Position numbers and translations under genes: made by a program
Part shown: positions 1 through 64,000 of the stretch, in pieces
How the letters are laid out: each line of letters starts with the position of its first letter
Numbering within the stretch: the first letter of the stretch is position 1
NCBI GenBank assembly: GCA_029907255.1
Contig: JARYMF010000015.1
Span: forward strand, 1 to 64,000
Reading direction: 5' to 3'
Length of the DNA stretch: 64,000 nt
Source: Armatimonadota bacterium
GTDB taxonomy: Bacteria > Armatimonadota > UBA5829 > DTJY01
The notes under the pieces: generated by a model
What the model was told of the DNA's origin: nothing
Databases searched by the model: none
The model's input: the letters and a program-made list of their open reading frames with translations, nothing else

Positions 1-1111
1 TCCGCGCCAAACGCATATAACCCGGCGCTTCGCATTTTTCATATGGATGATGCTGACAGTTTGAAATGGGACAAATACGCACTCGAACATTTTTGCGAGG
101 TTTAGTAATTTTTGGAGGCTTCTCCGTCCATTGATATGCAAGCGTGTCTATTAATTTGTCTGGATACTTCTTTTCAACCTCTTCGGCAATAGCGTTTACA
201 AAACGAAGCAGCAAACCCGAGGGAGCGCCTTCTTCTTCATCAATAGCCCTACATTTCTCACACTGACAATTGTTATACCAATCATTCTGAGAAACAGAAT
301 ATATTTTCGCACTTGGCCGCTCTTCGATCCACCTAAGCACGGTCTCTGTGGCTATTTTCACAACGTCAGGGTTACTCATACAAAGCTGAGTATGATCGTT
401 GGTTCGCTTGCCATCAATCATTGAGTAATATTCAGGATGGTCTTGCCAATATTTTTCAAGGGGAACAAGAGCAGCAAAGGTATGAACAAAGTAATGATAT
501 TCTACCTTTCCGCCTCTTGCCTTGTCCAGCTTCGTTCCATTCCCGTTAACTCGGTTACGCGCAGCCCAACCCGCGTCGAAAGCCCCTGTGTAATAGGGTT
601 CACGATACTCGAAATCTGGTTTCTGGACTATATCAAGCGGCCCAAGAATTACCGTTGGCTTTTTTGGTATATAGCTAACGCTGGGTGTATACCATCTGCA
701 TCCAAGAACCTCCTCTAGGAACGCATATACACCATACATTGTTCCTCTAAGCCGCCCACCGACAATCACCAAATGGGGCCCTGCAGTCTTAATTGTAAAA
801 CCCTCATCTCCGAGGTCTTCAATATCGATTGAAACACCTAAAGATTTAGCAGTATTCCCATCGCCCAAGACTATCATTCGTTTTGGGCACCATCCACTTT
901 CTGTTACTAAAGGGAATTGGGCTCCGGTTATCTGATGCAAAAAGTTTGATAACTCTCTTGCCGCATGTTTTTCCGAAGGCGAAGCATTCATTGATAAAAC
1001 GATTGTGTATTCGCTTCGGCCATTCTCAGCGAGTTTAATGCCATCCGCGTGCCCCTGAACTACCATAAATGCAAGCAAAACCGCTAAAGCAAAAGCATAC
1101 CCAAATTGCAT
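1..1111 (-). CDS. Secreted DUF4838-type carbohydrate-active protein, 3' end beyond window
   Basis: The minus-strand frame from ATG 1111 stays open to base 1, so about 370 N-terminal residues are visible and the C-terminus lies outside the window. It starts with a hydrophobic signal peptide (about residues 1-22, FALAVLLAFMVV). A domain like the N-terminal domain of GH20 enzymes follows (about 30-145), with EKHAARELSNFL, GTMYGVYAFLEEVLGC and RWYTP. The next part resembles DUF4838 proteins, with YHYFVHTF and SQNDWYNNCQCEKC. Such proteins are usually exported and encoded near polysaccharide-degrading enzymes; the substrate is unknown. A purine-rich AAGGGGGG ribosome site precedes the ATG. Transcription probably starts from the promoter/palindrome at 1152-1180. 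The family call rests on recalled motifs, not on a search. Confidence 0.75.
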   Translation of the reverse strand, partial: MQFGYAFALAVLLAFMVVQGHADGIKLAENGRSEYTIVLSMNASPSEKHAARELSNFLHQITGAQFPLVTESGWCPKRMIVLGDGNTAKSLGVSIDIEDLGDEGFTIKTAGPHLVIVGGRLRGTMYGVYAFLEEVLGCRWYTPSVSYIPKKPTVILGPLDIVQKPDFEYREPYYTGAFDAGWAARNRVNGNGTKLDKARGGKVEYHYFVHTFAALVPLEKYWQDHPEYYSMIDGKRTNDHTQLCMSNPDVVKIATETVLRWIEERPSAKIYSVSQNDWYNNCQCEKCRAIDEEEGAPSGLLLRFVNAIAEEVEKKYPDKLIDTLAYQWTEKPPKITKPRKNVRVRICPISNCQHHPYEKCEAPGYMRLAR

Positions 1112-1151
1112 TTGAACCCCCCTTAAAAAACTTCTTATGCCTTGTTTTGCT

Positions 1152-1180
1152 ATTCTATGCTTGACAAGTATACTTGTCAA
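1152..1180 (-). promoter_or_regulatory. Sigma-70 promoter overlapping a perfect 20-bp palindrome
   Basis: Bases 1161-1180 form a perfect palindrome, TTGACAAGTATACTTGTCAA. Read on the minus strand, its first six bases (1180-1175) make a consensus -35 box TTGACA. A 17-base spacer leads to TAGAAT at 1157-1152. The start codon of the DUF4838 gene lies about 40 bases further on. A dyad covering the -35 box and most of the spacer is the usual place for a repressor operator, so substrate-controlled repression is likely. The cognate regulator is not in the window. Confidence 0.65.
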
Positions 1181-1307
1181 TTACCTTACCATGCCATTAT
1201 AAAGAGTCGTTTTGTAAAACACTTCGCCACCTTTTTTGCACCCATTTTAGGCATATGAAATAGGCGGGTATATTTGTTAAAAACAGCGCTTCTACAGGAC
1301 AGAAACC

Positions 1308-1643
1308 ATGAACAGCGAAGTCATCCTGATACGACAAGCAGGATTGGGGCATGGAGACCCACAATTAGGAAGTATACTTCTTATCAATTTCTTAGAGATC
1401 TTAAGCGAACGCCCCCAGTTGCCCCGCTATATTGTTCTATTAAACGAAGGCGTTACTTTGGCACAAGAAGGGTCGAACGCAATCGAACAATTAATGAAGA
1501 TTCAAGGACGTGGTGTAGAAATAATAGCATGTCAAACAAGTGTTGAATATTTTGCTCTTGAAGATAAAATATGCGTTGGTGAGATTGGAAATATGCAGCG
1601 AATACAAGACATACTTCTTTCTCACCAAGTGCTCACTATATAA
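1308..1643 (+). CDS. DsrE/YedF-like small protein
   Basis: A 111-residue protein with the DsrE/DsrF-type fold. It resembles the C-terminal domain of the selenium-metabolism-linked protein YedF: VLLNEGVTLAQEGS near residue 45, then IIACQTSVEYFALEDK and CVGEIGNMQRIQDIL near the C-terminus. The N-terminal TusA-like domain found in full YedF proteins is absent. Members of the superfamily handle sulfur or selenium through cysteine persulfides; Cys residues lie near positions 75 and 90. The start at ATG 1308 follows an AGGAC-type ribosome site. The gene converges on serS with only 20 bases between them. The link to selenium is inference, but it fits the TGA-containing gene at 27466-27630. Confidence 0.6.
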   Translation: MNSEVILIRQAGLGHGDPQLGSILLINFLEILSERPQLPRYIVLLNEGVTLAQEGSNAIEQLMKIQGRGVEIIACQTSVEYFALEDKICVGEIGNMQRIQDILLSHQVLTI

Positions 1644-1663
1644 AATTTTGCAACATTCTTTTT

Positions 1664-4302
<2,639 letters not shown>

Positions 4303-4370
4303 TCGGCTCTCCCTTCTTATTATTTCGACCGCCCAGCTTCGGTCGCATTTTTAAAAAACAAACATGGGTA

Positions 4371-4399
4371 ATTATACTTACGATAAAGTATGACGTCAA
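4371..4399 (-). promoter_or_regulatory. Sigma-70 promoter of the hexomutase-serS unit
   Basis: On the minus strand TTGACG (4399-4394) and a perfect TATAAT (4376-4371) are separated by 17 bases. The predicted start near 4364 gives a leader of about 60 bases before the hexomutase ATG. The leader can fold a short hairpin with CGACCG/CGGTCG arms around 4325-4345. Confidence 0.7.
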
Positions 4400-4444
4400 G
4401 CCAATACAAGGATTTAAAATAAGCAACTTGCTATCAATTAACAC

Positions 4445-4465
4445 AAAAATACCCAATCTTGGGTA
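4445..4465 (-). terminator. Rho-independent terminator after the PEP carboxykinase gene
   Basis: Bases 4450-4465 are an inverted repeat, TACCCAA-TC-TTGGGTA. On the minus strand it is followed directly by a run of five T (4449-4445). It lies about 65 bases past the pckG stop codon, where an intrinsic terminator is expected. The two-base loop is tight, so the top pair probably opens. Confidence 0.6.
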
Positions 4466-4531
4466 TCCCTATCATCTAGTTCTTTCCCCGAAGATTGGGC
4501 AAATATTTGACAAATAGCTTTGGCCTGTTTT

Positions 4532-6289
4532 TTACTTTGTCAAACGGTCGGCAAGAGCTTCGTGTTCCTCCCATATACCAAGTGGAAGTGAGTAGCCGAA
4601 TTGTTGGAACCAGGCAGTTTGGCTATCTAACTCATCATACCACGCATCTTTATCAATATATAACAATTCCTCCATCGTCTTCTCAGATACCTTATCCTCT
4701 ATGCCTGTCAAGTCTATTGCATTTTTGGTTGGCATATAACCAATGGGCGTCTCAATAGCATCTCCTTTGCCCTTGCATCGGTCCACAATCCATTTAAGAA
4801 CGCGAATATTATCACCAAAACCTGGCCAGAGGAATTTTCCATCCTCACCTTGGCGGAACCAGTTTACCCGGAATATTTTTGGCGGGTCTTTAAGTCGTTT
4901 GCCCATCTCAAGCCAGTGTGCAAAATAATCTGCCATGTTATAACCACAGAACGGCAACATAGCCATGGGGTCGCGGCGAACTATCCCCTGCTGACCCAAT
5001 GCAGCAGCTGTTGTCTCAGATGCCAAAGTTGCACCAACATAAGTGCCATGCTGCCAGTTGAATGCTTGGTAAATTAAAGGAGCTAATCTTGCACGCCTTG
5101 CGCCAAAAATAATCGCTGAAATTGGTACTCCCTTAGGATCCTCCCAATGTGGCGAAATGCACGGGCACTGAGATGCTGGTGCCGTAAAACGAGCATTAGG
5201 ATGTGCTCCTTTTTCGCCGCATGCTGGCGTCCACGGCTGACCTTGCCAATCTATACCATGTTCAGGTGGAGGATCATCATGACCTTCCCACCAAACAGTG
5301 CCATCTGGCCTGATGAGCACATTTGTGTAAATTGTATTACTTGCTATAGTTCGCATCGCGTTGGGATTGCTTTTGCTGTTTGTCCCTGGCGCAACGCCAA
5401 AAAATCCTGCTTCTGGATTTACCGCCCAAAGCCTACCATCGGGACCTATGCGCATCCAAGCGATGTCATCGCCTACGGTCCAAACTTTATATCCGCTGAA
5501 TTCTTTTGGGGGCACTAGCATTGCAAGGTTTGTCTTTCCGCATGCGCTGGGAAAAGCTCCGGCAATGTACGTAACCTCACCGTCAGGGCTCTCAACCCCC
5601 AAAATCAGCATGTGCTCAGCCAACCAACCTTCTTTCCGTCCCAAATAGCTTGCTATTCTAAGTGAGAGGCATTTCTTCCCCAAGAGAACATTTCCGCCAT
5701 AACCCGAACCAACGCTCCATATTGTATTATCCTCGGGGAAATGGCAAATGAACCGCCTCTCAATATCTAGCTCGTGTTTCGAATGCAAACATCGGGTAAA
5801 GTCGCCAATTGACTCTAGTTCGTCGAGAACCAGATTCCCCATGCGGGTCATAATACGCATGTTTAGCACAACATAAATGCTATCCGTCAGCTCAATTCCA
5901 ATTTTTGAAAATGGAGAACCTGGAACGCCCATAAGAAATGGAACGACGTACATCGTTCTGCCCCTCATCGAACCCTTGAAAAGAGCACCCAGGCGAGTAT
6001 AGGCGTCCTTAGGTGACATCCAATTGTTCGTTGGGCCAGCGTCCTCTTCTCTTTCGGTACAGATGAAGGTCAGATGCTCAGTACGTGCGACATCATTTGT
6101 TGCCGTCCGGTGGTAGACGCAACCAGGCAACTTTTCTTGATTTAGCTCTATTAGCTCACCAGTGCTTAATGCTTCGCGTGTCAGGCGTTCCTTTTCTTCG
6201 ACAGAGCCGTCGCACCAGACGACTTCGTCTGGTTCGCACAGCCTTGCCATTTTCTCTACCCACTCTTCAGCTGTTTGCCGTACTCCCAT
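4532..6289 (-). CDS. pckG: Phosphoenolpyruvate carboxykinase (GTP)
   Basis: Catalyses the GTP-dependent interconversion of oxaloacetate and phosphoenolpyruvate, the first committed step of gluconeogenesis. The GTP-class P-loop PSACGKTNLAML lies near residue 250. The kinase-2 segment VGDDIAWMRIG, MGVPGSPFSKIGIEL and the guanine-binding FRVNWFRQGEDGKFLWPGFG are all present. Length of about 585 residues fits the GTP class and not the shorter ATP class. A GTG at 6295 is in frame, but AGGAAG touches it. The ATG at 6289 is spaced correctly from that ribosome site, so I start there. The gene stands alone, bounded by hairpins at 4445-4465 and 6359-6396. Confidence 0.96.
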   Translation of the reverse strand: MGVRQTAEEWVEKMARLCEPDEVVWCDGSVEEKERLTREALSTGELIELNQEKLPGCVYHRTATNDVARTEHLTFICTEREEDAGPTNNWMSPKDAYTRLGALFKGSMRGRTMYVVPFLMGVPGSPFSKIGIELTDSIYVVLNMRIMTRMGNLVLDELESIGDFTRCLHSKHELDIERRFICHFPEDNTIWSVGSGYGGNVLLGKKCLSLRIASYLGRKEGWLAEHMLILGVESPDGEVTYIAGAFPSACGKTNLAMLVPPKEFSGYKVWTVGDDIAWMRIGPDGRLWAVNPEAGFFGVAPGTNSKSNPNAMRTIASNTIYTNVLIRPDGTVWWEGHDDPPPEHGIDWQGQPWTPACGEKGAHPNARFTAPASQCPCISPHWEDPKGVPISAIIFGARRARLAPLIYQAFNWQHGTYVGATLASETTAAALGQQGIVRRDPMAMLPFCGYNMADYFAHWLEMGKRLKDPPKIFRVNWFRQGEDGKFLWPGFGDNIRVLKWIVDRCKGKGDAIETPIGYMPTKNAIDLTGIEDKVSEKTMEELLYIDKDAWYDELDSQTAWFQQFGYSLPLGIWEEHEALADRLTK

Positions 6290-6358
6290 ACTCACTTCCT
6301 CTCGTTAATTTATGCAAATACCATTGGTTTTCTAATTTATTGGTGCAAGTATTTGAAA

Positions 6359-6396
6359 GGCCGAATATCCGCCATGTCCATGGCGGGTATTCGGCC
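6359..6396 (-). terminator. Long inverted repeat, probable terminator after the GH172 gene
   Basis: Two 18-base arms starting GGCCGAATA and ending TATTCGGCC pair over 17 Watson-Crick pairs and one G-U around a two-base loop. The stem lies between the GH172 stop (6520) and the pckG start. On the minus strand it is followed by TTTCAAAT, a weak U-tract. It most likely ends GH172 transcription. It might instead sit in the pckG leader, because no clear promoter is visible between hairpin and pckG. Confidence 0.5.
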
Positions 6397-6519
6397 CTCC
6401 CAGATGCATGATTCCCTGTTGGAACGCCTTCGGGCCGCGTACTTATCTCAAATTACGTGTTTGGTAATAGATTAACTTTAATGATAAAAGAAACTGTGCA
6501 AGAAAGTCAAGGGTAAGCT

Positions 6520-7566
6520 TTACCTTGGCCATCTCATTTGGATTGGCAACATGTTTGGGAATCTTGCATGCGGTTCCGTTTGATACCAATAGGCAGTCGA
6601 CGCAATATCATCTTGAAGTGGCTGATATTTCCAGTTTGGCCACCATCCTAAAGCCTGAATTGTAACACGCAAATCCGTTTCAAAACGAATAGGGTCAAGT
6701 ATATGCCAACGATAAAGTCCATGTTTAGGTACTTCACCAGGCTCTTTCCTCCACAGAGGATACCCAAGAAAAGGCGTCGAGTAAGTATCACCAAAACACC
6801 ATGCGCCGCCAAAGTAATCCTCAGTGCCCGTGCCACAAATTGTTGGTTCGTCCTTGTCACCGTCTATATAGAACTTTACTTCGCCTTCTCCCCACCAGCC
6901 ATTTGATAATTGTGTCCAAGCGAGATATGTGCCAACGTAGTGTCCTTTACCAATTACGTTTTCCAAAATAGTATGCTCGGGCTTTTCCTTTGGAGTAATT
7001 GACCGCCGCCATTGAGCATGAAAATATCCAACATCCTCAGGAATATCATCTAATTCATACGTAATCTGGTAGAAAAAGCCGGCTATCTCCTCCCATCGCT
7101 GGTTCTCTATTTCAATTCTAGCCTTCTTTCGAAAAGGCATTGGCCAATATGAGTTGAAACCTCCATTCGGGTTCACAGCAATTGGGATAGAGCTAATGTT
7201 CACTCGAAGCGCATGGCCATTGGCAAAGAAATCCCCCAGGGGAACCTCGACCGACGGCATTTCTTCGTCATCCCAGAACATCCGAAGTATGCAGTCTCGA
7301 TATGCTTTTGTATCAACAGTAATCCAAATGTGCCGAATAACACCCGGACCTTCAATATTGGCAAGCACCGTATTCGATTCTTTCGGAAGCGTTATGCAGG
7401 GACGAACTTTCCAGCCTTTTCCGAGCCAAGCAGCGGCATTTGCTTCGTCTGGGACCTCTAATGCACCTGCCCCTTTTTTGCCTTCAGGATTTTCAGCAGA
7501 GATACTGCGCGTTTTGCCATCTGCAAGCCGCGCTATATCAAATAACCCATATGGAAGCACTGTCAT
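6520..7566 (-). CDS. DUF2961 / glycoside hydrolase family 172 protein
   Basis: This 348-residue protein belongs to the DUF2961 family, now classed as GH172, which includes enzymes acting on fructofuranosides and arabinofuranosides. Recognisable parts are the opening SISAENPEGKKGAGA and GPGVIRHIWITVD. Also seen are FWDDEEMPSVEVPLGDFFANG, NPNGGFNSYWPMPFRKKARI and the acidic GTGTEDYFGGAWCFGD. Families of this type act as ring-shaped oligomers of double jelly-roll units. No signal peptide is visible, so it is probably cytoplasmic and may act on imported oligosaccharides. ATG 7566 follows a strong AGGAGGAATT site. The exact substrate cannot be inferred. Confidence 0.85.
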   Translation of the reverse strand: MTVLPYGLFDIARLADGKTRSISAENPEGKKGAGALEVPDEANAAAWLGKGWKVRPCITLPKESNTVLANIEGPGVIRHIWITVDTKAYRDCILRMFWDDEEMPSVEVPLGDFFANGHALRVNISSIPIAVNPNGGFNSYWPMPFRKKARIEIENQRWEEIAGFFYQITYELDDIPEDVGYFHAQWRRSITPKEKPEHTILENVIGKGHYVGTYLAWTQLSNGWWGEGEVKFYIDGDKDEPTICGTGTEDYFGGAWCFGDTYSTPFLGYPLWRKEPGEVPKHGLYRWHILDPIRFETDLRVTIQALGWWPNWKYQPLQDDIASTAYWYQTEPHARFPNMLPIQMRWPR

Positions 7567-7727
7567 GATTTTAATTCCTCCTCCCGACCATTAAAAAATA
7601 AAGATGACGCCATTCTGGGGTAACAGACACCACTAAATACGAGATGGCACCTAAATCTTACCGTTTTGTTTGAAACACATTGCCCCAAACCTGCTCAAAA
7701 TGATTTTGGCATACGATTACTATGCTT

Positions 7728-10388
7728 TCAGAAAATATGCCGTACGTCTGTTTCTGAGAGATCTTTGACTGCTTTTACATCAGCCTCAACAGGCTTGCCC
7801 GCCCGCAAAAGTTTAGTTCCTCCAGCTAAATAAGCTTTACTCACCAAGCCGTCTTTTAAGCTTATGAAAGCCGCCTCGGCATCTGTTTCAAAATCGAGAA
7901 ACTTTATCTTTTTCCCCGCTCTATCTGTTTGAACGAAATAATCTATTCTACCATTTGCGAATTGTATTTCAACGCCAACTGTTGTGTTTTCCTGTCCAAC
8001 ATAGATATCGAGGGGCTTTACCCTGTTTATTGGGCATACTTCTCCGGCTTTTACAGGAAAGAATATATATAGAAATCTGGCTTTGCCTTCCTTTTCTAAA
8101 GAAAAAATTGGGGTTGGCACTGGCCGCACCTTGTAACCTCCTGCAGGGACCCAACCTTGGACTGGATCTTCTCGTCCAGAGACGATTTTGACACGAAGTT
8201 TATCATCAAAAAGAGGAATGATTGCAAGATTTGCGCTTTCTTTATTTTCTGTGATTACCATCTTTGTAAATTCATCTAGGCTAGCTCCATCCGCATCTAG
8301 GTGAAAAATGCTCTCATAACGATGTGGTTCCTTATCGTCTGGATTTAGGAAATCAGTTATTATCCAATACTCGGGCTTAACAAAAAATATGCTACGAGTG
8401 TGAACGACCTTGATCTTATTGTTTTGGCCATAGCCCTCATCGTAGGTACCCGAAGCATAATCGAAACCGTCACTTGTTATCCATTTGTTCGGAAGAGGCT
8501 TGGAAACTACATACTGTTCTCTTGGCCGCCCAGCTCGATGTTGCCCTTCTCCGTCTACCATGACCGTGTTATGCGACGGAGTTGTAATAATATACCTGCG
8601 CCACTTTGAGCTATCATAAGGATAGTTGCCAGGGTCAACTAGATGATACTTTCCATGAGCGTAGATGACTATGCTCAACTTATCTTCATGTTGGTGTCCA
8701 TACCCAAATGGTCCAGCATCCATCATTAAGTACAGGTCTTCCTTTTCCCAACCTGAGCGCATGATTAGCTGCCCAGAAAATGGAAGCGCTATTGACCCAA
8801 CCGAAGGCTTTGTTCCTTGCTTTCCCTCAGTTGCTACCCATTCGTAATCCTTACGCTCCGGGAAATACTGCAATGCTTCTTTGAGAAATCCCCTTATATT
8901 TGTTCGATTTCCGTCATTTAACCCTGGCAGGCAACCGTCTGGCATTGAAGCTAACAGATTGTAATCATACATTTTTTGCAATTTCTTGATATAATCACTC
9001 GGCATTGCAATGTCGTTCATTTTTGCAACTTCCCATGCCATCCGGAAGTTGATTAAACTCACCTGGTGATATCCACTAGAGAGCTCAATTTGTGCGCCAT
9101 CTGGATAAACTTGCCTATCAAGTTCGCGGTAAAGTCTTTCGATAGCAGTCCTTCGCCACTCAGCTGAATCCTTGAATTCAGGGAATATAACGCCAATATG
9201 CATTAGGCCATTAGCTTCCATTGTAAGCCAATTCCCACCGGTTGGATATTTCATAAGCTGTTGAGCATGTTCTTTGAACAACTTAAGCATAGTAATTAGA
9301 GCTTCATCAGAAAATGAAGGGGACGTTAGGAATCTATGGTATATCTCCATCCATGTTTGCCCTGCGCGAATTCCGCTCTCGATAGTGCGCCAAGTATACG
9401 TCTGGTTTCCAGAAGTGTATTTTGGCGATGGACAATTTCGCACCCAGTGAAGCAATTGGCGAACAAACTCTTCAGCATATTTCTCTTCTCCGGTATCCCA
9501 ATAAGCACGACTGAGCTCCACCCATCCATGGTGACGATTTAGCTGCCACGGCCACTCGCGATAGTCAATTGGGTTTAGGTTCCAATCTATATCGCCATTA
9601 AACTGATGTCGGACGCCAACGCTTATCACATTATGATGAAGATTTAGATCAGCCTCCGTTGTATTAACGCTCTCAGGTCTTGATTTATGATTTGGGCGTG
9701 AATGCGGGTCTATTTTCCAAACGGGTTTCTTGCGGTTGCGCATGTACTCAGCCAGCTTGTGTTTCGCCAATTCTAAGTTGCCGAGATTAATAGCTTCTTT
9801 TACACTTTCAAGCCCTGTTCGTTCTAAGTCAATGCTTTCGAATAGCTCAGCATCCGTTGTCCATGGGCCATGGCGGTCAGTTAAATGCAAATCCGCAATG
9901 TTGAGCACTGCCTCTGGATGCGGCTGCATATTCCATCCTTCTGCCGTAAACATTAGATAGTCTATCTTTTGGAAACCCACAGGAAGGCGAGAACGACTCA
10001 GCTCATTAAAATGTATAACGAAATGCTTCCATCCCTCCCAATCAACCTTAATAGGTATGTTAAAGTAATCGCTACCTTCACTTTCTGAGTTTTCCGAACC
10101 TAAAACAATCATAAAGGCAGAACCAGTTGCTTTTTTGGAATGTAAAGCAAACTCTAAGCAACTGAAATTGCTCCAATCATGCGGAATATTTTCTGTTTTC
10201 ACAACCGCCGATTTCGACTGGTCCCATTTCGCGGAAGGTGAACCATTATAAGTTAAAGCAGGGTCTGCAATCAGGCCTTGCCAAGATGAAAGGTCCGATA
10301 GATTACATAGTTCAAAAGATTTTGCTAGCATGTTGGACCTATCCGATAAGAAAAGCAAAATAAAAATAAGAAAAATAAAGAGCTTCAT
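7728..10388 (-). CDS. Secreted heparinase II/III family polysaccharide lyase
   Basis: An exported protein of about 886 residues. A signal peptide (LFIFLIFILLFLS) is followed by a beta-sandwich carbohydrate-binding-like region (about 40-170). An (alpha/alpha) toroid comes next, carrying the Heparinase_II_N-type segment with NRHHGWVELSRAYW and WLTMEANGLMHIG. The C-terminal heparinase II/III beta domain starts near residue 545, with DAGPFGYGHQHEDKLS and SHNTVMVDGEGQ. The family cleaves uronic-acid-containing polysaccharides by beta-elimination; the conserved Tyr/His of the GYGHQHEDK segment fits that chemistry. I start at the second ATG (10388) because AGGAG is seven bases upstream of it; the ATG at 10394 would be too close. 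The substrate (alginate, heparan-like or other) is not determined. Confidence 0.88.
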   Translation of the reverse strand: MKLFIFLIFILLFLSDRSNMLAKSFELCNLSDLSSWQGLIADPALTYNGSPSAKWDQSKSAVVKTENIPHDWSNFSCLEFALHSKKATGSAFMIVLGSENSESEGSDYFNIPIKVDWEGWKHFVIHFNELSRSRLPVGFQKIDYLMFTAEGWNMQPHPEAVLNIADLHLTDRHGPWTTDAELFESIDLERTGLESVKEAINLGNLELAKHKLAEYMRNRKKPVWKIDPHSRPNHKSRPESVNTTEADLNLHHNVISVGVRHQFNGDIDWNLNPIDYREWPWQLNRHHGWVELSRAYWDTGEEKYAEEFVRQLLHWVRNCPSPKYTSGNQTYTWRTIESGIRAGQTWMEIYHRFLTSPSFSDEALITMLKLFKEHAQQLMKYPTGGNWLTMEANGLMHIGVIFPEFKDSAEWRRTAIERLYRELDRQVYPDGAQIELSSGYHQVSLINFRMAWEVAKMNDIAMPSDYIKKLQKMYDYNLLASMPDGCLPGLNDGNRTNIRGFLKEALQYFPERKDYEWVATEGKQGTKPSVGSIALPFSGQLIMRSGWEKEDLYLMMDAGPFGYGHQHEDKLSIVIYAHGKYHLVDPGNYPYDSSKWRRYIITTPSHNTVMVDGEGQHRAGRPREQYVVSKPLPNKWITSDGFDYASGTYDEGYGQNNKIKVVHTRSIFFVKPEYWIITDFLNPDDKEPHRYESIFHLDADGASLDEFTKMVITENKESANLAIIPLFDDKLRVKIVSGREDPVQGWVPAGGYKVRPVPTPIFSLEKEGKARFLYIFFPVKAGEVCPINRVKPLDIYVGQENTTVGVEIQFANGRIDYFVQTDRAGKKIKFLDFETDAEAAFISLKDGLVSKAYLAGGTKLLRAGKPVEADVKAVKDLSETDVRHIF

Positions 10389-10563
10389 CTTCATTCTCCT
10401 CTAGGAATTCTTGCGCATGCATTGTACACCAATCGCTCGGTGCAAGACAATAAGCCTACCTACTTTGATGGATAAATCGCTCACATTCAAAATCAGGTTT
10501 AAGAATTGCTGCGTTTAGGAAAGCATTAAATGCAAATTTGAAACAATTTGGGAGGAAAAGAAT

Positions 10564-10785
10564 ATGGCTACCGTTGCGATAATTGCCTTAATTTTGGTGA
10601 TAATTGGCGCTCTAAACTGGCTACTTGTAGCGCTCTTCAATTTCAACTTAGTATCTGCAATTTTTGGAGAACGTAGCGCGGCGGCGAAGGTAATTTATGT
10701 TCTCGTGGGAATCGCAGGGCTTTATACAATCTACCTGTTGACCTTGATTCCAAGCGCTATGGCACAGTCCAGACCGGGTTATTGA
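10564..10785 (+). CDS. DUF378 small membrane protein
   Basis: A 73-residue protein with two hydrophobic helices (about residues 3-24 and 38-58) and the family pattern GALNWLLVALFNFNLV-AIFG, then VYVLVGIAGLYTIYLL after a basic loop. DUF378 proteins are small inner-membrane proteins of unknown function found across bacteria. GGGAGG six to eleven bases upstream supports ATG 10564. It is a lone plus-strand gene between the lyase and the DUF1080 gene. The C-terminal tail is polar (SRPGY). Confidence 0.85.
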   Translation: MATVAIIALILVIIGALNWLLVALFNFNLVSAIFGERSAAAKVIYVLVGIAGLYTIYLLTLIPSAMAQSRPGY

Positions 10786-10866
10786 CAACACCCCAACCCG
10801 CAGTGCATAAGTTTGTGTAAGTAGAAAGGCTAATTAAACCTTTCCACAAAACTGGAATTCTTTTGC

Positions 10867-11559
10867 TTACGGCGAAAGTTGTCGAACCCAAATGTTTCGA
10901 TAACGAACGCGGTTCCCGTGGTCTTGCAACATAATTGGACCAATAGCAGCCTTTTCGCTTCCCAGCGCGGCAGCAGTTGCTCCAGGAACTTCTAAATTAT
11001 CGTGAATTAGCACACCATTTTGGAAAACGGTCAATCGCGCTTTGCTAGTTTGCTTTCCTTCGGCATCAAATTTCGGTGCATGGAAAACTATGTCGTAAGT
11101 TTGCCACTGCTCAGGAGGTCTGCACGCATTTACCAATGGAGCTGCAACACCATAAATGGCGCCACAGTCGTTGTCCTGACTCTTAAGACCATACGAATCT
11201 AATACTTGTATCTCAAACTTGCCTTGGAGGTAAACTCCGCTATTTGCACGTGCTTGGCCCTTTGCATCCGCCATTAGAGGCAGCCAAAACTCGATATGGA
11301 GCTGACAGTCACCGAATTCTCGCTTAGTGCAGATGTTGCCAGTACCTGGAACAACTTCCATATACCCATTCTCCACCTTCCATTTTGCTGGACCGTTCGA
11401 GCTTGCGCTAACCCACTCGGAAAGGCTGGAACCGTCAAATAGCACAATAGCATCCGCTGGACGAGTTTCGTCCCCGGTAAATAAAGGGTCTGTAGAAGCA
11501 AAAGAAGCACCATCTAAAAATAGAAAAACAGTAAACAAAGCTATCTTGAAAATAGACAA
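10867..11559 (-). CDS. Secreted DUF1080 protein (3-keto-disaccharide hydrolase type)
   Basis: A 230-residue exported protein with a signal peptide (IALFTVFLFLDGASFA) and one concanavalin-like jelly-roll domain of the DUF1080 family. Diagnostic parts are LFDGSSLSEW near residue 42, KWKVENGYMEVVPGTG, CQLHIEFWLP, ANSGVYLQGKFEIQVLDSYG and CGAIYG. The C-terminus closes with IMLQDHGNRVRYRNIWVR. Characterised members hydrolyse 3-keto-glycosides made by Gfo/Idh dehydrogenases. A Tat-exported Gfo/Idh protein and a Tat-exported isomerase-like protein at 17953-20171 fit such a pathway. The start is TTG 11559, supported by GGAGGG six bases upstream. Confidence 0.85.
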   Translation of the reverse strand: MSIFKIALFTVFLFLDGASFASTDPLFTGDETRPADAIVLFDGSSLSEWVSASSNGPAKWKVENGYMEVVPGTGNICTKREFGDCQLHIEFWLPLMADAKGQARANSGVYLQGKFEIQVLDSYGLKSQDNDCGAIYGVAAPLVNACRPPEQWQTYDIVFHAPKFDAEGKQTSKARLTVFQNGVLIHDNLEVPGATAAALGSEKAAIGPIMLQDHGNRVRYRNIWVRQLSP

Positions 11560-11617
11560 AGTAAACCCTCCAAAGTAATTAGAATTAAAATTTTCGCCAA
11601 AACTTTGAATGATGCAA

Positions 11618-12943
11618 TCAAAATTCCGTCACGCCTGTGAAGCGAAAGCCCCGTGCTTTGATTGCAGGAACCACTGCCCACTCACCGCGCATAGTATCCT
11701 TCGAAATCATCTCCACATTCGAGAAACGCTCGAGTATGCTGTCGGTGAATCGAAGGTTCTTTACTGGCTTTGTGATTTTTCCATCCTCAATTAAGAAAGT
11801 TCCATCGCGTGTCATGCCCGTGAACAACGTGAGTATAGGGTGAATTGTGTTTGTGTAATGGAATCTGGTAACGAAAATCCCCTTTTTTGTGCTAGCTATC
11901 ATCTCATCAATTGAGGAATCTCCTGGCTCCAAGAACAAGTTCGTAGGAAATGGGCCATAGGTACCAGGACCACCAATGCTGTGCCCTGTAGATTCCTTGC
12001 CTTCTTTATATGCAGTATAGGAATCGTAGACAACCGCATTGGCAATCCCTTTAACAATTAGGTCTACCCTTTGTTTCGGCACACCTTCTGCATCAAAGGG
12101 CCGTGGGAGCCCGCGTGTATCCAACCCATCATCCCAAATGGTAATGTTTTTTCCGGTTATCTGCTGACCGAATTTCCCGCACATAAAGCTCCGACCCTCT
12201 TGCACAGCAAGAGCACTAAACCCTAAATCAGCAAGAAGGATAACCATTTCTTCAACTGCATAAGGAAGCAAAACGACGTCATATTCGCCAGGCTCTATTT
12301 TTACTGGATTCTGCCCCCGCACAGCGCGAGTAGCCGCCTCAACTGCTGCGCTAATTGGATTTAGATCGCCAATTCGCTGGGAAACTTGCTCAGCAAACCC
12401 ATGGCCACTGTCTGAAGTCATCACGGTGCTCAGTCGTGCTCTCGTCATTGCATTGTACGCATTAACGCCCAGAGTATTAACAACCGCAAACTCTTGGTAA
12501 CCATTGGAAAGCAAGCCGGCAGCCGATGCGCCCTGTTTTCTTGCCTCCGATATTAGTTGCGCAACCGCAGATGCTCTGTCTTCAGGACCAAATAAAGCGG
12601 TTTGTTGATCATAGGTATCTATTGGGGTAATTGGTTTCGGATGTGGCAGAGAAACAAAATCTGGATTTTCTGCAGAATGCTGAGCAAAAGCAACAGCCTT
12701 TTTAACTACAGAACATATCGCTTCATCGTCAAGTTTGTTTGTTGTTGCATAACCAATTCGTTTGCCAATTATAGCCCTGACCGCTAAACAAGCATTTTTC
12801 TCAAATACATTTTGATGAATAAAGGAGTTTGCAAATCGAGTTAGCGACGATTCTCCGATGGTGATAGAAGCTTCGGTCATATCGGCATTCGAATATTCAA
12901 CAACCTTATTAAGTATCTCTAATACCTTCTCCTTGCCCAGCAT
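11618..12943 (-). CDS. pmbA: PmbA/TldE-type metalloprotease partner
   Basis: This 441-residue protein is the non-metal-binding partner (TldE/PmbA) of the TldD-TldE complex, a cytosolic zinc protease that degrades unfolded peptides and matures peptide antibiotics. Family features include GKRIGYATTN, GEYDVVLLPYAVEEMV, FDAEGVPKQR and the C-terminal GMTRDGTFLIEDGK and PVKNLRFTDS. The HExxxH zinc motif is absent, as expected for this subunit. ATG 12943 follows GGAGGAATAGAG. It lies two bases after tldD, so the two are surely cotranscribed and probably translationally coupled. Confidence 0.92.
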   Translation of the reverse strand: MLGKEKVLEILNKVVEYSNADMTEASITIGESSLTRFANSFIHQNVFEKNACLAVRAIIGKRIGYATTNKLDDEAICSVVKKAVAFAQHSAENPDFVSLPHPKPITPIDTYDQQTALFGPEDRASAVAQLISEARKQGASAAGLLSNGYQEFAVVNTLGVNAYNAMTRARLSTVMTSDSGHGFAEQVSQRIGDLNPISAAVEAATRAVRGQNPVKIEPGEYDVVLLPYAVEEMVILLADLGFSALAVQEGRSFMCGKFGQQITGKNITIWDDGLDTRGLPRPFDAEGVPKQRVDLIVKGIANAVVYDSYTAYKEGKESTGHSIGGPGTYGPFPTNLFLEPGDSSIDEMIASTKKGIFVTRFHYTNTIHPILTLFTGMTRDGTFLIEDGKITKPVKNLRFTDSILERFSNVEMISKDTMRGEWAVVPAIKARGFRFTGVTEF

Positions 12944-12945
12944 CT

Positions 12946-14409
12946 CTATTCCTCCGATTCCTCTTGCGATTCCACTACGCCTATGCGTACATTTTGGAAT
13001 CTCGCAGGCGCTACACCATGTCCAACGTGCGCAGCTTGTCCAGGTTGTCCTTTACCACAATTGGGGATACCCCAAAGATGCCATTCATCCTCTCCGGCAA
13101 TAGCATCACAGTTCCCCCAAAACTCATATGTGATGCCCGTGTATGTTGCGTTCTTGAATAATTTCCCCAGCGAACCATCCTCAATGTCGTAGGCAAATTC
13201 TGTAGCAAACTGGAAATTAAGGCGCATATCATCAATGCTCCAAGATACAACGGTTCCTGCATAAAGTCCCCGTTTAGTATCTTCTATCATTTCGTCAAGG
13301 GTCCAATCACCAGGCATTAAATTGATATTTGTCATTCTAATTAGCGGAATTCTATTCCATCCGTCCGCCCTCATTGCGCCACTACTTCGCTGGCCAAGCT
13401 TCTCAGCTGTCTCGCGCGAAGTGAGATACCCAACGAAAACGCCTTCATCAATTATGTCCACACATTGAGCAGGCACACCCTCATCATCATAGAAGAAGCT
13501 ACCTAAGCCACCGGGTATAGTTGCATCTGCTACTATGTTTACAATGTCCGACCCATATTTGAAATTGCCCAGTTTTTCTGGCGTTAGGAAGCTCGTTCCT
13601 GCGTACGATGCCTCAGTGCCAAATACCCTATCAAGCTCAATTGGATGACCGCAGGACTCATGAACTTGCAGGGCAAGCATGGAACCTTCAAGAATTAGCG
13701 CACGAGTATCCGAGGGACATTGCGGTGCGGTAAGAAGCTGAGCTGCTTCCTTTGCCACCCGCTCGGCATTTCCAACAAGGTCCCATGCCTCGACAAATTC
13801 ATAACCTGCCGTCGCGAAATCACCACCGAACGATGCTGGGTAAGAACGCTTTTGCACTTCGCCTTCGCTTACAGCTGTTGCCTCTATCCCTGCTCCGCTT
13901 TCTGTTTTCACTTGCTCAATGTACGAACCTTCTGTGCTCGCAAAAATTTGTTCTGTCCGCCAAAATTGCATAGAGGCCTCAGAAACTTTTATCTCAGGTG
14001 TTTGCTGAATAATGTGGTCAGCGTCTAATAATAGGCTAATCTTTTCCTCAATTGGAATCTCAAATGGGTCCTTCTTAATTTCCCATTCAAACCTGCCCTC
14101 TGCCGGCTCTACCGGCGCAAGTTTGACAGGCTCATGCTCGACGCTAGCTGATGCTTTCGCTATTCGGACAGCTAATTCGGCAACCCTATCTACTTCCTCT
14201 GGCGTAATCTCCAAGCTGCTCGCAAATCCCCATGCTCCATCAGCAACCACTCGTATACCAAATCCCTCATCAGTCGAAGATTCCAAAGCTTCTACTTTGC
14301 CGTTCTTTGTGCTAAGAGACTCATTAGTGCGTCGAACTATGCGAATGTCGCCGTAGCTCGCACCCAGCTGCCGAACCTTGTCCAATGCCCTGTCGGTTAA
14401 TTCCTTCAC
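12946..14409 (-). CDS. tldD: TldD metalloprotease subunit
   Basis: The catalytic subunit of the TldD-TldE protease, 487 residues. The zinc motif HESCGH lies at residues 250-255, inside VHESCGHPIELDRVFGTEAS. A cysteine near the C-terminus (PNCGKGQPGQ) corresponds to the third zinc ligand of the family. DDEGVPAQCVDIIDEGVFVGYLTSRETA is the usual central block, split here as DDEGVPAQCVDI and VFVGYLTSRE. The start is GTG 14409, preceded by AGGAGG at a suitable distance. The gene heads a tldD-pmbA operon. Confidence 0.94.
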   Translation of the reverse strand: MKELTDRALDKVRQLGASYGDIRIVRRTNESLSTKNGKVEALESSTDEGFGIRVVADGAWGFASSLEITPEEVDRVAELAVRIAKASASVEHEPVKLAPVEPAEGRFEWEIKKDPFEIPIEEKISLLLDADHIIQQTPEIKVSEASMQFWRTEQIFASTEGSYIEQVKTESGAGIEATAVSEGEVQKRSYPASFGGDFATAGYEFVEAWDLVGNAERVAKEAAQLLTAPQCPSDTRALILEGSMLALQVHESCGHPIELDRVFGTEASYAGTSFLTPEKLGNFKYGSDIVNIVADATIPGGLGSFFYDDEGVPAQCVDIIDEGVFVGYLTSRETAEKLGQRSSGAMRADGWNRIPLIRMTNINLMPGDWTLDEMIEDTKRGLYAGTVVSWSIDDMRLNFQFATEFAYDIEDGSLGKLFKNATYTGITYEFWGNCDAIAGEDEWHLWGIPNCGKGQPGQAAHVGHGVAPARFQNVRIGVVESQEESEE

Positions 14410-14555
14410 TTATGCCGCCCTCCTATTCCCACGGGTTCGGTTTACGTTATATCCGCAATCCAATAGGCCAAAACATACCTGAGGTATATTGCCTAATAAT
14501 CACTAGATTTCCTGCTTTCTCGTTACCCAACTGCAAAAAATCTGAAGCTCAGAAA

Positions 14556-15893
14556 CTATCTCTTTGGTTTTCCAAACGCAAGGGTACCGCCAAGATGAGC
14601 CAAGTGGTAGGCCAGCCTACATAGCGCAGCGGCTGAAACCATTGAAAGAAACATAGATGCAACATACCTAGTGTGCGGAAGCGCCTGTGCCACAAAGAAG
14701 GTTGGAGCCGATGAAATAATTGCAAGCAAAAGTCCTAGGGTTATTATCTGCCAATCCTGCCTAGCTTCCCACGCTGCTAAAAGCCAAAATCCACAAGCTA
14801 TTATCGCTGGCAACGCCCCATCAGGCAAGAGCAACCTTGTCATCGAAACCTGCCATGGTATTGCAAGCTGATGAGCATCTGCAACTACTCCTACGGTAAA
14901 TGCAACCAACATGCCGATTAGTTTGTATACCAATGACCTTCGGCGCAAAAGAAGCAGAAAAATAAATGCAAGGCATACTATGACCACCGGGGCTTTCTCA
15001 TGCGAAAGAAAGTAGCAAATTAGAGGGCATCCAAAAAACGTAATTGTTCGCCACCACCACGCTTCGTTAGAACCAAGAGAATACCCAAAGCCAACGCTCA
15101 CCCAATGAACAAGCCCCAGTGAACCTAAAGCAAGCAGCCAAAATAAAGTGGGTAACCAATTTTTTCTTATGCATGCCAAAACAAATGGCATGCCGCCGTG
15201 TGTTAGTATCTTTTCTCGATTCAACCAAGCAATCATTATTCCAGCTAAAGGCCAAGCAGTAAATCCAATTTCTTTGAAACAAACACCAATTATGGCAAAA
15301 ATTAACCCAAGACCCCATCTTGCATATGTAAGTAGCAATAGACTTAGAACTATGGATATGCCGGAAAAGAAATCTGGTATATTCTTGGGGTCGGACAGAG
15401 CTTCCCGCACAGATTCACATCCCGAAAAAAGCAATGAGATAGGAAAAGGCCTTGCTCCTGCAAAAAGCCATATTGCTGTGATAACCAACCACTTCTTGTA
15501 AGTAATTCTCCATAGCAATGCGGCGGATAAAAACAGAAAAACCATATGCGCGCATACCGCAATAATCTGTCTGGGAAGCATGAATTCTTGAGGCCAAAGT
15601 AGTCGTTCAAGCAAGAACACGTAAGAAGCTAGAGGGCGCCAAAACGGGACTTCGCCACACCAAGTACCTGTCCACCATTGAAGTGTATCTCTTGCCCCAT
15701 GTATGCCATCCAATCCTCTATTGATGAATTCCCAATCAATATCCCGACTAATATCTCTAAACGGTTTATAAATATACGGCAAAAGAGAGCCATATATCAT
15801 AGATGCAACACTTCTGATGACCAGCAGGGTTGCAACACTAAAGCTATATTTGTATAGCATATTGACCCAGTTTGATTTCATCCACGTCGACAC
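14556..15893 (-). CDS. Polytopic membrane protein, function unknown
   Basis: A protein of up to 445 residues with about ten hydrophobic helices, for example LLVIRSVASMIYGSLL, IIAVCAHMVFLFLSAALLW, IVLSLLLLTYARWGLGLIFA and VVIVCLAFIFLLLLRR. The layout, with a long first loop holding aromatic and charged residues (WEFINRGLDGIHG, WWTGTWCGEVPFWRPL), recalls GT-C glycosyltransferase-like or O-antigen-type membrane proteins. No catalytic signature is clear enough to name it. The first Met codons (15893, 15881, 15860) all overlap the end of the preceding epimerase gene, so the true start is uncertain. The overlap suggests coupling to the enolase-superfamily gene. Confidence 0.6.
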   Translation of the reverse strand: MSTWMKSNWVNMLYKYSFSVATLLVIRSVASMIYGSLLPYIYKPFRDISRDIDWEFINRGLDGIHGARDTLQWWTGTWCGEVPFWRPLASYVFLLERLLWPQEFMLPRQIIAVCAHMVFLFLSAALLWRITYKKWLVITAIWLFAGARPFPISLLFSGCESVREALSDPKNIPDFFSGISIVLSLLLLTYARWGLGLIFAIIGVCFKEIGFTAWPLAGIMIAWLNREKILTHGGMPFVLACIRKNWLPTLFWLLALGSLGLVHWVSVGFGYSLGSNEAWWWRTITFFGCPLICYFLSHEKAPVVIVCLAFIFLLLLRRRSLVYKLIGMLVAFTVGVVADAHQLAIPWQVSMTRLLLPDGALPAIIACGFWLLAAWEARQDWQIITLGLLLAIISSAPTFFVAQALPHTRYVASMFLSMVSAAALCRLAYHLAHLGGTLAFGKPKR

Positions 15894-16965
15894 CTATTCC
15901 CGCTGCCTCAGAGAGTATAACCGCCCCCCGTTCAATCACAATTCCACCTTTGACTGGGTCATCCGCGAGGAATTGAGGACCGTTCAAATCAGCTGGATAC
16001 TCAAACCCAAATGCAGAGTACAAGTGTGCACTTGCCGCAAGACCTAGTCTTGTCTCCGTTAAACCACTTCCAAGCAAACCGACTCCCGCATCAAGTGCTC
16101 TTTCGATACACCTTCTAGCACCTGTTAATCCAGCCATCTTTGAGACTTTAATAACTATAAAGTTCAGGGCTTTCATTCTAATAAGTTGTTCGAGGTCTCC
16201 CAGTGAAAAAACTGACTCATCAACAGCAATTGGAATGGCTGATTTAGCAACTAGTTCTTGCAGTGCTAGAAAATCATTGGCTGGCACAGGCTGTTCAAGC
16301 ACATCTACGCCGATTTTTGCCATGTCCTTGCTTCTCTGAATTGCAATATCAACCGAGTATGCCTGGTTTGCATCAGCCCATAGAAAGCAGTTGCCAGCTA
16401 CATGCTTTACCGCCCGCAGGATATCTAGGTCCAACGAAGGATCCATGCCTATCTTTACCTTAAACCCACGATAACCTGCTTTAAGAGCTTCAGCAGTCAC
16501 CTCTTCAGCTTTATTCGGCGAATCAACAGTTGTTAGGAAGCTAAGATTTACTAACTTTGATGAACTTTTGCTAAAATACTTATATAGAGGTATACCCTTT
16601 CTTTTACATATAATGTCGTGCAATGCCATATCTATGCCCGACTTAGCAATGGGCTGTCCAACGGTAATTCCAGGTGCAATCACTTGGTCCATAACGTTAT
16701 GGATTGCATCCAAATCTTCTGCATCTAAGCCAATCAGCGCCGGGGCAAGATATTTGCGAATGGAAGTTACCACCGATTCGAGAGTTTCATAGCTCCACCT
16801 TGGGCTAGGCCTTGCCTCGCCCCACCCCGAAATTCCGTCGGCTACAACGCGAATGTATGCATGTGGTGCACCGGCTTTCGGCCCGCCAACAGAACCACGA
16901 GAAATTTTAAACTCCGTTTTGAATGGTAAATTCAGCGGAATTACTTCGATGGATTCAATTTTCAT
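15844..16965 (-). CDS. Mandelate racemase/muconate lactonizing enzyme family protein
   Basis: This 373-residue enolase-superfamily enzyme has an N-terminal capping domain (about 1-120) and a TIM barrel. The catalytic lysine pair is KVKIG (near residue 171). The three metal ligands sit in WADANQAY, VLEQPVP and AVDESVF, and the second acid/base lysine is in VIKVSKMAG. This pattern matches the MLE subgroup, which includes cycloisomerases, N-acylamino acid racemases and L-Ala-D/L-Glu epimerases. I cannot choose between them; a dipeptide epimerase is a reasonable guess because the 20s loop lacks a sugar-acid signature. The ATG at 16965 is well placed. The 3' end overlaps the membrane protein start. 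Confidence 0.85.
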   Translation of the reverse strand: MKIESIEVIPLNLPFKTEFKISRGSVGGPKAGAPHAYIRVVADGISGWGEARPSPRWSYETLESVVTSIRKYLAPALIGLDAEDLDAIHNVMDQVIAPGITVGQPIAKSGIDMALHDIICKRKGIPLYKYFSKSSSKLVNLSFLTTVDSPNKAEEVTAEALKAGYRGFKVKIGMDPSLDLDILRAVKHVAGNCFLWADANQAYSVDIAIQRSKDMAKIGVDVLEQPVPANDFLALQELVAKSAIPIAVDESVFSLGDLEQLIRMKALNFIVIKVSKMAGLTGARRCIERALDAGVGLLGSGLTETRLGLAASAHLYSAFGFEYPADLNGPQFLADDPVKGGIVIERGAVILSEAAGIGVDVDEIKLGQYAIQI

Positions 16966-16982
16966 TTGTTATCTCTTGCAAG

Positions 16983-17930
16983 TTAATCCGAAACGTTGCG
17001 AACATATACTGATGTCGCAGGGAAAGTTGATGCAAGTGCGCATCCTTTTTCTTTGCCCAATACACTCACAGCAGTCGCAAGCCCATCGGAAATGATTCCA
17101 CTAGGGGAGATTACTGTAACCGCAATCCTATTTGTCAACCCCAACCCTGTTCGTGGGTCTACTATATGTGAGTATCGTTTCCCATTGATTTCCACAAACT
17201 GCTGGGTATCGCCAGACGAAGAAATTGCACAGTTAGAAAGCACTATTCGGCTGTGCTGAGGTTCCGAATTTGCTATTTCGATCTCCCACCCCTTCTTGCC
17301 TGGAGGAGGATTACTTACCAAAACATCGCCGCCCATCTCAATCAAAGCGCTATTTATATTGTACCGCTTAAGAATTCGCATTGCCTCATCACAAGCATAA
17401 CCCTTGGCGATTCCCCCAAGATCAATTTGCACTCCCCTATTAGCAAGCCTTACCGTTCCCGTTCTTTCGTCGATTATTATGTTTTGCCATCCAACCAATT
17501 TCTTTGCTTCTTCAATTTCGTCCTGCGAAGGTATCACGCCCGACTTCCGAGCCTTCTTCCAGAGTTTCACTAGCGGACCAACTGTAACGTCTAATGCGCC
17601 ACTCGATTTTTGACTGAGCTCAACAGATTTCTTAAGAACAAACAAAAGTTCCTTGCTTACCCGCACAGGAGGCCCACCAGCACTCGCACAAAGACGCATG
17701 ATTTCGCTCGTGGGCCTGTAATCGCTCATGATATCTTCTAAATAAGCTATCCTCTTGAAAGCAGCCTCTGCCGCTTTTTCTGCAACCTTTTGATTTGGCG
17801 CATACAGCACAATACGCGTGCGCACACCCATTGCAATTTCCGAGTATTCAAAGCGGCTTGGCTTCGGATGCGAGCCAAAAGATAAAGAACCTAGCAATAT
17901 AGAAAAAATCGTTAGAACGAATAAGACCAA
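16983..17930 (-). CDS. apbE: FAD:protein FMN transferase
   Basis: ApbE-type enzyme of 315 residues that attaches FMN covalently to Thr/Ser of target flavoproteins outside the membrane, using FAD and Mg2+. Diagnostic parts are MGVRTRIVLY, FKRIAYLEDIMSDYRPTSEI, SGALDVTVGPLVKLW, VQIDLGGIAKGYACD, NSALIEMGGDVLV and YSHIVDPRTG. The N-terminus is hydrophobic (LVLFVLTIFSILLGSLSFG), fitting an exported protein or lipoprotein-like anchor. The start shown is TTG 17930. A better charged signal-peptide N-region and the upstream GGGAGGAAG would fit an unusual ATT start at 17945, overlapping nothing essential. Its flavoprotein client is not in the window. Confidence 0.92.
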   Translation of the reverse strand: MVLFVLTIFSILLGSLSFGSHPKPSRFEYSEIAMGVRTRIVLYAPNQKVAEKAAEAAFKRIAYLEDIMSDYRPTSEIMRLCASAGGPPVRVSKELLFVLKKSVELSQKSSGALDVTVGPLVKLWKKARKSGVIPSQDEIEEAKKLVGWQNIIIDERTGTVRLANRGVQIDLGGIAKGYACDEAMRILKRYNINSALIEMGGDVLVSNPPPGKKGWEIEIANSEPQHSRIVLSNCAISSSGDTQQFVEINGKRYSHIVDPRTGLGLTNRIAVTVISPSGIISDGLATAVSVLGKEKGCALASTFPATSVYVRNVSD

Positions 17931-17952
17931 ATATTGTTTGCGAATTGTTATT

Positions 17953-18834
17953 TCACGCTTCCTCCCATTGTTTTTTCAAAAACTTTACTGACCTGGGAAT
18001 TTCAACCTCAGGATCCCCTTCTACGCCGCACTCCAGGCTGCAGTAATCTTGGAATCCAATCATTTTCAGCCCCTTGAAGCCGTCGCGAAAGTCGCGCTCG
18101 TCTTGACCAGGGAGTTTTCTTTTTGCGGAAGCCAAGTGAACATGATGCAAATACTTACCTGCCGAAATGAATGCACCCAAATCACTTGGCTCTTCGATAT
18201 TCATATGGTAGAAATCTCCCATCATGCATACACCTGGGTGGTTTACATCACGGCAAATTGCGGCTGCGTCGGCAAGCAAGCGCAAGAACCAAGCCTCACG
18301 TCTATTAAGTGGTTCCATCAAAAGGCGCGTTCCACACTTAACGGCATATTCACCTAGTTCAGGCAGCAGCTCAACAAGTATCTGACGACCCTCCACATGC
18401 CCTAGCTTCGTTTGACCATTAAAAGCTGGGACGAAGATTAAACCAGTTGAACCTAGCTCACCTGCAGCTGTCAGAATTTCTTTCATTGTTGTAATAGCTT
18501 TCTGACGTTCAGATTCTTGATCACTAATCAATGCTCCATCAAAACCTGCACATATTGCGCTTACCTTAATCTTTGAGTTTGCTAGAGCTTTCTTTATCTC
18601 CGCTACTCTTTCACTAAGCCCGCGCCCACCTATTTCAATGCCTTCGAAACCCCATTTTTCCATCTTTGCAATCCGCTCTTGGAGGTCCTTGCCTGGAATG
18701 ATTCGCTCTTGGCTGGAAAGCTTAAGCACCGCTTTCTGTTTTGCTTCTTTCGCTTCAACCTCTGGAAAACTTAGCGCAAGGCTGGCACCCCCTAGCGCTG
18801 CAGCTGTCATCAGTTCACGCCTATTTAATTTCAT
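17953..18834 (-). CDS. Tat-exported sugar isomerase/epimerase-like TIM-barrel protein
   Basis: A 293-residue protein with a twin-arginine-type leader (LNRRELMTAAALGGASLALS) followed by an AP-endonuclease-2/xylose-isomerase TIM barrel. Seen are GFEGIEIGGRGL, VSAICAGFDGAL, LLMEPLNRREAWFL, CMMGDFYHMNIEE and HHVHLASAKR, which carry the Glu/Asp/His metal ligands of the fold. Exported members with Gfo/Idh partners have been linked to lyase or isomerase steps on 3-keto-sugars. The gene sits 59 bases after a Tat-exported Gfo/Idh gene, which supports that reading. AGGAGG precedes ATG 18834. Confidence 0.82.
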   Translation of the reverse strand: MKLNRRELMTAAALGGASLALSFPEVEAKEAKQKAVLKLSSQERIIPGKDLQERIAKMEKWGFEGIEIGGRGLSERVAEIKKALANSKIKVSAICAGFDGALISDQESERQKAITTMKEILTAAGELGSTGLIFVPAFNGQTKLGHVEGRQILVELLPELGEYAVKCGTRLLMEPLNRREAWFLRLLADAAAICRDVNHPGVCMMGDFYHMNIEEPSDLGAFISAGKYLHHVHLASAKRKLPGQDERDFRDGFKGLKMIGFQDYCSLECGVEGDPEVEIPRSVKFLKKQWEEA

Positions 18835-18893
18835 ACCTAACCTCCTGTGCGCTCATTTATTTTTCGATGATGGACACTTCTTCCAATTGTTTA

Positions 18894-20171
18894 CTAAATA
18901 AAAGGAGTCTTTCCAGGCATAGCAACTGGTGCAACAGGAAGCGGACCAAACTCGAGCTTGGGTGGCATTAGGTCTTCCTTTGAATTAAGCGCCTGCTCCC
19001 AAGTTATCTCCTGCCCTGTATAGGCTGACATTCGGCCCATGATTGCGGTAAGGCAGCTTTCGGCTATTTGTTTCGCTTCGTTCAACGGTTTTCCTGAACG
19101 AATACTTTCAATCAAGTCCTTATTTTCTTGAACGTATGGACTTGGATTCGCACCTTCATACTTCCATTCAATCTCTCCGCGAATCATATTGGCACAGTTT
19201 GACCACCCCTTCGTTCCTACCACACGTTCCGAGACATTGTTGGCGCAACCGTCAATTTGTCGACACATGCTCATCACATGAATACCATTTGGATATTCGT
19301 AGTCAATGCAAAAATGATCGTAGATATGTCCATATGCTGGGTCTGTACGAACTTGGCGCCCTCCCATACCAACACATTTCACTGGATGGGCTTGGAGTGC
19401 CCAATTAATTACATCCAGATTGTGGACATGCTGCTCAACAATATGATCGCCCGATAGCCAAGTAAAGTATAGCCAATTCCTACACTGCCACTCCATGTCT
19501 GTCCATTCCGGCTTCCGCCCATGATTCCAAAGGCCGCCTTGATTCCAATAACATGTTCCAGACACTATATCGCCTATTGCACCCTCGTGAATCCTTTTTA
19601 TTGTCTCGATGTAGGAAAGCTGATGCCTTCTTTGCGTTCCAGCAACTATCCCAAGTCCCTTCTGAGCAGCAATTTCGCCACATTCCAACACAGTTCTCAC
19701 CCCGGGCGCATCAACAGCAACTGGCTTTTCCATAAAGACATGCTTTCCAGCCTCAACAGCGGCTTTAAGATGCGACGGGCGAAAACCTGGGGGAGCGGCA
19801 AGTATCACCATATCCACGCCAGCATTGATGACTTTAAGATAGTTATCAAAGCCCGTAAAGCATCGGTCGCGCGAGATATCTACGCTATCCTTAAGCTTCT
19901 CATCCTCTGTTAGCCGTTTGAAGCAGCTATCAAGGCGGTCCTGAAAAAGATCCCCAAGCGCAACAATTTTCACTGGCAATCCAGTTTCGATGCAGTTGAT
20001 AGCCGCGCCTGTACCACGGCCGCCGCATCCGATCACGCCGATTCGCATTACGTCGGACCCTGCAGCCCAGGCTCCCTGAGCAAATTCCGCTGCTGCGGTA
20101 GTCAAAAGCACTGCTGAAGCAGCTGACCCTTTCAGAAAGTCCCTTCGTGAAATCGAATCCTTCTTTTGCAC
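18894..20171 (-). CDS. Tat-exported Gfo/Idh/MocA family oxidoreductase
   Basis: This 425-residue NAD(P)-dependent dehydrogenase begins with a twin-arginine signal (SRRDFLKGSAASAVLL). A Rossmann fold follows: MRIGVIGCGGRGTG near residue 41, VKIVALGDLF, MVILAAPPGFRPSHLKAAVE and the nearly invariant HVFMEKPVAVD. The C-terminal alpha/beta domain has WLSGDHIVEQHVHNLDVINW, with a His usual for the catalytic site. Tat export allows the cofactor to be folded in before export. Family members oxidise or epimerise sugars; glycoside 3-dehydrogenases are a known exported group. GTG 20171 follows AAAGGGTG. The adjacent isomerase is probably in the same operon. Confidence 0.88.
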   Translation of the reverse strand: MQKKDSISRRDFLKGSAASAVLLTTAAAEFAQGAWAAGSDVMRIGVIGCGGRGTGAAINCIETGLPVKIVALGDLFQDRLDSCFKRLTEDEKLKDSVDISRDRCFTGFDNYLKVINAGVDMVILAAPPGFRPSHLKAAVEAGKHVFMEKPVAVDAPGVRTVLECGEIAAQKGLGIVAGTQRRHQLSYIETIKRIHEGAIGDIVSGTCYWNQGGLWNHGRKPEWTDMEWQCRNWLYFTWLSGDHIVEQHVHNLDVINWALQAHPVKCVGMGGRQVRTDPAYGHIYDHFCIDYEYPNGIHVMSMCRQIDGCANNVSERVVGTKGWSNCANMIRGEIEWKYEGANPSPYVQENKDLIESIRSGKPLNEAKQIAESCLTAIMGRMSAYTGQEITWEQALNSKEDLMPPKLEFGPLPVAPVAMPGKTPFI

Positions 20172-20219
20172 TTTGATTCACCCTTTCCTGCGAAAATTGA
20201 TAAATCTAATTTGCAATAT

Positions 20220-21065
20220 TTACTTCACCCTGATTACCCTAAAACCTGCAAACGGTGCGTCGGAAAGCCACCACTTGCTCTTTGGGCTTTGAGGGTCATT
20301 TGCCTGCCACGATTCGTCTTGATACTTCCGTGCTGTCGGCGATATCGTTTTCGCCATATCATCGAACGCACCACCACAGAGTACCGGTTTCCCCGACAAA
20401 TCCGTACACCATTCGGCGACATTTCCAAGCATATCATAGATTCCCCATGCATTTGGAGATTTTTTTCCAACTGGCTGAGTCTTTTCCTGCCAAAACCAAG
20501 CAAACTCTGCAAGTTTATCTTTTTCAGGCGGAGGCATGCCAGCGCGGCATGCATATTCCCACTCTGCTTCGGTTGGCAAGCGATACTTTCGGCCAGTTTT
20601 TGCCGAAAGCCACTTGCAGTATTGTTCAGCACCAAAATAGGAAACATTTATTGCAGGATAGCCCTTGTGTCCAAATCCGCGATCAACCGTCCCATAAGGC
20701 TTGCTTGGCCTAGAAATCGCATCTTTGTCGTCTGGAGCTCCCTCGGGCACATCAAGCTTAAACACAAAAACATCGTACTCATCCCACGTGACTTCGGTCT
20801 TGCCTATCCAGAAAGGCTTTATCTTAATTCGCTTAGTTGCACCCTTCTTCGCCGGGTCGGGCATTAGAATCTCGCCACCTGGGACACCAATCATTTCAAA
20901 TTTTACAAGCGTTCCAGGAATACTTTCTGTATAAGAAATAGGACGCCCTTCTGGTTGTTTATTCGACCCCTCAGCATTTATAAGACACATTGTGATGACC
21001 ATTATGCACAAAATCTTTAAAACGGCTTTTGCAATTTCTAGAATACGCATATTTGACATCACCAT
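20220..21065 (-). CDS. Formylglycine-generating-enzyme-like protein lacking the usual Cys pair
   Basis: A 281-residue protein with a hydrophobic N-terminal segment (VLKILCIMVITMCLI) and one SUMF1/FGE-type domain. Family parts are KPFWIGKTEVTWDEYDVF, YPAINVSYFGAEQYCKWLS, YRLPTEAEWEYACRAG, WGIYDMLGNVAEWCTD and AGFRVIRVK. In authentic FGE the GGS motif is followed by two catalytic cysteines. Here the corresponding segment reads GGAFDDMAKTISPTARKY and has none, so oxidation of sulfatase cysteine is unlikely. Such FGE-like domains are often ligand-binding or scaffold modules. It lies between the Gfo/Idh gene and a rhamnosidase-like gene on the same strand. Confidence 0.82.
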   Translation of the reverse strand: MVMSNMRILEIAKAVLKILCIMVITMCLINAEGSNKQPEGRPISYTESIPGTLVKFEMIGVPGGEILMPDPAKKGATKRIKIKPFWIGKTEVTWDEYDVFVFKLDVPEGAPDDKDAISRPSKPYGTVDRGFGHKGYPAINVSYFGAEQYCKWLSAKTGRKYRLPTEAEWEYACRAGMPPPEKDKLAEFAWFWQEKTQPVGKKSPNAWGIYDMLGNVAEWCTDLSGKPVLCGGAFDDMAKTISPTARKYQDESWQANDPQSPKSKWWLSDAPFAGFRVIRVK

Positions 21066-21141
21066 TAACTTTTTATTCTCTAACGATAGGGATTTCCTTG
21101 TTCAGTTGAGTTAGGAATAGAGAATTCTCTATTTCGTTTGA

Positions 21142-23703
21142 TTATCTTGAAATGACTCTGCCACTTGTAAGAATAAACGTTTCGCCTGGGGCGAGATTAG
21201 CTTTGATGGGCATTGGGTTTAACACATTGAGCGGCTTTATTTCCACAGAATTGTTTGTAACCTTAATGTCATACATTGTGCCGGCGTAGCATAGATTTCT
21301 GACGCCAGCGTATTTTAGGGAAGATGGGAGATTTGGCCTGATTTTTAGCCCCTCTGTATCAGCTTCTATACCAAGAAAACCATAAAGGAACGCACATGGC
21401 ACAAGTCCACTCTCCGGGAATTCTCCCTCAACGCCTACCGAGCCTGCTTGCCCGCCAGGACCACCTTGCGTTTTTTCACCTCTATAAAGTGGACTCCCTC
21501 CGCAAAGTCGGTCGGGCATCCAATAGCGGTCGAGAATTTCCTTAAAACGCTTAAAAGCATTGTCTGCTCCAAGATACTTCGCACGAGCTATTAAGTCATA
21601 ATAAGACGTATACAAAATTGCGCCACCATCCTGGCATTGGTCACCATAATCTGTTCCAGCCCATCCAAAATACCACCAGCTTGGTATAGGCTCCTGCGGC
21701 TCGTCCCTCCTTGGATTATGAATTGTATTTGCGCGCGGAGCAAAAATCCATGCTGAATACGTATCCGCCTTGCCTGATGAAGTTGGTTCTGTCTCCATCC
21801 AACGATAGATTCGCTCAACCTGCGCTTGATCGGCAAGGCCATACGCCATAGCCTCTAGATTGACAAAGGTAAACCCATAATCATGTTTTACACCATCTAC
21901 ATCCACACACCCGACATATCTGCCTTTTGCTGGGTCCCAAAAGGTCAAATTATACTCCTGGCGCACCTTCATCCTAAGATTGCGATAATAATCTCCTGAC
22001 TTCTTCTCCCCAGCAAGGTCAAGGCCAGCTTTAGCACAAAAATCTTCTAAATCTGCCATTGCCCTTAGCGATTCATAATAGTAAGTGTTGCAAAAAGCAT
22101 CCTTATAACCAAATGGGAGAATATCCCAATAATTGCTGCCAATCCCATCATGTTTTCCTTCGTGGCCTTTTGCGTCAATTACGATTAAGCCATCCTTCCC
22201 CTTTAGTTGATTTAGCTGAAAATCCATTGCTTTCCTTAGTTTTGGCATAACCGCCTTTAGGAATTCCATGTCCCGCGTCCAGGTAAAATAATGGTATGCG
22301 CCCAATATGAAGCAGGAGTTTGTCGTGAAGTGCCTAGTATCGTAGTCGTTCTTCCCATCATTATCTTCATCTTTAAAGGGGAATGGCCAGCCTTCCTGAC
22401 TGCCCCACGTATAAACATATCCATCTTCCCGCATTGAAGGGTTTAGAAAGTGATTCTTCTGCTCGTCGCGCTGTGGATTGGCGGTCCAACAGTGGATGCG
22501 GGAACACCATTCCTTCCATTCCGGCGGTGTACCCACTCCAAAATTAAGTGCATGACTGTAGTAGAATTCGTTTAGAACTTTATCAAAGTTCTTATCTGAC
22601 GAGTAAAAAATCGGATAATAACTAGGCAACTCCTCTTTGTGTGGCAGGACTTCCATTTCCAACGTAGCGCCGTTGAACTTCAACTTTGCAGAATCTTCTT
22701 CGAATTCAAACTTCAAGTGCTGTCCAGGTTGGAGATCAAACCTTATATCTGCATTCTTTTGCCCCATAGCATAAACCCATTTGCTTGGGCGTAAATGGTC
22801 AGAAAATGGCCTGCGTTTGAATTCTTGAACGATTATATGCTGTCCAGCATCAGTATAAAATCTTTTAAATGGGAAAATTGCAACATCATAGCCTGATTTC
22901 TTCCAAGGCATGACAATCCACGTTTGGATATCAGGAGACGAAACACTGCTTTCTGTCAACTTAAATTCGCTTTTGAGCCTAGAATCCCTTAAGGTAATTT
23001 CCACATCGCCTGCCAGCTCCGTGAAACCCTCATATTCAAATACAAAGTTGATATCAGACTGCTCCTTACCATCAATATAAGCCACCATTGAAGAATTAAC
23101 ATTATTATTTGTTGCCCACCAACCAATTTGTTTACCAGTAGGCGCCGACATCTCGAAATAGTAAACACCTGCTGGTTGAGGGTCAAACTGCAAACCTTGG
23201 CGGCTATTATCCGGGACATTTACAATTACACGACGAGCTACCACCTCCTTCTTAGCAAAGTCGCCATCTGGCAAACGGTAGAGAACAAGAGTACAACCAC
23301 AGTTAGCTTCGTGCCATGTGGGGAAACTTCCAGAAACACTTGTAATTTTTCCTGAGCTGATTTCAAATTTTACACCCAATGTGCCTTGGGGTGGACACGC
23401 TATCGGATGGCCGCTTTGTTCTTGTTTAATTTTAAATGGCGATTTTATAGCGACATTTCGAAGGATAATACCGCTTTTTAGCTGTTCAAGCTTAATGCCA
23501 CTGCTTTTTTCTATCGGGCCACCAAACGACATCGCCTTGATGATATTTTCGCCATACTTCCCATTTCCCGTTGGGTCAAGCCGCAACACATCGAAATAAC
23601 CATCACGCCCGCTTAGGAAAAAGTAGCCGTTAGATACCTCATATGACTGGGAATTAGAACTCAAAAGACAAATGCCTAGAAACAAGAGGAGAATTTTAAT
23701 CAT
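21142..23703 (-). CDS. Secreted (alpha/alpha)6-barrel glycosidase, rhamnosidase-like
   Basis: An 853-residue exported protein with a signal peptide (ILLLFLGICLLSS) and N-terminal beta-sandwich regions (about 25-360). A six-hairpin toroid occupies about 370-760, with EWKEWCSRIHCW, AMDFQLNQLKGKDGLIVID, HDGIGSNYWDILPFGYKDAF, ESLRAMADLEDF and WYFGWAGTDYGDQCQDGGA. A small C-terminal beta domain resembles the tail of bacterial rhamnosidases (GFLGIEADTEGLKIRPNLP). The layout fits the GH78/GH106-like or GH95-like clans. The catalytic acid is probably one of the Asp/Glu in NYWDILPFGYKD or DYGDQCQDG. The substrate is not known. ATG 23703 follows TGAGGATG. Confidence 0.75.
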   Translation of the reverse strand: MIKILLLFLGICLLSSNSQSYEVSNGYFFLSGRDGYFDVLRLDPTGNGKYGENIIKAMSFGGPIEKSSGIKLEQLKSGIILRNVAIKSPFKIKQEQSGHPIACPPQGTLGVKFEISSGKITSVSGSFPTWHEANCGCTLVLYRLPDGDFAKKEVVARRVIVNVPDNSRQGLQFDPQPAGVYYFEMSAPTGKQIGWWATNNNVNSSMVAYIDGKEQSDINFVFEYEGFTELAGDVEITLRDSRLKSEFKLTESSVSSPDIQTWIVMPWKKSGYDVAIFPFKRFYTDAGQHIIVQEFKRRPFSDHLRPSKWVYAMGQKNADIRFDLQPGQHLKFEFEEDSAKLKFNGATLEMEVLPHKEELPSYYPIFYSSDKNFDKVLNEFYYSHALNFGVGTPPEWKEWCSRIHCWTANPQRDEQKNHFLNPSMREDGYVYTWGSQEGWPFPFKDEDNDGKNDYDTRHFTTNSCFILGAYHYFTWTRDMEFLKAVMPKLRKAMDFQLNQLKGKDGLIVIDAKGHEGKHDGIGSNYWDILPFGYKDAFCNTYYYESLRAMADLEDFCAKAGLDLAGEKKSGDYYRNLRMKVRQEYNLTFWDPAKGRYVGCVDVDGVKHDYGFTFVNLEAMAYGLADQAQVERIYRWMETEPTSSGKADTYSAWIFAPRANTIHNPRRDEPQEPIPSWWYFGWAGTDYGDQCQDGGAILYTSYYDLIARAKYLGADNAFKRFKEILDRYWMPDRLCGGSPLYRGEKTQGGPGGQAGSVGVEGEFPESGLVPCAFLYGFLGIEADTEGLKIRPNLPSSLKYAGVRNLCYAGTMYDIKVTNNSVEIKPLNVLNPMPIKANLAPGETFILTSGRVISR

Positions 23704-23873
23704 TGTTCATCCTCAGGTGAAATCATCTCATCGCCTGTCATATTCAATTCCATTATCCAGAATTCCTTCACTTAATAGCCTTCAAGCAGTTTACCGCATT
23801 CTTTATAAACGCTCATGTTTTGGAGGCGAGTTAACCGGGTAATTAAACTATGCGCCGGTTTTGAGGGGATAAA

Positions 23874-24578
23874 ATGAAAACAGAAATTCCAGAACAATAT
23901 GCTGAGGTTTTCAAAGAAGCTTTAATGGCTCTCAATATTGCAAAAATACCTTATGTTGTAGGTGGTGCATACGCTGCTTGGCACTATACAGGATATTGCC
24001 GGTACACCCATGACCTGGACCTATATCTAGAAAAAAAGTGGGTTGAACAAGCAGCAAACGTCCTGCTTCAAGTTGGTTTTTTGGACTATGGAGAAACCGC
24101 AGCTGGCGATCGCGAATGGATCTTTCATGCAATTAAGAACCAAATAATGGTAGACCTTATTTGGGAATCTCCAAACCATCTTTTATCTGTAGATGAATCA
24201 TTTTACAAACGGGGAGTTGAGGGAACTTTCCTAGGCATACCAGTTCGATTCATGCCAGCTGATTGTCTAATCTGGACAAAAATATTTACAGTCAACCGCC
24301 AGCGCTGCGATTGGCCTGATATTTTTAGAATTATACGTTCTCGACCAGGAAATCTCGATTGGGATTTCCTGCTTTCAAAATTGGGCGAAAATTGGCAAGT
24401 ATTGCTCTCTTGCATTATACTCTATGAATGGGTATATCCCGCCGATGCAGACGCAGTTCCGCATTATGTTCGCAAAGAGCTGTTGGAAAGGCTCGAAAAA
24501 CTTGAAATTCCTAAGGAACAACCTAGCAGGGAAATAATTCTAGACCCATGGATTTATACACGCGGCGTGTTGATATAG
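23874..24578 (+). CDS. Nucleotidyltransferase-fold protein
   Basis: This 234-residue protein has the minimal nucleotidyltransferase signature: VVGGAYAAWHY near residue 28, then YTHDLDLYLE (about 43-52) with the T-x-D-L-D acidic pair. A third acidic position is likely in QIMVDLIWE (about 90). The C-terminal half (about 120-234) is helical and carries LIWTKIFTVNRQRCDWPDI, a pattern seen in NTase proteins next to AbiEii-like or aminoglycoside-adenylyltransferase-like families. The target is unknown. GAGGGG lies upstream of ATG 23874. The gene opens a plus-strand pair with the TIM-barrel gene nine bases downstream. Confidence 0.72.
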   Translation: MKTEIPEQYAEVFKEALMALNIAKIPYVVGGAYAAWHYTGYCRYTHDLDLYLEKKWVEQAANVLLQVGFLDYGETAAGDREWIFHAIKNQIMVDLIWESPNHLLSVDESFYKRGVEGTFLGIPVRFMPADCLIWTKIFTVNRQRCDWPDIFRIIRSRPGNLDWDFLLSKLGENWQVLLSCIILYEWVYPADADAVPHYVRKELLERLEKLEIPKEQPSREIILDPWIYTRGVLI

Positions 24579-24587
24579 CGAAATAAT

Positions 24588-25370
24588 ATGTTAATCGGCG
24601 CAATGAACAACCCAATGAAAGATGTTATTGAGGAGATTGAAAGTTTTGCCTCGGATGGGTTTGATTTTATCGATTTAACGCTCGAACCAGACTTAGCATA
24701 TTCAGCAAGGCTTCCAGTTAACGAAATAAAAAAAGCATTAGAACGAACCGGCCTTGGTGTTGTAGGACATACAGCTTATTATCTTCCAATCGCATCGCCC
24801 TTCCCCGAACTTCGAGAAGCGGCAATCGCCGAAATGGAACGAGACATGCGAATATTTGCAGAAATAGGGGCAAAGAAGGTTAACATTCACCCATTTGTAA
24901 CTGTACCCTTGCACGACAACCGATGGATTCGCGAAACCAATATCAATGCATTTGCAAGATTGTCGCTTCTTGCACGAGAGTTGAATTTGAAACTGATGAT
25001 TGAAAATACAGTGCCGCTGTTTAACACGCCGCGAGATCTCTCTGCAGTCTTTTCAGCTGTTCCAGACCTTGGCCTTCACCTCGATGTCGGCCACGCAAAC
25101 CTAATGACTGAACATAATCTCACGCTTGAATTAGCTACGTTATTCTGCGATAGGCTGGAACATGTGCATTTTTCCGACAACAAGGGAGGCGAACTTGACT
25201 TACACCTCCCACTTGGCGTAGGTCACATTGACTGGAGATGGATCGTACATATTCTCAAGCGTGTGGGGTATGATGGTACTATAACCCTCGAAATTTTTTC
25301 CGAAGACCGTGATTACCTACTCTTCAGCCGCGACAAACTACGAAGATTATGGGAGACAGTAAAAATTTAA
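24588..25370 (+). CDS. Sugar phosphate isomerase/epimerase-type TIM-barrel protein
   Basis: A 260-residue cytoplasmic protein of the AP-endonuclease-2/xylose isomerase superfamily. Motifs along the barrel are GFDFIDLTLEP, VVGHTAYYLPIASPFPELR, AKKVNIHPF, KLMIENTVPLFNTPRDL, GLHLDVGHANLM, HVHFSDNKGG and TITLEIFSEDRDYLLFSR. The metal-binding set is Glu in MIENT, Asp/His in LDVGHAN, His in HVHFSD and Glu in LEIFSE. Substrate cannot be predicted. It follows the nucleotidyltransferase gene by nine bases and is probably cotranscribed with it. Confidence 0.83.
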   Translation: MLIGAMNNPMKDVIEEIESFASDGFDFIDLTLEPDLAYSARLPVNEIKKALERTGLGVVGHTAYYLPIASPFPELREAAIAEMERDMRIFAEIGAKKVNIHPFVTVPLHDNRWIRETNINAFARLSLLARELNLKLMIENTVPLFNTPRDLSAVFSAVPDLGLHLDVGHANLMTEHNLTLELATLFCDRLEHVHFSDNKGGELDLHLPLGVGHIDWRWIVHILKRVGYDGTITLEIFSEDRDYLLFSRDKLRRLWETVKI

Positions 25371-25396
25371 CTATCACTCCCTAATAAACACCCCCA

Positions 25397-25425
25397 TTGA
25401 TTTCTCACGCCTAAACTTGTAGAAT
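25397..25425 (+). promoter_or_regulatory. Sigma-70 promoter of the sulfatase gene
   Basis: TTGATT (25397-25402) and TAGAAT (25420-25425) are separated by 17 bases, about 50 bases before the sulfatase ATG. An AGGAGG ribosome site lies just upstream of that ATG. Confidence 0.6.
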
Positions 25426-25475
25426 GCGTAAAATTAGTAACGTACCTTTCCCCAACAATTCAGGAGGCGGCTTTC

Positions 25476-27002
25476 ATGCGTTATACTAGGCGAGAATTCA
25501 TCAAGGTTGCTGGCGGTTTCGTGTGTGCATACACCCTAAGCCCAAATCTCCTAGAAGCTAGCCAAACAGCAAGCACAAACATCCTCTTTTTAATAACAGA
25601 CCAGCATCATCATGGGGTACTCGGCTGTTCAGGCAACCCATTGGTCAAGACGCCTCACCTCGATAGACTAGCATCACAAGGTGCCCGTTTTACAAATGCA
25701 GTATGTGCAACGCCATTCTGCTCCCCCACCCGTGCCTCCTTTATAACAGGGCAATGGCCACATACTCATGGTGTTGTACGCAACATTGAGAAAGACGATG
25801 TTGGCCTAAAAGACGACGTTGTCGCCTGTGAACAAATCTTGTTCGACAAAGGTTACTGCACTCGCCAAATGGGCAAGTGGCACCTTGGCAATGTTCGCGA
25901 TTTGCGCTGTTACAACAACGATGAAGAAGATGCTGTCTCCCAACAGACATATCAAAAATGGCTAAGAAAACAGCCTGTTGAAAGATGGCATAAACCTCGA
26001 GAAGGAGATGTCGTTATTGACAATGCAGCGTTAAAACCAGAAATGGCAAAGCTTTTCGAGGTATGGTCTAAGGAGAAAAACCGTTCTGCACAAAATCCCG
26101 CCTACACAGGCCGCTCCCTATGTCCTCCTGAGTATACCTTTGAATCATGGCTTGCCGATAGGTGTATCGAACTTATTAAAAAACACAAGAATGAGCGCTT
26201 TATGATAACATATTCAGTTAACCCACCACACCCATGCTGGGTTGTACCGGAGCCTTATTACAGCATGTATGACCCAGCAAAAATTCAGCTTCCGCCTAAT
26301 TTCACCCACCGTCCCGAAGCATACAAGAATTCTCAACCCGCCCGAATTGGTCAACTGATGAGCGATGATCTCTTGCGCGAATATCTGCGATGCTACTATG
26401 GCTTAGTTACAATGGTTGATGATTGCATTGGGAAAATACTTGATGCATTGAAAACTGAAGGACTAGAAAAGAATACGCTTGTCGTATTCACTAGCGACCA
26501 CGGCGATATGCAAGCAGGTCACAGAATGGTAGGCAAATCACTCCCAGCTTTTTATGAAGAAATAGTGAGAGTACCGCTAATAATAAGCTACCCCGGACAC
26601 ATAAAACCAGGAACAATAATTAATACGCATGCAGCGTCGGTTGACCTTATGCCTACTTTTCTTGACTACGCCGGTGTGAAAATCCCTAAAAGCGTACAAG
26701 GAATTTCACTTAGGCCATTGCTTGAAGGAAAAATAAAGGAAAATGACCGACCTGCTTTTTGCGAACGAGGATTGGGCGACAAAGGGTCTTTCAGCAGAAT
26801 GATTCGTACAAAGGAATGGAAATATTGTGTCTTTTCTGACGGGCGCCATGAATTATTTAACCTAGAAAAAGACCCTTGGGAAATAAATGACCTTGGCATG
26901 AACTCAGCATACAAAGATATTAGGCAAAAACTACATAAACAACTAATAGAACATATGGAAGCCACCAACGACCCCGCTCTCGCTAAGTTGGGAAAAGTTT
27001 AA
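25476..27002 (+). CDS. Exported Cys-type sulfatase
   Basis: A 508-residue type I sulfatase that hydrolyses sulfate esters, probably on sulfated glycans. The N-terminus has a Tat-like leader (RYTRREFIKVAGGFVCAY). NILFLITDQHHHGVLG opens the alkaline-phosphatase-like fold with the first metal Asp. The active-site signature is CSPTRASFITG (Cys near residue 81), whose Cys is normally converted to formylglycine. GKWHLG, VFTSDHGDM and RVPLIISYPG follow in the usual order. No catalytically complete formylglycine-generating enzyme is in the window, so activation needs one encoded elsewhere. Its own promoter lies at 25397-25425. Confidence 0.94.
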   Translation: MRYTRREFIKVAGGFVCAYTLSPNLLEASQTASTNILFLITDQHHHGVLGCSGNPLVKTPHLDRLASQGARFTNAVCATPFCSPTRASFITGQWPHTHGVVRNIEKDDVGLKDDVVACEQILFDKGYCTRQMGKWHLGNVRDLRCYNNDEEDAVSQQTYQKWLRKQPVERWHKPREGDVVIDNAALKPEMAKLFEVWSKEKNRSAQNPAYTGRSLCPPEYTFESWLADRCIELIKKHKNERFMITYSVNPPHPCWVVPEPYYSMYDPAKIQLPPNFTHRPEAYKNSQPARIGQLMSDDLLREYLRCYYGLVTMVDDCIGKILDALKTEGLEKNTLVVFTSDHGDMQAGHRMVGKSLPAFYEEIVRVPLIISYPGHIKPGTIINTHAASVDLMPTFLDYAGVKIPKSVQGISLRPLLEGKIKENDRPAFCERGLGDKGSFSRMIRTKEWKYCVFSDGRHELFNLEKDPWEINDLGMNSAYKDIRQKLHKQLIEHMEATNDPALAKLGKV

Positions 27003-27014
27003 ACTACTAAATTT

Positions 27015-27401
27015 TCACACTAATTCAATCTTGACTTCCGGTGGATTGTGAAGTGTGTTATGTATCAAACACTGCTTTGCTACCACCATGATAGCCTGAT
27101 GTCTGTCTTCTGGCACTTCAGCAGGCAAATTTACCTTCACGTTTAAGCTATTAATCCTAGCTGAAGGTTTATCTTCCTTTTCGTAACTCACTTCAATATT
27201 TAGGCCTTCGGTTGAAATCCCAGATTTGTTCAAATAGTTTGCAACATACACGCCAACACATGAACCAAGCGAAGCTGCGAGAAGTTCCGGCGGCATCATT
27301 CCTGAATCTGTTCCACCTAGGTCTGGAGGCAAATCTACGACAACGCGATGCCCTCTTGATTCCGCAATAAACTTCTGTCCGCCTTCATAAGAAATAAGCA
27401 C
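27015..27401 (-). CDS. OsmC family peroxiredoxin-like protein
   Basis: This 128-residue OsmC/Ohr-fold protein probably reduces organic hydroperoxides in the cytosol. Its two redox cysteines are in LGSCVGVYVANYL (near residue 49) and AKQCLIHNTLHN (near 112), the spacing of the family. PPELLAASLGSC is the classic helix entry. The start is GTG 27401 with AAGGGG upstream; the nearby ATG is out of frame. The TGA-containing membrane-protein gene lies only 64 bases upstream on the same strand, so the two may be one transcript concerned with thiol/selenol redox chemistry. Confidence 0.92.
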   Translation of the reverse strand: MLISYEGGQKFIAESRGHRVVVDLPPDLGGTDSGMMPPELLAASLGSCVGVYVANYLNKSGISTEGLNIEVSYEKEDKPSARINSLNVKVNLPAEVPEDRHQAIMVVAKQCLIHNTLHNPPEVKIELV

Positions 27402-27465
27402 TTTTCCATCCCCTTTCGAAAGTTTGAATTCTCCTTGCTATAGCTAATCACCTTCACCGAATCTT

Positions 27466-27630
27466 TTATTGGCCCTTACCAAGGGCAAACAGCAATCCAA
27501 TTATAGCACCCAAAGCAATGCTAACATACGGATTGCATGTAATTTTTCACCCACCTCCCAATGCCTTACTAACAAGAAACAGCATATAACCAGCGGCGCC
27601 GCCCAAAATCAATCCGAGAATTATTTTCAT
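27466..27630 (-). CDS. Candidate selenoprotein: DUF6132-like small membrane protein with in-frame TGA
   Basis: The minus-strand frame from ATG 27630 gives 27 residues ending LVSKALGGG, then TGA at 27549-27547. It continues in the same frame with KITCNPYVSIALGAIIGLLF and ends at TAA 27466. Read through, it is a 54-residue protein with two membrane helices. It resembles a small family (DUF6132, from memory) in which the helices are joined by a Cys-Pro-Ile-Thr-Ser-Asn-Pro-Tyr motif. The TGA falls on that Cys, which argues for selenocysteine and not a random stop. Just after TGA, ACATGC and GTATGT can pair around AATCC; with the inner pairs open the loop begins with G. This is compatible with a bacterial SECIS but is not strong evidence. 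A pseudogene is the alternative. Confidence 0.6.
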
Positions 27631-27762
27631 CCTTTCCAGCCTCAATTCAATCTTTAAATAAATTGCCAAGCAAGAACACTATTCTTGTTTTAGTCTTGAC
27701 TTTTATAAAAACCTTTAGCCTGTGAATTTTTTCAATGACTTATTTTGATTCGATTGGTCTCA

Positions 27763-28722
27763 TCAAACAAACAATTGGCTTACTGAGCTATCGGTATGGA
27801 TGCTTCTGATGGCGTCCGCAATTAAGTGGGCTATAGAAACAATGCGGAACTTTTTAAGAGTTTTTCCAGCAGGAAAAGGAATTGTATTTGTTACCAGTAC
27901 CTGTTTTATGGCAGGATTTGCAAGGCGGCTAACTGCTTGCTCCACAAGAACCGGATGAGTAGCAGCCACGTAAATTTCCTCCCTAGCCCCATGTTCGAGC
28001 AAAGCCTTCACACTTCTTTCGATTGTCCCTCCGGTTGTTATCATATCATCAATTATGATAGGACGTTTCCCTTTCACATCACCGACAACATGAACCGCTT
28101 CTGTTAATTCTGGTCCAACACGCCGCTTGTGAATTATAACAACCGGAAGACCAAGGCGGTTTGCATATTCGGTAGCTAACTTAACACGACCTGCATCAGG
28201 AGAAACGATAACAGCATCTTTTATCTCAAGCGAATGGAGCTCTCGACACAAAGCCCCAACAGCAGTAAGATGATCAACCGGAATCCTAAAGAACCCTTGA
28301 ATTTGGGGGGAATGAAGGTCCATGGCTACAATCCTGTCCGCCCCACCTGTGGTGAGCATATCAGCAACCATACGGGCTGTGATTGGTTCCCTGCCAGTTG
28401 TTTTCTTATCTTGCCGTGCATAGCCATAATAAGGGATTACAGCCGTTATTCTGCCTGCAGATGCACGATACAACGCATCGAGTATTATTAGAAGTTCGGT
28501 GAAATTTTCATTTACAGGTGGGCAAGTCGGCTGAATAACGAAAACATCCTTGCCTCGAACGCTTTCCTCTATCTGGACGTGAATTTCTCCGTCAGGGAAC
28601 CGCGAAACATTCAAACGCCCAAGGGTACGGTCGAGCCTAATCGCTACTTCAAGCGCTAGCTCTGGGTGGGCTGTTCCGCTAAATATCTCAAGCTCACCAC
28701 GAGGACGCTGAAGTTCGCTCAA
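27763..28722 (-). CDS. prs: Ribose-phosphate pyrophosphokinase
   Basis: Makes PRPP from ribose 5-phosphate and ATP for purine, pyrimidine, His and Trp synthesis. The 319-residue protein is the normal class I length. Key parts are SRFPDGEIHVQIEESVRG, the catalytic flexible loop segment YYGYARQDKKTTGREPIT (near residue 102), MDLHSPQIQGFF, VIVSPDAGRVKLA and the PRPP-binding loop IIIDDMITTGGTI. The start overlaps the end of the BON-domain gene by four bases (ATGA), so the two genes are translationally coupled. Confidence 0.97.
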   Translation of the reverse strand: MSELQRPRGELEIFSGTAHPELALEVAIRLDRTLGRLNVSRFPDGEIHVQIEESVRGKDVFVIQPTCPPVNENFTELLIILDALYRASAGRITAVIPYYGYARQDKKTTGREPITARMVADMLTTGGADRIVAMDLHSPQIQGFFRIPVDHLTAVGALCRELHSLEIKDAVIVSPDAGRVKLATEYANRLGLPVVIIHKRRVGPELTEAVHVVGDVKGKRPIIIDDMITTGGTIERSVKALLEHGAREEIYVAATHPVLVEQAVSRLANPAIKQVLVTNTIPFPAGKTLKKFRIVSIAHLIADAIRSIHTDSSVSQLFV

Positions 28723-28985
28723 ATCCCAACCTCCAATTGATTTTCTACTTTTACAACGCCAAGGACTTCCGATGCTGCCTGCTCAGCCTCTTGCTTGGCT
28801 AACTCATCTCGAACTTTTCCTTTTAGGATAACAACCCCATCGTTAACGATTACTTCTATATCCTTGGGCTGTACTGCATCATTTTCATTAATTAGGTTTA
28901 TTACATCTTCACGAATCTGGTCCGATGTCCGAAAAACACTTGACTGAGCTGGCCCTATTAAACTGCTGTCATATTCCGGCTGCAT
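28719..28985 (-). CDS. Small BON-domain protein
   Basis: An 88-residue protein with a single BON domain (about residues 22-88). It shows the alternating pattern IREDVINLIN, DIEVIVNDGVVILKGKVRDE and EAEQAASEVLGVVKVENQL. BON domains bind phospholipid or act as small scaffolds. No signal peptide is present, so it is probably cytoplasmic. It is unusual to see it coupled by an ATGA overlap to prs. AAAGGAG precedes ATG 28985, and a perfect 14-bp palindrome lies at 29012-29025. Confidence 0.85.
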   Translation of the reverse strand: MQPEYDSSLIGPAQSSVFRTSDQIREDVINLINENDAVQPKDIEVIVNDGVVILKGKVRDELAKQEAEQAASEVLGVVKVENQLEVGI

Positions 28986-29011
28986 GTTTGCACTCCTTTC
29001 CTAGCCAGATG

Positions 29012-29025
29012 GCCTAATATTAGGC
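29012..29025. promoter_or_regulatory. Perfect 14-bp palindrome upstream of BON-prs
   Basis: GCCTAATATTAGGC is a perfect dyad 27 bases upstream of the BON start codon. It could be an operator or a short leader hairpin. No regulator can be assigned from the window. Confidence 0.3.
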
Positions 29026-29077
29026 TAATAACCCGTATTTTTCATACCCTCCATTTTTAGGCTTAAAAACAAGGGAA

Positions 29078-32000
29078 TTAGAGATTGAAGGTAAAAGTGC
29101 CAATATCTAGGGGGAAATCTTTTGCGTCAATGTGAACTTGGGCAGGAGTATTGCATTTTGCTTGCAGATTTTTGTTTTCGCGCACAATGTGGACAAACGA
29201 GGGAATTTCAAATATGTCACCGTCTTGTATGTCATAAATTACAAGTGATTTGCCCTTTGAAAAAACTGACGCATCTGGGACAAGAATCGTTCGCTTACCA
29301 CCGGCTGCAAGAACATTAATTATTCTTGAGCTTCTACCGTCTTCTCCTTTAATAAGCTTTCCACGAAAATAACCCGTATCCGTGCGGATACAAGATGCGG
29401 ACTTTTCAAGGGGAACAATATTGTGGACCTCATGCATTCCTGGCTCGTCATCTGGACTAGTGAACCCTTTTCCGAGAACTAAGGTATCTGTGTCAAGCTG
29501 GATTATAAATCGCCCACCCTTCCTGGTTACTGACTTAATTCGGTAAGCAGATTTATGATTGTAGTCTCGCCTGCCGATGTATATAATTTGCCCAACAAGA
29601 GAGCCGTCTGTTGGAAGCTCACGTGTTGTTTCTATTTGGCAATTTTCGTAATCAACTGAATTAATCCGTCCCCAATACTCCGATATCCCGGTCGTGATTG
29701 TTATTCCGCTTACTGAAACATGCGTCCCACCAATCAATAATGCCTCGCACAATTTGCCATGCTTTGTCCTTACGAATGCAAATCTACCTTTCAACCTAAC
29801 AATTTCACCATTCGTAGAGAACTCATATTCCTTTGCAGGATTAACCGAGGAAAGAATATAATCTCGAATATCATTGTTAATATCAACATGCAAGCCCACA
29901 GGTAGACCATCATCATCTTTTACAGCCATGCGCTCAACGTCGATACCGGGATTCAACCCACTGTATGGCTGTAAAACACTCGCAAAAGCCGAAGATAAGT
30001 CATCGCCTTTTCTTCGCACGATTGCAAAGAGCGCTTTGGGAAACTTAGGCAAAACTCCAGGCGCTGTTGCAGTAACGATTTCGGACCCCGGTGGTGGTGC
30101 AAGGTATATCTTCAGCATATCTTGACTTTTTGAATCTATTACCCAGCTTGCCGAGCAGCTTTTTCCTATGGGTCCATGCCGTATATCATACAAGAAGCCA
30201 TAACCATTCCCAGGAGGCGGATTCCAGTAAGGTTTAGCACCGCTTACACCAATTATGTCGCCGTCTGGCCCAACTCTACGCCCCCAATCATACTCCTTGC
30301 CTGCTAGGCTTCCTTCGCTGTCCAAATTGCTAAGTTCTGCGCCCTCGACAGTAAGTTTCTCACCAACGGCATGCCAAAAAAGATCATGACTGTCCCCACC
30401 GCGAACACGAAAGATGTCTGCAAGATATGAACACTCGCTATTAGTCCCAACGAGCGCAAGGGTTCTTCGGTAAAGTGATACCCCTTCTGACTTGTAGGAA
30501 TTCTCTGCCGAAGCCTCCACCATTCTAATCGCATTCCCCTCAGCAAATAGGTGAGGACTTCCACCTGTCAAACCTTCGAGCATCTGCGAGCGTTCATTGA
30601 CAACTACTAGGTTATGGCTTGCGGTTTGATGAGCCCAGCCTTTTTGGACGTGCGCACTGCCTAGCACATAGCCAAGGTCATATGTAAGCTCTCTGCCTAG
30701 TGCAAAGAAGTTTACGTTAAGATCATCCAAATGCCCATGGCAAACCGAAGGCCCATATCTTAAAAGTACTGCGCTCCCTTTTGGTCCATCACCTGCCCTC
30801 AAAATTGCTATTCCTTTTCCATCAAGAAGGTTTGACCGTTGAGGCTGAGAAGTTTCAACGTTTACCTTCGGTGCAGGTTCAGCATGAAAGAGTAGCCAGG
30901 TTTTATTAGGCAATGAAGCCCTTGCGGCCTCAACATCGCCGTTAGACATCTTATTGAGCAGCTTAGCCCATTCTTCTTTTGCTTTTTGCGAACTTGCTCG
31001 CCTGTAAAGATATTCTACTCGCATGAACGAGAGCGGTTCGAAAGTCTTGCTATCGCCTTCAAGCTTCACTACATCGGGCAGACTATCTCCAAATCTTGGC
31101 TTGTGTCCTGCGCACATCATATCCAATTCGCTATAAGCCAATGCTTTGGATAGCTTCGGGTGCTCATAGAGATTGATTCCCTCTGGATATTCAGGACTCC
31201 GATAGTTCACTAGCATTTCAGCCATATCAATATATAGGTTCAGCGCATGGTCAGCATATCCAGTCGAGGTTTCAAAATATTGTCCATCACGGTCTAGATT
31301 ATTCTCTAGGAAATTCCATACATTTTGAGGACCTTTAAGAGCCCAATTTGTATAGTTATCATCGCCTAAGACAAGTCCAACTGCCAAAACTCCTCTAGTA
31401 AAATCTGCTTGCCCATTGGTAAGACCATAAAGCCCTGTTTTGGACTGCTCTAGGCAGTAATCTGCACCATTTCTGAGCACATTTTCCTCAACTGCTTTTC
31501 TTATACTCGCTTTTCCAGTCGCAGATGGTGCATCCATCGCAGGGCTGTCGTACAAAAGATCAAAGTACCGCGCAAAATGAACCAATACCCTTGCGACTTG
31601 ATATTGTGTTCTCTCGAACCGCCCTCCAGGAGCGCCTGGGTAATCAATTGAACCAATAGTACATGTGGGATATGCTTCTGCTATTCTATCTAAAAGGACC
31701 GATGCCGCATGAGCGTACCGCTCATCTTTGGTGAGGATGTAGGCGTTCGAAAGAACATCTAGTGCACGTAGAGTAATTGCTTGGATTGCAAAAGAGTTAT
31801 ATATTCCTATGAAATAATAGCTCTTTCCGTTGTTATCAACCCAGCCCTCGCCATTGTCGGGATGCCTTTCATCTGGGAAAATACGTTCGCATGAAGGACA
31901 TTTAACCTTAAGCGGGCGTGAAAAATCGCATATTCCCCCTGCGCCCCACCAAGGCCAGGAGACATGGCACTCCGGACAGCTTGAAAATCCATAGGCGTAT

Positions 32001-32263
32001 ATGGACCCCGGTGGTGGAACACGCTCTCTTAGCTCTGCGTCTGACAGCGAAGCCCATTTATCAGCCTCACTTATGATTGTATCGAATACCTTGCGAGCCC
32101 ATGTGTAGCGCTCAATATTGCTTTTTGCCCGCTCAACATCCGACGCCGTAATATATAAATAAGGATGAACTCTTTCTGAAGCCATGCTTATCTCGGCACT
32201 TATCGAACCAAGCACTGCTACCAATAAAAAGCCCAAAATAAATCCTATGGATAAATGTTTCAT
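29078..32263 (-). CDS. Large secreted heparinase II/III family protein
   Basis: A 1061-residue exported protein with signal peptide IGFILGFLLVAVLGSISA. A cysteine-rich insert with FSSCPECHVSWPWWGAGG and KVKCPSCERIFPDERHPDNG (about 95-150) looks like a zinc-stabilised loop common in large alginate-lyase-like members. The helical toroid runs to about residue 480. The heparinase II/III beta domain starts near 500 and contains RYGPSVCHGHLDDLNVNFFA, ASHNLVVVNER and FRVRGGDSHDLFWH. The C-terminal 250 residues are beta-rich and may bind carbohydrate. The HGHLD/SHN pair matches the catalytic-metal side of the family. Its substrate probably differs from that of the 886-residue lyase at 7728-10388, which lacks the Cys insert. 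Confidence 0.85.
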   Translation of the reverse strand: MKHLSIGFILGFLLVAVLGSISAEISMASERVHPYLYITASDVERAKSNIERYTWARKVFDTIISEADKWASLSDAELRERVPPPGSIYAYGFSSCPECHVSWPWWGAGGICDFSRPLKVKCPSCERIFPDERHPDNGEGWVDNNGKSYYFIGIYNSFAIQAITLRALDVLSNAYILTKDERYAHAASVLLDRIAEAYPTCTIGSIDYPGAPGGRFERTQYQVARVLVHFARYFDLLYDSPAMDAPSATGKASIRKAVEENVLRNGADYCLEQSKTGLYGLTNGQADFTRGVLAVGLVLGDDNYTNWALKGPQNVWNFLENNLDRDGQYFETSTGYADHALNLYIDMAEMLVNYRSPEYPEGINLYEHPKLSKALAYSELDMMCAGHKPRFGDSLPDVVKLEGDSKTFEPLSFMRVEYLYRRASSQKAKEEWAKLLNKMSNGDVEAARASLPNKTWLLFHAEPAPKVNVETSQPQRSNLLDGKGIAILRAGDGPKGSAVLLRYGPSVCHGHLDDLNVNFFALGRELTYDLGYVLGSAHVQKGWAHQTASHNLVVVNERSQMLEGLTGGSPHLFAEGNAIRMVEASAENSYKSEGVSLYRRTLALVGTNSECSYLADIFRVRGGDSHDLFWHAVGEKLTVEGAELSNLDSEGSLAGKEYDWGRRVGPDGDIIGVSGAKPYWNPPPGNGYGFLYDIRHGPIGKSCSASWVIDSKSQDMLKIYLAPPPGSEIVTATAPGVLPKFPKALFAIVRRKGDDLSSAFASVLQPYSGLNPGIDVERMAVKDDDGLPVGLHVDINNDIRDYILSSVNPAKEYEFSTNGEIVRLKGRFAFVRTKHGKLCEALLIGGTHVSVSGITITTGISEYWGRINSVDYENCQIETTRELPTDGSLVGQIIYIGRRDYNHKSAYRIKSVTRKGGRFIIQLDTDTLVLGKGFTSPDDEPGMHEVHNIVPLEKSASCIRTDTGYFRGKLIKGEDGRSSRIINVLAAGGKRTILVPDASVFSKGKSLVIYDIQDGDIFEIPSFVHIVRENKNLQAKCNTPAQVHIDAKDFPLDIGTFTFNL

Positions 32264-32366
32264 TTTGAAATTGCAAAATGAAAAACTGACTCCACCAAAG
32301 GTAGTATTCTATGAGATGGGGTTTAATCCTGCTGATAACAAAAATAATTAGCTAAAATACCTAAAG

Positions 32367-32394
32367 CACGCTGGCTTGCATAGAAACCAGCGTG
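32367..32394 (-). terminator. Hairpin downstream of the DUF2795 gene
   Basis: CACGCTGG and CCAGCGTG pair over eight bases around a 12-base loop, 30 bases past the DUF2795 stop codon. The T-rich stretch is clearer on the plus-strand side (TATTTTCG) than on the minus side, so termination strength for the minus-strand gene is uncertain. Confidence 0.4.
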
Positions 32395-32424
32395 TATTTT
32401 CGCAAAGGGGAAGCAGGGAGGCTA

Positions 32425-32622
32425 TTACATTATTTCACTGAGGGCATCCCATACACTTGCCATGCTATAATAAAAACCATCCGGCGGTTCAGGCATTTCA
32501 TAAAGCATGTCTAATACTTCTGGTGGCGCATGGCGGTCCTCGGCATAATCAATAAGCTCCTGCTTCGTGGCAGGAAAGTCGAGTCCCTCAAGATATTCCG
32601 CTACAGCAGCAATTGAAACCAT
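32425..32622 (-). CDS. DUF2795 small protein
   Basis: A 65-residue helical protein of the DUF2795 family: VAEYLEGLDFPATKQELIDY followed by AEDRHAPPEVLDMLYEMPE, with a short acidic tail. These proteins are small, soluble and of unknown function. Longer in-frame starts exist up to 32694, but GGAGGT sits six bases before ATG 32622 and family members begin at this point. The gene is monocistronic as far as can be seen, between the GHMP kinase and the large heparinase protein. Confidence 0.82.
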   Translation of the reverse strand: MVSIAAVAEYLEGLDFPATKQELIDYAEDRHAPPEVLDMLYEMPEPPDGFYYSMASVWDALSEIM

Positions 32623-32752
32623 AGCGACACCTCCTTCGAAGGAATTATTCTCAGACTCTACTTTCCCGCCGAAGGAGAATCTCAAACAGAACATTTTAGA
32701 TTCAATTTTAGTTAGAACACTATTATTTCGTTTATGCCCCCTTCGAAGCTTA

Positions 32753-33832
32753 TTATCCTGATGCTTTCTCTACTCGTGCACCCTGGTCTATAGTTATCAT
32801 ATATGCCTTGCCGCCAGCCATTTCTAGTGCCTCGGCTGCTTCCCTCTCATGACCCGGAGCATACACAAACATGCATCCTCCGCCACCTGAGCCGTTTATT
32901 TTTCCACCAAGAGCCCCAGCTTCCAATGCCTCCTGAAGCATGCAGTCTATCTTAGGCGTTGAAACACGAATGCCATCCCTTAATTGTTCGTGATGCCTTG
33001 TCAGCAGTTCGCCCAGCTTCCTTGGTTCGAATTCTCCTTGCAATAGCTTAATCGCCTTAACTGTTATGTCTCGATTGATTAAGTTCGCCTTCACCTTAAG
33101 TGCCGAAGATTCAGGGAGAAGACCAATTAAGCTTTCAACCTCGCTCAATGGAGTCTTGTGGAGGTCAAAATTTGGATGCAATTCTTTCAGTTTGGCGATT
33201 CCATCTATCACATCGGTTTTTGAACCAGCCAAGACGCCAAGGGTTTCCTTCTTTTGAAGCGAATCTGCCAACACAAAACCGCTCAACTGCACCGGCAACC
33301 GCTCCGCGCGAAATGGCGGCTTGCAGTCAACATATATGACTCCTCCCAAAGCGGCGGCAAAGTGGTCCATCATCCCGCCGGGCTCGCCAAATTCGAGGAC
33401 CTCCGCCTGATGGCCAAGCCGCGCTAGGTCCTCAGGCGAAAATTTGTTGCCCAAACCCGCTGCCTCAATAAGGAATTTAAGCCAAGCAATTACCAGCGCA
33501 GACGAGCTTGAAACACCAGCATTAATTGGAATGGTGCCATAGACCGTGCAATCATAGCCGTGCTTGAGACTCCATCCCTTGCGGCGAAGAACATTGACGC
33601 ATGATCTAAGGTAATCCCTTTTGTGTTTGTAGATTATTTCGCTATCAAGTTCGATGCAGTCGTGCTGGCCAATATCAGGCATGTCTATGCTGAGAGTTGA
33701 ATCATTCCGCGCTCTGCCTTCAATCCATATTCTAAGGTTAATGGCAGCCGCTATTACCGGCAGTCCCAAGAAATCCTGATGTTCTCCGAACAAACATATC
33801 CGCCCTGGGGCAGAAACCTTCAGCCTTTCCAT
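32753..33832 (-). CDS. GHMP family sugar kinase
   Basis: A 359-residue kinase with the three GHMP motifs. Motif 1 is APGRICLFGEHQDFLGLPV near the N-terminus, which resembles the galactokinase substrate loop. The ATP-binding GTIPINAGVSSSSALVIAWL lies near residue 100, and the C-terminal motif 3 is KINGSGGGGCMFVYAPG. EFGEPGGMMDHFAAALGG gives the catalytic Asp region. It probably phosphorylates a hexose or uronic acid at C1, feeding sugars released by the neighbouring lyases. Galactose, glucuronate and heptose are all possible, and the motifs do not separate them. AGGAGAGG precedes ATG 33832. Confidence 0.85.
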   Translation of the reverse strand: MERLKVSAPGRICLFGEHQDFLGLPVIAAAINLRIWIEGRARNDSTLSIDMPDIGQHDCIELDSEIIYKHKRDYLRSCVNVLRRKGWSLKHGYDCTVYGTIPINAGVSSSSALVIAWLKFLIEAAGLGNKFSPEDLARLGHQAEVLEFGEPGGMMDHFAAALGGVIYVDCKPPFRAERLPVQLSGFVLADSLQKKETLGVLAGSKTDVIDGIAKLKELHPNFDLHKTPLSEVESLIGLLPESSALKVKANLINRDITVKAIKLLQGEFEPRKLGELLTRHHEQLRDGIRVSTPKIDCMLQEALEAGALGGKINGSGGGGCMFVYAPGHEREAAEALEMAGGKAYMITIDQGARVEKASG

Positions 33833-33887
33833 ATTCCTCTCCTACATTTTCCAACCCGCCTATATAAGGCAGGCACTATAAGCCAAT

Positions 33888-35795
33888 CTACTGTTGAAAT
33901 CGAATTTCTCCGAATCGCTTCGGAGTATGGAGCGAACCATATGTCGGCGACCAACAAGTAGTTTCAACTTCGCTGTATACAAGCACGCGATTGCGGCAAA
34001 AGTTTGCCCGCCACGATTCGCCGCTAACCGGCGTTTTGCCCAATGAACTAAATGGAACCGATACCTCAACAATCCAGCCATTGCTTTCTCTTCCTGCCGC
34101 GGCACTCCAATCAGCGTTCCATGACGCATCATAACCTTTTGCATCGTAGCAAATTCCTTCGGCATTCACCACAAAGTGAAAATAATCTTTTGAATTCAAC
34201 CCAATGAAGATTTCCACCGAGTCGTCTTGGAATACCAGTCCATCTCGCTCTTTTGCTTTCGTGCGCACTACGTTTAACTTTGGCTCGAAACACTGAAAAG
34301 CTACATACAAATTATTAGTGTCGTACGTCAACATTACTATCGTAGGCTGGGTAGCTTCCTTGCCTAATAAAGTATATTCTATCTTAGCTTTTGCCGCCGA
34401 GCGCCAAACTGAATCATCCAACTTCCCATCAATTGTCGGCGCTTCCGACGCCCTTAGAGCTTCAATAGACGGAATCGGTATAACAAAATCTGGAACAAAT
34501 ATATCTGGCGGCTTGGGTTCTACATACTCAGGAGCTTTACTCCAGAACAACGCATTATCGGTTATCTGCTTTGCAAGCCCAAGCTCATGCGAAGCCTCCT
34601 TCAGCACATCGGAGGAAGCCGTTGCTTTAAGCTTCCTTTTTACTTCCGACATGATGCGCTTAACTTGTTCCAATGAAGCACGAAACGGAAGCCCAGCCTT
34701 TTTCCTAAATGGCCCAACAGCCAGTGCTTTCAAATGCTTTTCGTCAAGATACGCCGATGCAAAGAGGCTTACTCCAGCAACTCCGGAATCTCTAGATATG
34801 CTTATCTGTTCAATCATTTTTTCAGGATTCCTATCAAGAAAAAAGAGCCCAATGCCCGGCGCAAGAAACGAAAAGAAGCCTACTGACTCCACCGCTTTGG
34901 ATACGGTCCTCTGAAAATCCACTGCACCGCGGGTGTAGCTCATGGGTGCCAAGAAGTCTACCCACCCATTCACAGCCCAATGCAGCCAATCTTGAAGCAC
35001 GCTCAAACGTGCTCCTTTTGCGTCGGGGAAAACCGCCGCCGAAACTTTGAGATTCTGCCTGGTCTTTCTTAATTCACAGCTTACATCGCGAACAAAAGTA
35101 TTCACAAGGTTTTCGCGCCACATATGCCAGATAACTGCCTGATTGGTGAAGTCCTCTATTTTCATTGGGTCAATACCATGTTCTTCCATAAACTTTCTTC
35201 GACAGCGGTCGCAGTAGCAAGTTGGCACTGGTTCTTGGTATTCAAACCGAATGTAGTCGAGCTGGATTCCATCAACTGGATACTTCACCGCTAGCTCCGT
35301 GATTGCTCGCATAAGCAGCCGGCGGACAGCAGGATGCGAGGGGCACAGCCAATAACCTCCTCTTTCGGATAGAATCTTTCCTTCTTTATTCACCGCGGCC
35401 CAATCAGGATGGCGCTTTAATATTCCTCCCATGTCGTTTATGTTGCCAACTCTGAATACCCAAACCCAAGGATGCACCTCAATTCCACATTTGTGAGCCT
35501 CGTCAATCAAAATGCCAAGCATATCTATGCCGTCCCACAAATCCATTTGTGTGAGATATGAGCTTGGATAAGCAGAGTAGCCATTAAAAATAACTTCGGG
35601 ATAGACAATATTAATGCCAGCTTTCGCATAGCTTCGGATTAACTCGCGAATGCCCTTCTCGGTCTTGGGGATGCTCTTTCTATCCATCCACACGCCGCGT
35701 ATCTCAACTGACCGCGAAGGCACCGACGCAGTCATGACCGCGGAACCTATAAACAGAAAGAGCAAACTCAAACAGTAATTACGCAAGGCTCGCAT
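33888..35795 (-). CDS. Secreted GHL10 (DUF187) glycoside hydrolase-like protein with CBM9-like tail
   Basis: A protein of about 635 residues. It has a signal peptide (LSLLFLFIGSAVMTAS), then a TIM barrel of the GHL10 family (about 30-330) with IRGVWMDRKSIPKTEKGI, INIVYPEVIFNGYSAYPS, GIEVHPWVWVFRVG, YPVDGIQLDYIRFEY and VDFLAPMSYTRGAV. A helical linker (about 355-420) leads to a C-terminal CBM9-like beta sandwich (about 445-635: APTIDGKLDDSVWRSAAKA, FQDDSVEIFIGL, WSAAAGRESNGWIVEVSVPF). GHL10 enzymes are thought to act on peptidoglycan or exopolysaccharide glycans. I start at ATG 35795 because the upstream TTG lacks a ribosome site and shortens no known domain. CYCDRCRRKF suggests a small metal site. 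Confidence 0.86.
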   Translation of the reverse strand: MRALRNYCLSLLFLFIGSAVMTASVPSRSVEIRGVWMDRKSIPKTEKGIRELIRSYAKAGINIVYPEVIFNGYSAYPSSYLTQMDLWDGIDMLGILIDEAHKCGIEVHPWVWVFRVGNINDMGGILKRHPDWAAVNKEGKILSERGGYWLCPSHPAVRRLLMRAITELAVKYPVDGIQLDYIRFEYQEPVPTCYCDRCRRKFMEEHGIDPMKIEDFTNQAVIWHMWRENLVNTFVRDVSCELRKTRQNLKVSAAVFPDAKGARLSVLQDWLHWAVNGWVDFLAPMSYTRGAVDFQRTVSKAVESVGFFSFLAPGIGLFFLDRNPEKMIEQISISRDSGVAGVSLFASAYLDEKHLKALAVGPFRKKAGLPFRASLEQVKRIMSEVKRKLKATASSDVLKEASHELGLAKQITDNALFWSKAPEYVEPKPPDIFVPDFVIPIPSIEALRASEAPTIDGKLDDSVWRSAAKAKIEYTLLGKEATQPTIVMLTYDTNNLYVAFQCFEPKLNVVRTKAKERDGLVFQDDSVEIFIGLNSKDYFHFVVNAEGICYDAKGYDASWNADWSAAAGRESNGWIVEVSVPFSSLGKTPVSGESWRANFCRNRVLVYSEVETTCWSPTYGSLHTPKRFGEIRFQQ

Positions 35796-35944
35796 AGAAA
35801 ACCACTCATTTTCCAAAAGCCTAAGTAAAATCTTGGAGATGTCTCAGTGTAGCATCCAACAAAATGAGGTGTCAACGCAAGGTGAGGTTTCTCTTATTCT
35901 TGCCGGCGCATTTGCAGTAAAAATAAGAGATGAGCAAGGTATGA

Positions 35945-35981
35945 CTTTCAGTCCTCTACTTACTGAGGAATAGTCTATAAC
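35945..35981 (-). CRISPR. Solitary CRISPR repeat
   Basis: A single 37-base copy of the array repeat, in the same orientation as the main array about 7.7 kb away. It differs at two adjacent positions near the 5' end of the transcript form (GTTATAGAC in place of GTTGCAGAC). The 3' handle end ACTGAAAG and the TCCTC/GAGGA stem are intact. It abuts the cas2 relic directly. No second repeat is found within 100 bases on either side. It is either the last remnant of a second array or a solo-repeat RNA. Confidence 0.9.
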
Positions 35982-36016
35982 TTGCTCGGCATATCGTAAA
36001 TGACTAGGGTTTGCAT
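35982..36016 (-). pseudogene. cas2 5' relic (12 codons)
   Basis: The 35 bases from ATG 36016 match the first 35 bases of the intact cas2 gene (48291-48257) with one difference, encoding MQTLVIYDMPSK in place of MQTLVIYDVPSN. The match ends exactly where the solitary repeat begins, and upstream of the ATG there is no similarity. It overlaps the csx15 stop codon region in another frame. This is a remnant of a second cas2 copy that once followed the type III operon. Confidence 0.8.
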
Positions 36017-36414
36017 GTAGATTCACCAATATGCATGCTTCTAGAGCGAGCTGTGTTTCTAACTTCGTTCAAATTGAGAACCTCCGCTACTTCGAAAACC
36101 GTCGGAGTTGCGTTTGGAACGGGCCGCAAGCGCAAGATTGTCGGGAAATAGCCCATTCGGCCGTGCAGTTCGGCTGTCAGCACAACCGCGCTGTAGTTGA
36201 GCGACGGCGGATTGATTAGCAATTGCTCCGTTTGCCACTCTGTTGGCGTCAGCGGGATGCTGTCTATGATAGAAACTATCTGCGGATGGAGCGGCAGTGA
36301 AGTGTTTATATGACTTTCAATATCCATCACCTTATTAATCTTTCGCCCCGTCAGCTTTTCGATTTGGGCAAGATGTTCGCTTGTGAGCGGGTGAGAGAAA
36401 TTTAAAATAATCAT
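36004..36414 (-). CDS. csx15: Csx15-like CRISPR ancillary protein
   Basis: A 136-residue protein starting MIILNFSHPLTSEHLAQIE, the signature opening of Csx15 proteins found with type III systems. Other parts are LPLHPQIVSIIDSIPLTPTEW, LLINPPSLNYSAVVLTAEL and GYFPTILRLRPV. Csx15 is linked to cyclic-oligoadenylate signalling. I recall recent proposals that it binds or degrades the signal molecule, which I cannot verify here. Its start overlaps the end of the CARF nuclease gene by four bases (ATGA), so it is coupled to it as last gene of the type III operon. The last few residues run into the cas2 relic, so the natural C-terminus may be altered. Confidence 0.8.
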   Translation of the reverse strand: MIILNFSHPLTSEHLAQIEKLTGRKINKVMDIESHINTSLPLHPQIVSIIDSIPLTPTEWQTEQLLINPPSLNYSAVVLTAELHGRMGYFPTILRLRPVPNATPTVFEVAEVLNLNEVRNTARSRSMHIGESTCKP

Positions 36415-37334
36415 GCGTCACCCCTGTGGAAGGTACTAGTCACTTCGTTTATTAACAGCTGCTTGTCGTCTTCTGACAGTTCATTGGAGCCTTCCTGTGC
36501 CAAGCTTTTTAGCACCACCGTTTTAATGCGGAGGTTTTCCGCAAGCCTTTTGTTATTCTCTTCTTGTTCTTCGCTTAGGAAAAGAAATTTCTTTATATAA
36601 GCGCCTGATAAGCGCGTATCGGATAGGGTACTTAACTGGTCGATGGGATCCTTTCCCCTTGCTTTCCCACCAGTTTTTACCTCTGCAATCCCAACCTGGT
36701 TACCATATCTAAACATTAGATCGATTTCCACATTATGAGTCTTTGGCCTTATACTTGTCATCAACTCGCATACATTCTCTGCAAGAGCATTGACGATACT
36801 TATCTCAGCCGGGTTTTCTGGCTCTTTTGCTGTATAATCTCCAAAATGTGACTTAATGTACTCATCAAGAGTTATTTTTGAGGGAATCTCACGTGGGCTT
36901 TCTTGCACCGGCTGAAGTTTACCTTCTGGGAAACGACAGGTATGCAGTAGGCTTTTGCCACCCTCGCTTTGAAGATATACGCATTCAATGCCTAGCTTAC
37001 CCGCAAGAGACCAAGCGGCAATAGACATAGGTTTTGTTCCGCCGGTAATATTGAAAATTAGGTTTTCCTTGTTAATTTTATTATCTTTAATATAGGCTTC
37101 CAATTTTTGGAGAATATCCGGGATATTATAGGCATCTGGCATTTCAAGAAATTTTAGGCACGGACTATTTGCCCCCTTTGAATTTTCTTTTATTACTTTT
37201 TCCAGCCTTTCTGCAACCTCTTTTACAGCTTTATTTTCTGTAACTATAAGAATAACTTCACGAGGTTGAAGATATTTCACAACAATCAGATTTGGAGTCG
37301 GCTGTTCGCCAACAAGTTCAACTAATGTTTTCAT
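36411..37334 (-). CDS. CARF-domain nuclease, Card1/Can2-like
   Basis: A 307-residue two-domain effector. The N-terminal CARF domain (about 1-150) carries NITGGTKPMSIAAW at 95-108, the usual ligand-binding loop for cyclic oligoadenylate. The C-terminal PD-(D/E)xK nuclease domain (about 165-270) shows NVEIDLMF (Glu203, Asp205) and GIAEVKTG (Glu218, Lys220). This order matches Card1/Can2 (DUF1887) proteins, which cut RNA and/or nick DNA when the second messenger binds. Because the Cas10 here lacks an HD nuclease, this is probably the main killing or dormancy arm of the type III response. It starts two bases after cmr6. Confidence 0.88.
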   Translation of the reverse strand: MKTLVELVGEQPTPNLIVVKYLQPREVILIVTENKAVKEVAERLEKVIKENSKGANSPCLKFLEMPDAYNIPDILQKLEAYIKDNKINKENLIFNITGGTKPMSIAAWSLAGKLGIECVYLQSEGGKSLLHTCRFPEGKLQPVQESPREIPSKITLDEYIKSHFGDYTAKEPENPAEISIVNALAENVCELMTSIRPKTHNVEIDLMFRYGNQVGIAEVKTGGKARGKDPIDQLSTLSDTRLSGAYIKKFLFLSEEQEENNKRLAENLRIKTVVLKSLAQEGSNELSEDDKQLLINEVTSTFHRGDA

Positions 37335-37336
37335 TT

Positions 37337-38464
37337 TTATCCCACGTCCTCTGAGTTCTCATGTGCTTCAAGGTATTCTCGCACCTTGAGCACCCAGTCT
37401 TTACCAGACCACTTCTTATCTTTTAATATGCTAGCTTTTTCCATTTGGTCTTTCAAAGCTCTTGCCACCTTTAATTTCCCAGGACCATCTGGGAGTCGGT
37501 CCCACTTATCGAAATAGTTTTTTATTGTGCTCTTTATTTGCGGGAGCGAGATATTGAGGATTCTTTCTACGAGAGCGTTTTCATCAGATTCCGCTGGGGT
37601 TCTCTGTGCAGAAGCGGCAGCAGTACTCTTCGAAGCGTCCTGAGTAGGATGGGTTTCAATGAAATAGCCATAGCCAGCGCTGGTTTTCGCACCGGCGCCA
37701 AGCTCCATTAACCCGCATTTAAGCCACTCCACGGCTTTGTTTAGGAGCTTCTCTGTTTTTTCATCCAGCGTTCCTCGCCAACCGACGGCAAAGCGGAACT
37801 CCGTCCCAGGCGCGACTGTAAGAAAATATATCGGAACCGGATTCTGACAATCGGTTGGCGCCTTTTTTCCCTGGTAGTACTCAGGAAAATGCGGGTTCAT
37901 GATATCAATATCCAATTTAGGCTCGCGTGAAGGGATTGCATCAAAGAAGATTGCCCCACCACAAAGTGCGTCAGTTTCGTCCTCCCCGCCTTGCGGAGCA
38001 CAGCCGAATATGGTTCGGAAATCCTCATCATTTTCATTCTTGCCTTCAAACTGAGAAGCATATGCTCGGGCGATGCCCTTAACACTACTCCCAGGTAGAA
38101 TTGGGAAGCCATATCTGTGGAAAGTAAAGCCGATTTCCAAAGGACCTTTTCGCCCCAAGCCTGTCACAAAACGCCAGTGGGTTTTCATTTCGAACGAAAC
38201 AGCTCCAGCAGAACGCACTGAGGCTTCCCAACGCGCATTCCAAGCTTTTAGCAATTCATCATCAATCTTCTCGGCAGCCTCGCGAACCTTTTCAAGCTCC
38301 TCCTTTTTATTGCCGCGGGATGACTTTTCGTCTTTCGATTCCGTTCCTAAATACCGGATGAAACGGTCGAATATAAGCCCCGGGTTTTGATACTGTTTGT
38401 CCTTATGTTTTTTGTAAGCATCAACGCTCTGCTTTGGGATTGGGATACAGATATTATTGCCCAT
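37337..38464 (-). CDS. cmr6: Type III-B RAMP subunit Cmr6
   Basis: This 375-residue Cas7-superfamily subunit sits near the 3' end of the crRNA in the Cmr complex. The RAMP core has TGLGRKGPLEIGFTFHRYGF, then PILPGSSVKGIARAYA (near residue 128), the classic Cmr6 glycine-rich block. GGAIFFDAIP, NPHFPEYYQG and PIYFLTVAPGTEFRF follow, and the C-terminal RAMP loop GAGAKTSAGYGYF is near residue 260. The last 100 residues are helical and low in similarity. Its start overlaps the cmr5 stop by one base (TAATG). Confidence 0.95.
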   Translation of the reverse strand: MGNNICIPIPKQSVDAYKKHKDKQYQNPGLIFDRFIRYLGTESKDEKSSRGNKKEELEKVREAAEKIDDELLKAWNARWEASVRSAGAVSFEMKTHWRFVTGLGRKGPLEIGFTFHRYGFPILPGSSVKGIARAYASQFEGKNENDEDFRTIFGCAPQGGEDETDALCGGAIFFDAIPSREPKLDIDIMNPHFPEYYQGKKAPTDCQNPVPIYFLTVAPGTEFRFAVGWRGTLDEKTEKLLNKAVEWLKCGLMELGAGAKTSAGYGYFIETHPTQDASKSTAAASAQRTPAESDENALVERILNISLPQIKSTIKNYFDKWDRLPDGPGKLKVARALKDQMEKASILKDKKWSGKDWVLKVREYLEAHENSEDVG

Positions 38465-38835
38465 TATTCACCTCCCAATTCAGCTGTAGCAAAACGCTTA
38501 ACCCAATTTAGAAATGCAATTGCCTCGGCAGTTGCACGGCGGTAATCATTTGTGGTGGCTTCGTTCACAATCCAGTCAAGCAAATCCTTTCCGGGCTGGT
38601 TCATCTGGTTCATTACCCACTCGGAGACGTGTTCCCCAAGTTTCTTGTGATGACCACCCTTTTTCGCCCTCCAGAACGCGAGAGTTTGGCCAAGACCATT
38701 CGACTGGATATCAGCAGGAGCGCTTTTTGCCAATTGGGCATATTCCTCAGCAATATCACGATCTTTCGCAACTTCTTTTACTTTGCTCCAAGCCCCTTTT
38801 GCACGCTCCTGTTCCAAAGATCGCTGTCTGCTCAT
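38464..38835 (-). CDS. cmr5: Type III-B small subunit Cmr5
   Basis: A 123-residue all-helical protein (Cas11 group) forming the inner filament that contacts target RNA in the Cmr complex. Typical parts are SLEQERAKGAWSKVKEV at the N-terminus, EYAQLAKSAPADIQSNGLGQ, TLAFWRAK and AEAIAFLNWVKRFA at the C-terminus. The start overlaps cmr4 by four bases (ATGA) and the stop overlaps cmr6 by one, so it is embedded in a tightly coupled operon. Confidence 0.95.
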   Translation of the reverse strand: MSRQRSLEQERAKGAWSKVKEVAKDRDIAEEYAQLAKSAPADIQSNGLGQTLAFWRAKKGGHHKKLGEHVSEWVMNQMNQPGKDLLDWIVNEATTNDYRRATAEAIAFLNWVKRFATAELGGE

Positions 38836-39743
38836 TTCTGGTCACCTCCTGAAGGCTGATAGAACCTTAGCGCTACCACTCCCTGTCCGGTAGTCTCGTC
38901 GCCACCCAATCTGGTGCGTGTGATTTTTAGTTCAGCAAGCTTTTGGAGAACGTCTTTACCACTAAGTCCTATGCTTTCCCTACGAGATTTTGTTGCCATT
39001 AGAGGAGCGTAAAGCAGAGAATCTGTAGGGAGACTCTCCGAAGTCCAAAGGGCATTTTTCGCTACTGTTTTCGTATTATCATCGAGCTTTATATGCGTCT
39101 GCACTTCGGTGGCATACTTTACAAAATCACGAAAAGCATCCTCCGGCAAAATGCAGAGCTTCTTTGGCAAGCTTTCGCGCCAATACTTGTATTCGTTGCC
39201 TTCAGGTAGGGCGTTGCTTTCGAGCCATTTGCCGATTTCATTAACCGTTCCATTATTAACCGGTTCAAAACTGAACTCCTCAAGAACTATACGGTCACCA
39301 GCTTTGAGCTCATCACCCGCCACCAAAGCACTATCAGGGTTGGGTTCTTCTGGAAGCTCCAAATTCAATTTAACCCCTACCGCACTTGCATCACGCAAAA
39401 AGCGGGCTAAGGCATTAATACTGGTTGTCCATGCGAACACCCCAGCCAGCGAGCGAACAGGGAAAAGCAAAATGCGCGCATCGCCTACTGAAAGTGCGCC
39501 TGCATGATCTGAAGCGTTCCCGGTCTCCGGGCCGAATATAGCAAGATGTTCTTCGTTACTCAGTCCACTTTTATTCTTGCACTCATCGCGGAGGCGGCCT
39601 TTGATGCTGCTTGCCTGGATTATTGGATAATCCGTTGTACGTTCTCTTTGTATAGGTAAATCTACAGCGCCTAGACTTCTACCACTGCCAGCGTGCAGTG
39701 GGGTTTCAACATAGATAAATAACAAGCTTGCTGCTTCAAACAT
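38832..39743 (-). CDS. cmr4: Type III-B backbone RAMP Cmr4
   Basis: The 303-residue Cas7-type backbone subunit that polymerises along the crRNA and cuts target RNA every six bases. Family parts are LHAGSGRSLGAVDLPIQRE (near residue 16), YPIIQASSIKGRLRDEC, LSVGDARILLFPVRSLAGVF and the C-terminal LGGDETTGQGVVALRFY. The aspartate used for RNA cleavage in characterised Cmr4 lies in the first loop; the Asp in AVDLPIQRE is the candidate. It overlaps cmr3 by eight bases. Confidence 0.95.
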   Translation of the reverse strand: MFEAASLLFIYVETPLHAGSGRSLGAVDLPIQRERTTDYPIIQASSIKGRLRDECKNKSGLSNEEHLAIFGPETGNASDHAGALSVGDARILLFPVRSLAGVFAWTTSINALARFLRDASAVGVKLNLELPEEPNPDSALVAGDELKAGDRIVLEEFSFEPVNNGTVNEIGKWLESNALPEGNEYKYWRESLPKKLCILPEDAFRDFVKYATEVQTHIKLDDNTKTVAKNALWTSESLPTDSLLYAPLMATKSRRESIGLSGKDVLQKLAELKITRTRLGGDETTGQGVVALRFYQPSGGDQK

Positions 39744-40788
39744 TGTTCCACTCCTTTACAATAATTTGGCCGAAACCTATTTCGGCGCCAAAGTCTGTGA
39801 TTGCTCCTTGAATTAAGTCGGTTTTCAACCTTGCTTCTCCTTTAGACTCAAAGTAGTAAACACTCCCGGCAGGAACATATCGTCGGGCAGGCTTGTGGGC
39901 ATTATTTGCCCAGTCATATCCACCGACGCTCTCATAGCGATTTACCGCTGCCGCTTTAAGCTCAACATCTCCCTCGAAAAATTGACTCCAGTCGTTGGGC
40001 TTCCATCCAGCATTAAAGTAAGTTGGAGATGCGAAGTAGATTTTGAATAGTCCTGGCAAAGGATTTGGAGGACTGCACCAGCATACATCATCCACTTTAG
40101 TAAAGAATGCACCTCTGCCCTCTCCGCCAATGCGCATGATGCCATTATCTGGCCAGTCTCTGTAGCCCGAGACCTCGACCAAAAGGCCTACCCCTTCTTG
40201 GGGACGGATAAACTCTACCTCATATAGCTTTCCTTGCTCAGTTGTACGAGTGTAATCGTTTATGTCAATGCCAATTCGCGACTCCCTAACAAATAAATCA
40301 TGGTCTGCAACGGGTTTAACCTTTTTTCCTTCCAAGCATTGCTTCAAATCGTACTCAGGCAGCCAATTTCCAGTCTCTACCTTTTTAGGCTTCCCGGTTG
40401 GTAGAAGAAGGTTAGGTGTTACGTTGCTTGCAATTATGCCATCAGGAATTTTGCAAGGGCTAAGGGACTGCACACCATCTTCTGCGGGGAAAATGTCGGC
40501 TGGAACCGGTAGGTACCGCACAATCTTTCCATTATCCTCTTTCTTTGCAAGAAATGGGCCTCGCATTCTTAGATCCTTATAACAATCCACCGTGCCGACT
40601 ATATCAGAAATAGCTTTAGCATCTTTTAAATTGACATTTTTTATCACTAAATAGTGTGAGCGTATTGCGCCCTGCATAACCGTCGGGTATGGAGGAAAGA
40701 AACTCACTGCGCGGTGGTCGCTGCCAGCATCAAATGACCTCCCGTCGCGAAACAGCCAAACATCAACAGGTTCTAGGAAAAGATGCAT
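39736..40788 (-). CDS. cmr3: Type III-B subunit Cmr3
   Basis: A 350-residue Cas5-group RAMP that holds the crRNA 5' handle next to Cas10. It begins MHLFLEPVDVWLFRDGRSF, the usual Cmr3 opening, followed by FFPPYPTVMQGAIRSHYL. FVRESRIGIDINDYTRTTEQ lies mid-protein, and the glycine-rich RIGGEGRGAFF (near 225) and ITDFGAEIGFGQIIV (C-terminal) complete the fold. An in-frame start 15 codons upstream exists. ATG 40788 is chosen because its A is the last base of the cas10 stop codon (TAATG). Confidence 0.95.
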   Translation of the reverse strand: MHLFLEPVDVWLFRDGRSFDAGSDHRAVSFFPPYPTVMQGAIRSHYLVIKNVNLKDAKAISDIVGTVDCYKDLRMRGPFLAKKEDNGKIVRYLPVPADIFPAEDGVQSLSPCKIPDGIIASNVTPNLLLPTGKPKKVETGNWLPEYDLKQCLEGKKVKPVADHDLFVRESRIGIDINDYTRTTEQGKLYEVEFIRPQEGVGLLVEVSGYRDWPDNGIMRIGGEGRGAFFTKVDDVCWCSPPNPLPGLFKIYFASPTYFNAGWKPNDWSQFFEGDVELKAAAVNRYESVGGYDWANNAHKPARRYVPAGSVYYFESKGEARLKTDLIQGAITDFGAEIGFGQIIVKEWNNV

Positions 40789-42530
40789 TATTCTACACCT
40801 CCCTGCGCGATAAATTGCGCGAAGACCAACCATCGCCCAAGTTCGGCAAAGCCTTGTGGCTTATTGTTTTCCTTAGGAGTGATTTCGTCTAGAGCATCTA
40901 TCCATTCATCCATTTTGCTTAATAGGCTATCTTCCTCTTCCTGTGAAAGCATATCGGACTTGTGGCGTTTTATAAGACGCTTGATGCACGCTAAACATGC
41001 ATCTTTATTTTCTAATCCTGTAACAATCCGAGCCTCATCGAGCACATCGTAAGCAAACTTAGAAGCAAGTTTTTTTTCCTTAAAGCAAGATACGATTAAA
41101 TTGAACCTCTCTTCCAAACCATCCCATTTGCTGCCTATGCGGACTTCTTCACCGCTGCGCTTCAAAATATGGAGACAAACAGCATTTTTCCCGCGGAGTC
41201 TTTTTGCTTCTGCTTCAGCCCTTCGTGCTGCGCTCAAAGAAGCGTCTAGTGGATAAAGGTGGTGCACAATTGCAATTCCTGCAGATGCCGTTACCTCTCC
41301 CACGGTTTCGCTAAATTTCTGGGCAAGTTTATTTGCAAGGTGAATAGCTTTTGATAATGGGCACAACAGCAATACATCATCCCCGCCGTTGTATACAAGC
41401 CACTTCTTATTCTCAATCAAATCGGGCACAGAGGCAGCGAATTCTGCAAGTCGCCCGCTAAACTTCTTGTGCTCTTCCTCAGGATTTTCGGTCTCAAGAA
41501 GTTTATCAATACGCTCACCCATTTTGTCACCATCGAGCATTATAATGGCATAGTATGGCGACGGATAACAGCCTACCTTTCCATAAATCTCCGAAAGCTT
41601 TTTCTGAGCTTCCGAAAGTTCCTTTTTATCGAGCTCACTTACTCCATAACTATCCCTAAGACGACCTTCAGCTAGGGTCTCCATATATAGCAGGTCACCA
41701 TCATATGGCCAATCTTCATCGCTATCCAGGACGGTATATAGATGTTCCTTAAGCAATTTTTCTACTGCCGCCCGATAATCAGCAAGATTTTCACGATGTT
41801 GCCGTATAAGCTCCAAGAAATCAGCTGCGGCAACAGTTGAAGTGGAAGGGAAAGACGTTTCAGCAATTTTGCAAAAGCGTTTGACGGCGCCAATTGCATC
41901 AAGCCGCTCTCGTCCATCAGGCCTAAGTTTGGCTGGAACAAACTTACTACTAATCTTCTTCCAATATGACAAGGCATTGTCAGATTTTATACGCAATGCA
42001 GACCGACGCCCACTCAACGTATCTTTCAATCCGTCCTCCCCGGATCCGTCCTTCCCGGCAGCGTTAAAGTGCCGAGTACGCTTTACAGCATCCAATACTC
42101 TTGAGGCTTCGTTAAAGGCATCTTTATACGAGCGATTCTCCAGCGAAGCCGCTGCCCAGTAGACTTCCCATAAATTGTTGATTTGTCGCTCCCATATTTT
42201 ATTCCATTCATCATCAGGCTTTGGTTCTATTGACTCTAACTTTTTCTTTGCCTCGTCCGCAATCTTCATCCATTCATTCAAAAGGGCTTTATGAGCCTTC
42301 TCTGCTATTCCCTTTGCTTTTTCCCAAGGCACAACTGCCACGAGCTTATTTGGAACGTCAGCATCGAGTTTTTGCGGATAGATTAGCCTATCTTCCCCAA
42401 TTGCTCTTCCAGCTGCCCTTGCCAACTCCACAAGTATTTTGCTACCCGTGAATAAATCTGCCAAGCGCCTTGCTTCCGCTATGAACTGCTGGACCGGACT
42501 GAACGTAAATATGATTATTGCATCGCTCAT
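40788..42530 (-). CDS. cas10: Cas10/Cmr2 large subunit without HD domain
   Basis: A 580-residue Cas10 with two palm polymerase-like domains. Palm 1 starts at the very N-terminus (FTFSPVQQFIAEARRLADLF). Palm 2 has YYAIIMLDGDKMGERI (about 326-341) and the cyclase motif YNGGDDVLLL, whose GGDD is at about 382-385. The C-terminal helical domain 4 is present. The N-terminal HD nuclease that precedes palm 1 in many Cas10 proteins is missing. The expected activity is synthesis of cyclic oligoadenylate on target RNA binding, without single-stranded DNA cleavage. ATG 42530 overlaps the cmr1 stop as ATGA and is preferred to ATG 42539. Confidence 0.96.
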   Translation of the reverse strand: MSDAIIIFTFSPVQQFIAEARRLADLFTGSKILVELARAAGRAIGEDRLIYPQKLDADVPNKLVAVVPWEKAKGIAEKAHKALLNEWMKIADEAKKKLESIEPKPDDEWNKIWERQINNLWEVYWAAASLENRSYKDAFNEASRVLDAVKRTRHFNAAGKDGSGEDGLKDTLSGRRSALRIKSDNALSYWKKISSKFVPAKLRPDGRERLDAIGAVKRFCKIAETSFPSTSTVAAADFLELIRQHRENLADYRAAVEKLLKEHLYTVLDSDEDWPYDGDLLYMETLAEGRLRDSYGVSELDKKELSEAQKKLSEIYGKVGCYPSPYYAIIMLDGDKMGERIDKLLETENPEEEHKKFSGRLAEFAASVPDLIENKKWLVYNGGDDVLLLCPLSKAIHLANKLAQKFSETVGEVTASAGIAIVHHLYPLDASLSAARRAEAEAKRLRGKNAVCLHILKRSGEEVRIGSKWDGLEERFNLIVSCFKEKKLASKFAYDVLDEARIVTGLENKDACLACIKRLIKRHKSDMLSQEEEDSLLSKMDEWIDALDEITPKENNKPQGFAELGRWLVFAQFIAQGGVE

Positions 42531-43468
42531 GAGTTCCACCCCTTTACCTTCACAACCTTGCCTTGAAATTTTTCATTCAAGAAATTGCTAATTTTGTCGT
42601 AATTAGCCCCTTTAAACGAAGAAGCAAGGACGCAGAAAAGCAAGCCGTATTCATCTTTATTTGTTTTTATTGGCCTAACCCACAGGGGGGAAGCTTGGCG
42701 AGAAGCTTGGCGAGATCTAATACCACCGAATGCAGGATCCTTTGGCACATTTTTCATAAACTGTTTTACAGCATCCATTGCAGTTTTCGCTTTTAAATCG
42801 CATAGCTGAATCAGTGACATCTTATTTGCACATGGATATTTGGTTGGTCCATTTGGCGGATCTGGAAGAATGTTCTTTCCTGCACTCTCGCAAAGGCATT
42901 TAACAGATTTGACCGCGAACTCTACCGTTTCTTTTACGTATTTTTCCCAACCGCAAAATGATTCAGGAAAAGTTGGGACCAACTCTCTGTCGCTCGATTC
43001 ACAGATGCATAGCGTTCCATATCCTCTCCTAGAACGCAGTCCTATACCTCCAAAAGTAAGAGCCAACCTAAGTGCAGAACACGCCGCGTTCCATATACGG
43101 TCATTGTCTTTGCCGGTGAACATAGACAAATCGAAATTTTCTCCAGCTTTAAATGCCTTTCTTGAACCCACTGCTTTCCTTTCTATATGCGGAAGTATCG
43201 TAGTATCCTGAAAGTTAAGTTTATTAGAGGTGCAATAAGTTTTAAGGCTTATTGGTGATGCGCACTCCGTACTTCCAAAGACTGCACTTTCAATTTTTTG
43301 CAAACCATCAATATCCCCATCGCCAATTACCCCGCCCAGGGCTGCTCGTAGCCAGTAGCGAAATGCACCGCGGAAACTTGGAGGCCGCAGTTCTGGACTC
43401 TGTGGCTCGGCTCCCGCTAGCAGCAATGGAGTTACTGCTTGTAATGTAACCCTCAACTCTTTTTTCAT
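42527..43468 (-). CDS. cmr1: Type III-B RAMP subunit Cmr1
   Basis: A 313-residue RAMP that caps the 3' end of the crRNA in Cmr complexes. The N-terminus has the family core LRVTLQAVTPLLLAGAEPQS, then LRPPSFRGAFRYWLRAALGG near residue 28. The second glycine-rich loop is FGGIGLRSRRGYGTL near residue 140. PAFGGIRSRQASRQASP near 255 contains a short in-frame repeat SRQA. It is the first gene of the effector operon; GGAGG lies just before ATG 43468. The only sequence between it and the array is the cas1 relic and a short AT-rich stretch, where its promoter must lie. Confidence 0.95.
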   Translation of the reverse strand: MKKELRVTLQAVTPLLLAGAEPQSPELRPPSFRGAFRYWLRAALGGVIGDGDIDGLQKIESAVFGSTECASPISLKTYCTSNKLNFQDTTILPHIERKAVGSRKAFKAGENFDLSMFTGKDNDRIWNAACSALRLALTFGGIGLRSRRGYGTLCICESSDRELVPTFPESFCGWEKYVKETVEFAVKSVKCLCESAGKNILPDPPNGPTKYPCANKMSLIQLCDLKAKTAMDAVKQFMKNVPKDPAFGGIRSRQASRQASPLWVRPIKTNKDEYGLLFCVLASSFKGANYDKISNFLNEKFQGKVVKVKGWNS

Positions 43469-43545
43469 ATTTCCTCCTTGCTTGCGACAGGCTTACGAAA
43501 AGAAGCGTAGCATATTTAGAATAAAAAGGGTTTTCTTTATGATTT

Positions 43546-43656
43546 GACACCAAGCAATTGGTTTCCTTTTTCCATTTCTAGATGAAGGGCTTGTAGTCGC
43601 GTTCGCCTCGAAGGAAGGAAACGACGCGTCGGCACTGCAACTGGTTACGCTTTTCG
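43546..43656 (-). pseudogene. cas1 3' relic
   Basis: This stretch aligns without gaps over most of its length to 48668-48779, the last 29 codons of intact cas1 plus 23 bases beyond its stop. It decodes to NQLQCRRVVSFLRGERDY then KPFI, where a TAG replaces the Ser codon three codons before the normal end. Beyond both ends similarity stops. It lies between the distal end of the array and cmr1, on the same strand as intact cas1. It marks a second cas1 copy that preceded the type III operon. Confidence 0.85.
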
Positions 43657-43682
43657 ATAAAGAATGGTTATGGAAATACTAC

Positions 43683-46600
43683 TTTTAAATCCTCTACTTA
43701 CTGAGGAATAGTCTGCAACTTGGGCGCTGCCAAAGACTAGACCCTCACATCCTTACTTCGTAACTTTCAGTCCTCTACTTACTGAGGAATAGTCTGCAAC
43801 CAACGAAATTCGCGGTAGTCTTCTGAACGAGCTTACAGACTTTCAGTCCTCTACTTACTGAGGAATAGTCTGCAACTAATATGAGCATACATATTGCCGT
43901 CGGACGACCACTCTCGCCTTTCAGTCCTCTACTTACTGAGGAATAGTCTGCAACCTTGTGAGGAGTTTGTTATAAATGTAGGCACGATAGAGACCTTTCA
44001 GTCCTCTACTTACTGAGGAATAGTCTGCAACAAATTTGTCTTCTCCGACGACGAGCTTGAGCTGCTGGGCTTTCAGTCCTCTACTTACTGAGGAATAGTC
44101 TGCAACATCTAAGAGAAGATTACAAACTATTGGCGAAAGAAATTCTTTCAGTCCTCTACTTACTGAGGAATAGTCTGCAACAACCTGGGGCGGCATTCGC
44201 CGCCCCAATATTAAAAAAACTTTCAGTCCTCTACTTACTGAGGAATAGTCTGCAACCAACGAAATTCGCGGTAGTCTTCTGAACGAGCTTACAGACTTTC
44301 AGTCCTCTACTTACTGAGGAATAGTCTGCAACTAATATGAGCATACATATTGCCGTCGGACGACCACTCTCGCCTTTCAGTCCTCTACTTACTGAGGAAT
44401 AGTCTGCAACCTTGTGAGGAGTTTGTTATAAATGTAGGCACGATAGAGACCTTTCAGTCCTCTACTTACTGAGGAATAGTCTGCAACAAAAAGAATGAAG
44501 AAGGTTGATCAAAATCGTTGGGCTTTCAGTCCTCTACTTACTGAGGAATAGTCTGCAACAAAGATGGCTATAGCTAACTAACTTGCGCTTGGCACATTCT
44601 TTCAGTCCTCTACTTACTGAGGAATAGTCTGCAACTCCGTCAACCAAGCGATATAATGTATAGGTTATACCACCTTTCAGTCCTCTACTTACTGAGGAAT
44701 AGTCTGCAACATCGTTGTTTGGGCTGCGCAAATGCAGGTCAAGGTCTTTCAGTCCTCTACTTACTGAGGAATAGTCTGCAACATGATGAACTTATTATAA
44801 ATGTTGGCACGGTAGAAACCTTTCAGTCCTCTACTTACTGAGGAATAGTCTGCAACTTGGGAAGAATTTATTGTAAGTGTCGGCACGATAGAAACCTTTC
44901 AGTCCTCTACTTACTGAGGAATAGTCTGCAACTTGGGCGCTGCCAAAGACTAGACCCTCACATCCTTACTTCGTAACTTTCAGTCCTCTACTTACTGAGG
45001 AATAGTCTGCAACAATCTCCGTAATGAGCGCCCAGACGAACTAATCGCCCTTTCAGTCCTCTACTTACTGAGGAATAGTCTGCAACTCGGCTTAAGCCCG
45101 CGGTTTGTCCGCAAGAATACCGACTTTCAGTCCTCTACTTACTGAGGAATAGTCTGCAACACGGAAGGCTCTTGCTGCATGTTCATGACTGGAGTAAGCT
45201 TTCAGTCCTCTACTTACTGAGGAATAGTCTGCAACTATATATCACACTTGGCCGCTCAACGTTCATCCGGTTACTTTCAGTCCTCTACTTACTGAGGAAT
45301 AGTCTGCAACACTTTTTTCACCCCCCTCTCATGTTTTTTTGTGTGTCTTTCAGTCCTCTACTTACTGAGGAATAGTCTGCAACCTGTCGAGGTAGTGATT
45401 GGTGGCAAAACATATCAAGCCTTTCAGTCCTCTACTTACTGAGGAATAGTCTGCAACACGGCATAATGCAGTCCACGGGCTACTTCTCGCTTTCCCTTTC
45501 AGTCCTCTACTTACTCAGGAATAGTCTGCAACAATGCGCGCGGGAATGGCTGACTGAATTCGAATCTTCGTTCTTTCAGTCCTCTACTTACTGAGGAATA
45601 GTCTGCAACTTATCAAGTTAAGATTTAGTATTTAGAATGTTTGGTCGAATCTTTCAGTCCTCTACTTACTGAGGAATAGTCTGCAACTATCGCTTAGCCG
45701 ACGGAAGGCTGCTACTCCATGTGAACTTTCAGTCCTCTACTTACTGAGGAATAGTCTGCAACATGAAAACTATACGGCGGACAACAAGGGCAATTGGACT
45801 TTCAGTCCTCTACTTACTGAGGAATAGTCTGCAACTGCTTTGGGCAACCTGGATTTGCTTTAGGCTCCTCAACTTTCAGTCCTCTACTTACTGAGGAATA
45901 GTCTGCAACTTAAGAATCTGCTCGCTTTGCAGGCGAGTGATTGGTTCTTTCAGTCCTCTACTTACTGAGGAATAGTCTGCAACTAAAAGCAAGCGGCCAT
46001 CCTCAAGCTTGTACAAAGTGTACTTTCAGTCCTCTACTTACTGAGGAATAGTCTGCAACGTAATGATATTCGACCCGGCCGGACGATTAAAATAGCTTTC
46101 AGTCCTCTACTTACTGAGGAATAGTCTGCAACAGTAGCTGCTGGGCGTGTTGCAAAATTCGTTTTCGAGTACTTTCAGTCCTCTACTTACTGAGGAATAG
46201 TCTGCAACAACCGTTTAAGACGCTCAAGCGTGCCCAAAACATCAGTCTTTCAGTCCTCTACTTACTGAGGAATAGTCTGCAACCCATTCATCAGGCTTGA
46301 CATCGTCAAAAAAGCATCGCTTTCAGTCCTCTACTTACTGAGGAATAGTCTGCAACTCAATAAGGCGGTATAACGTGTAAGTTATACCGCGCGTGTCTTT
46401 CAGTCCTCTACTTACTGAGGAATAGTCTGCAACTTGGAGCATGTTAAGGCTCATCCTGATGAACCCTGTGCTTTCAGTCCTCTACTTACTGAGGAATAGT
46501 CTGCAACTGAATGCCACGAAGATTAGCTGTAAGCTCCTAATTGCGCTTTCAGTCCTCTACTTACTGAGGAATAGTCTGCAACTAATTCCCATATCCGAAA

Positions 46601-47038
46601 AAGTTTCTAATTCCCATATCCGCTTTCAGTCCTCTACTTACTGAGGAATAGTCTGCAACAATTTTTTTTCAAGTCGTCCTCAGTGACGACTTTCAGGTCT
46701 TTCAGTCCTCTACTTACTGAGGAATAGTCTGCAACAGCAACAAAGAACAGCCTGCAGGAAAACAGCATTAAGGACTTTCAGTCCTCTACTTACTGAGGAA
46801 TAGTCTGCAACCGGCGGCAAGGAGGCAGTTGAGCAGGGAGTGCTGTTGCTTTCAGTCCTCTACTTACTGAGGAATAGTCTGCAACTCGAGATTTGAGGTG
46901 GCGATGCTTCTAGCTAGCATGCTTTCTTTCAGTCCTCTACTTACTGAGGAATAGTCTGCAACCTGCTGAGGATCTGGCTGGTGCATCCTTGGAGCCACCG
47001 CCTTTCAGTCCTCTACTTACTGAGGAATAGTCTGCAAC
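43683..47038 (-). CRISPR. CRISPR array, 45 repeats and 44 spacers
   Basis: Forty-five copies of a 37-base repeat; in transcript form it begins GTTGCAGACT and ends GGACTGAAAG. Spacers are 35-44 bases, mostly 36-40. A TCCTC/GAGGA stem with an eight-base loop precedes the handle ACTGAAAG, a good Cas6 substrate. Three facts give right-to-left transcription: the leftmost repeat (43683-43719) is degenerate at its handle end, the leader promoter lies at 47054-47082, and cas4-cas2-cas1 are on that side. One repeat (45496) has a single G-to-C change. Numbering spacers from the left, spacer 1 equals 17 and spacers 2-4 equal 8-10, leaving 40 distinct spacers. No spacer matched other genes in the window on reading. 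Confidence 0.99.
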
Positions 47039-47387
47039 CCGACCGCTTACTGCATTTTACCACAATAAAATACCAAATTCAAGGCATTTGAGCGCCCTAA
47101 AACCATGCAAACCCTTCGATTTCGCATTTTCGCAAATCGTTTTTCAGTCAATTTTTGCCCTCTATCTTCGAAAATTCGGCCGTTGGACGCCAAAAATTTT
47201 TAGTCCCGCTATCCGGAAATACATCAAATAATGAAACCCTTGTCAACTTTTCCAACAAAGGGTGTCTATACATTGAATATATCATTAACATTTAGTAGTT
47301 AAAACCGCTTGCATGCCTCCTTAATTTCCTATTTTTCGAAGATACACTGGGTTTTCGTGCAGATATACCCATCTTCGAAAATGGCTT
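47039..47387 (-). promoter_or_regulatory. CRISPR leader region
   Basis: These 349 bases between cas4 and the first repeat hold no gene. They are AT-rich and contain the array promoter. The 11-base word ATCTTCGAAAA occurs at 47164-47174 and 47371-47381, and inverted at 47333-47343. The last two form a stem with a 27-base loop just after the cas4 stop, which may end the cas operon or bind a protein. Leader-end adaptation signals should lie in the last 60 bases next to 47038. Confidence 0.8.
47054..47082 (-). promoter_or_regulatory. Array promoter
   Basis: On the minus strand TTGAAT (47082-47077) and TAAAAT (47059-47054) are 17 bases apart. The predicted start is within about ten bases of the first repeat at 47038. 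This gives the pre-crRNA a very short leader and supports leftward transcription. Confidence 0.7.
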
Positions 47388-47999
47388 TTAAAACCTATCG
47401 CCACAGAAATTTAAAAATTCGCAGTCAATGCACTTGCCTTTTTGTGCTGGCGGCTGCGGCATTGTTTCCTTAGCTATCATCTCCCGAATTTCGCGCACTA
47501 CCCGGCAAACTTCTGCCTTCAGCTCTTCATTAATTGCTATTGAGTATACCTTGTTGTCGGGAATTTGATATATAAACCCCTTTTGCACCCGGCAGGAGTA
47601 TTCGCTTTCAATCAGCAAGGCATAACCAGCAAGCTGATACTTATGATTGGCGAATACTCCGCGGGTTGTATCTTTGAAATCTACAGGATAGTAATCCGAG
47701 CCTGCTATTAGAAGGAGGTCTAATACTCCTGTTAAGCCCAGCTTTTGAGATTTGAGCGCCACATGGAACAATCGCTTCCCTTCGATTATGCCGTATTCGC
47801 GCAGTTTTCGGCGACGCTCGAGCGCAGAAATAACCTCGTGTTTATCCAAGCCGACCTTCATTTTTGTTGTTACCTTTCTGCGCACCGGCATTACATAGGT
47901 GAAGTAGACTACCCTTGGGCAATACAGCCACTGCTTTATATCGCTTACCCGCACCAAGAACTGGCTTTGTGTATTTTCTTGCGCAACCAATTCATTCAT
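47388..47999 (-). CDS. cas4: Cas4 adaptation exonuclease
   Basis: A protein of about 203 residues that trims prespacers and helps select PAM and orientation together with Cas1-Cas2. It is a RecB-type nuclease with an iron-sulfur cluster. One Cys lies in QWLYCPRVVYF near the N-terminus and three in the C-terminal CIDCEFLNFC. The nuclease core shows LTGVLDLLLIAG and YYPVDFKDTTRG (the D-x-K pair) and then HKYQLAGYALLIE. A longer frame from 48044 exists. ATG 47999 overlaps the cas2 stop by eight bases and gives the normal start of the family. Confidence 0.93.
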   Translation of the reverse strand: MNELVAQENTQSQFLVRVSDIKQWLYCPRVVYFTYVMPVRRKVTTKMKVGLDKHEVISALERRRKLREYGIIEGKRLFHVALKSQKLGLTGVLDLLLIAGSDYYPVDFKDTTRGVFANHKYQLAGYALLIESEYSCRVQKGFIYQIPDNKVYSIAINEELKAEVCRVVREIREMIAKETMPQPPAQKGKCIDCEFLNFCGDRF

Positions 48000-48291
48000 T
48001 GGATTTTGCCCTGCGAGTTTTTGATTTTGGCAGGCTGTCGTCATCTTTTTTATTTATAAGCTGTTTGCGGTGCTTCAGGCATTTCTCGCAGACAGGGAAG
48101 ATTTGCACATTTCCCTCTTTATTGCCCATATGGCGCTTTATTTTCAGCAGGAGCTCTTCGCATCTATTGGCGGTCATGTCGCCGAGAAACGCAGACAGCT
48201 GGATTCGCTCGAGTGCGTAGTCGAGGCACACGTCAGCGATTTTGTTTCGCAGTTTATTGCTCGGCACATCGTAAATGACTAGGGTTTGCAT
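47992..48291 (-). CDS. cas2: Cas2 adaptation protein
   Basis: A 99-residue ferredoxin-fold protein that dimerises at the centre of the Cas1-Cas2 integrase. It begins MQTLVIYDVPSNKLRNKIAD, with the conserved Asp after the first strand, then LERIQLSAFLGDMTANRCEE and VQIFPVCEKCLK. The C-terminal tail beyond residue 80 is basic and low in complexity (KSKTRRAKSNE). It is translationally coupled to cas4. Its first 12 codons recur as a relic at 35982-36016. Confidence 0.95.
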   Translation of the reverse strand: MQTLVIYDVPSNKLRNKIADVCLDYALERIQLSAFLGDMTANRCEELLLKIKRHMGNKEGNVQIFPVCEKCLKHRKQLINKKDDDSLPKSKTRRAKSNE

Positions 48292-48312
48292 TATGCGCAG
48301 ACCTCGTTAAAT

Positions 48313-48519
48313 CTACTTTACTGTTATTTTCACACTGCCACAGCCCTTGGACTTGTACCCGCCAAGGATATCAATGGATTCCAACAGCTCCTTCAAGAAG
48401 GATATTAGGCATTTGGCGGACTTAATTTCTTCATCCGTCCATATTTCTTTATCAAACAATGCATCAAGACCGGCATCGCCTTGTGATTCCGTAGGCATTT
48501 CGGCTAAGACACCGCCCAT
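48313..48519 (-). pseudogene. C-terminal relic of a type III RAMP (Csm3/Csx7-like) gene
   Basis: A 68-codon open stretch ending KELLESIDILGGYKSKGCGS then VKITVK. The glycine-rich loop GGYKSKGCGSVKI is the C-terminal RNA-binding loop of Csm3/Csx7-type Cas7 proteins (usual form GGxxSRGxGxV). Everything N-terminal is missing: an in-frame TAA lies three codons upstream of the first ATG. It differs from the Cmr6 and Cmr4 loops of this window, so it stems from another RAMP. It sits between cas1 and cas2, exactly where the second cas1/cas2 relics place a type III operon. Confidence 0.7.
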
Positions 48520-48690
48520 CCCTTTTTATCACATTCATTTAGGCTGTTCTTGTGGCCATGGAACCTTATTACTAGCCAATGTCTCTCACATCTGAGCAGT
48601 TTTCCTTCATCATTTAGTTCTGGAATCGTTCTAGATGTCTCCTATTTATAGCTTGTTTGTTATTTTCGACACCAAGCAATGGGTTTCCTT

Positions 48691-49719
48691 TTACCATTTC
48701 GAGATGAAGGGCTTGTAGTCGCGTTCACCCCGAAGGTAGGAAGCGACGCGTCGGCACTGCAACTGAATTACGCTTTTCAGCTCCCACTTTTTGCCTTCGT
48801 AGCTAACCTTGTCCTCCAAGCGCGCTAGAATGCGCTTTGCGATTTCCCTTCTCGAGGCATCGGAAAGTCGGGCATCTTCATCATCGTCGGCGGCTTCCAT
48901 TTCAATTTTGAAGCCTTTTCTGATTGCGGCAATAAGCGGCTGGTCTACAATTGGCTGGCGAAACTCCTCCACCATGTCCAAGACTAGGCTCGGCTTGCCT
49001 GGCCTGTCAGCGTGAATGAATCCGGCAAACGGCTCTAAGCCCGCCAATGTAATTGCCGACCATACCTGGCTATAGATTATTCCATAGCCGTAGTTTAGCA
49101 TAGCATTCACGGCGTCGGCGGCTCCTCGATGTTTACGTTTGGTGAAAACCGCCCTATCGCCCAGGATTAGCTTTACTCCTTCCCAATACGCGGCGCCCGC
49201 CCTGCCTTCTAGGTTTAGAATGGTCTCGCGTGCGCCGTCAGCATTTTCCGCATAGACATTCGACAGCTCGTCTCTGAGTTTAATGATCTGGTTGGCACAT
49301 TTAGAAATAGCTTTAAACCCGGCAGAATCAGTCTGCTTGCGATATTTGGCAAAATACCGAAGCAAGTTCGCTTGGTTTACCAGTTTTCCATAAGCAAATG
49401 CCTTTGCCAATTCGACACTGCGCGAATCGTTTAGCGCGGCAATTTGCTCTCGGCGCGTAATGATAGTAGCGGTAAGGTCGGGAGAGACGACCTTTGCGTA
49501 TGGTTTGCCGGAATAGGTAAGTAGAGTGATAGGTATGCCGCGCTCACAGCATTCATAGATGAGGTCGCACGATATGGAAACGCCCGGGCAGGCGACGAGG
49601 ACCTGCTCGAGGTTGATAAGCGGATGCTCCTCGATGGTCTCGCCGCCTTTCCGTATGACCAGCCTTTCGGAATGCTTCCCAAGAAAGACCCCAAATTCGA
49701 AGATGGTGAGTATGGACAT
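48691..49719 (-). CDS. cas1: Cas1 integrase
   Basis: A 342-residue Cas1. The N-terminal beta domain (1-85) is followed by the helical catalytic domain. The metal-binding triad is Glu171 (ETILNLEGRAGAAYWEG), His236 (GFIHADRPGKPSLVLD) and Asp248 (LDMVEEFR). TKRKHRGAADAVNAMLNYGY matches the conserved block before the second ligand. It lies 39 bases after cas5. Its last 29 codons plus 23 bases recur as a relic at 43546-43656. It is not fused to cas4. Confidence 0.97.
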   Translation of the reverse strand: MSILTIFEFGVFLGKHSERLVIRKGGETIEEHPLINLEQVLVACPGVSISCDLIYECCERGIPITLLTYSGKPYAKVVSPDLTATIITRREQIAALNDSRSVELAKAFAYGKLVNQANLLRYFAKYRKQTDSAGFKAISKCANQIIKLRDELSNVYAENADGARETILNLEGRAGAAYWEGVKLILGDRAVFTKRKHRGAADAVNAMLNYGYGIIYSQVWSAITLAGLEPFAGFIHADRPGKPSLVLDMVEEFRQPIVDQPLIAAIRKGFKIEMEAADDDEDARLSDASRREIAKRILARLEDKVSYEGKKWELKSVIQLQCRRVASYLRGERDYKPFISKW

Positions 49720-49758
49720 CTTGAACAGACTTTATTTTTTAGACTTATCAGCTTTATT

Positions 49759-50469
49759 TTATTGAGCGAATTGGGCAGAATACTGGACAAATCCCGGGCC
49801 ACAATTCGAGATAGTTACAGGAACGAGCGTATCTACGCGAATTCTATGTTCTCCAAGCTTTGGCTTGAATTTTTGTTCATATGAATTAAGATACTCAAAT
49901 TTGGCTTTAGGGCCAAAGTCATCAAGCGGAATAATACGCGATCGTTCGGCTAGCTTCTCTCCAAGGCTTTCAGTTACAGGCAAGGTGAACTCTGAACCGA
50001 GGCTCTCGGCCCACTCAGACTGAACAAACTGCAACATTGAGCCACGTTTCCCTATATAATGAACAAAGGGAGCTAGGCATAATATATCGTTAGCTAGTTC
50101 GCTATTGTCCTGTAGGTTAAGAGCCCATATCCAATGCCCCTGGACATATACTACTTCCCGGTACGCTATAGAAGAAATATATGGGTTCTCACTTTCCCGG
50201 TCTTTGCCTTCTTGCCGTATCTTTTGAATCGTCTGAGTAACAACTGATTCAACAGCAGGCTTTATGCGCACCCAAACTTTTGCCAAATCTTCTACCAACT
50301 GCCTGCATTTGCTTTCTTCCCAACCAGCTCTGAAAGCAGCATCAACAAAAGCCATTTTGATAGCATATGGTGTTGGAATGACAAGTGAACGACCAACAGT
50401 GCTGGTGGCGATGCTTGATTTAAGCGAAAACAATGTTGTTGGCTGATAGTGAAGCAACAACCAAGCCAT
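49759..50469 (-). CDS. cas5: Type I Cas5
   Basis: This 236-residue RAMP would bind the crRNA 5' handle in the type I surveillance complex. It opens with a strand and glycine/serine-rich loop (LLLHYQPTTLFSLKSSIATS), then LVIPTPYAIKMAFVDAAFRA. AYREVVYVQGHWIWAL and LAPFVHYIGKRGSMLQFV follow. These resemble Cas5 of I-A-like (DevS/Csa5-group) systems. A TTG start at 50478 is possible. ATG 50469 is better spaced from AAGGGG and begins just after the cas7 stop codon. Confidence 0.8.
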   Translation of the reverse strand: MAWLLLHYQPTTLFSLKSSIATSTVGRSLVIPTPYAIKMAFVDAAFRAGWEESKCRQLVEDLAKVWVRIKPAVESVVTQTIQKIRQEGKDRESENPYISSIAYREVVYVQGHWIWALNLQDNSELANDILCLAPFVHYIGKRGSMLQFVQSEWAESLGSEFTLPVTESLGEKLAERSRIIPLDDFGPKAKFEYLNSYEQKFKPKLGEHRIRVDTLVPVTISNCGPGFVQYSAQFAQ

Positions 50470-50470
50470 C

Positions 50471-51394
50471 TCACTCAATCCCCTTATTTATTTCATTCAG
50501 AATTTCTAGGGCTCCTGATAGTGAATCGAATTTACGAATCTCTATAGAAACCCCTGATAACTCGCTTAATTTTTCGGCGATTTTTTCAATCTCTTCTCGG
50601 TAGCCGTTATTCAACGGACTGATTGTAGGAGCAGGTACGGATGTAGTAGATATAGCAATAATTCCCTCTGCTCCAATCACATGTGGAAACTGTGTATTTC
50701 TCTGTGCACCTTTTGGAGCGCTTAGGGTACATCCAAGCGCTTGAATTGCTGCACGCATGCGTGCCTTTTTATCAGCCTCAGGGATGACGTCTTTACGAGA
50801 AATATCGTTCCGTCCAATCCTAGATAGTTCCAGATGCGCTACCAATGCATAAATGCCTGAGGAAGCAGGACGATGGAAAATGGCTTGCGTGCCCGCAACC
50901 GACTCAGTGCCGGTGCCTGACCCACGCGAAGGGTCATACTTAACATGGAAATACTGCTCTGTGCTGGTGTATTCGGGTATTCCAACTACCCAACCGAATT
51001 CAACAATGCTTTTCCTCGCAACAGCTTTCTCTGCGTAGAGCGTTCCAGCTATATCTGTTACTGCGCAGTTAGAAATCATAAGGTCTTGAATCTCTTTTGC
51101 ATCCTTTGCCCCAGCTTGTTTTCTGAAATTTTCATCCAATAGTATCCTATCAGGATGAAGAGCAGCAGCATTTGGGCATACATTCTGCTTAGCAGCGATA
51201 AGAAGTGGCGTCAGATGCTCAACCATGATGTGTTTGAACATATCGCCGCTGATAGCATTAACCACATGCTTTCTGCCAGCGTCGTCCAAAATGTGAACCA
51301 TTCGAGTCTGCTGTTGATTACCCTCAGTTCCTTCGTTGTTAAGATTATGCAGGTTTAGTTTGACTCTTGCGCAAAGTGAAAGTGAACTAATCAT
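50471..51394 (-). CDS. cas7: Type I Cas7, DevR/Csa2 family
   Basis: The 307-residue backbone subunit of the type I complex. LSLCARVKLNLHNLNNEGTE and VVNAISGDMFKHIMVEHLTP (near residue 45) are hallmarks of the DevR/Csa2 group. A central GSGTGTESVAGTQAIFHRPA and ALVAHLELSRIGRND complete the RAMP core. Its start overlaps cas8 by four bases (ATGA). DevR-type Cas7 proteins occur in I-A and I-B-like systems; the subtype is left open. Confidence 0.88.
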   Translation of the reverse strand: MISSLSLCARVKLNLHNLNNEGTEGNQQQTRMVHILDDAGRKHVVNAISGDMFKHIMVEHLTPLLIAAKQNVCPNAAALHPDRILLDENFRKQAGAKDAKEIQDLMISNCAVTDIAGTLYAEKAVARKSIVEFGWVVGIPEYTSTEQYFHVKYDPSRGSGTGTESVAGTQAIFHRPASSGIYALVAHLELSRIGRNDISRKDVIPEADKKARMRAAIQALGCTLSAPKGAQRNTQFPHVIGAEGIIAISTTSVPAPTISPLNNGYREEIEKIAEKLSELSGVSIEIRKFDSLSGALEILNEINKGIE

Positions 51395-53169
51395 TCTGTT
51401 TCTACCTCCTCAATTTCCGATATTTCTGATTCCAACAACTCTTCCTCCTCTTGCCTGATTTCTTCAGCCTCGGCCGCAGGCTCTCGACAAGTTCCATAGG
51501 CGCATAGAAGAGCACCAATTAATGCTGGGTTGTCTGTCTCATCAATTAGTGCGGCAACACCTTCTAAGTCCTCTGTCGTTATATTTGAAGGTGCAGCTTT
51601 TAGGGATTCCTTATTCTCACGACGGCGGGCATTCTCGCTGTTGTATTGGGTGACAAAAATTGCCAATGCCTCAATCAATTCTTCCTTCACAAAGCGTTTT
51701 CGGTTCAACTCTGCAACAAGCCCGTAGCGTATCTCACGCCAAGGTTTTTTCCCCATTGCCTTCTGCGCTTGTGCACTTACGGTTGATTTTCGAATTGCCT
51801 TAGCGATAGATTGGAAGTGGGGGTTTTTAAGAATTGCAGAAATGTTTGGTGCCATAGATTCTACCATCCTTTCTAGTGTTGATGTAGTAAACCGCGGCAT
51901 TCGCCGACGCCGTGGGTCGTTTGTAGCGCTCATCCAGTAAGCACCGTAATTACTGATGAAGCATATTAGCTCCGTGAAAGCTTCAGTGTCCCTAATCTGC
52001 AGAAACTTCCTGTATTGTTGAAGTAAGGAGATTTCTTCGCTGTTGGACTCATCTAGATTGCGTAGAATATTTTGATGCTCCTCGATAATACTGCGCCAGC
52101 TATCAGCATCTTCCTTGGACTTGATTGGAAACCAACCAGGTACTGCAACAAAAGACAGCTCGGTCACGTTCTTTCCAAATTGACTAGTTTTTAAGTAGTG
52201 AGTGATGTGCAAACCCGAAATTAGATCTGCCGGCGAATAATTGCTTATGAAGAGCTTTGCAAAGTTGGGCTGTTCTGAACTTGCATACTCAGAATGCTCG
52301 ATAAGAAGAGCAGCAACACGCAAAGACGCAAGTACATCTAGCTTCAGCTTTTTACTCTTAAAAAATTTACTGCTTCGAAGCTTCTGCACTATTAGCTCGA
52401 AGGCAGTAAGGGAGATATCTTTGGGAATCGGAGTTAATAATCTTAAATTCTGCTTCTCATCTTGATAAGGTACAGCTGCGGAGAAATAGCCTCCATATCG
52501 AAAATATTGGAATATCTCGTTGTCGCCTGTGTCGGCAATCTTAGGATTATGCCGATTCGTGCCTGAAGGCTTTATTCCATAAGATCCTTTTGCTATCAGC
52601 GGATTCATTAATTGATTGCCGCTTGCGCCTAGGTTTACATTCGGGATTGCTCCCGCCGGGTTTTGCATTCCTTTTAACGCTAGCTGAAGTTCTTGTGGCC
52701 AATTTGATTGCTTGCTATGCGTGTATTCCAGCGCTTTGTTAGCTCCCGTGTCAGCCTGCATGGTACTAAAGAATCTATACAAGCGATATTCAGGATCAGG
52801 AGCGTATTCCTCAAGCTTCTGCTGTATATCAGGATCATTACGTAAATTGGGGTTTCTTTTTCTTTCCGCTTCCAACTTATTTCTCTGTTCTTCCTTTCTC
52901 TGTTCAAGCTCTTTTGCCTCTACTAGGTTGTAAAAAGGGATTTCAGCTGGCGCATTAACCTTCCCATTGACCAAATAGCGATAGATACTCTTTCTAGACA
53001 GTTTACTGTAATTTTGATTTTGAGAATCCATCGCTTCTACAATAAAGTAATCACCTTCCATTCTTATGTGAGCTGGGTGTTCTTCTGAATCAAGCAACTT
53101 TGCTAGGCCAACTGCTGCGAACACATCGCCCTGTGTCTCTGTTTTTCTCTGAACATAATATTTACTCAT
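51391..53169 (-). CDS. Type I large subunit, Cas8-like
   Basis: A 592-residue protein in the position of the large subunit that recognises the PAM and recruits Cas3. It has no catalytic motif. The N-terminal part (1-120) ends in a charged coiled coil (KELEQRKEEQRNKLEAERKR). The middle holds NLGASGNQLMNPLIAKGSYG. A helical C-terminal part (about 440-560: KAIRKSTVSAQAQKAMGKKP, YGLVAELNRKRFVKEELIEA) resembles a small-subunit domain. No separate Cas11 gene exists in the operon, so this part may supply that role by fusion or internal initiation. The last 35 residues are very acidic. AGGAGG precedes ATG 53169. Confidence 0.75.
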   Translation of the reverse strand: MSKYYVQRKTETQGDVFAAVGLAKLLDSEEHPAHIRMEGDYFIVEAMDSQNQNYSKLSRKSIYRYLVNGKVNAPAEIPFYNLVEAKELEQRKEEQRNKLEAERKRNPNLRNDPDIQQKLEEYAPDPEYRLYRFFSTMQADTGANKALEYTHSKQSNWPQELQLALKGMQNPAGAIPNVNLGASGNQLMNPLIAKGSYGIKPSGTNRHNPKIADTGDNEIFQYFRYGGYFSAAVPYQDEKQNLRLLTPIPKDISLTAFELIVQKLRSSKFFKSKKLKLDVLASLRVAALLIEHSEYASSEQPNFAKLFISNYSPADLISGLHITHYLKTSQFGKNVTELSFVAVPGWFPIKSKEDADSWRSIIEEHQNILRNLDESNSEEISLLQQYRKFLQIRDTEAFTELICFISNYGAYWMSATNDPRRRRMPRFTTSTLERMVESMAPNISAILKNPHFQSIAKAIRKSTVSAQAQKAMGKKPWREIRYGLVAELNRKRFVKEELIEALAIFVTQYNSENARRRENKESLKAAPSNITTEDLEGVAALIDETDNPALIGALLCAYGTCREPAAEAEEIRQEEEELLESEISEIEEVETE

Positions 53170-55507
53170 TAGAACCTCCTTCTGCGGTGGCTTCCCGATC
53201 GCTTAGCCGAAGCATTCTGATGATAAAGCTAGTGAGAGGCCATTGGCATCGAATCCGATTGGCATCAGTGGCGCTTTTATTTAATGCTCTGACGAATTCT
53301 GTAAAGTCCGACCGCTTAAAGTTCACGTTCACATCGCCAAAAACAGCTTTGATTGCATTTTGGGCACTTCCACAAAGATTCTGGATTTTTGGATCTGGGT
53401 AAACCCAGCCGCCGTGGTGTGAAGCAATTGCGGTTATTACAGCGAGGCAAAGTTCTTCTGGCCAATCCTCGTGCAATGAACAAAGTAACTGATAAGCTAT
53501 GTACGCGCTTTGCAGTGCATGTCGCGGCTTGGTTGTTTTAGCAACACCAGAACCCGATGTATGGGCTAAAGCGCCTTGCGGTTTATACATAGGATCACAA
53601 GAGCACTCTATTTCATTTGCCCAAGACTGCCAGCCTTCTTGAAGTTTGCCTAGGTCATGCGCTTTAGCCGCAAAGTCTACTGCTTCCTTTAGTACTCCAG
53701 CCTCTATTTCATAGCAATTTCTTAATCCATGGACAAGCAGACCATTCGTATCTCCAAAACCTCCTTTAAATGGTGGTCTTTTTTCAATGTACTCAGCAAC
53801 TCGCTTAGCATGGTCAGCCCATAGTTCCCTCCCAGGTGGAGCATATCCAGGACGCTCTGGGGGCGAAGCATAAGGGCTAATATGATTACCAGGCTCTCCC
53901 AAAATCAGTCCCCATTCTGGGCTATAATTTGCTAATTCTGGCGAAACAAGAAAATGAAATCCAACAGCTTCCGTACCTTGCTCCACCTTCTTCCAAAAAC
54001 CGTTACCTTCATCATCATACGTCCATACTTTCAATCCTGAATGGGGAAACCTCCGAACAAACGAGCGCAGAGTATCAAGACTAACGCGGACCCCCTGGCG
54101 TTCTGAGGGATGAAAGTTGTCATTGCGTTCGATAATCATATTAACCGAAAGGTCAGCATCCCGAATGTAATGACCGATTCCTTCGTTAATTTTGCAAAAA
54201 TTGTGTTTGATTATCTCATTTCCTAATTCACGTAATCTTTCATCTAAACCCATAGCAAGAGCCTGCTTATCCTGAATTTTATGGACACAATCGACAAGAC
54301 TAAGCGAACTCTCAAAACTTAAACTCTCTATCTCGCCTAAGGCTTTATGCGTACCGCTTAGTGTATTGTCACAACAACTTGGGGTTCCATAGGGCAACCA
54401 GTTTCTCTCCTCCTCTGGCAGTTGGTATACATTCACCTCACCATCCCCACCGTATCTGGCACAGCGACCAGCACGCTGTACAATAGAGTTCGCAGGCGCT
54501 AGCTCTGTCATCAAATAATCAGCAGATATATCAAGTCCTACTTCCACAACCTGAGTTGCAATAACAATAGCATCCTGGGAAGGAGAGTGCTTACCCATTA
54601 TTTCTAGAATTCGCTGCCTTTGAACATCGCGGTCGCATTCCAAAAAACGAGAATGCAAACAGATTAAAGGTGTGCTTTTGCTTACTTTTTCAGCTAAATT
54701 AAGGTAAAGCGACTGAGCACGCTTAACTTGATTGACAACCACAAGACGTTTTCCACTACATGCCATTATTTCGTCTACCGAAATGGGTCGGTCATGAAGT
54801 TTAACGGTTTTTTTCACTAAAAGTGCGGGTATTCGCTGTTTGTCTCTTTCGCTTAGCTCCACATTAACTGCTTCAAGTTTTTCGATTATCATTTCACACA
54901 GCGGCTCAGTTGCTGTAGCCGTCATCCAAACACTTTGACAAAGACCTTTCAACATTCTACAGCAAGCAATCGCTGTCATGAACGCTTTTCCTGGGGGCAT
55001 TAGATGAAACTCATCGAATACCACAAGACAGCCGTGCAGTGCCGCTGAATTAACGTTATGAAGAGACGGTCCAAGTGAGTATGGACGCCCAAGCAAACCG
55101 CTTAATACCTGATCAAAAGTCGTTACAATTATTCGACCCCTGTCAAGAAAAGGATCTTCCGAAGTAACTCCCGTCTGAACTGTCACATCCGTGGCTTGCC
55201 AACCATCTAATTTTGGTAGTTTTTCGCGCAGTAAAGCAGCAATGCTGTCAATCAGTGTTCTAACAGGCAGAACGTAGATAAGCCGATGGGGAGGGTTTTC
55301 CCATCCATTCGATATTAGAAATGGGATAACGGCGCTCCACGTTTTCCCGCATCCTGTTGGCACCCTGAGGAGGACATTCTTTCCGTCAAACAAATGCCTT
55401 GCTACTTCGACCTGATAATCATATGCCGAAATATCTTCAGCCCCTTCAAGGTTACGAAGACATCTATTGATATTTTCTACTTTGTAATCCATAGGACTTT
55501 TTCTCAT
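53162..55507 (-). CDS. cas3: Cas3 helicase with C-terminal HD nuclease domain
   Basis: A 781-residue Cas3. The SF2 helicase comes first: Walker A RVPTGCGKTWSAVIPF (near residue 45), VVFDEFHLMPPG, WMTATAT, then IATQVVEVGLDISADYL and QRAGRCARYGGDG. The HD nuclease follows at about 570-720: DFAAKAHDLGKLQEGWQ, HALQSAYIAYQLL and AIASHHGGW. The helicase-then-HD order is the reverse of standard Cas3 and known in only some type I branches. It degrades DNA opened by the type I complex. It begins the effector operon; about 560 bases of non-coding DNA upstream must hold its promoter. It overlaps cas8 by eight bases. Confidence 0.92.
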   Translation of the reverse strand: MRKSPMDYKVENINRCLRNLEGAEDISAYDYQVEVARHLFDGKNVLLRVPTGCGKTWSAVIPFLISNGWENPPHRLIYVLPVRTLIDSIAALLREKLPKLDGWQATDVTVQTGVTSEDPFLDRGRIIVTTFDQVLSGLLGRPYSLGPSLHNVNSAALHGCLVVFDEFHLMPPGKAFMTAIACCRMLKGLCQSVWMTATATEPLCEMIIEKLEAVNVELSERDKQRIPALLVKKTVKLHDRPISVDEIMACSGKRLVVVNQVKRAQSLYLNLAEKVSKSTPLICLHSRFLECDRDVQRQRILEIMGKHSPSQDAIVIATQVVEVGLDISADYLMTELAPANSIVQRAGRCARYGGDGEVNVYQLPEEERNWLPYGTPSCCDNTLSGTHKALGEIESLSFESSLSLVDCVHKIQDKQALAMGLDERLRELGNEIIKHNFCKINEGIGHYIRDADLSVNMIIERNDNFHPSERQGVRVSLDTLRSFVRRFPHSGLKVWTYDDEGNGFWKKVEQGTEAVGFHFLVSPELANYSPEWGLILGEPGNHISPYASPPERPGYAPPGRELWADHAKRVAEYIEKRPPFKGGFGDTNGLLVHGLRNCYEIEAGVLKEAVDFAAKAHDLGKLQEGWQSWANEIECSCDPMYKPQGALAHTSGSGVAKTTKPRHALQSAYIAYQLLCSLHEDWPEELCLAVITAIASHHGGWVYPDPKIQNLCGSAQNAIKAVFGDVNVNFKRSDFTEFVRALNKSATDANRIRCQWPLTSFIIRMLRLSDREATAEGGSNE

Positions 55508-56069
55508 AAAAATTAATTACGAATGTGTTTCATTAATCTACTTCCTTAGCAAACAGTTTATCGCATTCCTAACTTTAATTCATATCACCAAATGAGAATT
55601 TTGGGAAATTTTTTGGGCGGGGGTGGGATGGCGGTGTTGGTTTCGATTTGCGGTTAATGGGGGCTTTGGTGCCAGCCGATCGTTCCAAAATGTCTTTTTA
55701 ATCAAAAGTATGCCATCCCTTTACTAACTACCTTCCAATTAAATTTCCCTTTTTGCAGTCGGACTCCTTGCCTTTACTGCTTAACTAATCGAACAATTGT
55801 CCGATTTTACCACAGCCTCTTTAAACTGTCAATAGCAAACATTTTAATATTTCTAGTAATCAATCGCCGGTTCTTTTAAATTCTTGCGGTGTTGACTGCA
55901 AACAAAGTGCTTAATCATGTTCGGGCGTTCTTGCTTAAATCAATTTTTAGAAGGTTTTTGATTTTTTTCTTGATACCGCCCTAATCTTTCGCGCCCCACT
56001 CGCCAACAATTAGTGTTGGACCGCTCACCCAATAGCTGTGCTGATTAGCAGACGCTTGGGTGATTTACC
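55508..56069. other. Non-coding stretch upstream of cas3
   Basis: No convincing gene is seen on either strand. It includes a G-rich run (55616-55640), T-rich tracts and an imperfect 18-bp palindrome at 55788-55805, ATCGAACAATTGTCCGAT, broken only at one symmetric pair. The cas3 operon promoter and perhaps an operator probably lie here. The right end merges into the 21-bp repeat array. Confidence 0.5.
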
Positions 56070-56363
56070 CCATCCAAAGGGACTCTCGCCCCATCAAAAG
56101 GGTCCCAAGCACCATGCGATGGGACCCAAGTACCTTTAAAAGGTTATCGTATACCATCCGATTGTTGCTGTATACCATTCGATGGTTGCCTTCTACCATT
56201 CGATGGTTGCCTTCTACCATTCGATGGTTGCTTTCCACCATCGGACGGTTGCTTTCCACCATCCGATGGTTGCTTTCCACCATCCGATGGTTGCCTTCTA
56301 CCATTCGATGGTTGCTTTCTACCAAGCGATGGTTGATGTGTACCAAGCGATGGTTACAGTGCC
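56070..56363 (+). repeat. Array of fourteen 21-bp dyad repeats
   Basis: Fourteen head-to-tail 21-base units begin at 56070, 56091, 56112 and so on to 56343, without a gap. Each has a dyad core ACCAT-NCG-ATGGT plus a linker such as TGCTTTCTA. The middle units are most alike and the outer ones drift. The unit at 56133 keeps the pairing by a double change (ACCTT-TAA-AAGGT). The period is two DNA turns, so all dyads face one side. As RNA, the array would be a row of five-pair triloop hairpins. Being a multiple of three, it leaves long frames open on both strands; those are not evidence of coding. It ends 74 bases before the plus-strand gene at 56438. Confidence 0.92.
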
Positions 56364-56437
56364 GGCCGGTGAAGACTGCGATTCCTTGATGGACAGTTGC
56401 TGGATGACGGTACTATTAATTTTAGAGGTAAAATAGA

Positions 56438-57094
56438 ATGAAAGATTATGTGCCAAGAAACGATGAGGAGCTTCGCGATTGGATGAGCAATTTCCTGACT
56501 GTGCTGACGCCGCATTTGGCGGAGTTCGGCATGGTCGCCGCTGATTTGGAAACACTGCAGGACTTGAGCACCAGTTTCAGCGATGATTTGACCGCCTACG
56601 TGCAGTTGGCTCAGGAGGCGCTGGCAATGTCGGCACAGAAGAAGAATACGCGCAAAGCTATGGTCGCCGAACTGCGCCCAATCGTCCAACGCATCAACCA
56701 TCACCCCGCTATGACCGATGCGATGCGCGTAAGCCTGGGCCTGAAGCCATCCAATGTGTCCACTAATTCCGTTCCGATTGAGGAGTTGATTCCAGACATC
56801 TTCCTCGAGGTAACCCTCGGAAAGGTTACAGTCCACTGGGGTCCCAATCCGATGAACGAAGGCAGAAATGGGAAGCCAGAGGGCGTCAAGGGCGCAAACA
56901 TATACCGCAAAGCAGCCGGCGAGGATAAGTTCCAGTTAATTGCTTTCTCATCCTCTTCGCCATATTATGACTACGTTACGGGCCCTGCGAGAGATTATAC
57001 GTATATCGTTCGCTATCGGGGAACGAAGGAAACAGATTTGAGCAACGAATCCACCGAGGAGACGGTTGCCGCAAGGGGCGCACTGGCGGCGTAG
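56438..57094 (+). CDS. Unknown two-domain protein downstream of dyad array
   Basis: A 218-residue protein without signal peptide or membrane helix. The N-terminal half (about 1-110) is helical and opens DYVPRNDEELRDWMSNFLTV, followed by LAQEALAMSAQKKNTRKAMV and MTDAMRVSLGLKP. The C-terminal half (about 125-210) looks like a fibronectin-III sandwich (FLEVTLGKVTVHWGPNP, GANIYRKAAGEDKFQLIA, YDYVTGPARDYTYIVRYRG). I recall similar proteins opening with a YxPR-D/E segment in several phyla but know no function. Base composition is more GC-rich than the flanking cas genes, and it lies opposite to them between cas6 and cas3, so it may be a transferred cargo. AGAGG precedes the ATG, and a strong terminator follows at 57134-57168. 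Confidence 0.8.
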   Translation: MKDYVPRNDEELRDWMSNFLTVLTPHLAEFGMVAADLETLQDLSTSFSDDLTAYVQLAQEALAMSAQKKNTRKAMVAELRPIVQRINHHPAMTDAMRVSLGLKPSNVSTNSVPIEELIPDIFLEVTLGKVTVHWGPNPMNEGRNGKPEGVKGANIYRKAAGEDKFQLIAFSSSSPYYDYVTGPARDYTYIVRYRGTKETDLSNESTEETVAARGALAA

Positions 57095-57133
57095 ATTTTC
57101 CCCATAGGTCTTCCACATCAGCGCATTAGGAAC

Positions 57134-57168
57134 AAAAAAGGGCAGGCATGAGACTCCTGCCCTTTTTT
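57134..57168 (+). terminator. Strong Rho-independent terminator
   Basis: AAAAAAGGGCAGG and CCTGCCCTTTTTT form a perfect 13-pair stem with a nine-base loop, ending in six T. It lies 40 bases after the 218-residue gene. The symmetry (A-run before, T-run after) lets it also stop minus-strand transcripts coming from cas6. Confidence 0.93.
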
Positions 57169-57223
57169 GGCAATTTTAGCATTTCGCAAGTAATTAGGCT
57201 CTCACGCAATGGCACCTGACTGC

Positions 57224-58180
57224 TTACACTATGATTTCATATTTCCCCATGCCGAATACTGGAGAGTCGCCGACGTGGGTGAACATGCCCAAGACGAGGT
57301 ATGGAAGAAACTCCTCCATCTCTCCTTCATAAGTTACGTCGCCAACGATGCCTTCGTGGGGTATTCGCCGTCCCTGGCGGTTCGATACATGCTCCCAATA
57401 TATTTGGTCGAGATTCCCACTGGCGATTTTCACCTTTTCTGCGCGCTCGTGAATGCCTGCGTAGTCAAGCTGGGGCCATTCGCCGCAGTGGCCCGCCGAG
57501 AGAAGCGATATTCGGCGGAGAAGGTTTCGCATAAGGATGTGGAACTCAGGCCGAAATGCGGGCTTATGGTTGTATATTAATCGTGTGCAGGTTAGGAACC
57601 GAATTTTCAGGTTATCTTTTGGCAGTCGCTCGGCATATTTGACCATGTCGGCGTAATTCAATCTGACGGTAGTGGAGCGGACAACTGAGTCGGCGGGGTC
57701 GTAGACGACTTCGCGGCTGGCAGTTAAATCATTAACCGCGTAAATTTTCCCTAACGTAAAAGGCGCTCTCCCTTTTCCAATGCCTTCCGCTCCGAGTTCT
57801 CGAAGGGTTACTACGAAGTACGGCAGATATTCTATTGCGTTGCCGAAAAGGATAAGCCGCATTAGCAGGAGTTCCCCTTCTTCGTATTCCTGCTTGTTTT
57901 CCAGGGGTGGCTCGATGACGAAGGGGCGAGGGAATTTGCTATATCCGACGGTGCCTTTCTGCTCTGGAGTCGCGGGGGTTTCGAATATGTAGGCGTATGC
58001 GCATTTTGATTCCAGCTCACAGCCTTCGCAGGACTTCACCTTCGGTTGATAGCACACCAGCCGCTTGAACTGCATGGTGAGTGCGCCGCGGAGGGTACTG
58101 CCTTTGAACGGCGGGAGGAATAGAGGACCTGCACAAATCAGCTCAATCTCGTATGAGCTCAAAAGAAATTTTGAAAGCAC
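57224..58180 (-). CDS. cas6: Cas6 pre-crRNA endoribonuclease
   Basis: A 318-residue RAMP-type processing nuclease that cuts repeat RNA eight bases before the spacer. Typical parts are FLPPFKGSTLRGALTMQFKR (near residue 22) and a cysteine cluster CEGCELESKCAYAYIFETP (near 50). RFLTCTRLIYNHKPAFRPEF follows mid-protein, and the C-terminal glycine-rich loop is HVGDSPVFGMGKYEI. This matches the broad Cas6 family with a Cys cluster seen in several I-A/III systems. The start is GTG 58180 with GGAG upstream. It is separated from the other cas genes by the dyad array and the 218-residue gene, and it is the only crRNA-processing enzyme in the locus. Confidence 0.88.
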   Translation of the reverse strand: MLSKFLLSSYEIELICAGPLFLPPFKGSTLRGALTMQFKRLVCYQPKVKSCEGCELESKCAYAYIFETPATPEQKGTVGYSKFPRPFVIEPPLENKQEYEEGELLLMRLILFGNAIEYLPYFVVTLRELGAEGIGKGRAPFTLGKIYAVNDLTASREVVYDPADSVVRSTTVRLNYADMVKYAERLPKDNLKIRFLTCTRLIYNHKPAFRPEFHILMRNLLRRISLLSAGHCGEWPQLDYAGIHERAEKVKIASGNLDQIYWEHVSNRQGRRIPHEGIVGDVTYEGEMEEFLPYLVLGMFTHVGDSPVFGMGKYEIIV

Positions 58181-58300
58181 TTTGCCAACTCCATTATTCT
58201 AATATCAAGCTTTCTGTTTTCAAATACAATTATAGACAGGGAACTGCTGTAAAAAGCAAGGAGTAATTTGGCTATACCATAATTCAGCTGTCCCAAATTG

Positions 58301-60088
58301 TCAAGCCAAGTTTTCAGGCTCCATTTTCGGGATAGCAATTGTGAAGGTGCTTCCAACGCCGACAGTGCTTTCAACGGATATCCTGCCGCCGTGTGCTTGG
58401 ACGATATCCTGCACAATTGACAAGCCTAAGCCTGTGCCGCCAAGCTGTCGCGACCTTGCTTTGTCCACGCGGTAGAATCTTTCGAATATGCGGTCAATAT
58501 GCGCAGGGGGTATGCCGACGCCCGTATCGCTTACGCTCAATATCCAGTCTTCGTTGGTTTCGGATGCCGATATTTCGACGGAGCCTTTCTCAGGCGTATA
58601 CTTAATCGCATTGTCTATAAGGTTTATAAGCACCTGATGCATTTGGCGTTTGTCCACATACATCTGCATTTCATGCGGAACGTTTATTTTAACGCTGACT
58701 TCGTATTGGAGCGCCTTCTCTGAAAGGTTCTCAACTGCCTGCTCGACCAACTCCCGCACCAAAACGTTTGAACGCTGTGGCTTGCGTTTGCCTGACTCAA
58801 GCTCTGAGATATTAAGCAAATCGGCAAGGAGAAGAGAGAGTCGCTCTGTTTCCGAATCGAGACTGTTTACGAAACGCTCCAGAACCTCTGGGTCTTCCTT
58901 GGCGCCGGACTGCAGAGCGCCGACAATTGCGCGAATTGCGGCGACAGGCGTTCGTAGTTCGTGGCTAACGTTTGCCACGAAGTCCTTTCGGACTTCTGCC
59001 AACATGCGAATCTCGGTAACATCGTGGAGACCCAGCACTACTCCTATTATTTGGCCGCCTTCATCGCTTACTGGCGCTGAGTAAGCATTTACAATTCGCT
59101 CTACCGGAGCGTGAATCTTTAATTCCTTTCTGAGCGTGCGGCGTGATTTTACGGTCCCGTGAATCATTTCGACGGCATCGGGAATCATGCTAAGCGCTTC
59201 GATTTGTTCCCCTACAACCTTTTCTGATTTAATGCCTAAAATTCGTTCGGAAGCAGGATTAAACAGAATAATTCGTCCGCGCTTGTCGGTTACTACTATG
59301 CCATCCGCCATTGTTCGAAGGATGGTTTCCATTCTTTTTTTCTGTTCGGCTACTTGTTCGATATTCTCGCAAAGGCGGTCAGCCATCAAGTTAAGGCTAG
59401 CGGCAAGCTCGCCTATTTCATCTTTCGACATCACAGGCACTCGCTGGCTAAGGTCTCCAGCCGCCATTGTTCTAGCCATCTCATTCATTTTGCTGATTGG
59501 GTCGGCAATGCTAGAGGCAAGTCGCATGCTAATTGCGACTGCTACTGCGCTTGTTATGGCTAGCGTTACTAGTATAATGCGGTGCATTCTGCCGGCGGCG
59601 CGGCGTGCTTCGTATAGAGAGGCTTGGAGCACAACCTTTCCGGCTGGTTTTCCATTTGCCTTTAGTGGGACGACGACAACAGCGCCTTTGACTTCGCGGG
59701 CTTCGCTGTGGCAAATCCTACAGCCAAAACCTTCTTGCAGTCCTTTTATAGAGTTTGCTAAATCCTCGACGCCGGGTGCGTGGAAGCCGGTTCCACTGCT
59801 TCCAATAACGCGGCCTTGGTTGTCGTACACGGTAACACTTGCGCGAATATCGGCGGCAAGGCGTTCGCAAACCCTATCAAGATTGGCTCTATCGGTTGAT
59901 TTGGATTGGCGTATTTTTGGCTCGAGCACATCTTTAACGAGTGTTCCGTGCCCATGGAGTGCGGCTTCGACTTCGGCAATGAATTGGCGTTCGACAAAGT
60001 ACGAAAGCGTGAGGCCAAGGCTAAAAATAGCCAAGAAAGTAACAACGAGGTAGGTTAAGACAAAGCGCCATTTAATCTTCTTTGTCAT
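58301..60088 (-). CDS. Sensor histidine kinase with CxxCH-containing extracytoplasmic domain
   Basis: A 595-residue membrane kinase. TM1 (FVLTYLVVTFLAIFSLGLTL) and TM2 (IILVTLAITSAVAVAISM) enclose an external domain of about 130 residues. That domain contains GCRICHSEARE, a CxxCH motif as used for covalent haem, at about 123-127. HAMP (PISKMNEMARTMAAGDLSQR), PAS (MADGIVVTDKRGRIILFNPA), HisKA (ANVSHELRTPVAAIRAIVGA) and HATPase (NLIDNAIKYTPEKGS, DTGVGIPP, GTGLGLSIVQ) follow. It resembles PhoR/ResE kinases. ATG 60088 overlaps the end of the response-regulator gene by 17 bases and has GGACAGAG upstream, so I prefer it to the in-frame start at 60133. Confidence 0.93.
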   Translation of the reverse strand: MTKKIKWRFVLTYLVVTFLAIFSLGLTLSYFVERQFIAEVEAALHGHGTLVKDVLEPKIRQSKSTDRANLDRVCERLAADIRASVTVYDNQGRVIGSSGTGFHAPGVEDLANSIKGLQEGFGCRICHSEAREVKGAVVVVPLKANGKPAGKVVLQASLYEARRAAGRMHRIILVTLAITSAVAVAISMRLASSIADPISKMNEMARTMAAGDLSQRVPVMSKDEIGELAASLNLMADRLCENIEQVAEQKKRMETILRTMADGIVVTDKRGRIILFNPASERILGIKSEKVVGEQIEALSMIPDAVEMIHGTVKSRRTLRKELKIHAPVERIVNAYSAPVSDEGGQIIGVVLGLHDVTEIRMLAEVRKDFVANVSHELRTPVAAIRAIVGALQSGAKEDPEVLERFVNSLDSETERLSLLLADLLNISELESGKRKPQRSNVLVRELVEQAVENLSEKALQYEVSVKINVPHEMQMYVDKRQMHQVLINLIDNAIKYTPEKGSVEISASETNEDWILSVSDTGVGIPPAHIDRIFERFYRVDKARSRQLGGTGLGLSIVQDIVQAHGGRISVESTVGVGSTFTIAIPKMEPENLA

Positions 60089-60779
60089 CGCTCTGTCCGA
60101 CGTACATGTAGCCAATGCCGCGAACCGTAACAATGCGTTTTGGCAAGCTGGGATTATCTTCTATTTTCTCGCGGAGCCAGCGGATGTGGACGTCGAGTGT
60201 TCTGCTGTTTTCGTAAGCATCCTCAGCCCAAACGGCATTCAGCAGCATGTCGCGAGTCATTACGCGGTCCCTATTTTTCACAAGAATTCGAAGAAGTTCG
60301 AATTCCTTTAAGGGAAGGTAAATAGTTTTGTCGCCCAGTTTAACAATTCTTCTGGAACAGTCAACAGTTAGGTCGCCCACGCGCAAAACTTCCTGCCTAC
60401 CGGATTCCTCCACAAGGCTTGAGCGTCTCAATACTGCCTTTAGGCGCGCGATTAGCTCTCGAATGCTGAAGGGTTTAATTACGTAGTCATCTGCACCCAA
60501 CTCTAAGCCGACTACGCGGTCAACTTCTTCGCCCTTTGCCGTTAGCATAATAATTGGGATGCTTGTTTCTTTTCGCAGAATGCGGCATATTTCGAAGCCG
60601 TCTATCGTGGGAAGCATAATATCCAGCAGAATGAGGTCGGGCGATTGTTCGCGAGCCATCGCCAAGCCTTGAGCGCCGTCTGTAGCCACTAGGACCTGGT
60701 AGCCTTCTTTTTTGAGGGCATAGCTAACGGAGTCTGCAATCAGCGCTTCATCTTCGATAATCAAGATTTTTTCATTCAT
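60072..60779 (-). CDS. PhoB-family response regulator
   Basis: A 235-residue regulator. The receiver domain (1-115) has IEDEALIADS, the phosphorylated Asp in DLILLDIMLPTIDGFEI, MLTAKGEEVDRVVGLELGAD and DDYVIKPFSIRELIARLKAV. The C-terminal winged helix is of the OmpR/PhoB type: LPLKEFELLRILVKNRDRVM, then LDVHIRWLREKIEDNPSLP and VRGIGYMYV. It is coupled to the kinase gene by overlap and is transcribed from a strong promoter at 60847-60876. With the kinase it forms one two-component system; the stimulus is unknown, possibly redox or gas given the CxxCH motif. Confidence 0.95.
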   Translation of the reverse strand: MNEKILIIEDEALIADSVSYALKKEGYQVLVATDGAQGLAMAREQSPDLILLDIMLPTIDGFEICRILRKETSIPIIMLTAKGEEVDRVVGLELGADDYVIKPFSIRELIARLKAVLRRSSLVEESGRQEVLRVGDLTVDCSRRIVKLGDKTIYLPLKEFELLRILVKNRDRVMTRDMLLNAVWAEDAYENSRTLDVHIRWLREKIEDNPSLPKRIVTVRGIGYMYVGQSDDKED

Positions 60780-60846
60780 GATGGAGAAGTCCTTACAAGT
60801 GGATGAGAGTAAGAACTTGGCTTTTTAAGAGTCGAAGTTCTTGAGA

Positions 60847-60876
60847 AGTATAACTAATCTTAAGACTTCTTGTCAA
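60847..60876 (-). promoter_or_regulatory. Sigma-70 promoter of the two-component operon
   Basis: On the minus strand a perfect TTGACA (60876-60871) and TATACT (60852-60847) are 18 bases apart, about 70 bases before the regulator ATG. Imperfect inverted arms (TTGAGAAGT and ACTTCTTGTCAA) bracket the element, which may be an autoregulatory site. Confidence 0.7.
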
Positions 60877-60905
60877 GCATTTAAAGTATTGAGTACAGAA
60901 TGACG

Positions 60906-62642
60906 TTAACGCAAAGCCTCCATCATCTCAGCAATTGTAACGAAGCGGTAGCCTCGACTTCGAAGCTCGCTCACGATTTGGGGGAGTGCGCTGAGGGTTG
61001 CAGGCTCACCATTATGCATAAGGATAATCGCGCCATCGTTCACATTGTCTACTACCGAGCGAGCGAGGATTACATGGCTGGCTCCCTCATACTTAGTGCA
61101 GTTAATGCTCCAAAACACGCCGGTTAGCCCCAAGCGAGCGGCGGCTTTAAGGACAGCGTTGTTTGCATGTCCTCCTGGGGGCCTAAAAAAGCGCGACTCT
61201 CTGCCGGTAATGGCGCGGATGACAGCGGCTCCTTTTGCCAGCTCCATCTCAACCTGCTTTTGGGATAGGTTCGCAAGGTTTTCGTGACTGTACGTATGAT
61301 TTTCGATTTGGTGGCCCCCCGCCTCGATTAATTTTACAAGCTCTGGCTGTGCCTCCGCACGAAATCCGACCAGGAAGAAAGTTGCACGAATCCCAAGCTT
61401 CCGCAGTACATTTAGCGTTTCCTCTGTGCGCTCATTTGGTCCATCATCGAAGGTGATTGCAACCATCCGCGAGCCGGCGGGACCCTGGCGCAGTTCGGCA
61501 TATTCGGGCTTTCGCCCCTGCAGAATAATTAGCTGGTCGCGTGCATCAAGGAAATTTGAATCGTACGCGACTGTATACTCGAAATGCTTTGCGGCGTTTT
61601 CTTTATCTCCAATCTTGAGGAATATTTTTGCCAATTCGTAGTGTGCCAGCTTTCGCGACTCGGTCAAGCGAATGCAATTCCAAATGCGTGCTGCAAGCTG
61701 TTCTGCTTTAGGACCCTTTAGATTCGGGAACTTAACAGGATTAGCGTTTTCTATTCGAACCCATGTAGATTTTCTGCTGACAACAGCGCCATTTTGGTCG
61801 CGTGCTTCGATTTCAACCTCGTGCAAGCCATTTGGGTGGTTGAGGGTATTCCAATCGAACCTAAACGGGCTGTAATTTGTTACGCCCACAAAATTTTTGT
61901 CAACGAAAAACACTACATATGCAACCTGCTCTAGCTTGCTTGCATCGGCAGTTAGGGTTACGATACCAGACACAACAGGGGCATTTTTTTGTTGTGGGTG
62001 CTTCTTTGAAAGCTTTCCGTTTGGCAAGGCTATTGGTTGTTTCTTGTCAAATGTGGCGATAGGAGCTCGAAACTCCTCAAACCCTGGGGGCGCCGGGCTT
62101 TGAAGCACATCCACAAGCAGGTTGGAAGCGGATTCAATATCGCCTGCTTTCAGCTTTGCCATTGCGCGAATTTGCTTTGCAAGTGTTGATTCGGGTGCGA
62201 TGCAGTCGGCAGCTTTGCCGTCTACATAATCCAAATAGCACCTTAGCAATGAAATCTCTTTGGAGCTATTGTTTATTTTTTCTGCCAATTTTGCCCATTT
62301 TTCCATTCCGAGTCTATCGCCTTTGAGGAGAGCGCAAATTGCGAGAGCATAATGGGCGCGCCATTCATTTGGATTAGCCGCAATGGCGTGGTGGTATTCT
62401 TTTTCCGCATCCGAGAGGTTTCCGACATGAAGATAAATAGTGCCAAGTGCAAGATGGCCAAGCAAATCAGACGAGTTTAGGGCAAAGGCTTGCTCAACTG
62501 CTTGAAAGGCATCATCGTATTTGCCCAATTCGATATTTGCGACTGCTTCTTGTAGCAAGTCGCTGTATTCGGCTCCCAATGCCGCCGCACTCAAGATTAA
62601 AGAAAGGAAAAACAATTGGAGTAGTCTAGAAACGGTGCGCAT
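60906..62642 (-). CDS. TPR-containing exported polysaccharide deacetylase (CE4)
   Basis: A 578-residue exported protein with signal peptide LLQLFFLSLILSAAALGA. TPR-like helices occupy about 25-160 (ANIELGKYDDAFQAVEQAFA, HLALGTIYLHVGNLSDAEKE). An Ig-like sandwich covers about 205-300 (VAYVVFFVDKNFVGVTNYSP), followed by another TPR pair (315-370). The NodB/CE4 domain begins near 385: MVAITFDDGPN (motif 1), HQIENHTYSHENL (motif 2), FFRPPGGHANN (motif 3), VFWSINC and GAIILMHNG (motif 5). The Asp and two His of the metal site are intact. It probably deacetylates peptidoglycan or an exopolysaccharide at the cell surface. Confidence 0.92.
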   Translation of the reverse strand: MRTVSRLLQLFFLSLILSAAALGAEYSDLLQEAVANIELGKYDDAFQAVEQAFALNSSDLLGHLALGTIYLHVGNLSDAEKEYHHAIAANPNEWRAHYALAICALLKGDRLGMEKWAKLAEKINNSSKEISLLRCYLDYVDGKAADCIAPESTLAKQIRAMAKLKAGDIESASNLLVDVLQSPAPPGFEEFRAPIATFDKKQPIALPNGKLSKKHPQQKNAPVVSGIVTLTADASKLEQVAYVVFFVDKNFVGVTNYSPFRFDWNTLNHPNGLHEVEIEARDQNGAVVSRKSTWVRIENANPVKFPNLKGPKAEQLAARIWNCIRLTESRKLAHYELAKIFLKIGDKENAAKHFEYTVAYDSNFLDARDQLIILQGRKPEYAELRQGPAGSRMVAITFDDGPNERTEETLNVLRKLGIRATFFLVGFRAEAQPELVKLIEAGGHQIENHTYSHENLANLSQKQVEMELAKGAAVIRAITGRESRFFRPPGGHANNAVLKAAARLGLTGVFWSINCTKYEGASHVILARSVVDNVNDGAIILMHNGEPATLSALPQIVSELRSRGYRFVTIAEMMEALR

Positions 62643-62779
62643 TTAAAAACTCCGAAGCAGATAACGAATGCGAAGTAATACTACCCAATGATGCACTAAA
62701 AGTCAACGAGGATATTTGTTCTGCACGCCGAAAAAACCGACTACGGCATACTTTCCCAAGGCACCGATGACATCGGACA

Positions 62780-63082
62780 TCAGGATCTGGAAAAGAACTC
62801 CGCCGGCGGGAAATGGGTTTCGCGGTACATCAAATCAACGATAATTTCATCGAGCCGTGCGTCAATTTTCAAAGCGATGCGCCCCTCGCCTGGCACCTTC
62901 TGTTCGCAAAGCGCTTCGTTGAATGCTTTTGTTACCGCAAGTTGAAGGTCGGTTACTTCTTGGGGTGTAAGATTTGTTCCTCGCGCAATCTCTCTGATAA
63001 ATCTTCGCAGGATTGACGCTGCCGCAGGATCAGCGGGCAAGCTGAAGCGAGTGATTTGAGGACGGCTTGTATACGTTTTCAT
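62780..63082 (-). CDS. Short RsbW-like anti-sigma/HATPase protein, possibly frameshifted
   Basis: A 100-residue protein with the N-terminal two thirds of an RsbW/SpoIIAB-type ATPase: FSLPADPAAASILRRFIREI, then LTPQEVTDLQLAVTKAFNEA, where the last part corresponds to the N-box. Family members are 130-150 residues and end in a glycine-rich nucleotide loop, which is missing here. In the next frame, from about 62815 to 62703, the DNA encodes AGGVLFQILMSDVIGALGKY, which resembles that missing end. A frameshift, a sequencing error or a truly short protein are all possible. Confidence 0.65.
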   Translation of the reverse strand: MKTYTSRPQITRFSLPADPAAASILRRFIREIARGTNLTPQEVTDLQLAVTKAFNEALCEQKVPGEGRIALKIDARLDEIIVDLMYRETHFPPAEFFSRS

Positions 63083-63369
63083 TTTCGGCTAGGTCTTCCT
63101 CTCACCTGATATTTCGAGAATTTTCCGGGCTGGGGGTCAATCTTCATGCTCTGAGGGCATGTTTATTCGCTAGCGCTTTTAATGTATAATAAATTGACCT
63201 AAGCGTCAACTAGTAAAAATAACAGTTTTTTTGCTTATTTATTATATTTTCTTACGCTCCCCCCACCAACCTAGAAGCTTTTCTCGACCTCTATCTATAC
63301 GACGGCAAACGAAACAGTATGGTTCCTGAGATTTGTTGTATCCGAGGAACCAAATAATTAAACATGAAT

Positions 63370-63981
63370 TTAGCCTTCTGGTTTAAGGTGGTGGTAGAGC
63401 CAAAAGGCAAACGCAACGCCAATCAAGACGGCAATTACGATGTCTGCATTGTGGAAGTATGAGCGGATTGAACTCCAATTTTCGCCAAGCACCTTGCCGA
63501 CATAGGCAAGGAAATAGCACCACGGGATAGAGCCCACAAACGAGTAGACCATGAAGCGGCCAAAATTCATGCGGGAGACGCCTGCGGGGAAAGAGATGAA
63601 AGTTCGGATTACAGGAAGCAAGCGGCTTACAAAGACAATTGGCTCACCATACTTATCAAACAAGTAATCGGCGCGGTCTATATCCTTTCCCTTGATTAGC
63701 AAGTATTTTCCGTATCTTTTTATGAAAGGCCTTCCTCCGCGCATCCCCGCATAGTACGCAACCGCCGAGCCAATTGCGCAACCAAGTGCGCCTGAGAGCG
63801 ATGCGAGGTGAAGATTGAAAATACCTTTATAGACCAAGAAGCCTGAGAATGGCATTATTATCTCGCTGGGCAGAGGAATGCATGCGCTTTCTATCGCCAT
63901 CATCGCTATAACGGCGGGATATCCAAATGAGCCTATTTGCTCTATCACCCAATTCGCTATTGGTTTGAGGAAATGGTCCAA
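63370..63981 (-). CDS. DedA family membrane protein
   Basis: A 203-residue DedA/VTT-domain protein, thought to act as a proton-dependent lipid scramblase or transporter in the inner membrane. Diagnostic parts are AIESACIPLPSEIIMPFSGF (near residue 28), ALGCAIGSAVAYYAGMRGGR, YGEPIVFVSRLLPVIRTFIS with the conserved Arg pair, and SFVGSIPWCYFLAYVGKVLG. Four to five membrane helices are visible. The start is TTG 63981 with AGGAGG about nine bases upstream, close to the window edge; a longer N-terminus beyond the window cannot be excluded. It lies alone after about 290 bases of gene-free DNA. Confidence 0.9.
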   Translation of the reverse strand: MDHFLKPIANWVIEQIGSFGYPAVIAMMAIESACIPLPSEIIMPFSGFLVYKGIFNLHLASLSGALGCAIGSAVAYYAGMRGGRPFIKRYGKYLLIKGKDIDRADYLFDKYGEPIVFVSRLLPVIRTFISFPAGVSRMNFGRFMVYSFVGSIPWCYFLAYVGKVLGENWSSIRSYFHNADIVIAVLIGVAFAFWLYHHLKPEG

Positions 63982-64000
63982 CTCCAGACGCCTCCTGAGC

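Follow-up and report, generated by a model that had tools for sequence, protein, structure and literature searches.

Five spacers of one CRISPR array in an Armatimonadota bacterium encode overlapping pieces of a single small gene, and a family of homologous genes was located on tailed-phage contigs. The array lies in the window, by which we mean the whole 64,000-nucleotide stretch analysed (contig JARYMF010000015.1 of assembly GCA_029907255.1). The five spacers probably represent independent Cas1–Cas2–Cas4 acquisitions from homologous copies of this gene, most likely orthologues in several tailed phages.

The array is flanked by a type III-B operon on one side and by cas4–cas2–cas1 on the other (Table 1). 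Duplications within the array cause four spacers to occur twice, which leaves the 40 distinct spacers counted in an earlier, sequence-only reading of this DNA. A segment of 273 nt (43762–44034) recurs with 100% identity at 44218–44490 and doubles s2–s4, and one of 120 nt (43681–43800) recurs with 98% identity at 44894–45013 and doubles s1. All repeats share the same strand, with the minus-strand consensus GTTGCAGACTATTCCTCAGTAAGTAGAGGACTGAAAG; 43 of the 45 copies are perfect, one has a single mismatch and the first has three. Elsewhere in the host genome (3.23 Mb, 33 contigs), the repeat was found as one solitary copy at 35945. Because the minus-strand repeat reads ...ACTGAAAG, the presumed crRNA 5′ handle, and the repeat at 43683 is degenerate, crRNAs were taken as minus-strand, with the leader probably at the high-coordinate end and the newest spacers near 47000. 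Spacer s39 (46583–46622) contains an internal direct repeat, with TAATTCCCATATCCG present two times. A possible overlap between s5 and s33, each of which encodes KFVF, was considered too short.

Table 1. Features of the window discussed in the text, with spacer translations or gene content where given.
Feature	Positions	Strand	Translation or content
Type III-B (Cmr) operon	36004–43468	-	cmr1, cas10/cmr2, cmr3, cmr4, cmr5, cmr6, CARF-PDDEXK/Csx1-like protein, csx15
CRISPR array	43683–47038	-	45 repeats of 37 nt; 44 spacers of 35–44 nt, 40 distinct
Spacer s4	43955–43994	+	CEEFVINVGTIE; identical copy s10 at 44411–44450
Spacer s13	44636–44673	-	GITYTLYRLVDG
Spacer s15	44783–44819	+	DELIINVGTVE
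Spacer s16	44857–44895	+	WEEFIVSVGTIE
Spacer s20	45161–45198	+	GRLLLHVHDWSK
Spacer s27	45688–45725	+	YRLADGRLLLHV
Spacer s31	45984–46022	-	YTLYKLEDGRLLL; most diverged allele
Spacer s36	46357–46396	-	TRGITYTLYRLI
Adaptation genes, whole block	47388–49719	-	
cas4	47388–48044	-	
cas2	47992–48291	-	
cas1	48691–49719	-	
Type I-A-like effector genes, whole block	49759–55507	-	
cas5a	49759–50478	-	
cas7	50471–51394	-	
cas8a	51391–53169	-	
cas3	53162–55507	-	
cas6	57224–58180	-	

Spacers s13, s20, s27, s31 and s36 merge into one reading frame, (T)RGITYTLY[RK]L[VAEI]DGRLLLHVHDWSK, and the coordinates, strands and translations given in the sequence-only reading were confirmed. Along the target in the sense direction, the order is s36, s13 and s31 (all minus), followed by s27 and s20 (both plus), and the tile spans 77 nt; counted from the presumed leader end, the five occupy positions 9, 14, 18, 25 and 32. 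As s13, s36, s31 and s27 differ from one another within their overlaps, at least four alleles are represented. The overlapping peptides are 71–100% identical, their differences being confined to one variable position and one R/K change. Most nucleotide differences had been read as silent, and the codon counts behind this were reproduced: all five changes over seven codons are synonymous between s20 and s27, as are six of seven over ten codons between s13 and s36, and replacements (R/K and the variable V/A/E/I position) occur in other overlapping pairs. In a random-substitution test (20,000 trials), amino-acid changes fell below the random level for six of the seven overlapping pairs (P 0 to 0.0034), in agreement with that reading, and the closest pair, s13–s27 (3 differences in 18 nt), was not significant (P 0.19). 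When all spacer pairs were compared in six frames, pairs within this group reached a score of 50, whereas 20 shuffled arrays never exceeded 34.

Searches with spacer DNA stayed at noise level in annotated phages, where the best match was 93% over 29 nt (E 0.3), as well as in plasmids and in 291 genomes of the host's phylum, and exact or near protospacers for the five spacers were found neither there nor, by motif, in IMG/VR. Strict degenerate DNA patterns had zero matches in IMG/VR, tblastn with the merged peptide had none in annotated phages and plasmids, and the nine matches of a loose motif in GTDB genomes were all unrelated. The merged motif had been proposed as a handle for finding the attacking elements, with a search of viral sequence as the check. 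A looser IMG/VR pattern, DGR-hhh-H-h-x-DW (DGR...H..DW), returned four contigs, three of which encode relatives with similarity extending past the pattern residues, namely L050 (TRGVTETLYRAADGRLVVHVKDWSK), L052 (TRGTVETLYRAEDGRLIVHVRDWSH) and L051 (RRGLIYRAYRKSDGRIIIHVYDWSN). The closest copy, that of L050, is identical to the spacer peptide at 19 of 25 residues. A second IMG/VR pattern added L059 and a further copy in L051. The motif did work as a handle on the gene family, which the protein-level patterns located on four IMG/VR contigs of tailed phages. None of the remaining 35 distinct spacers had a match in the phages found, which are therefore not the attackers.

Because the first relatives were picked with spacer-derived residues, similarity at those residues is circular, and three checks addressed this circularity. 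A pattern-independent profile was built from eight paralogues that adjoin the first copies in L051 and L059 and are matched by no pattern; against it, the merged peptide scored 14.9 bits, compared with a maximum of 4.9 in 2000 residue shuffles, and four of the five single spacers came within the top five, with the fifth at rank six. A profile of 13 phage proteins was likewise matched by the spacer peptides: exactly the five spacers, in their stated frames, ranked top among 199 spacer peptides, and the merged peptide reached 27.1 bits. When all spacers were compared with the fetched phage DNA in six frames and without gaps, the five ranked first (43–54), all within open reading frames of the family, against maxima of 45 for shuffled spacers and 42 for the remaining spacers, the two lowest of the five being distinguished by their common location and not by score alone. 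The proposed origin of the five spacers in homologous copies of one gene was borne out by all three.

Family proteins measure approximately 90–137 residues, or 201 in L052, which has a C-terminal extension, and are 13–57% identical to the L050 copy. The strong conservation that had been ascribed to the target therefore does not hold for the whole protein; the sampled segment (L050 residues 49–73) ranks sixth in conservation among 95 stretches of 25 residues and is thus close to the best-conserved one. In a structure model (pLDDT 89.8), this segment lies on two strands, 46–59 and 64–72, that form a hairpin; the protein is confidently predicted to be small and to consist mostly of beta strands, with the sampled segment as its central beta hairpin. 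No Pfam or PHROG profile matched at E <0.001 and nothing fell under E 0.03; phrog_30011 (46 positions, annotated as of unknown function) gave E 0.037 with the 25-residue peptide only. PDB sequences contained no relative, and Foldseek returned nothing at E <0.05 from PDB and BFVD. Given these Foldseek negatives despite a confident model, no biochemical function is claimed. By these comparisons, the family appears to be new and undescribed.

The carrier contigs (13.9–28.7 kb, possibly fragments of larger genomes) encode a terminase, a portal, a major head (capsid) protein, a head protease and two integrases, which places the gene family on mobile elements, as had been anticipated, and identifies the carriers as tailed phages. 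Two of them, G292 and L059, hold approximately six diverged family members each, in one cluster. Near the family genes of L059 lie five TTGACA-17-extended −10 sites, and seven such promoter-like sites were found in all where 1.7 were expected; this suggests that the genes are expressed as separate short units and are perhaps early genes. At L059 5157–9167 and L051 9287–13164, small paralogous phage genes are clustered on both strands; separated by recurring promoter-like sites of the extended −10 type and by hairpins resembling terminators, they look like one-gene cassettes.

With two phages carrying about six diverged copies each, the spacer variants could be paralogues of one phage or orthologues of several. 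Of the earlier claim of separate homologues, the homologous copies hold, whereas separate phages are not required. An origin of the alleles as paralogues within one phage, or a small phage group in which the gene was copied several times, is unlikely but deserves serious weighing; one infecting element would then present many similar targets, and each crRNA may match several sites. The gene clusters of G292 and L059 are consistent with it, as are several L059 copies that adjoin their own TTGACA-17-extended −10 promoter-like sites and two L059 paralogues that are 68% identical over the segment. This last value is, however, the highest among within-phage paralogues, which are mostly below 50%, against the 71–100% of the spacer peptides, and the closest carriers, G291 and L052, have a single copy each over the full length of their records, although these may be fragments. 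Two phage contigs, from IMG/VR sets 3300031508 and 3300031513, carry orthologues whose segments differ at 19 of 72 nt but at only 4 of 24 residues, and because this is the same divergence pattern as between the spacers, orthologues are favoured. That the acquisitions occurred at different times we infer from array position only.

After cas4, cas2 and cas1, in order of coordinates, come I-A-like cas5, cas7, cas8a and cas3, with cas6 farther along. The type I-A gene set was recognized through matches to Cas8a (E 2.7e-52), Cas5a (7.8e-48), Cas7 (2e-57), Cas3 (1.1e-77; best model Cas3g) and Cas6 (1.8e-91); a split cas3 and csa5, as in classical I-A, were not seen. Type III-B was recognized through cas10/cmr2 together with cmr1, cmr3, cmr4, cmr5 and cmr6. 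At 35945–36016, the solitary repeat (two mismatches) is succeeded within a few bases by a copy of the cas2-start sequence (35994–36016 = 48269–48291); the pair may be what is left of a rearrangement or of a second CRISPR-cas locus. A 101-nt direct repeat with 92% identity (43543–43643 and 48665–48765) brackets the array and the cas4–cas2 block. At the same chromosomal site in a sister species of the genus (L020, 10900–14500), repeats are spaced at 781 and 483 nt with phage-like DNA in the gaps, and the Cas3-like helicase pair is a different one; this may be either a decayed locus or a misassembly fusing array and phage at common protospacers. The phage-like DNA was dropped as a lead to the attackers, its helicase fragment having no IMG/VR relative. 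Short tandem repeats with units of the HRMVE[GS]N type, read in a single minus-strand frame, occur at 56065–56389 and in L020 at approximately 14946–15335, a position between the cas3 and cas6 genes that is conserved in both species.

According to the favoured orthologue scenario, related tailed phages would reach the lineage at different times, and the adaptation genes would take up pieces of successive allelic copies by means of a Cas1–Cas2–Cas4 module probably common to the type I-A-like and type III-B effectors. Synonymous drift would make each allele unlike the older spacers, and it would then be recorded anew; with allele differences that range from 3 in 18 nt to 16 in 30 nt, the fit of an older spacer to a newer allele would often be poor. 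PAM-side triplets could be predicted from homologous flanks or codons for three of the five spacers, namely CCA (s20), TCN (s27) and ACN (s31). All three have C at −2, which points to a C at this PAM position; the PAMs listed for type I-A are CCN and TCN (PMC8482600). Since the crRNAs of s13, s31 and s36 are in mRNA sense and cannot pair with mRNA, the use common to all five spacers would be DNA interference by I-A. Only s20 and s27, which would give crRNAs antisense to the mRNA, could also direct RNA targeting by Cmr.

A second group of spacers, absent from the sequence-only reading, comprises s4 (= s10), s15 and s16 and encodes [ED]E[FL][IV][IV]xVGT[IV]E. Its pairs score 43–47 in the six-frame pairwise test (maximum of 34 in shuffled arrays), and its three variants share one end base exactly, which would be the PAM-proximal end if the orientation is right. 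These spacers represent repeated sampling of another conserved segment. One pattern found no relative of their target in IMG/VR. The group was suspected to derive from the N-terminus of the five-spacer gene (L050 starts MEEQTVWVGT), which the family profile did not support.

Neither drift alone nor conservation alone explains a density of five spacers in 77 nt. Under uniform sampling, the probability is approximately 0.0005 for a 10-kb source, 0.009 for 5 kb and 0.06 for 3 kb, and for 40 kb the density was reached in 0 of 4000 simulations. It is thus unlikely unless the source spans a few kilobases, and calls for some additional factor, be it a local hot spot, a multi-copy effect, priming or retention. 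In primed adaptation of type I systems, acquisition from a diverged relative can be promoted by an older spacer that matches it in part; priming would not require an overlap as tight as the one observed here. A small element of a few kilobases, for which repeated overlap would be expected without a hot spot, is an improbable source: the values for 3 and 5 kb and the presence of a second cluster of three spacers argue for it, but every relative lies on one of the 13.9–28.7-kb tailed-phage contigs, even if these may be fragments, and most other spacers have no detectable mutual overlap. We likewise doubt, while considering it conceivable, that the phage gene is multi-copy and individually promoted and that the array converged on the most conserved hairpin, where one crRNA would cut several sites in one phage and also several related phages; the spacers would then owe their place to retention by targeting breadth and not to chance of acquisition.

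A chromosomal or self gene of this group of bacteria is a very improbable target of the spacers. Hypothetical proteins on Agrobacterium and Rhizobium plasmids have a weakly similar motif (E ~0.5), but the merged peptide matched only the array in the host genome and nothing in the 291 phylum genomes, the family profile found no homologue in either, and the single L050 protein gave just three marginal matches (E 0.002–0.008). Chance similarity among short peptides, for which overlaps of only 4–10 codons each might speak, is scarcely credible given scores far above those of shuffled arrays and an independent phage family that picks out the same five spacers and frames.

Heidelberg et al. (2009, PMC2612747) described the hot-spring mat of Octopus Spring, where spacers match a viral lysozyme/lysin (DUF847) gene; silent or conservative changes separate the variants of that gene, a variation interpreted as CRISPR evasion with the protein kept. 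The present array has the same pattern of several spacers in one gene with mostly silent differences between variants: as in that mat, more than one spacer falls in a phage gene whose copies differ mostly silently or conservatively. The Octopus Spring protospacers, however, were recovered from a virome of that spring, and virus reads revealed the variation. Here, the variation is known from several alleles within a single array and not from the viruses themselves, and the gene appears to encode a small, beta-rich, undescribed protein. Sharing of arrays between I-A and type III effectors has also been reported (PMC8482600), and here one array and one Cas4-containing adaptation module accompany I-A-like and Cmr effectors; unlike in that case, the five spacers show no coding-strand preference, pairing with mRNA being possible for just two of their crRNAs. 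As the earlier mat study describes the same kind of event, observed here from the host's side and in another gene, and as shared I-A/III arrays are known, the sampling pattern itself is not new; the gene family is.

These results raise the question of whether such clusters are produced at the acquisition step, through priming, multi-copy genes or DNA ends, or by selective retention. They also show that 38-nt spacers without a DNA match anywhere searched can lead, through a protein-level motif search, to an apparently undescribed phage gene family, a route that is repeatable wherever spacers overlap in frame. For this bacterium, they mean that host defence has sampled the same viral gene repeatedly and that the array, in recording at least four of its alleles, amounts to a small alignment, kept by the host, of sequences from an unseen group of viruses.

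Follow-up and report, generated by a model that had tools for sequence, protein, structure and literature searches.

Rows of 21-bp palindromes upstream of a helical fibronectin-III gene family in the Armatimonadota

An array and its neighbouring gene within a cas locus

The window, the whole stretch of 64,000 nucleotides analysed here, carries a type I CRISPR–Cas locus. An array of 21-bp units and a gene of the family described below lie between its cas3 and cas6 genes (Table 1), which confirms the initial annotation, where the array and an unknown gene had been placed inside a cas locus. The cas3 gene and the rest of the type I operon run leftward, away from the array, and cas6 converges from the right. 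The protein encoded between cas3 and cas7 is probably the large subunit of the type I system, whose subtype is unclear; cas5 at this locus gave a weak match too.

Table 1. Features of the window, and arrays of the two classes found in the same genome
Feature	Position	Strand	Remarks
CRISPR arrays	43917–47039		repeat CTTTCAGTCCTCTACTTACTGAGGAATAGTCTGCAAC, unit about 73–76 bp
592-aa protein between cas3 and cas7	51391–53169	−	no Pfam/NCBIfam match above cut-off
cas3	53162–55507	−	bystander, context only
Promoter-like site TTGACA-17-TAAAAT	55804–55832	−	good site upstream of cas3, apart from the array
21-bp unit array	56070–56363	.	14 contiguous units, one register; consensus TACCATYCGATGGTTGCYTTC
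Compensated-dyad unit ACCTT-TAA-AAGGT	56132–56144	.	sequence reading
Homogeneous core of the array	56152–56355	.	Tandem Repeats Finder: period 21, 9.7 copies, 88% matches
Family gene, 218 aa	56438–57094	+	helices 9–26, 35–87, 94–99, followed by a fibronectin-III domain; contig C7 carries a paralog
Inverted repeat with A and T tails	57138–57170		lies between family gene and cas6; resembles a bidirectional terminator
cas6	57224–58180	−	convergent neighbour of family gene; bystander, context only
ACCAT class arrays	contigs C15 (with gene), C20, C14		DNA search of genome
TTGTAC class arrays	contigs C7 (with paralog), C1, C16, C5		DNA search of genome

The fourteen units described initially were recovered both by reading the sequence and by Tandem Repeats Finder, which treats 56070–56143 as a weaker stretch. 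The unit consists of a dyad, ACCAT-nnn-ATGGT, and an 8-bp spacer, and the period is exactly 21 bp. The claim that every unit holds ACCAT-NCG-ATGGT holds in part: local dyads exceed those of column-permuted units (p = 0.005 for the window array and p = 0.0025 for its sister-species copy), but the motif is exact in only 6 of the 14 units. Units 3, 5, 9, 13 and 14 have a single arm mismatch each, unit 9 differing at its centre as well, and units 1 and 2, at the left edge, are degenerate (CCCAT...GGG). The compensatory double change reported for one unit is present, and the sister-species counterpart of that unit, ACCAT-CCC-AAGGT, has a one-sided change. From the end of the array to the start codon of the family gene is 75 bp.

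The gene belongs to a previously undescribed family, in which an N-terminal helical hairpin is joined to a fibronectin-III (Fn3) domain. Scans of Pfam and NCBIfam returned no family match for the window protein; a profile built from 70 relatives matched fibronectin-III over the C-terminal half (E 4e-30), and Pfam fn3 was detected in 10 of the 70 members. The AlphaFold model of the window protein (pLDDT 91.8) consists of an N-terminal helical hairpin and an Fn3 sandwich, and a Foldseek search with the whole model matched Fn3 only. Modelled alone, the N-domain reached a pLDDT of 94.1 and had no significant Foldseek match; VIA-align gave middling helical matches, to which we attach no evidential weight. 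No transposase domain was found, either in the window protein (Pfam and NCBIfam) or in the 70 members (Pfam). We rejected the identity of a defence gene, as PADLOC anti-phage models matched none of 10 family members, and a phage or plasmid origin, as tblastn with one relative found no match in either collection. Net charge is near neutral (family mean −1.3; window copy −6). Third codon positions hold 30 of 44 and 37 of 51 differences in the gene, an excess that indicates purifying selection.

Linkage of array and gene across the phylum

The family is present in 54 of 291 genomes of the phylum, with up to at least 10 copies per genome, and relatives occur in an Abditibacteriaceae MAG and a Phycisphaerae MAG. 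A scan of GTDB genomes by a narrow peptide pattern found two loci, of which the Phycisphaerae one carries a 21/42-bp array. When the 700 bp upstream of 97 gene copies were scanned for periods of 12–70, the best period was 21, 42 or 63 in 71 copies. At a strict threshold 50 of the 97 copies had a strong upstream tandem array, and the period was 21, 42 or 63 in all 50. Downstream regions had an array in 2 of 33 cases. The usual gap between array end and gene is 10–280 bp.

Units at different loci have unrelated sequences, and this can be so even beside proteins that are 84–92% identical; array sequence turns over much faster than that of the protein. From a constant period and a constant upstream place with unrelated units, we conclude that across the family spacing and position are fixed and unit sequence is free. 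No neighbouring gene is common to other family copies beyond orthologues. The window array belongs with the gene that follows it, as had been suggested at the outset, and not with the cas genes.

At L037, one family copy in genome G003 is surrounded, within 3.6 kb, by several 21-bp arrays that differ from one another. L051 and L075 are tandem paralogs, 92% identical, with 14 of 17 differences within the first ~50 residues and with unrelated arrays; the pair is a natural experiment for locating a region that sets specificity.

Local dyads were more frequent than in column-permuted controls over the arrays as a whole (Fisher p = 5e-16), although singly only 19 of 52 arrays passed at p < 0.05. 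This result, and the lack of a coding signal described below, agree with the original proposal of selection on pairing or symmetry and not on a protein.

Two classes of arrays in trans

The arrays listed for this genome in Table 1 were the only strong 21-bp arrays in the 2.06 of 3.23 Mb (64%) scanned, with a weak period-21 signal on contig C4. Seven arrays of two sequences, in a genome with two gene paralogs, make two classes for two paralogs, and each class includes two or three additional arrays that are gene-less. The sister species has arrays at all seven positions, and the flanks are about 90–94% identical. The arrays therefore predate the species split, and recent mobility is rejected.

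In the ACCAT class, dyad arms at different loci are 0.91 identical and spacers 0.48–0.49; spacers are closer, at 0.62, between orthologous arrays. That arms are shared between loci and spacers are not points to one common reader of the arms. The initial annotation would have taken the array for a neutral minisatellite had it occurred only here and varied without keeping its dyad. The arms are in fact retained, at three loci and in two species, and we reject a plain neutral minisatellite.

The TTGTAC class behaves differently. A derived arm, TTAGAC, is found in all four arrays here, in 16 of their 27 units, versus 1 of 19 in the sister species, arrays of the same genome are 0.91 alike versus 0.84 for orthologous arrays, and whole units, spacers included, are common to several arrays. 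By these sequence comparisons the four arrays have changed jointly in one lineage, which may reflect either a changing reader or units passed from one array to another.

The same layout is seen in a genome from another genus, with a gene-less copy for two of its classes. The search for a gene-less copy was negative for 3 of the 7 gene-linked arrays tested, and these three belong to more distant genomes. Two gene-less arrays sit between convergent genes, which is a poor fit to a simple promoter operator. Several gene-less arrays, too few to carry weight, lie beside glycan-related genes (L151, 15255–19973; L206, 2–1321; L033, 552–2162; L034, 1205–2818), by eye sulfatases and fucosidase-like, NagZ-like and PIG-L-like genes.

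Interpretation and comparison with known systems

We favour the reading in which a sequence-specific, probably dimeric, factor reads the arrays in trans. Of the options offered in the initial annotation, a cooperative protein-binding array is the one that fares best, and we infer that a protein binds there. A dimeric reader of palindromes, with one dimer per two turns, would account for the dyad as well as for the constant 21-bp spacing. The array would be a row of palindromic sites spaced by two helical turns, on which dimers of one factor would sit side by side on one helix face. Each such element would have two parts and its own palindrome, the array being the part in cis and the adjacent gene, coding for the helical hairpin and fibronectin-III protein, supplying the part in trans. 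Arrays of the same palindrome elsewhere in the genome would let the factor act at 3–4 chromosomal places per class. The outcome might be autoregulation, or perhaps the bridging or organization of the sites. To this reading as a whole, a DNA-level site together with its neighbouring gene, we give an even chance.

The neighbouring Fn3 protein is the likeliest partner among the candidates, and that it is itself the reader of the arrays, or the reader's partner, we consider possible, at somewhat less than even probability. The suggestion comes from the one-to-one relation of class and paralog, the strict linkage, and the faster change of the N-domain in the closest pairs (35 of 332 residues versus 7 of 318), a bias that fades in more distant pairs. 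A near-neutral charge and an N-domain with neither a family nor a solid fold match weigh against direct DNA binding. In addition, unrelated arrays beside proteins 84–92% identical mean that any code would have to shift through few residues. Only tentatively do we extend the reading to a phylum-wide class of array–reader pairs, in which each helical-Fn3 protein would recognize its own palindrome array and the satellites of its class. Here a phased nucleoprotein row would form, and the N-terminal helices would shift specificity fast, leaving the palindrome nearly unique to each copy.

A repeat population like that of REP and RAYT is an unlikely alternative. The arrays would be a non-coding family spread by copying tied to the neighbouring gene, and binding would be secondary. 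In its favour are genomes in which a class has one repeat with the gene and several without it, as for RAYT and REP (PMC3116915), and the whole units common to TTGTAC arrays. It has to contend with the seven positions conserved between sister species, with a protein that lacks a transposase domain, and with ACCAT spacers that are locus-specific though the arms are common.

We consider it quite unlikely that the arrays are functionless products of a mutational process that invariably generates duplications of 21 bp. Such a special minisatellite would explain a constant period with arbitrary sequence and a turnover far faster than that of the protein, but not the strict linkage to a single gene family, the dyad excess, or spacers that drift while arms stay.

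A row of RNA hairpins in the gene leader, or a small-RNA source, was also among the original suggestions. In its favour are the position of the array shortly 5′ of the gene and self-pairing above that of controls, but the excess occurs on both strands (p ~4e-8 each), and over 55 arrays there was no strand preference (MFE, + versus −, p = 0.85; second p = 0.22). The G003 array at L039 does pair better on the sense strand, with G–U pairs. A scan of Rfam matched no family, gene-less arrays occur, and what is kept between loci is the arm sequence and not pairing alone. On the strand test and the blank Rfam scan we rejected this reading, which we hold to be very unlikely.

That the repeat codes for heptads (21 bp being 7 codons) is hardly credible and was rejected: the period is divisible by three and some frames are open, but there is no excess of synonymous codons (z = −0.21) and several arrays are closed in all six frames. 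Scarcely conceivable is a part in CRISPR–Cas, as leader, spare array or cas regulatory site, which has in its favour the position between cas3 and cas6; the window's genuine CRISPR repeats, located elsewhere, differ from the 21-bp unit, the units are contiguous with shared spacers instead of being repeats separated by unique ones, and the lack of a neighbour common to other family copies beyond orthologues makes the CRISPR location incidental, the array being part of neither the CRISPR machinery nor the cas operon.

The DNA arrays to which this gene family is linked are fixed in spacing and symmetry but can vary freely in sequence. Should the protein read its array, its fold would be a new one for DNA recognition, with specificities diversified in nature, and the code could be taken directly from the gene–array pairs. 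Even with another factor as reader, the paired loci would offer a testable model of how DNA sites co-evolve in trans.

The initial annotation knew of no described element of this form, and our search of a mainly open-access literature likewise found no account of 21-bp arrays paired with such a gene. The C-terminal half of the protein resembles the fibronectin type III domain (PF00041) by profile and fold; the protein, of 218 aa in total, has a single Fn3 domain, preceded by an N-terminal helical hairpin that has no match.

Iteron- and centromere-type arrays (ParR/parC, omega/parS, TubR) are phased tandem sites beside a gene, on which dimers assemble cooperatively. The window array is similarly phased, tandem and gene-adjacent, and would be suited to such assembly. 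It differs in being chromosomal and in having another sequence at each copy. The adjacent gene has no Rep or partition domain, no shared neighbour family was found, and the shared neighbours include no replication initiator or partner of the ParA, ParM or TubZ type.

For RAYT genes and REP or REPIN repeats a long co-evolution has been proposed (PMC3116915). As there, a single gene copy lies by each class of palindromic repeat, each paralog has its own class, and the gene-linked class is also dispersed in intergenic DNA, here for classes of two genomes. The adjacent gene, however, does not encode an IS200-type HUH tyrosine transposase, the 21-bp repeats follow one another in direct tandem instead of forming inverted doublets, and gene-less copies are few and their positions old. 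No known system matches the layout, and it is the layout that is new: an even row of palindromes with a helical Fn3 gene, at many loci across the phylum.
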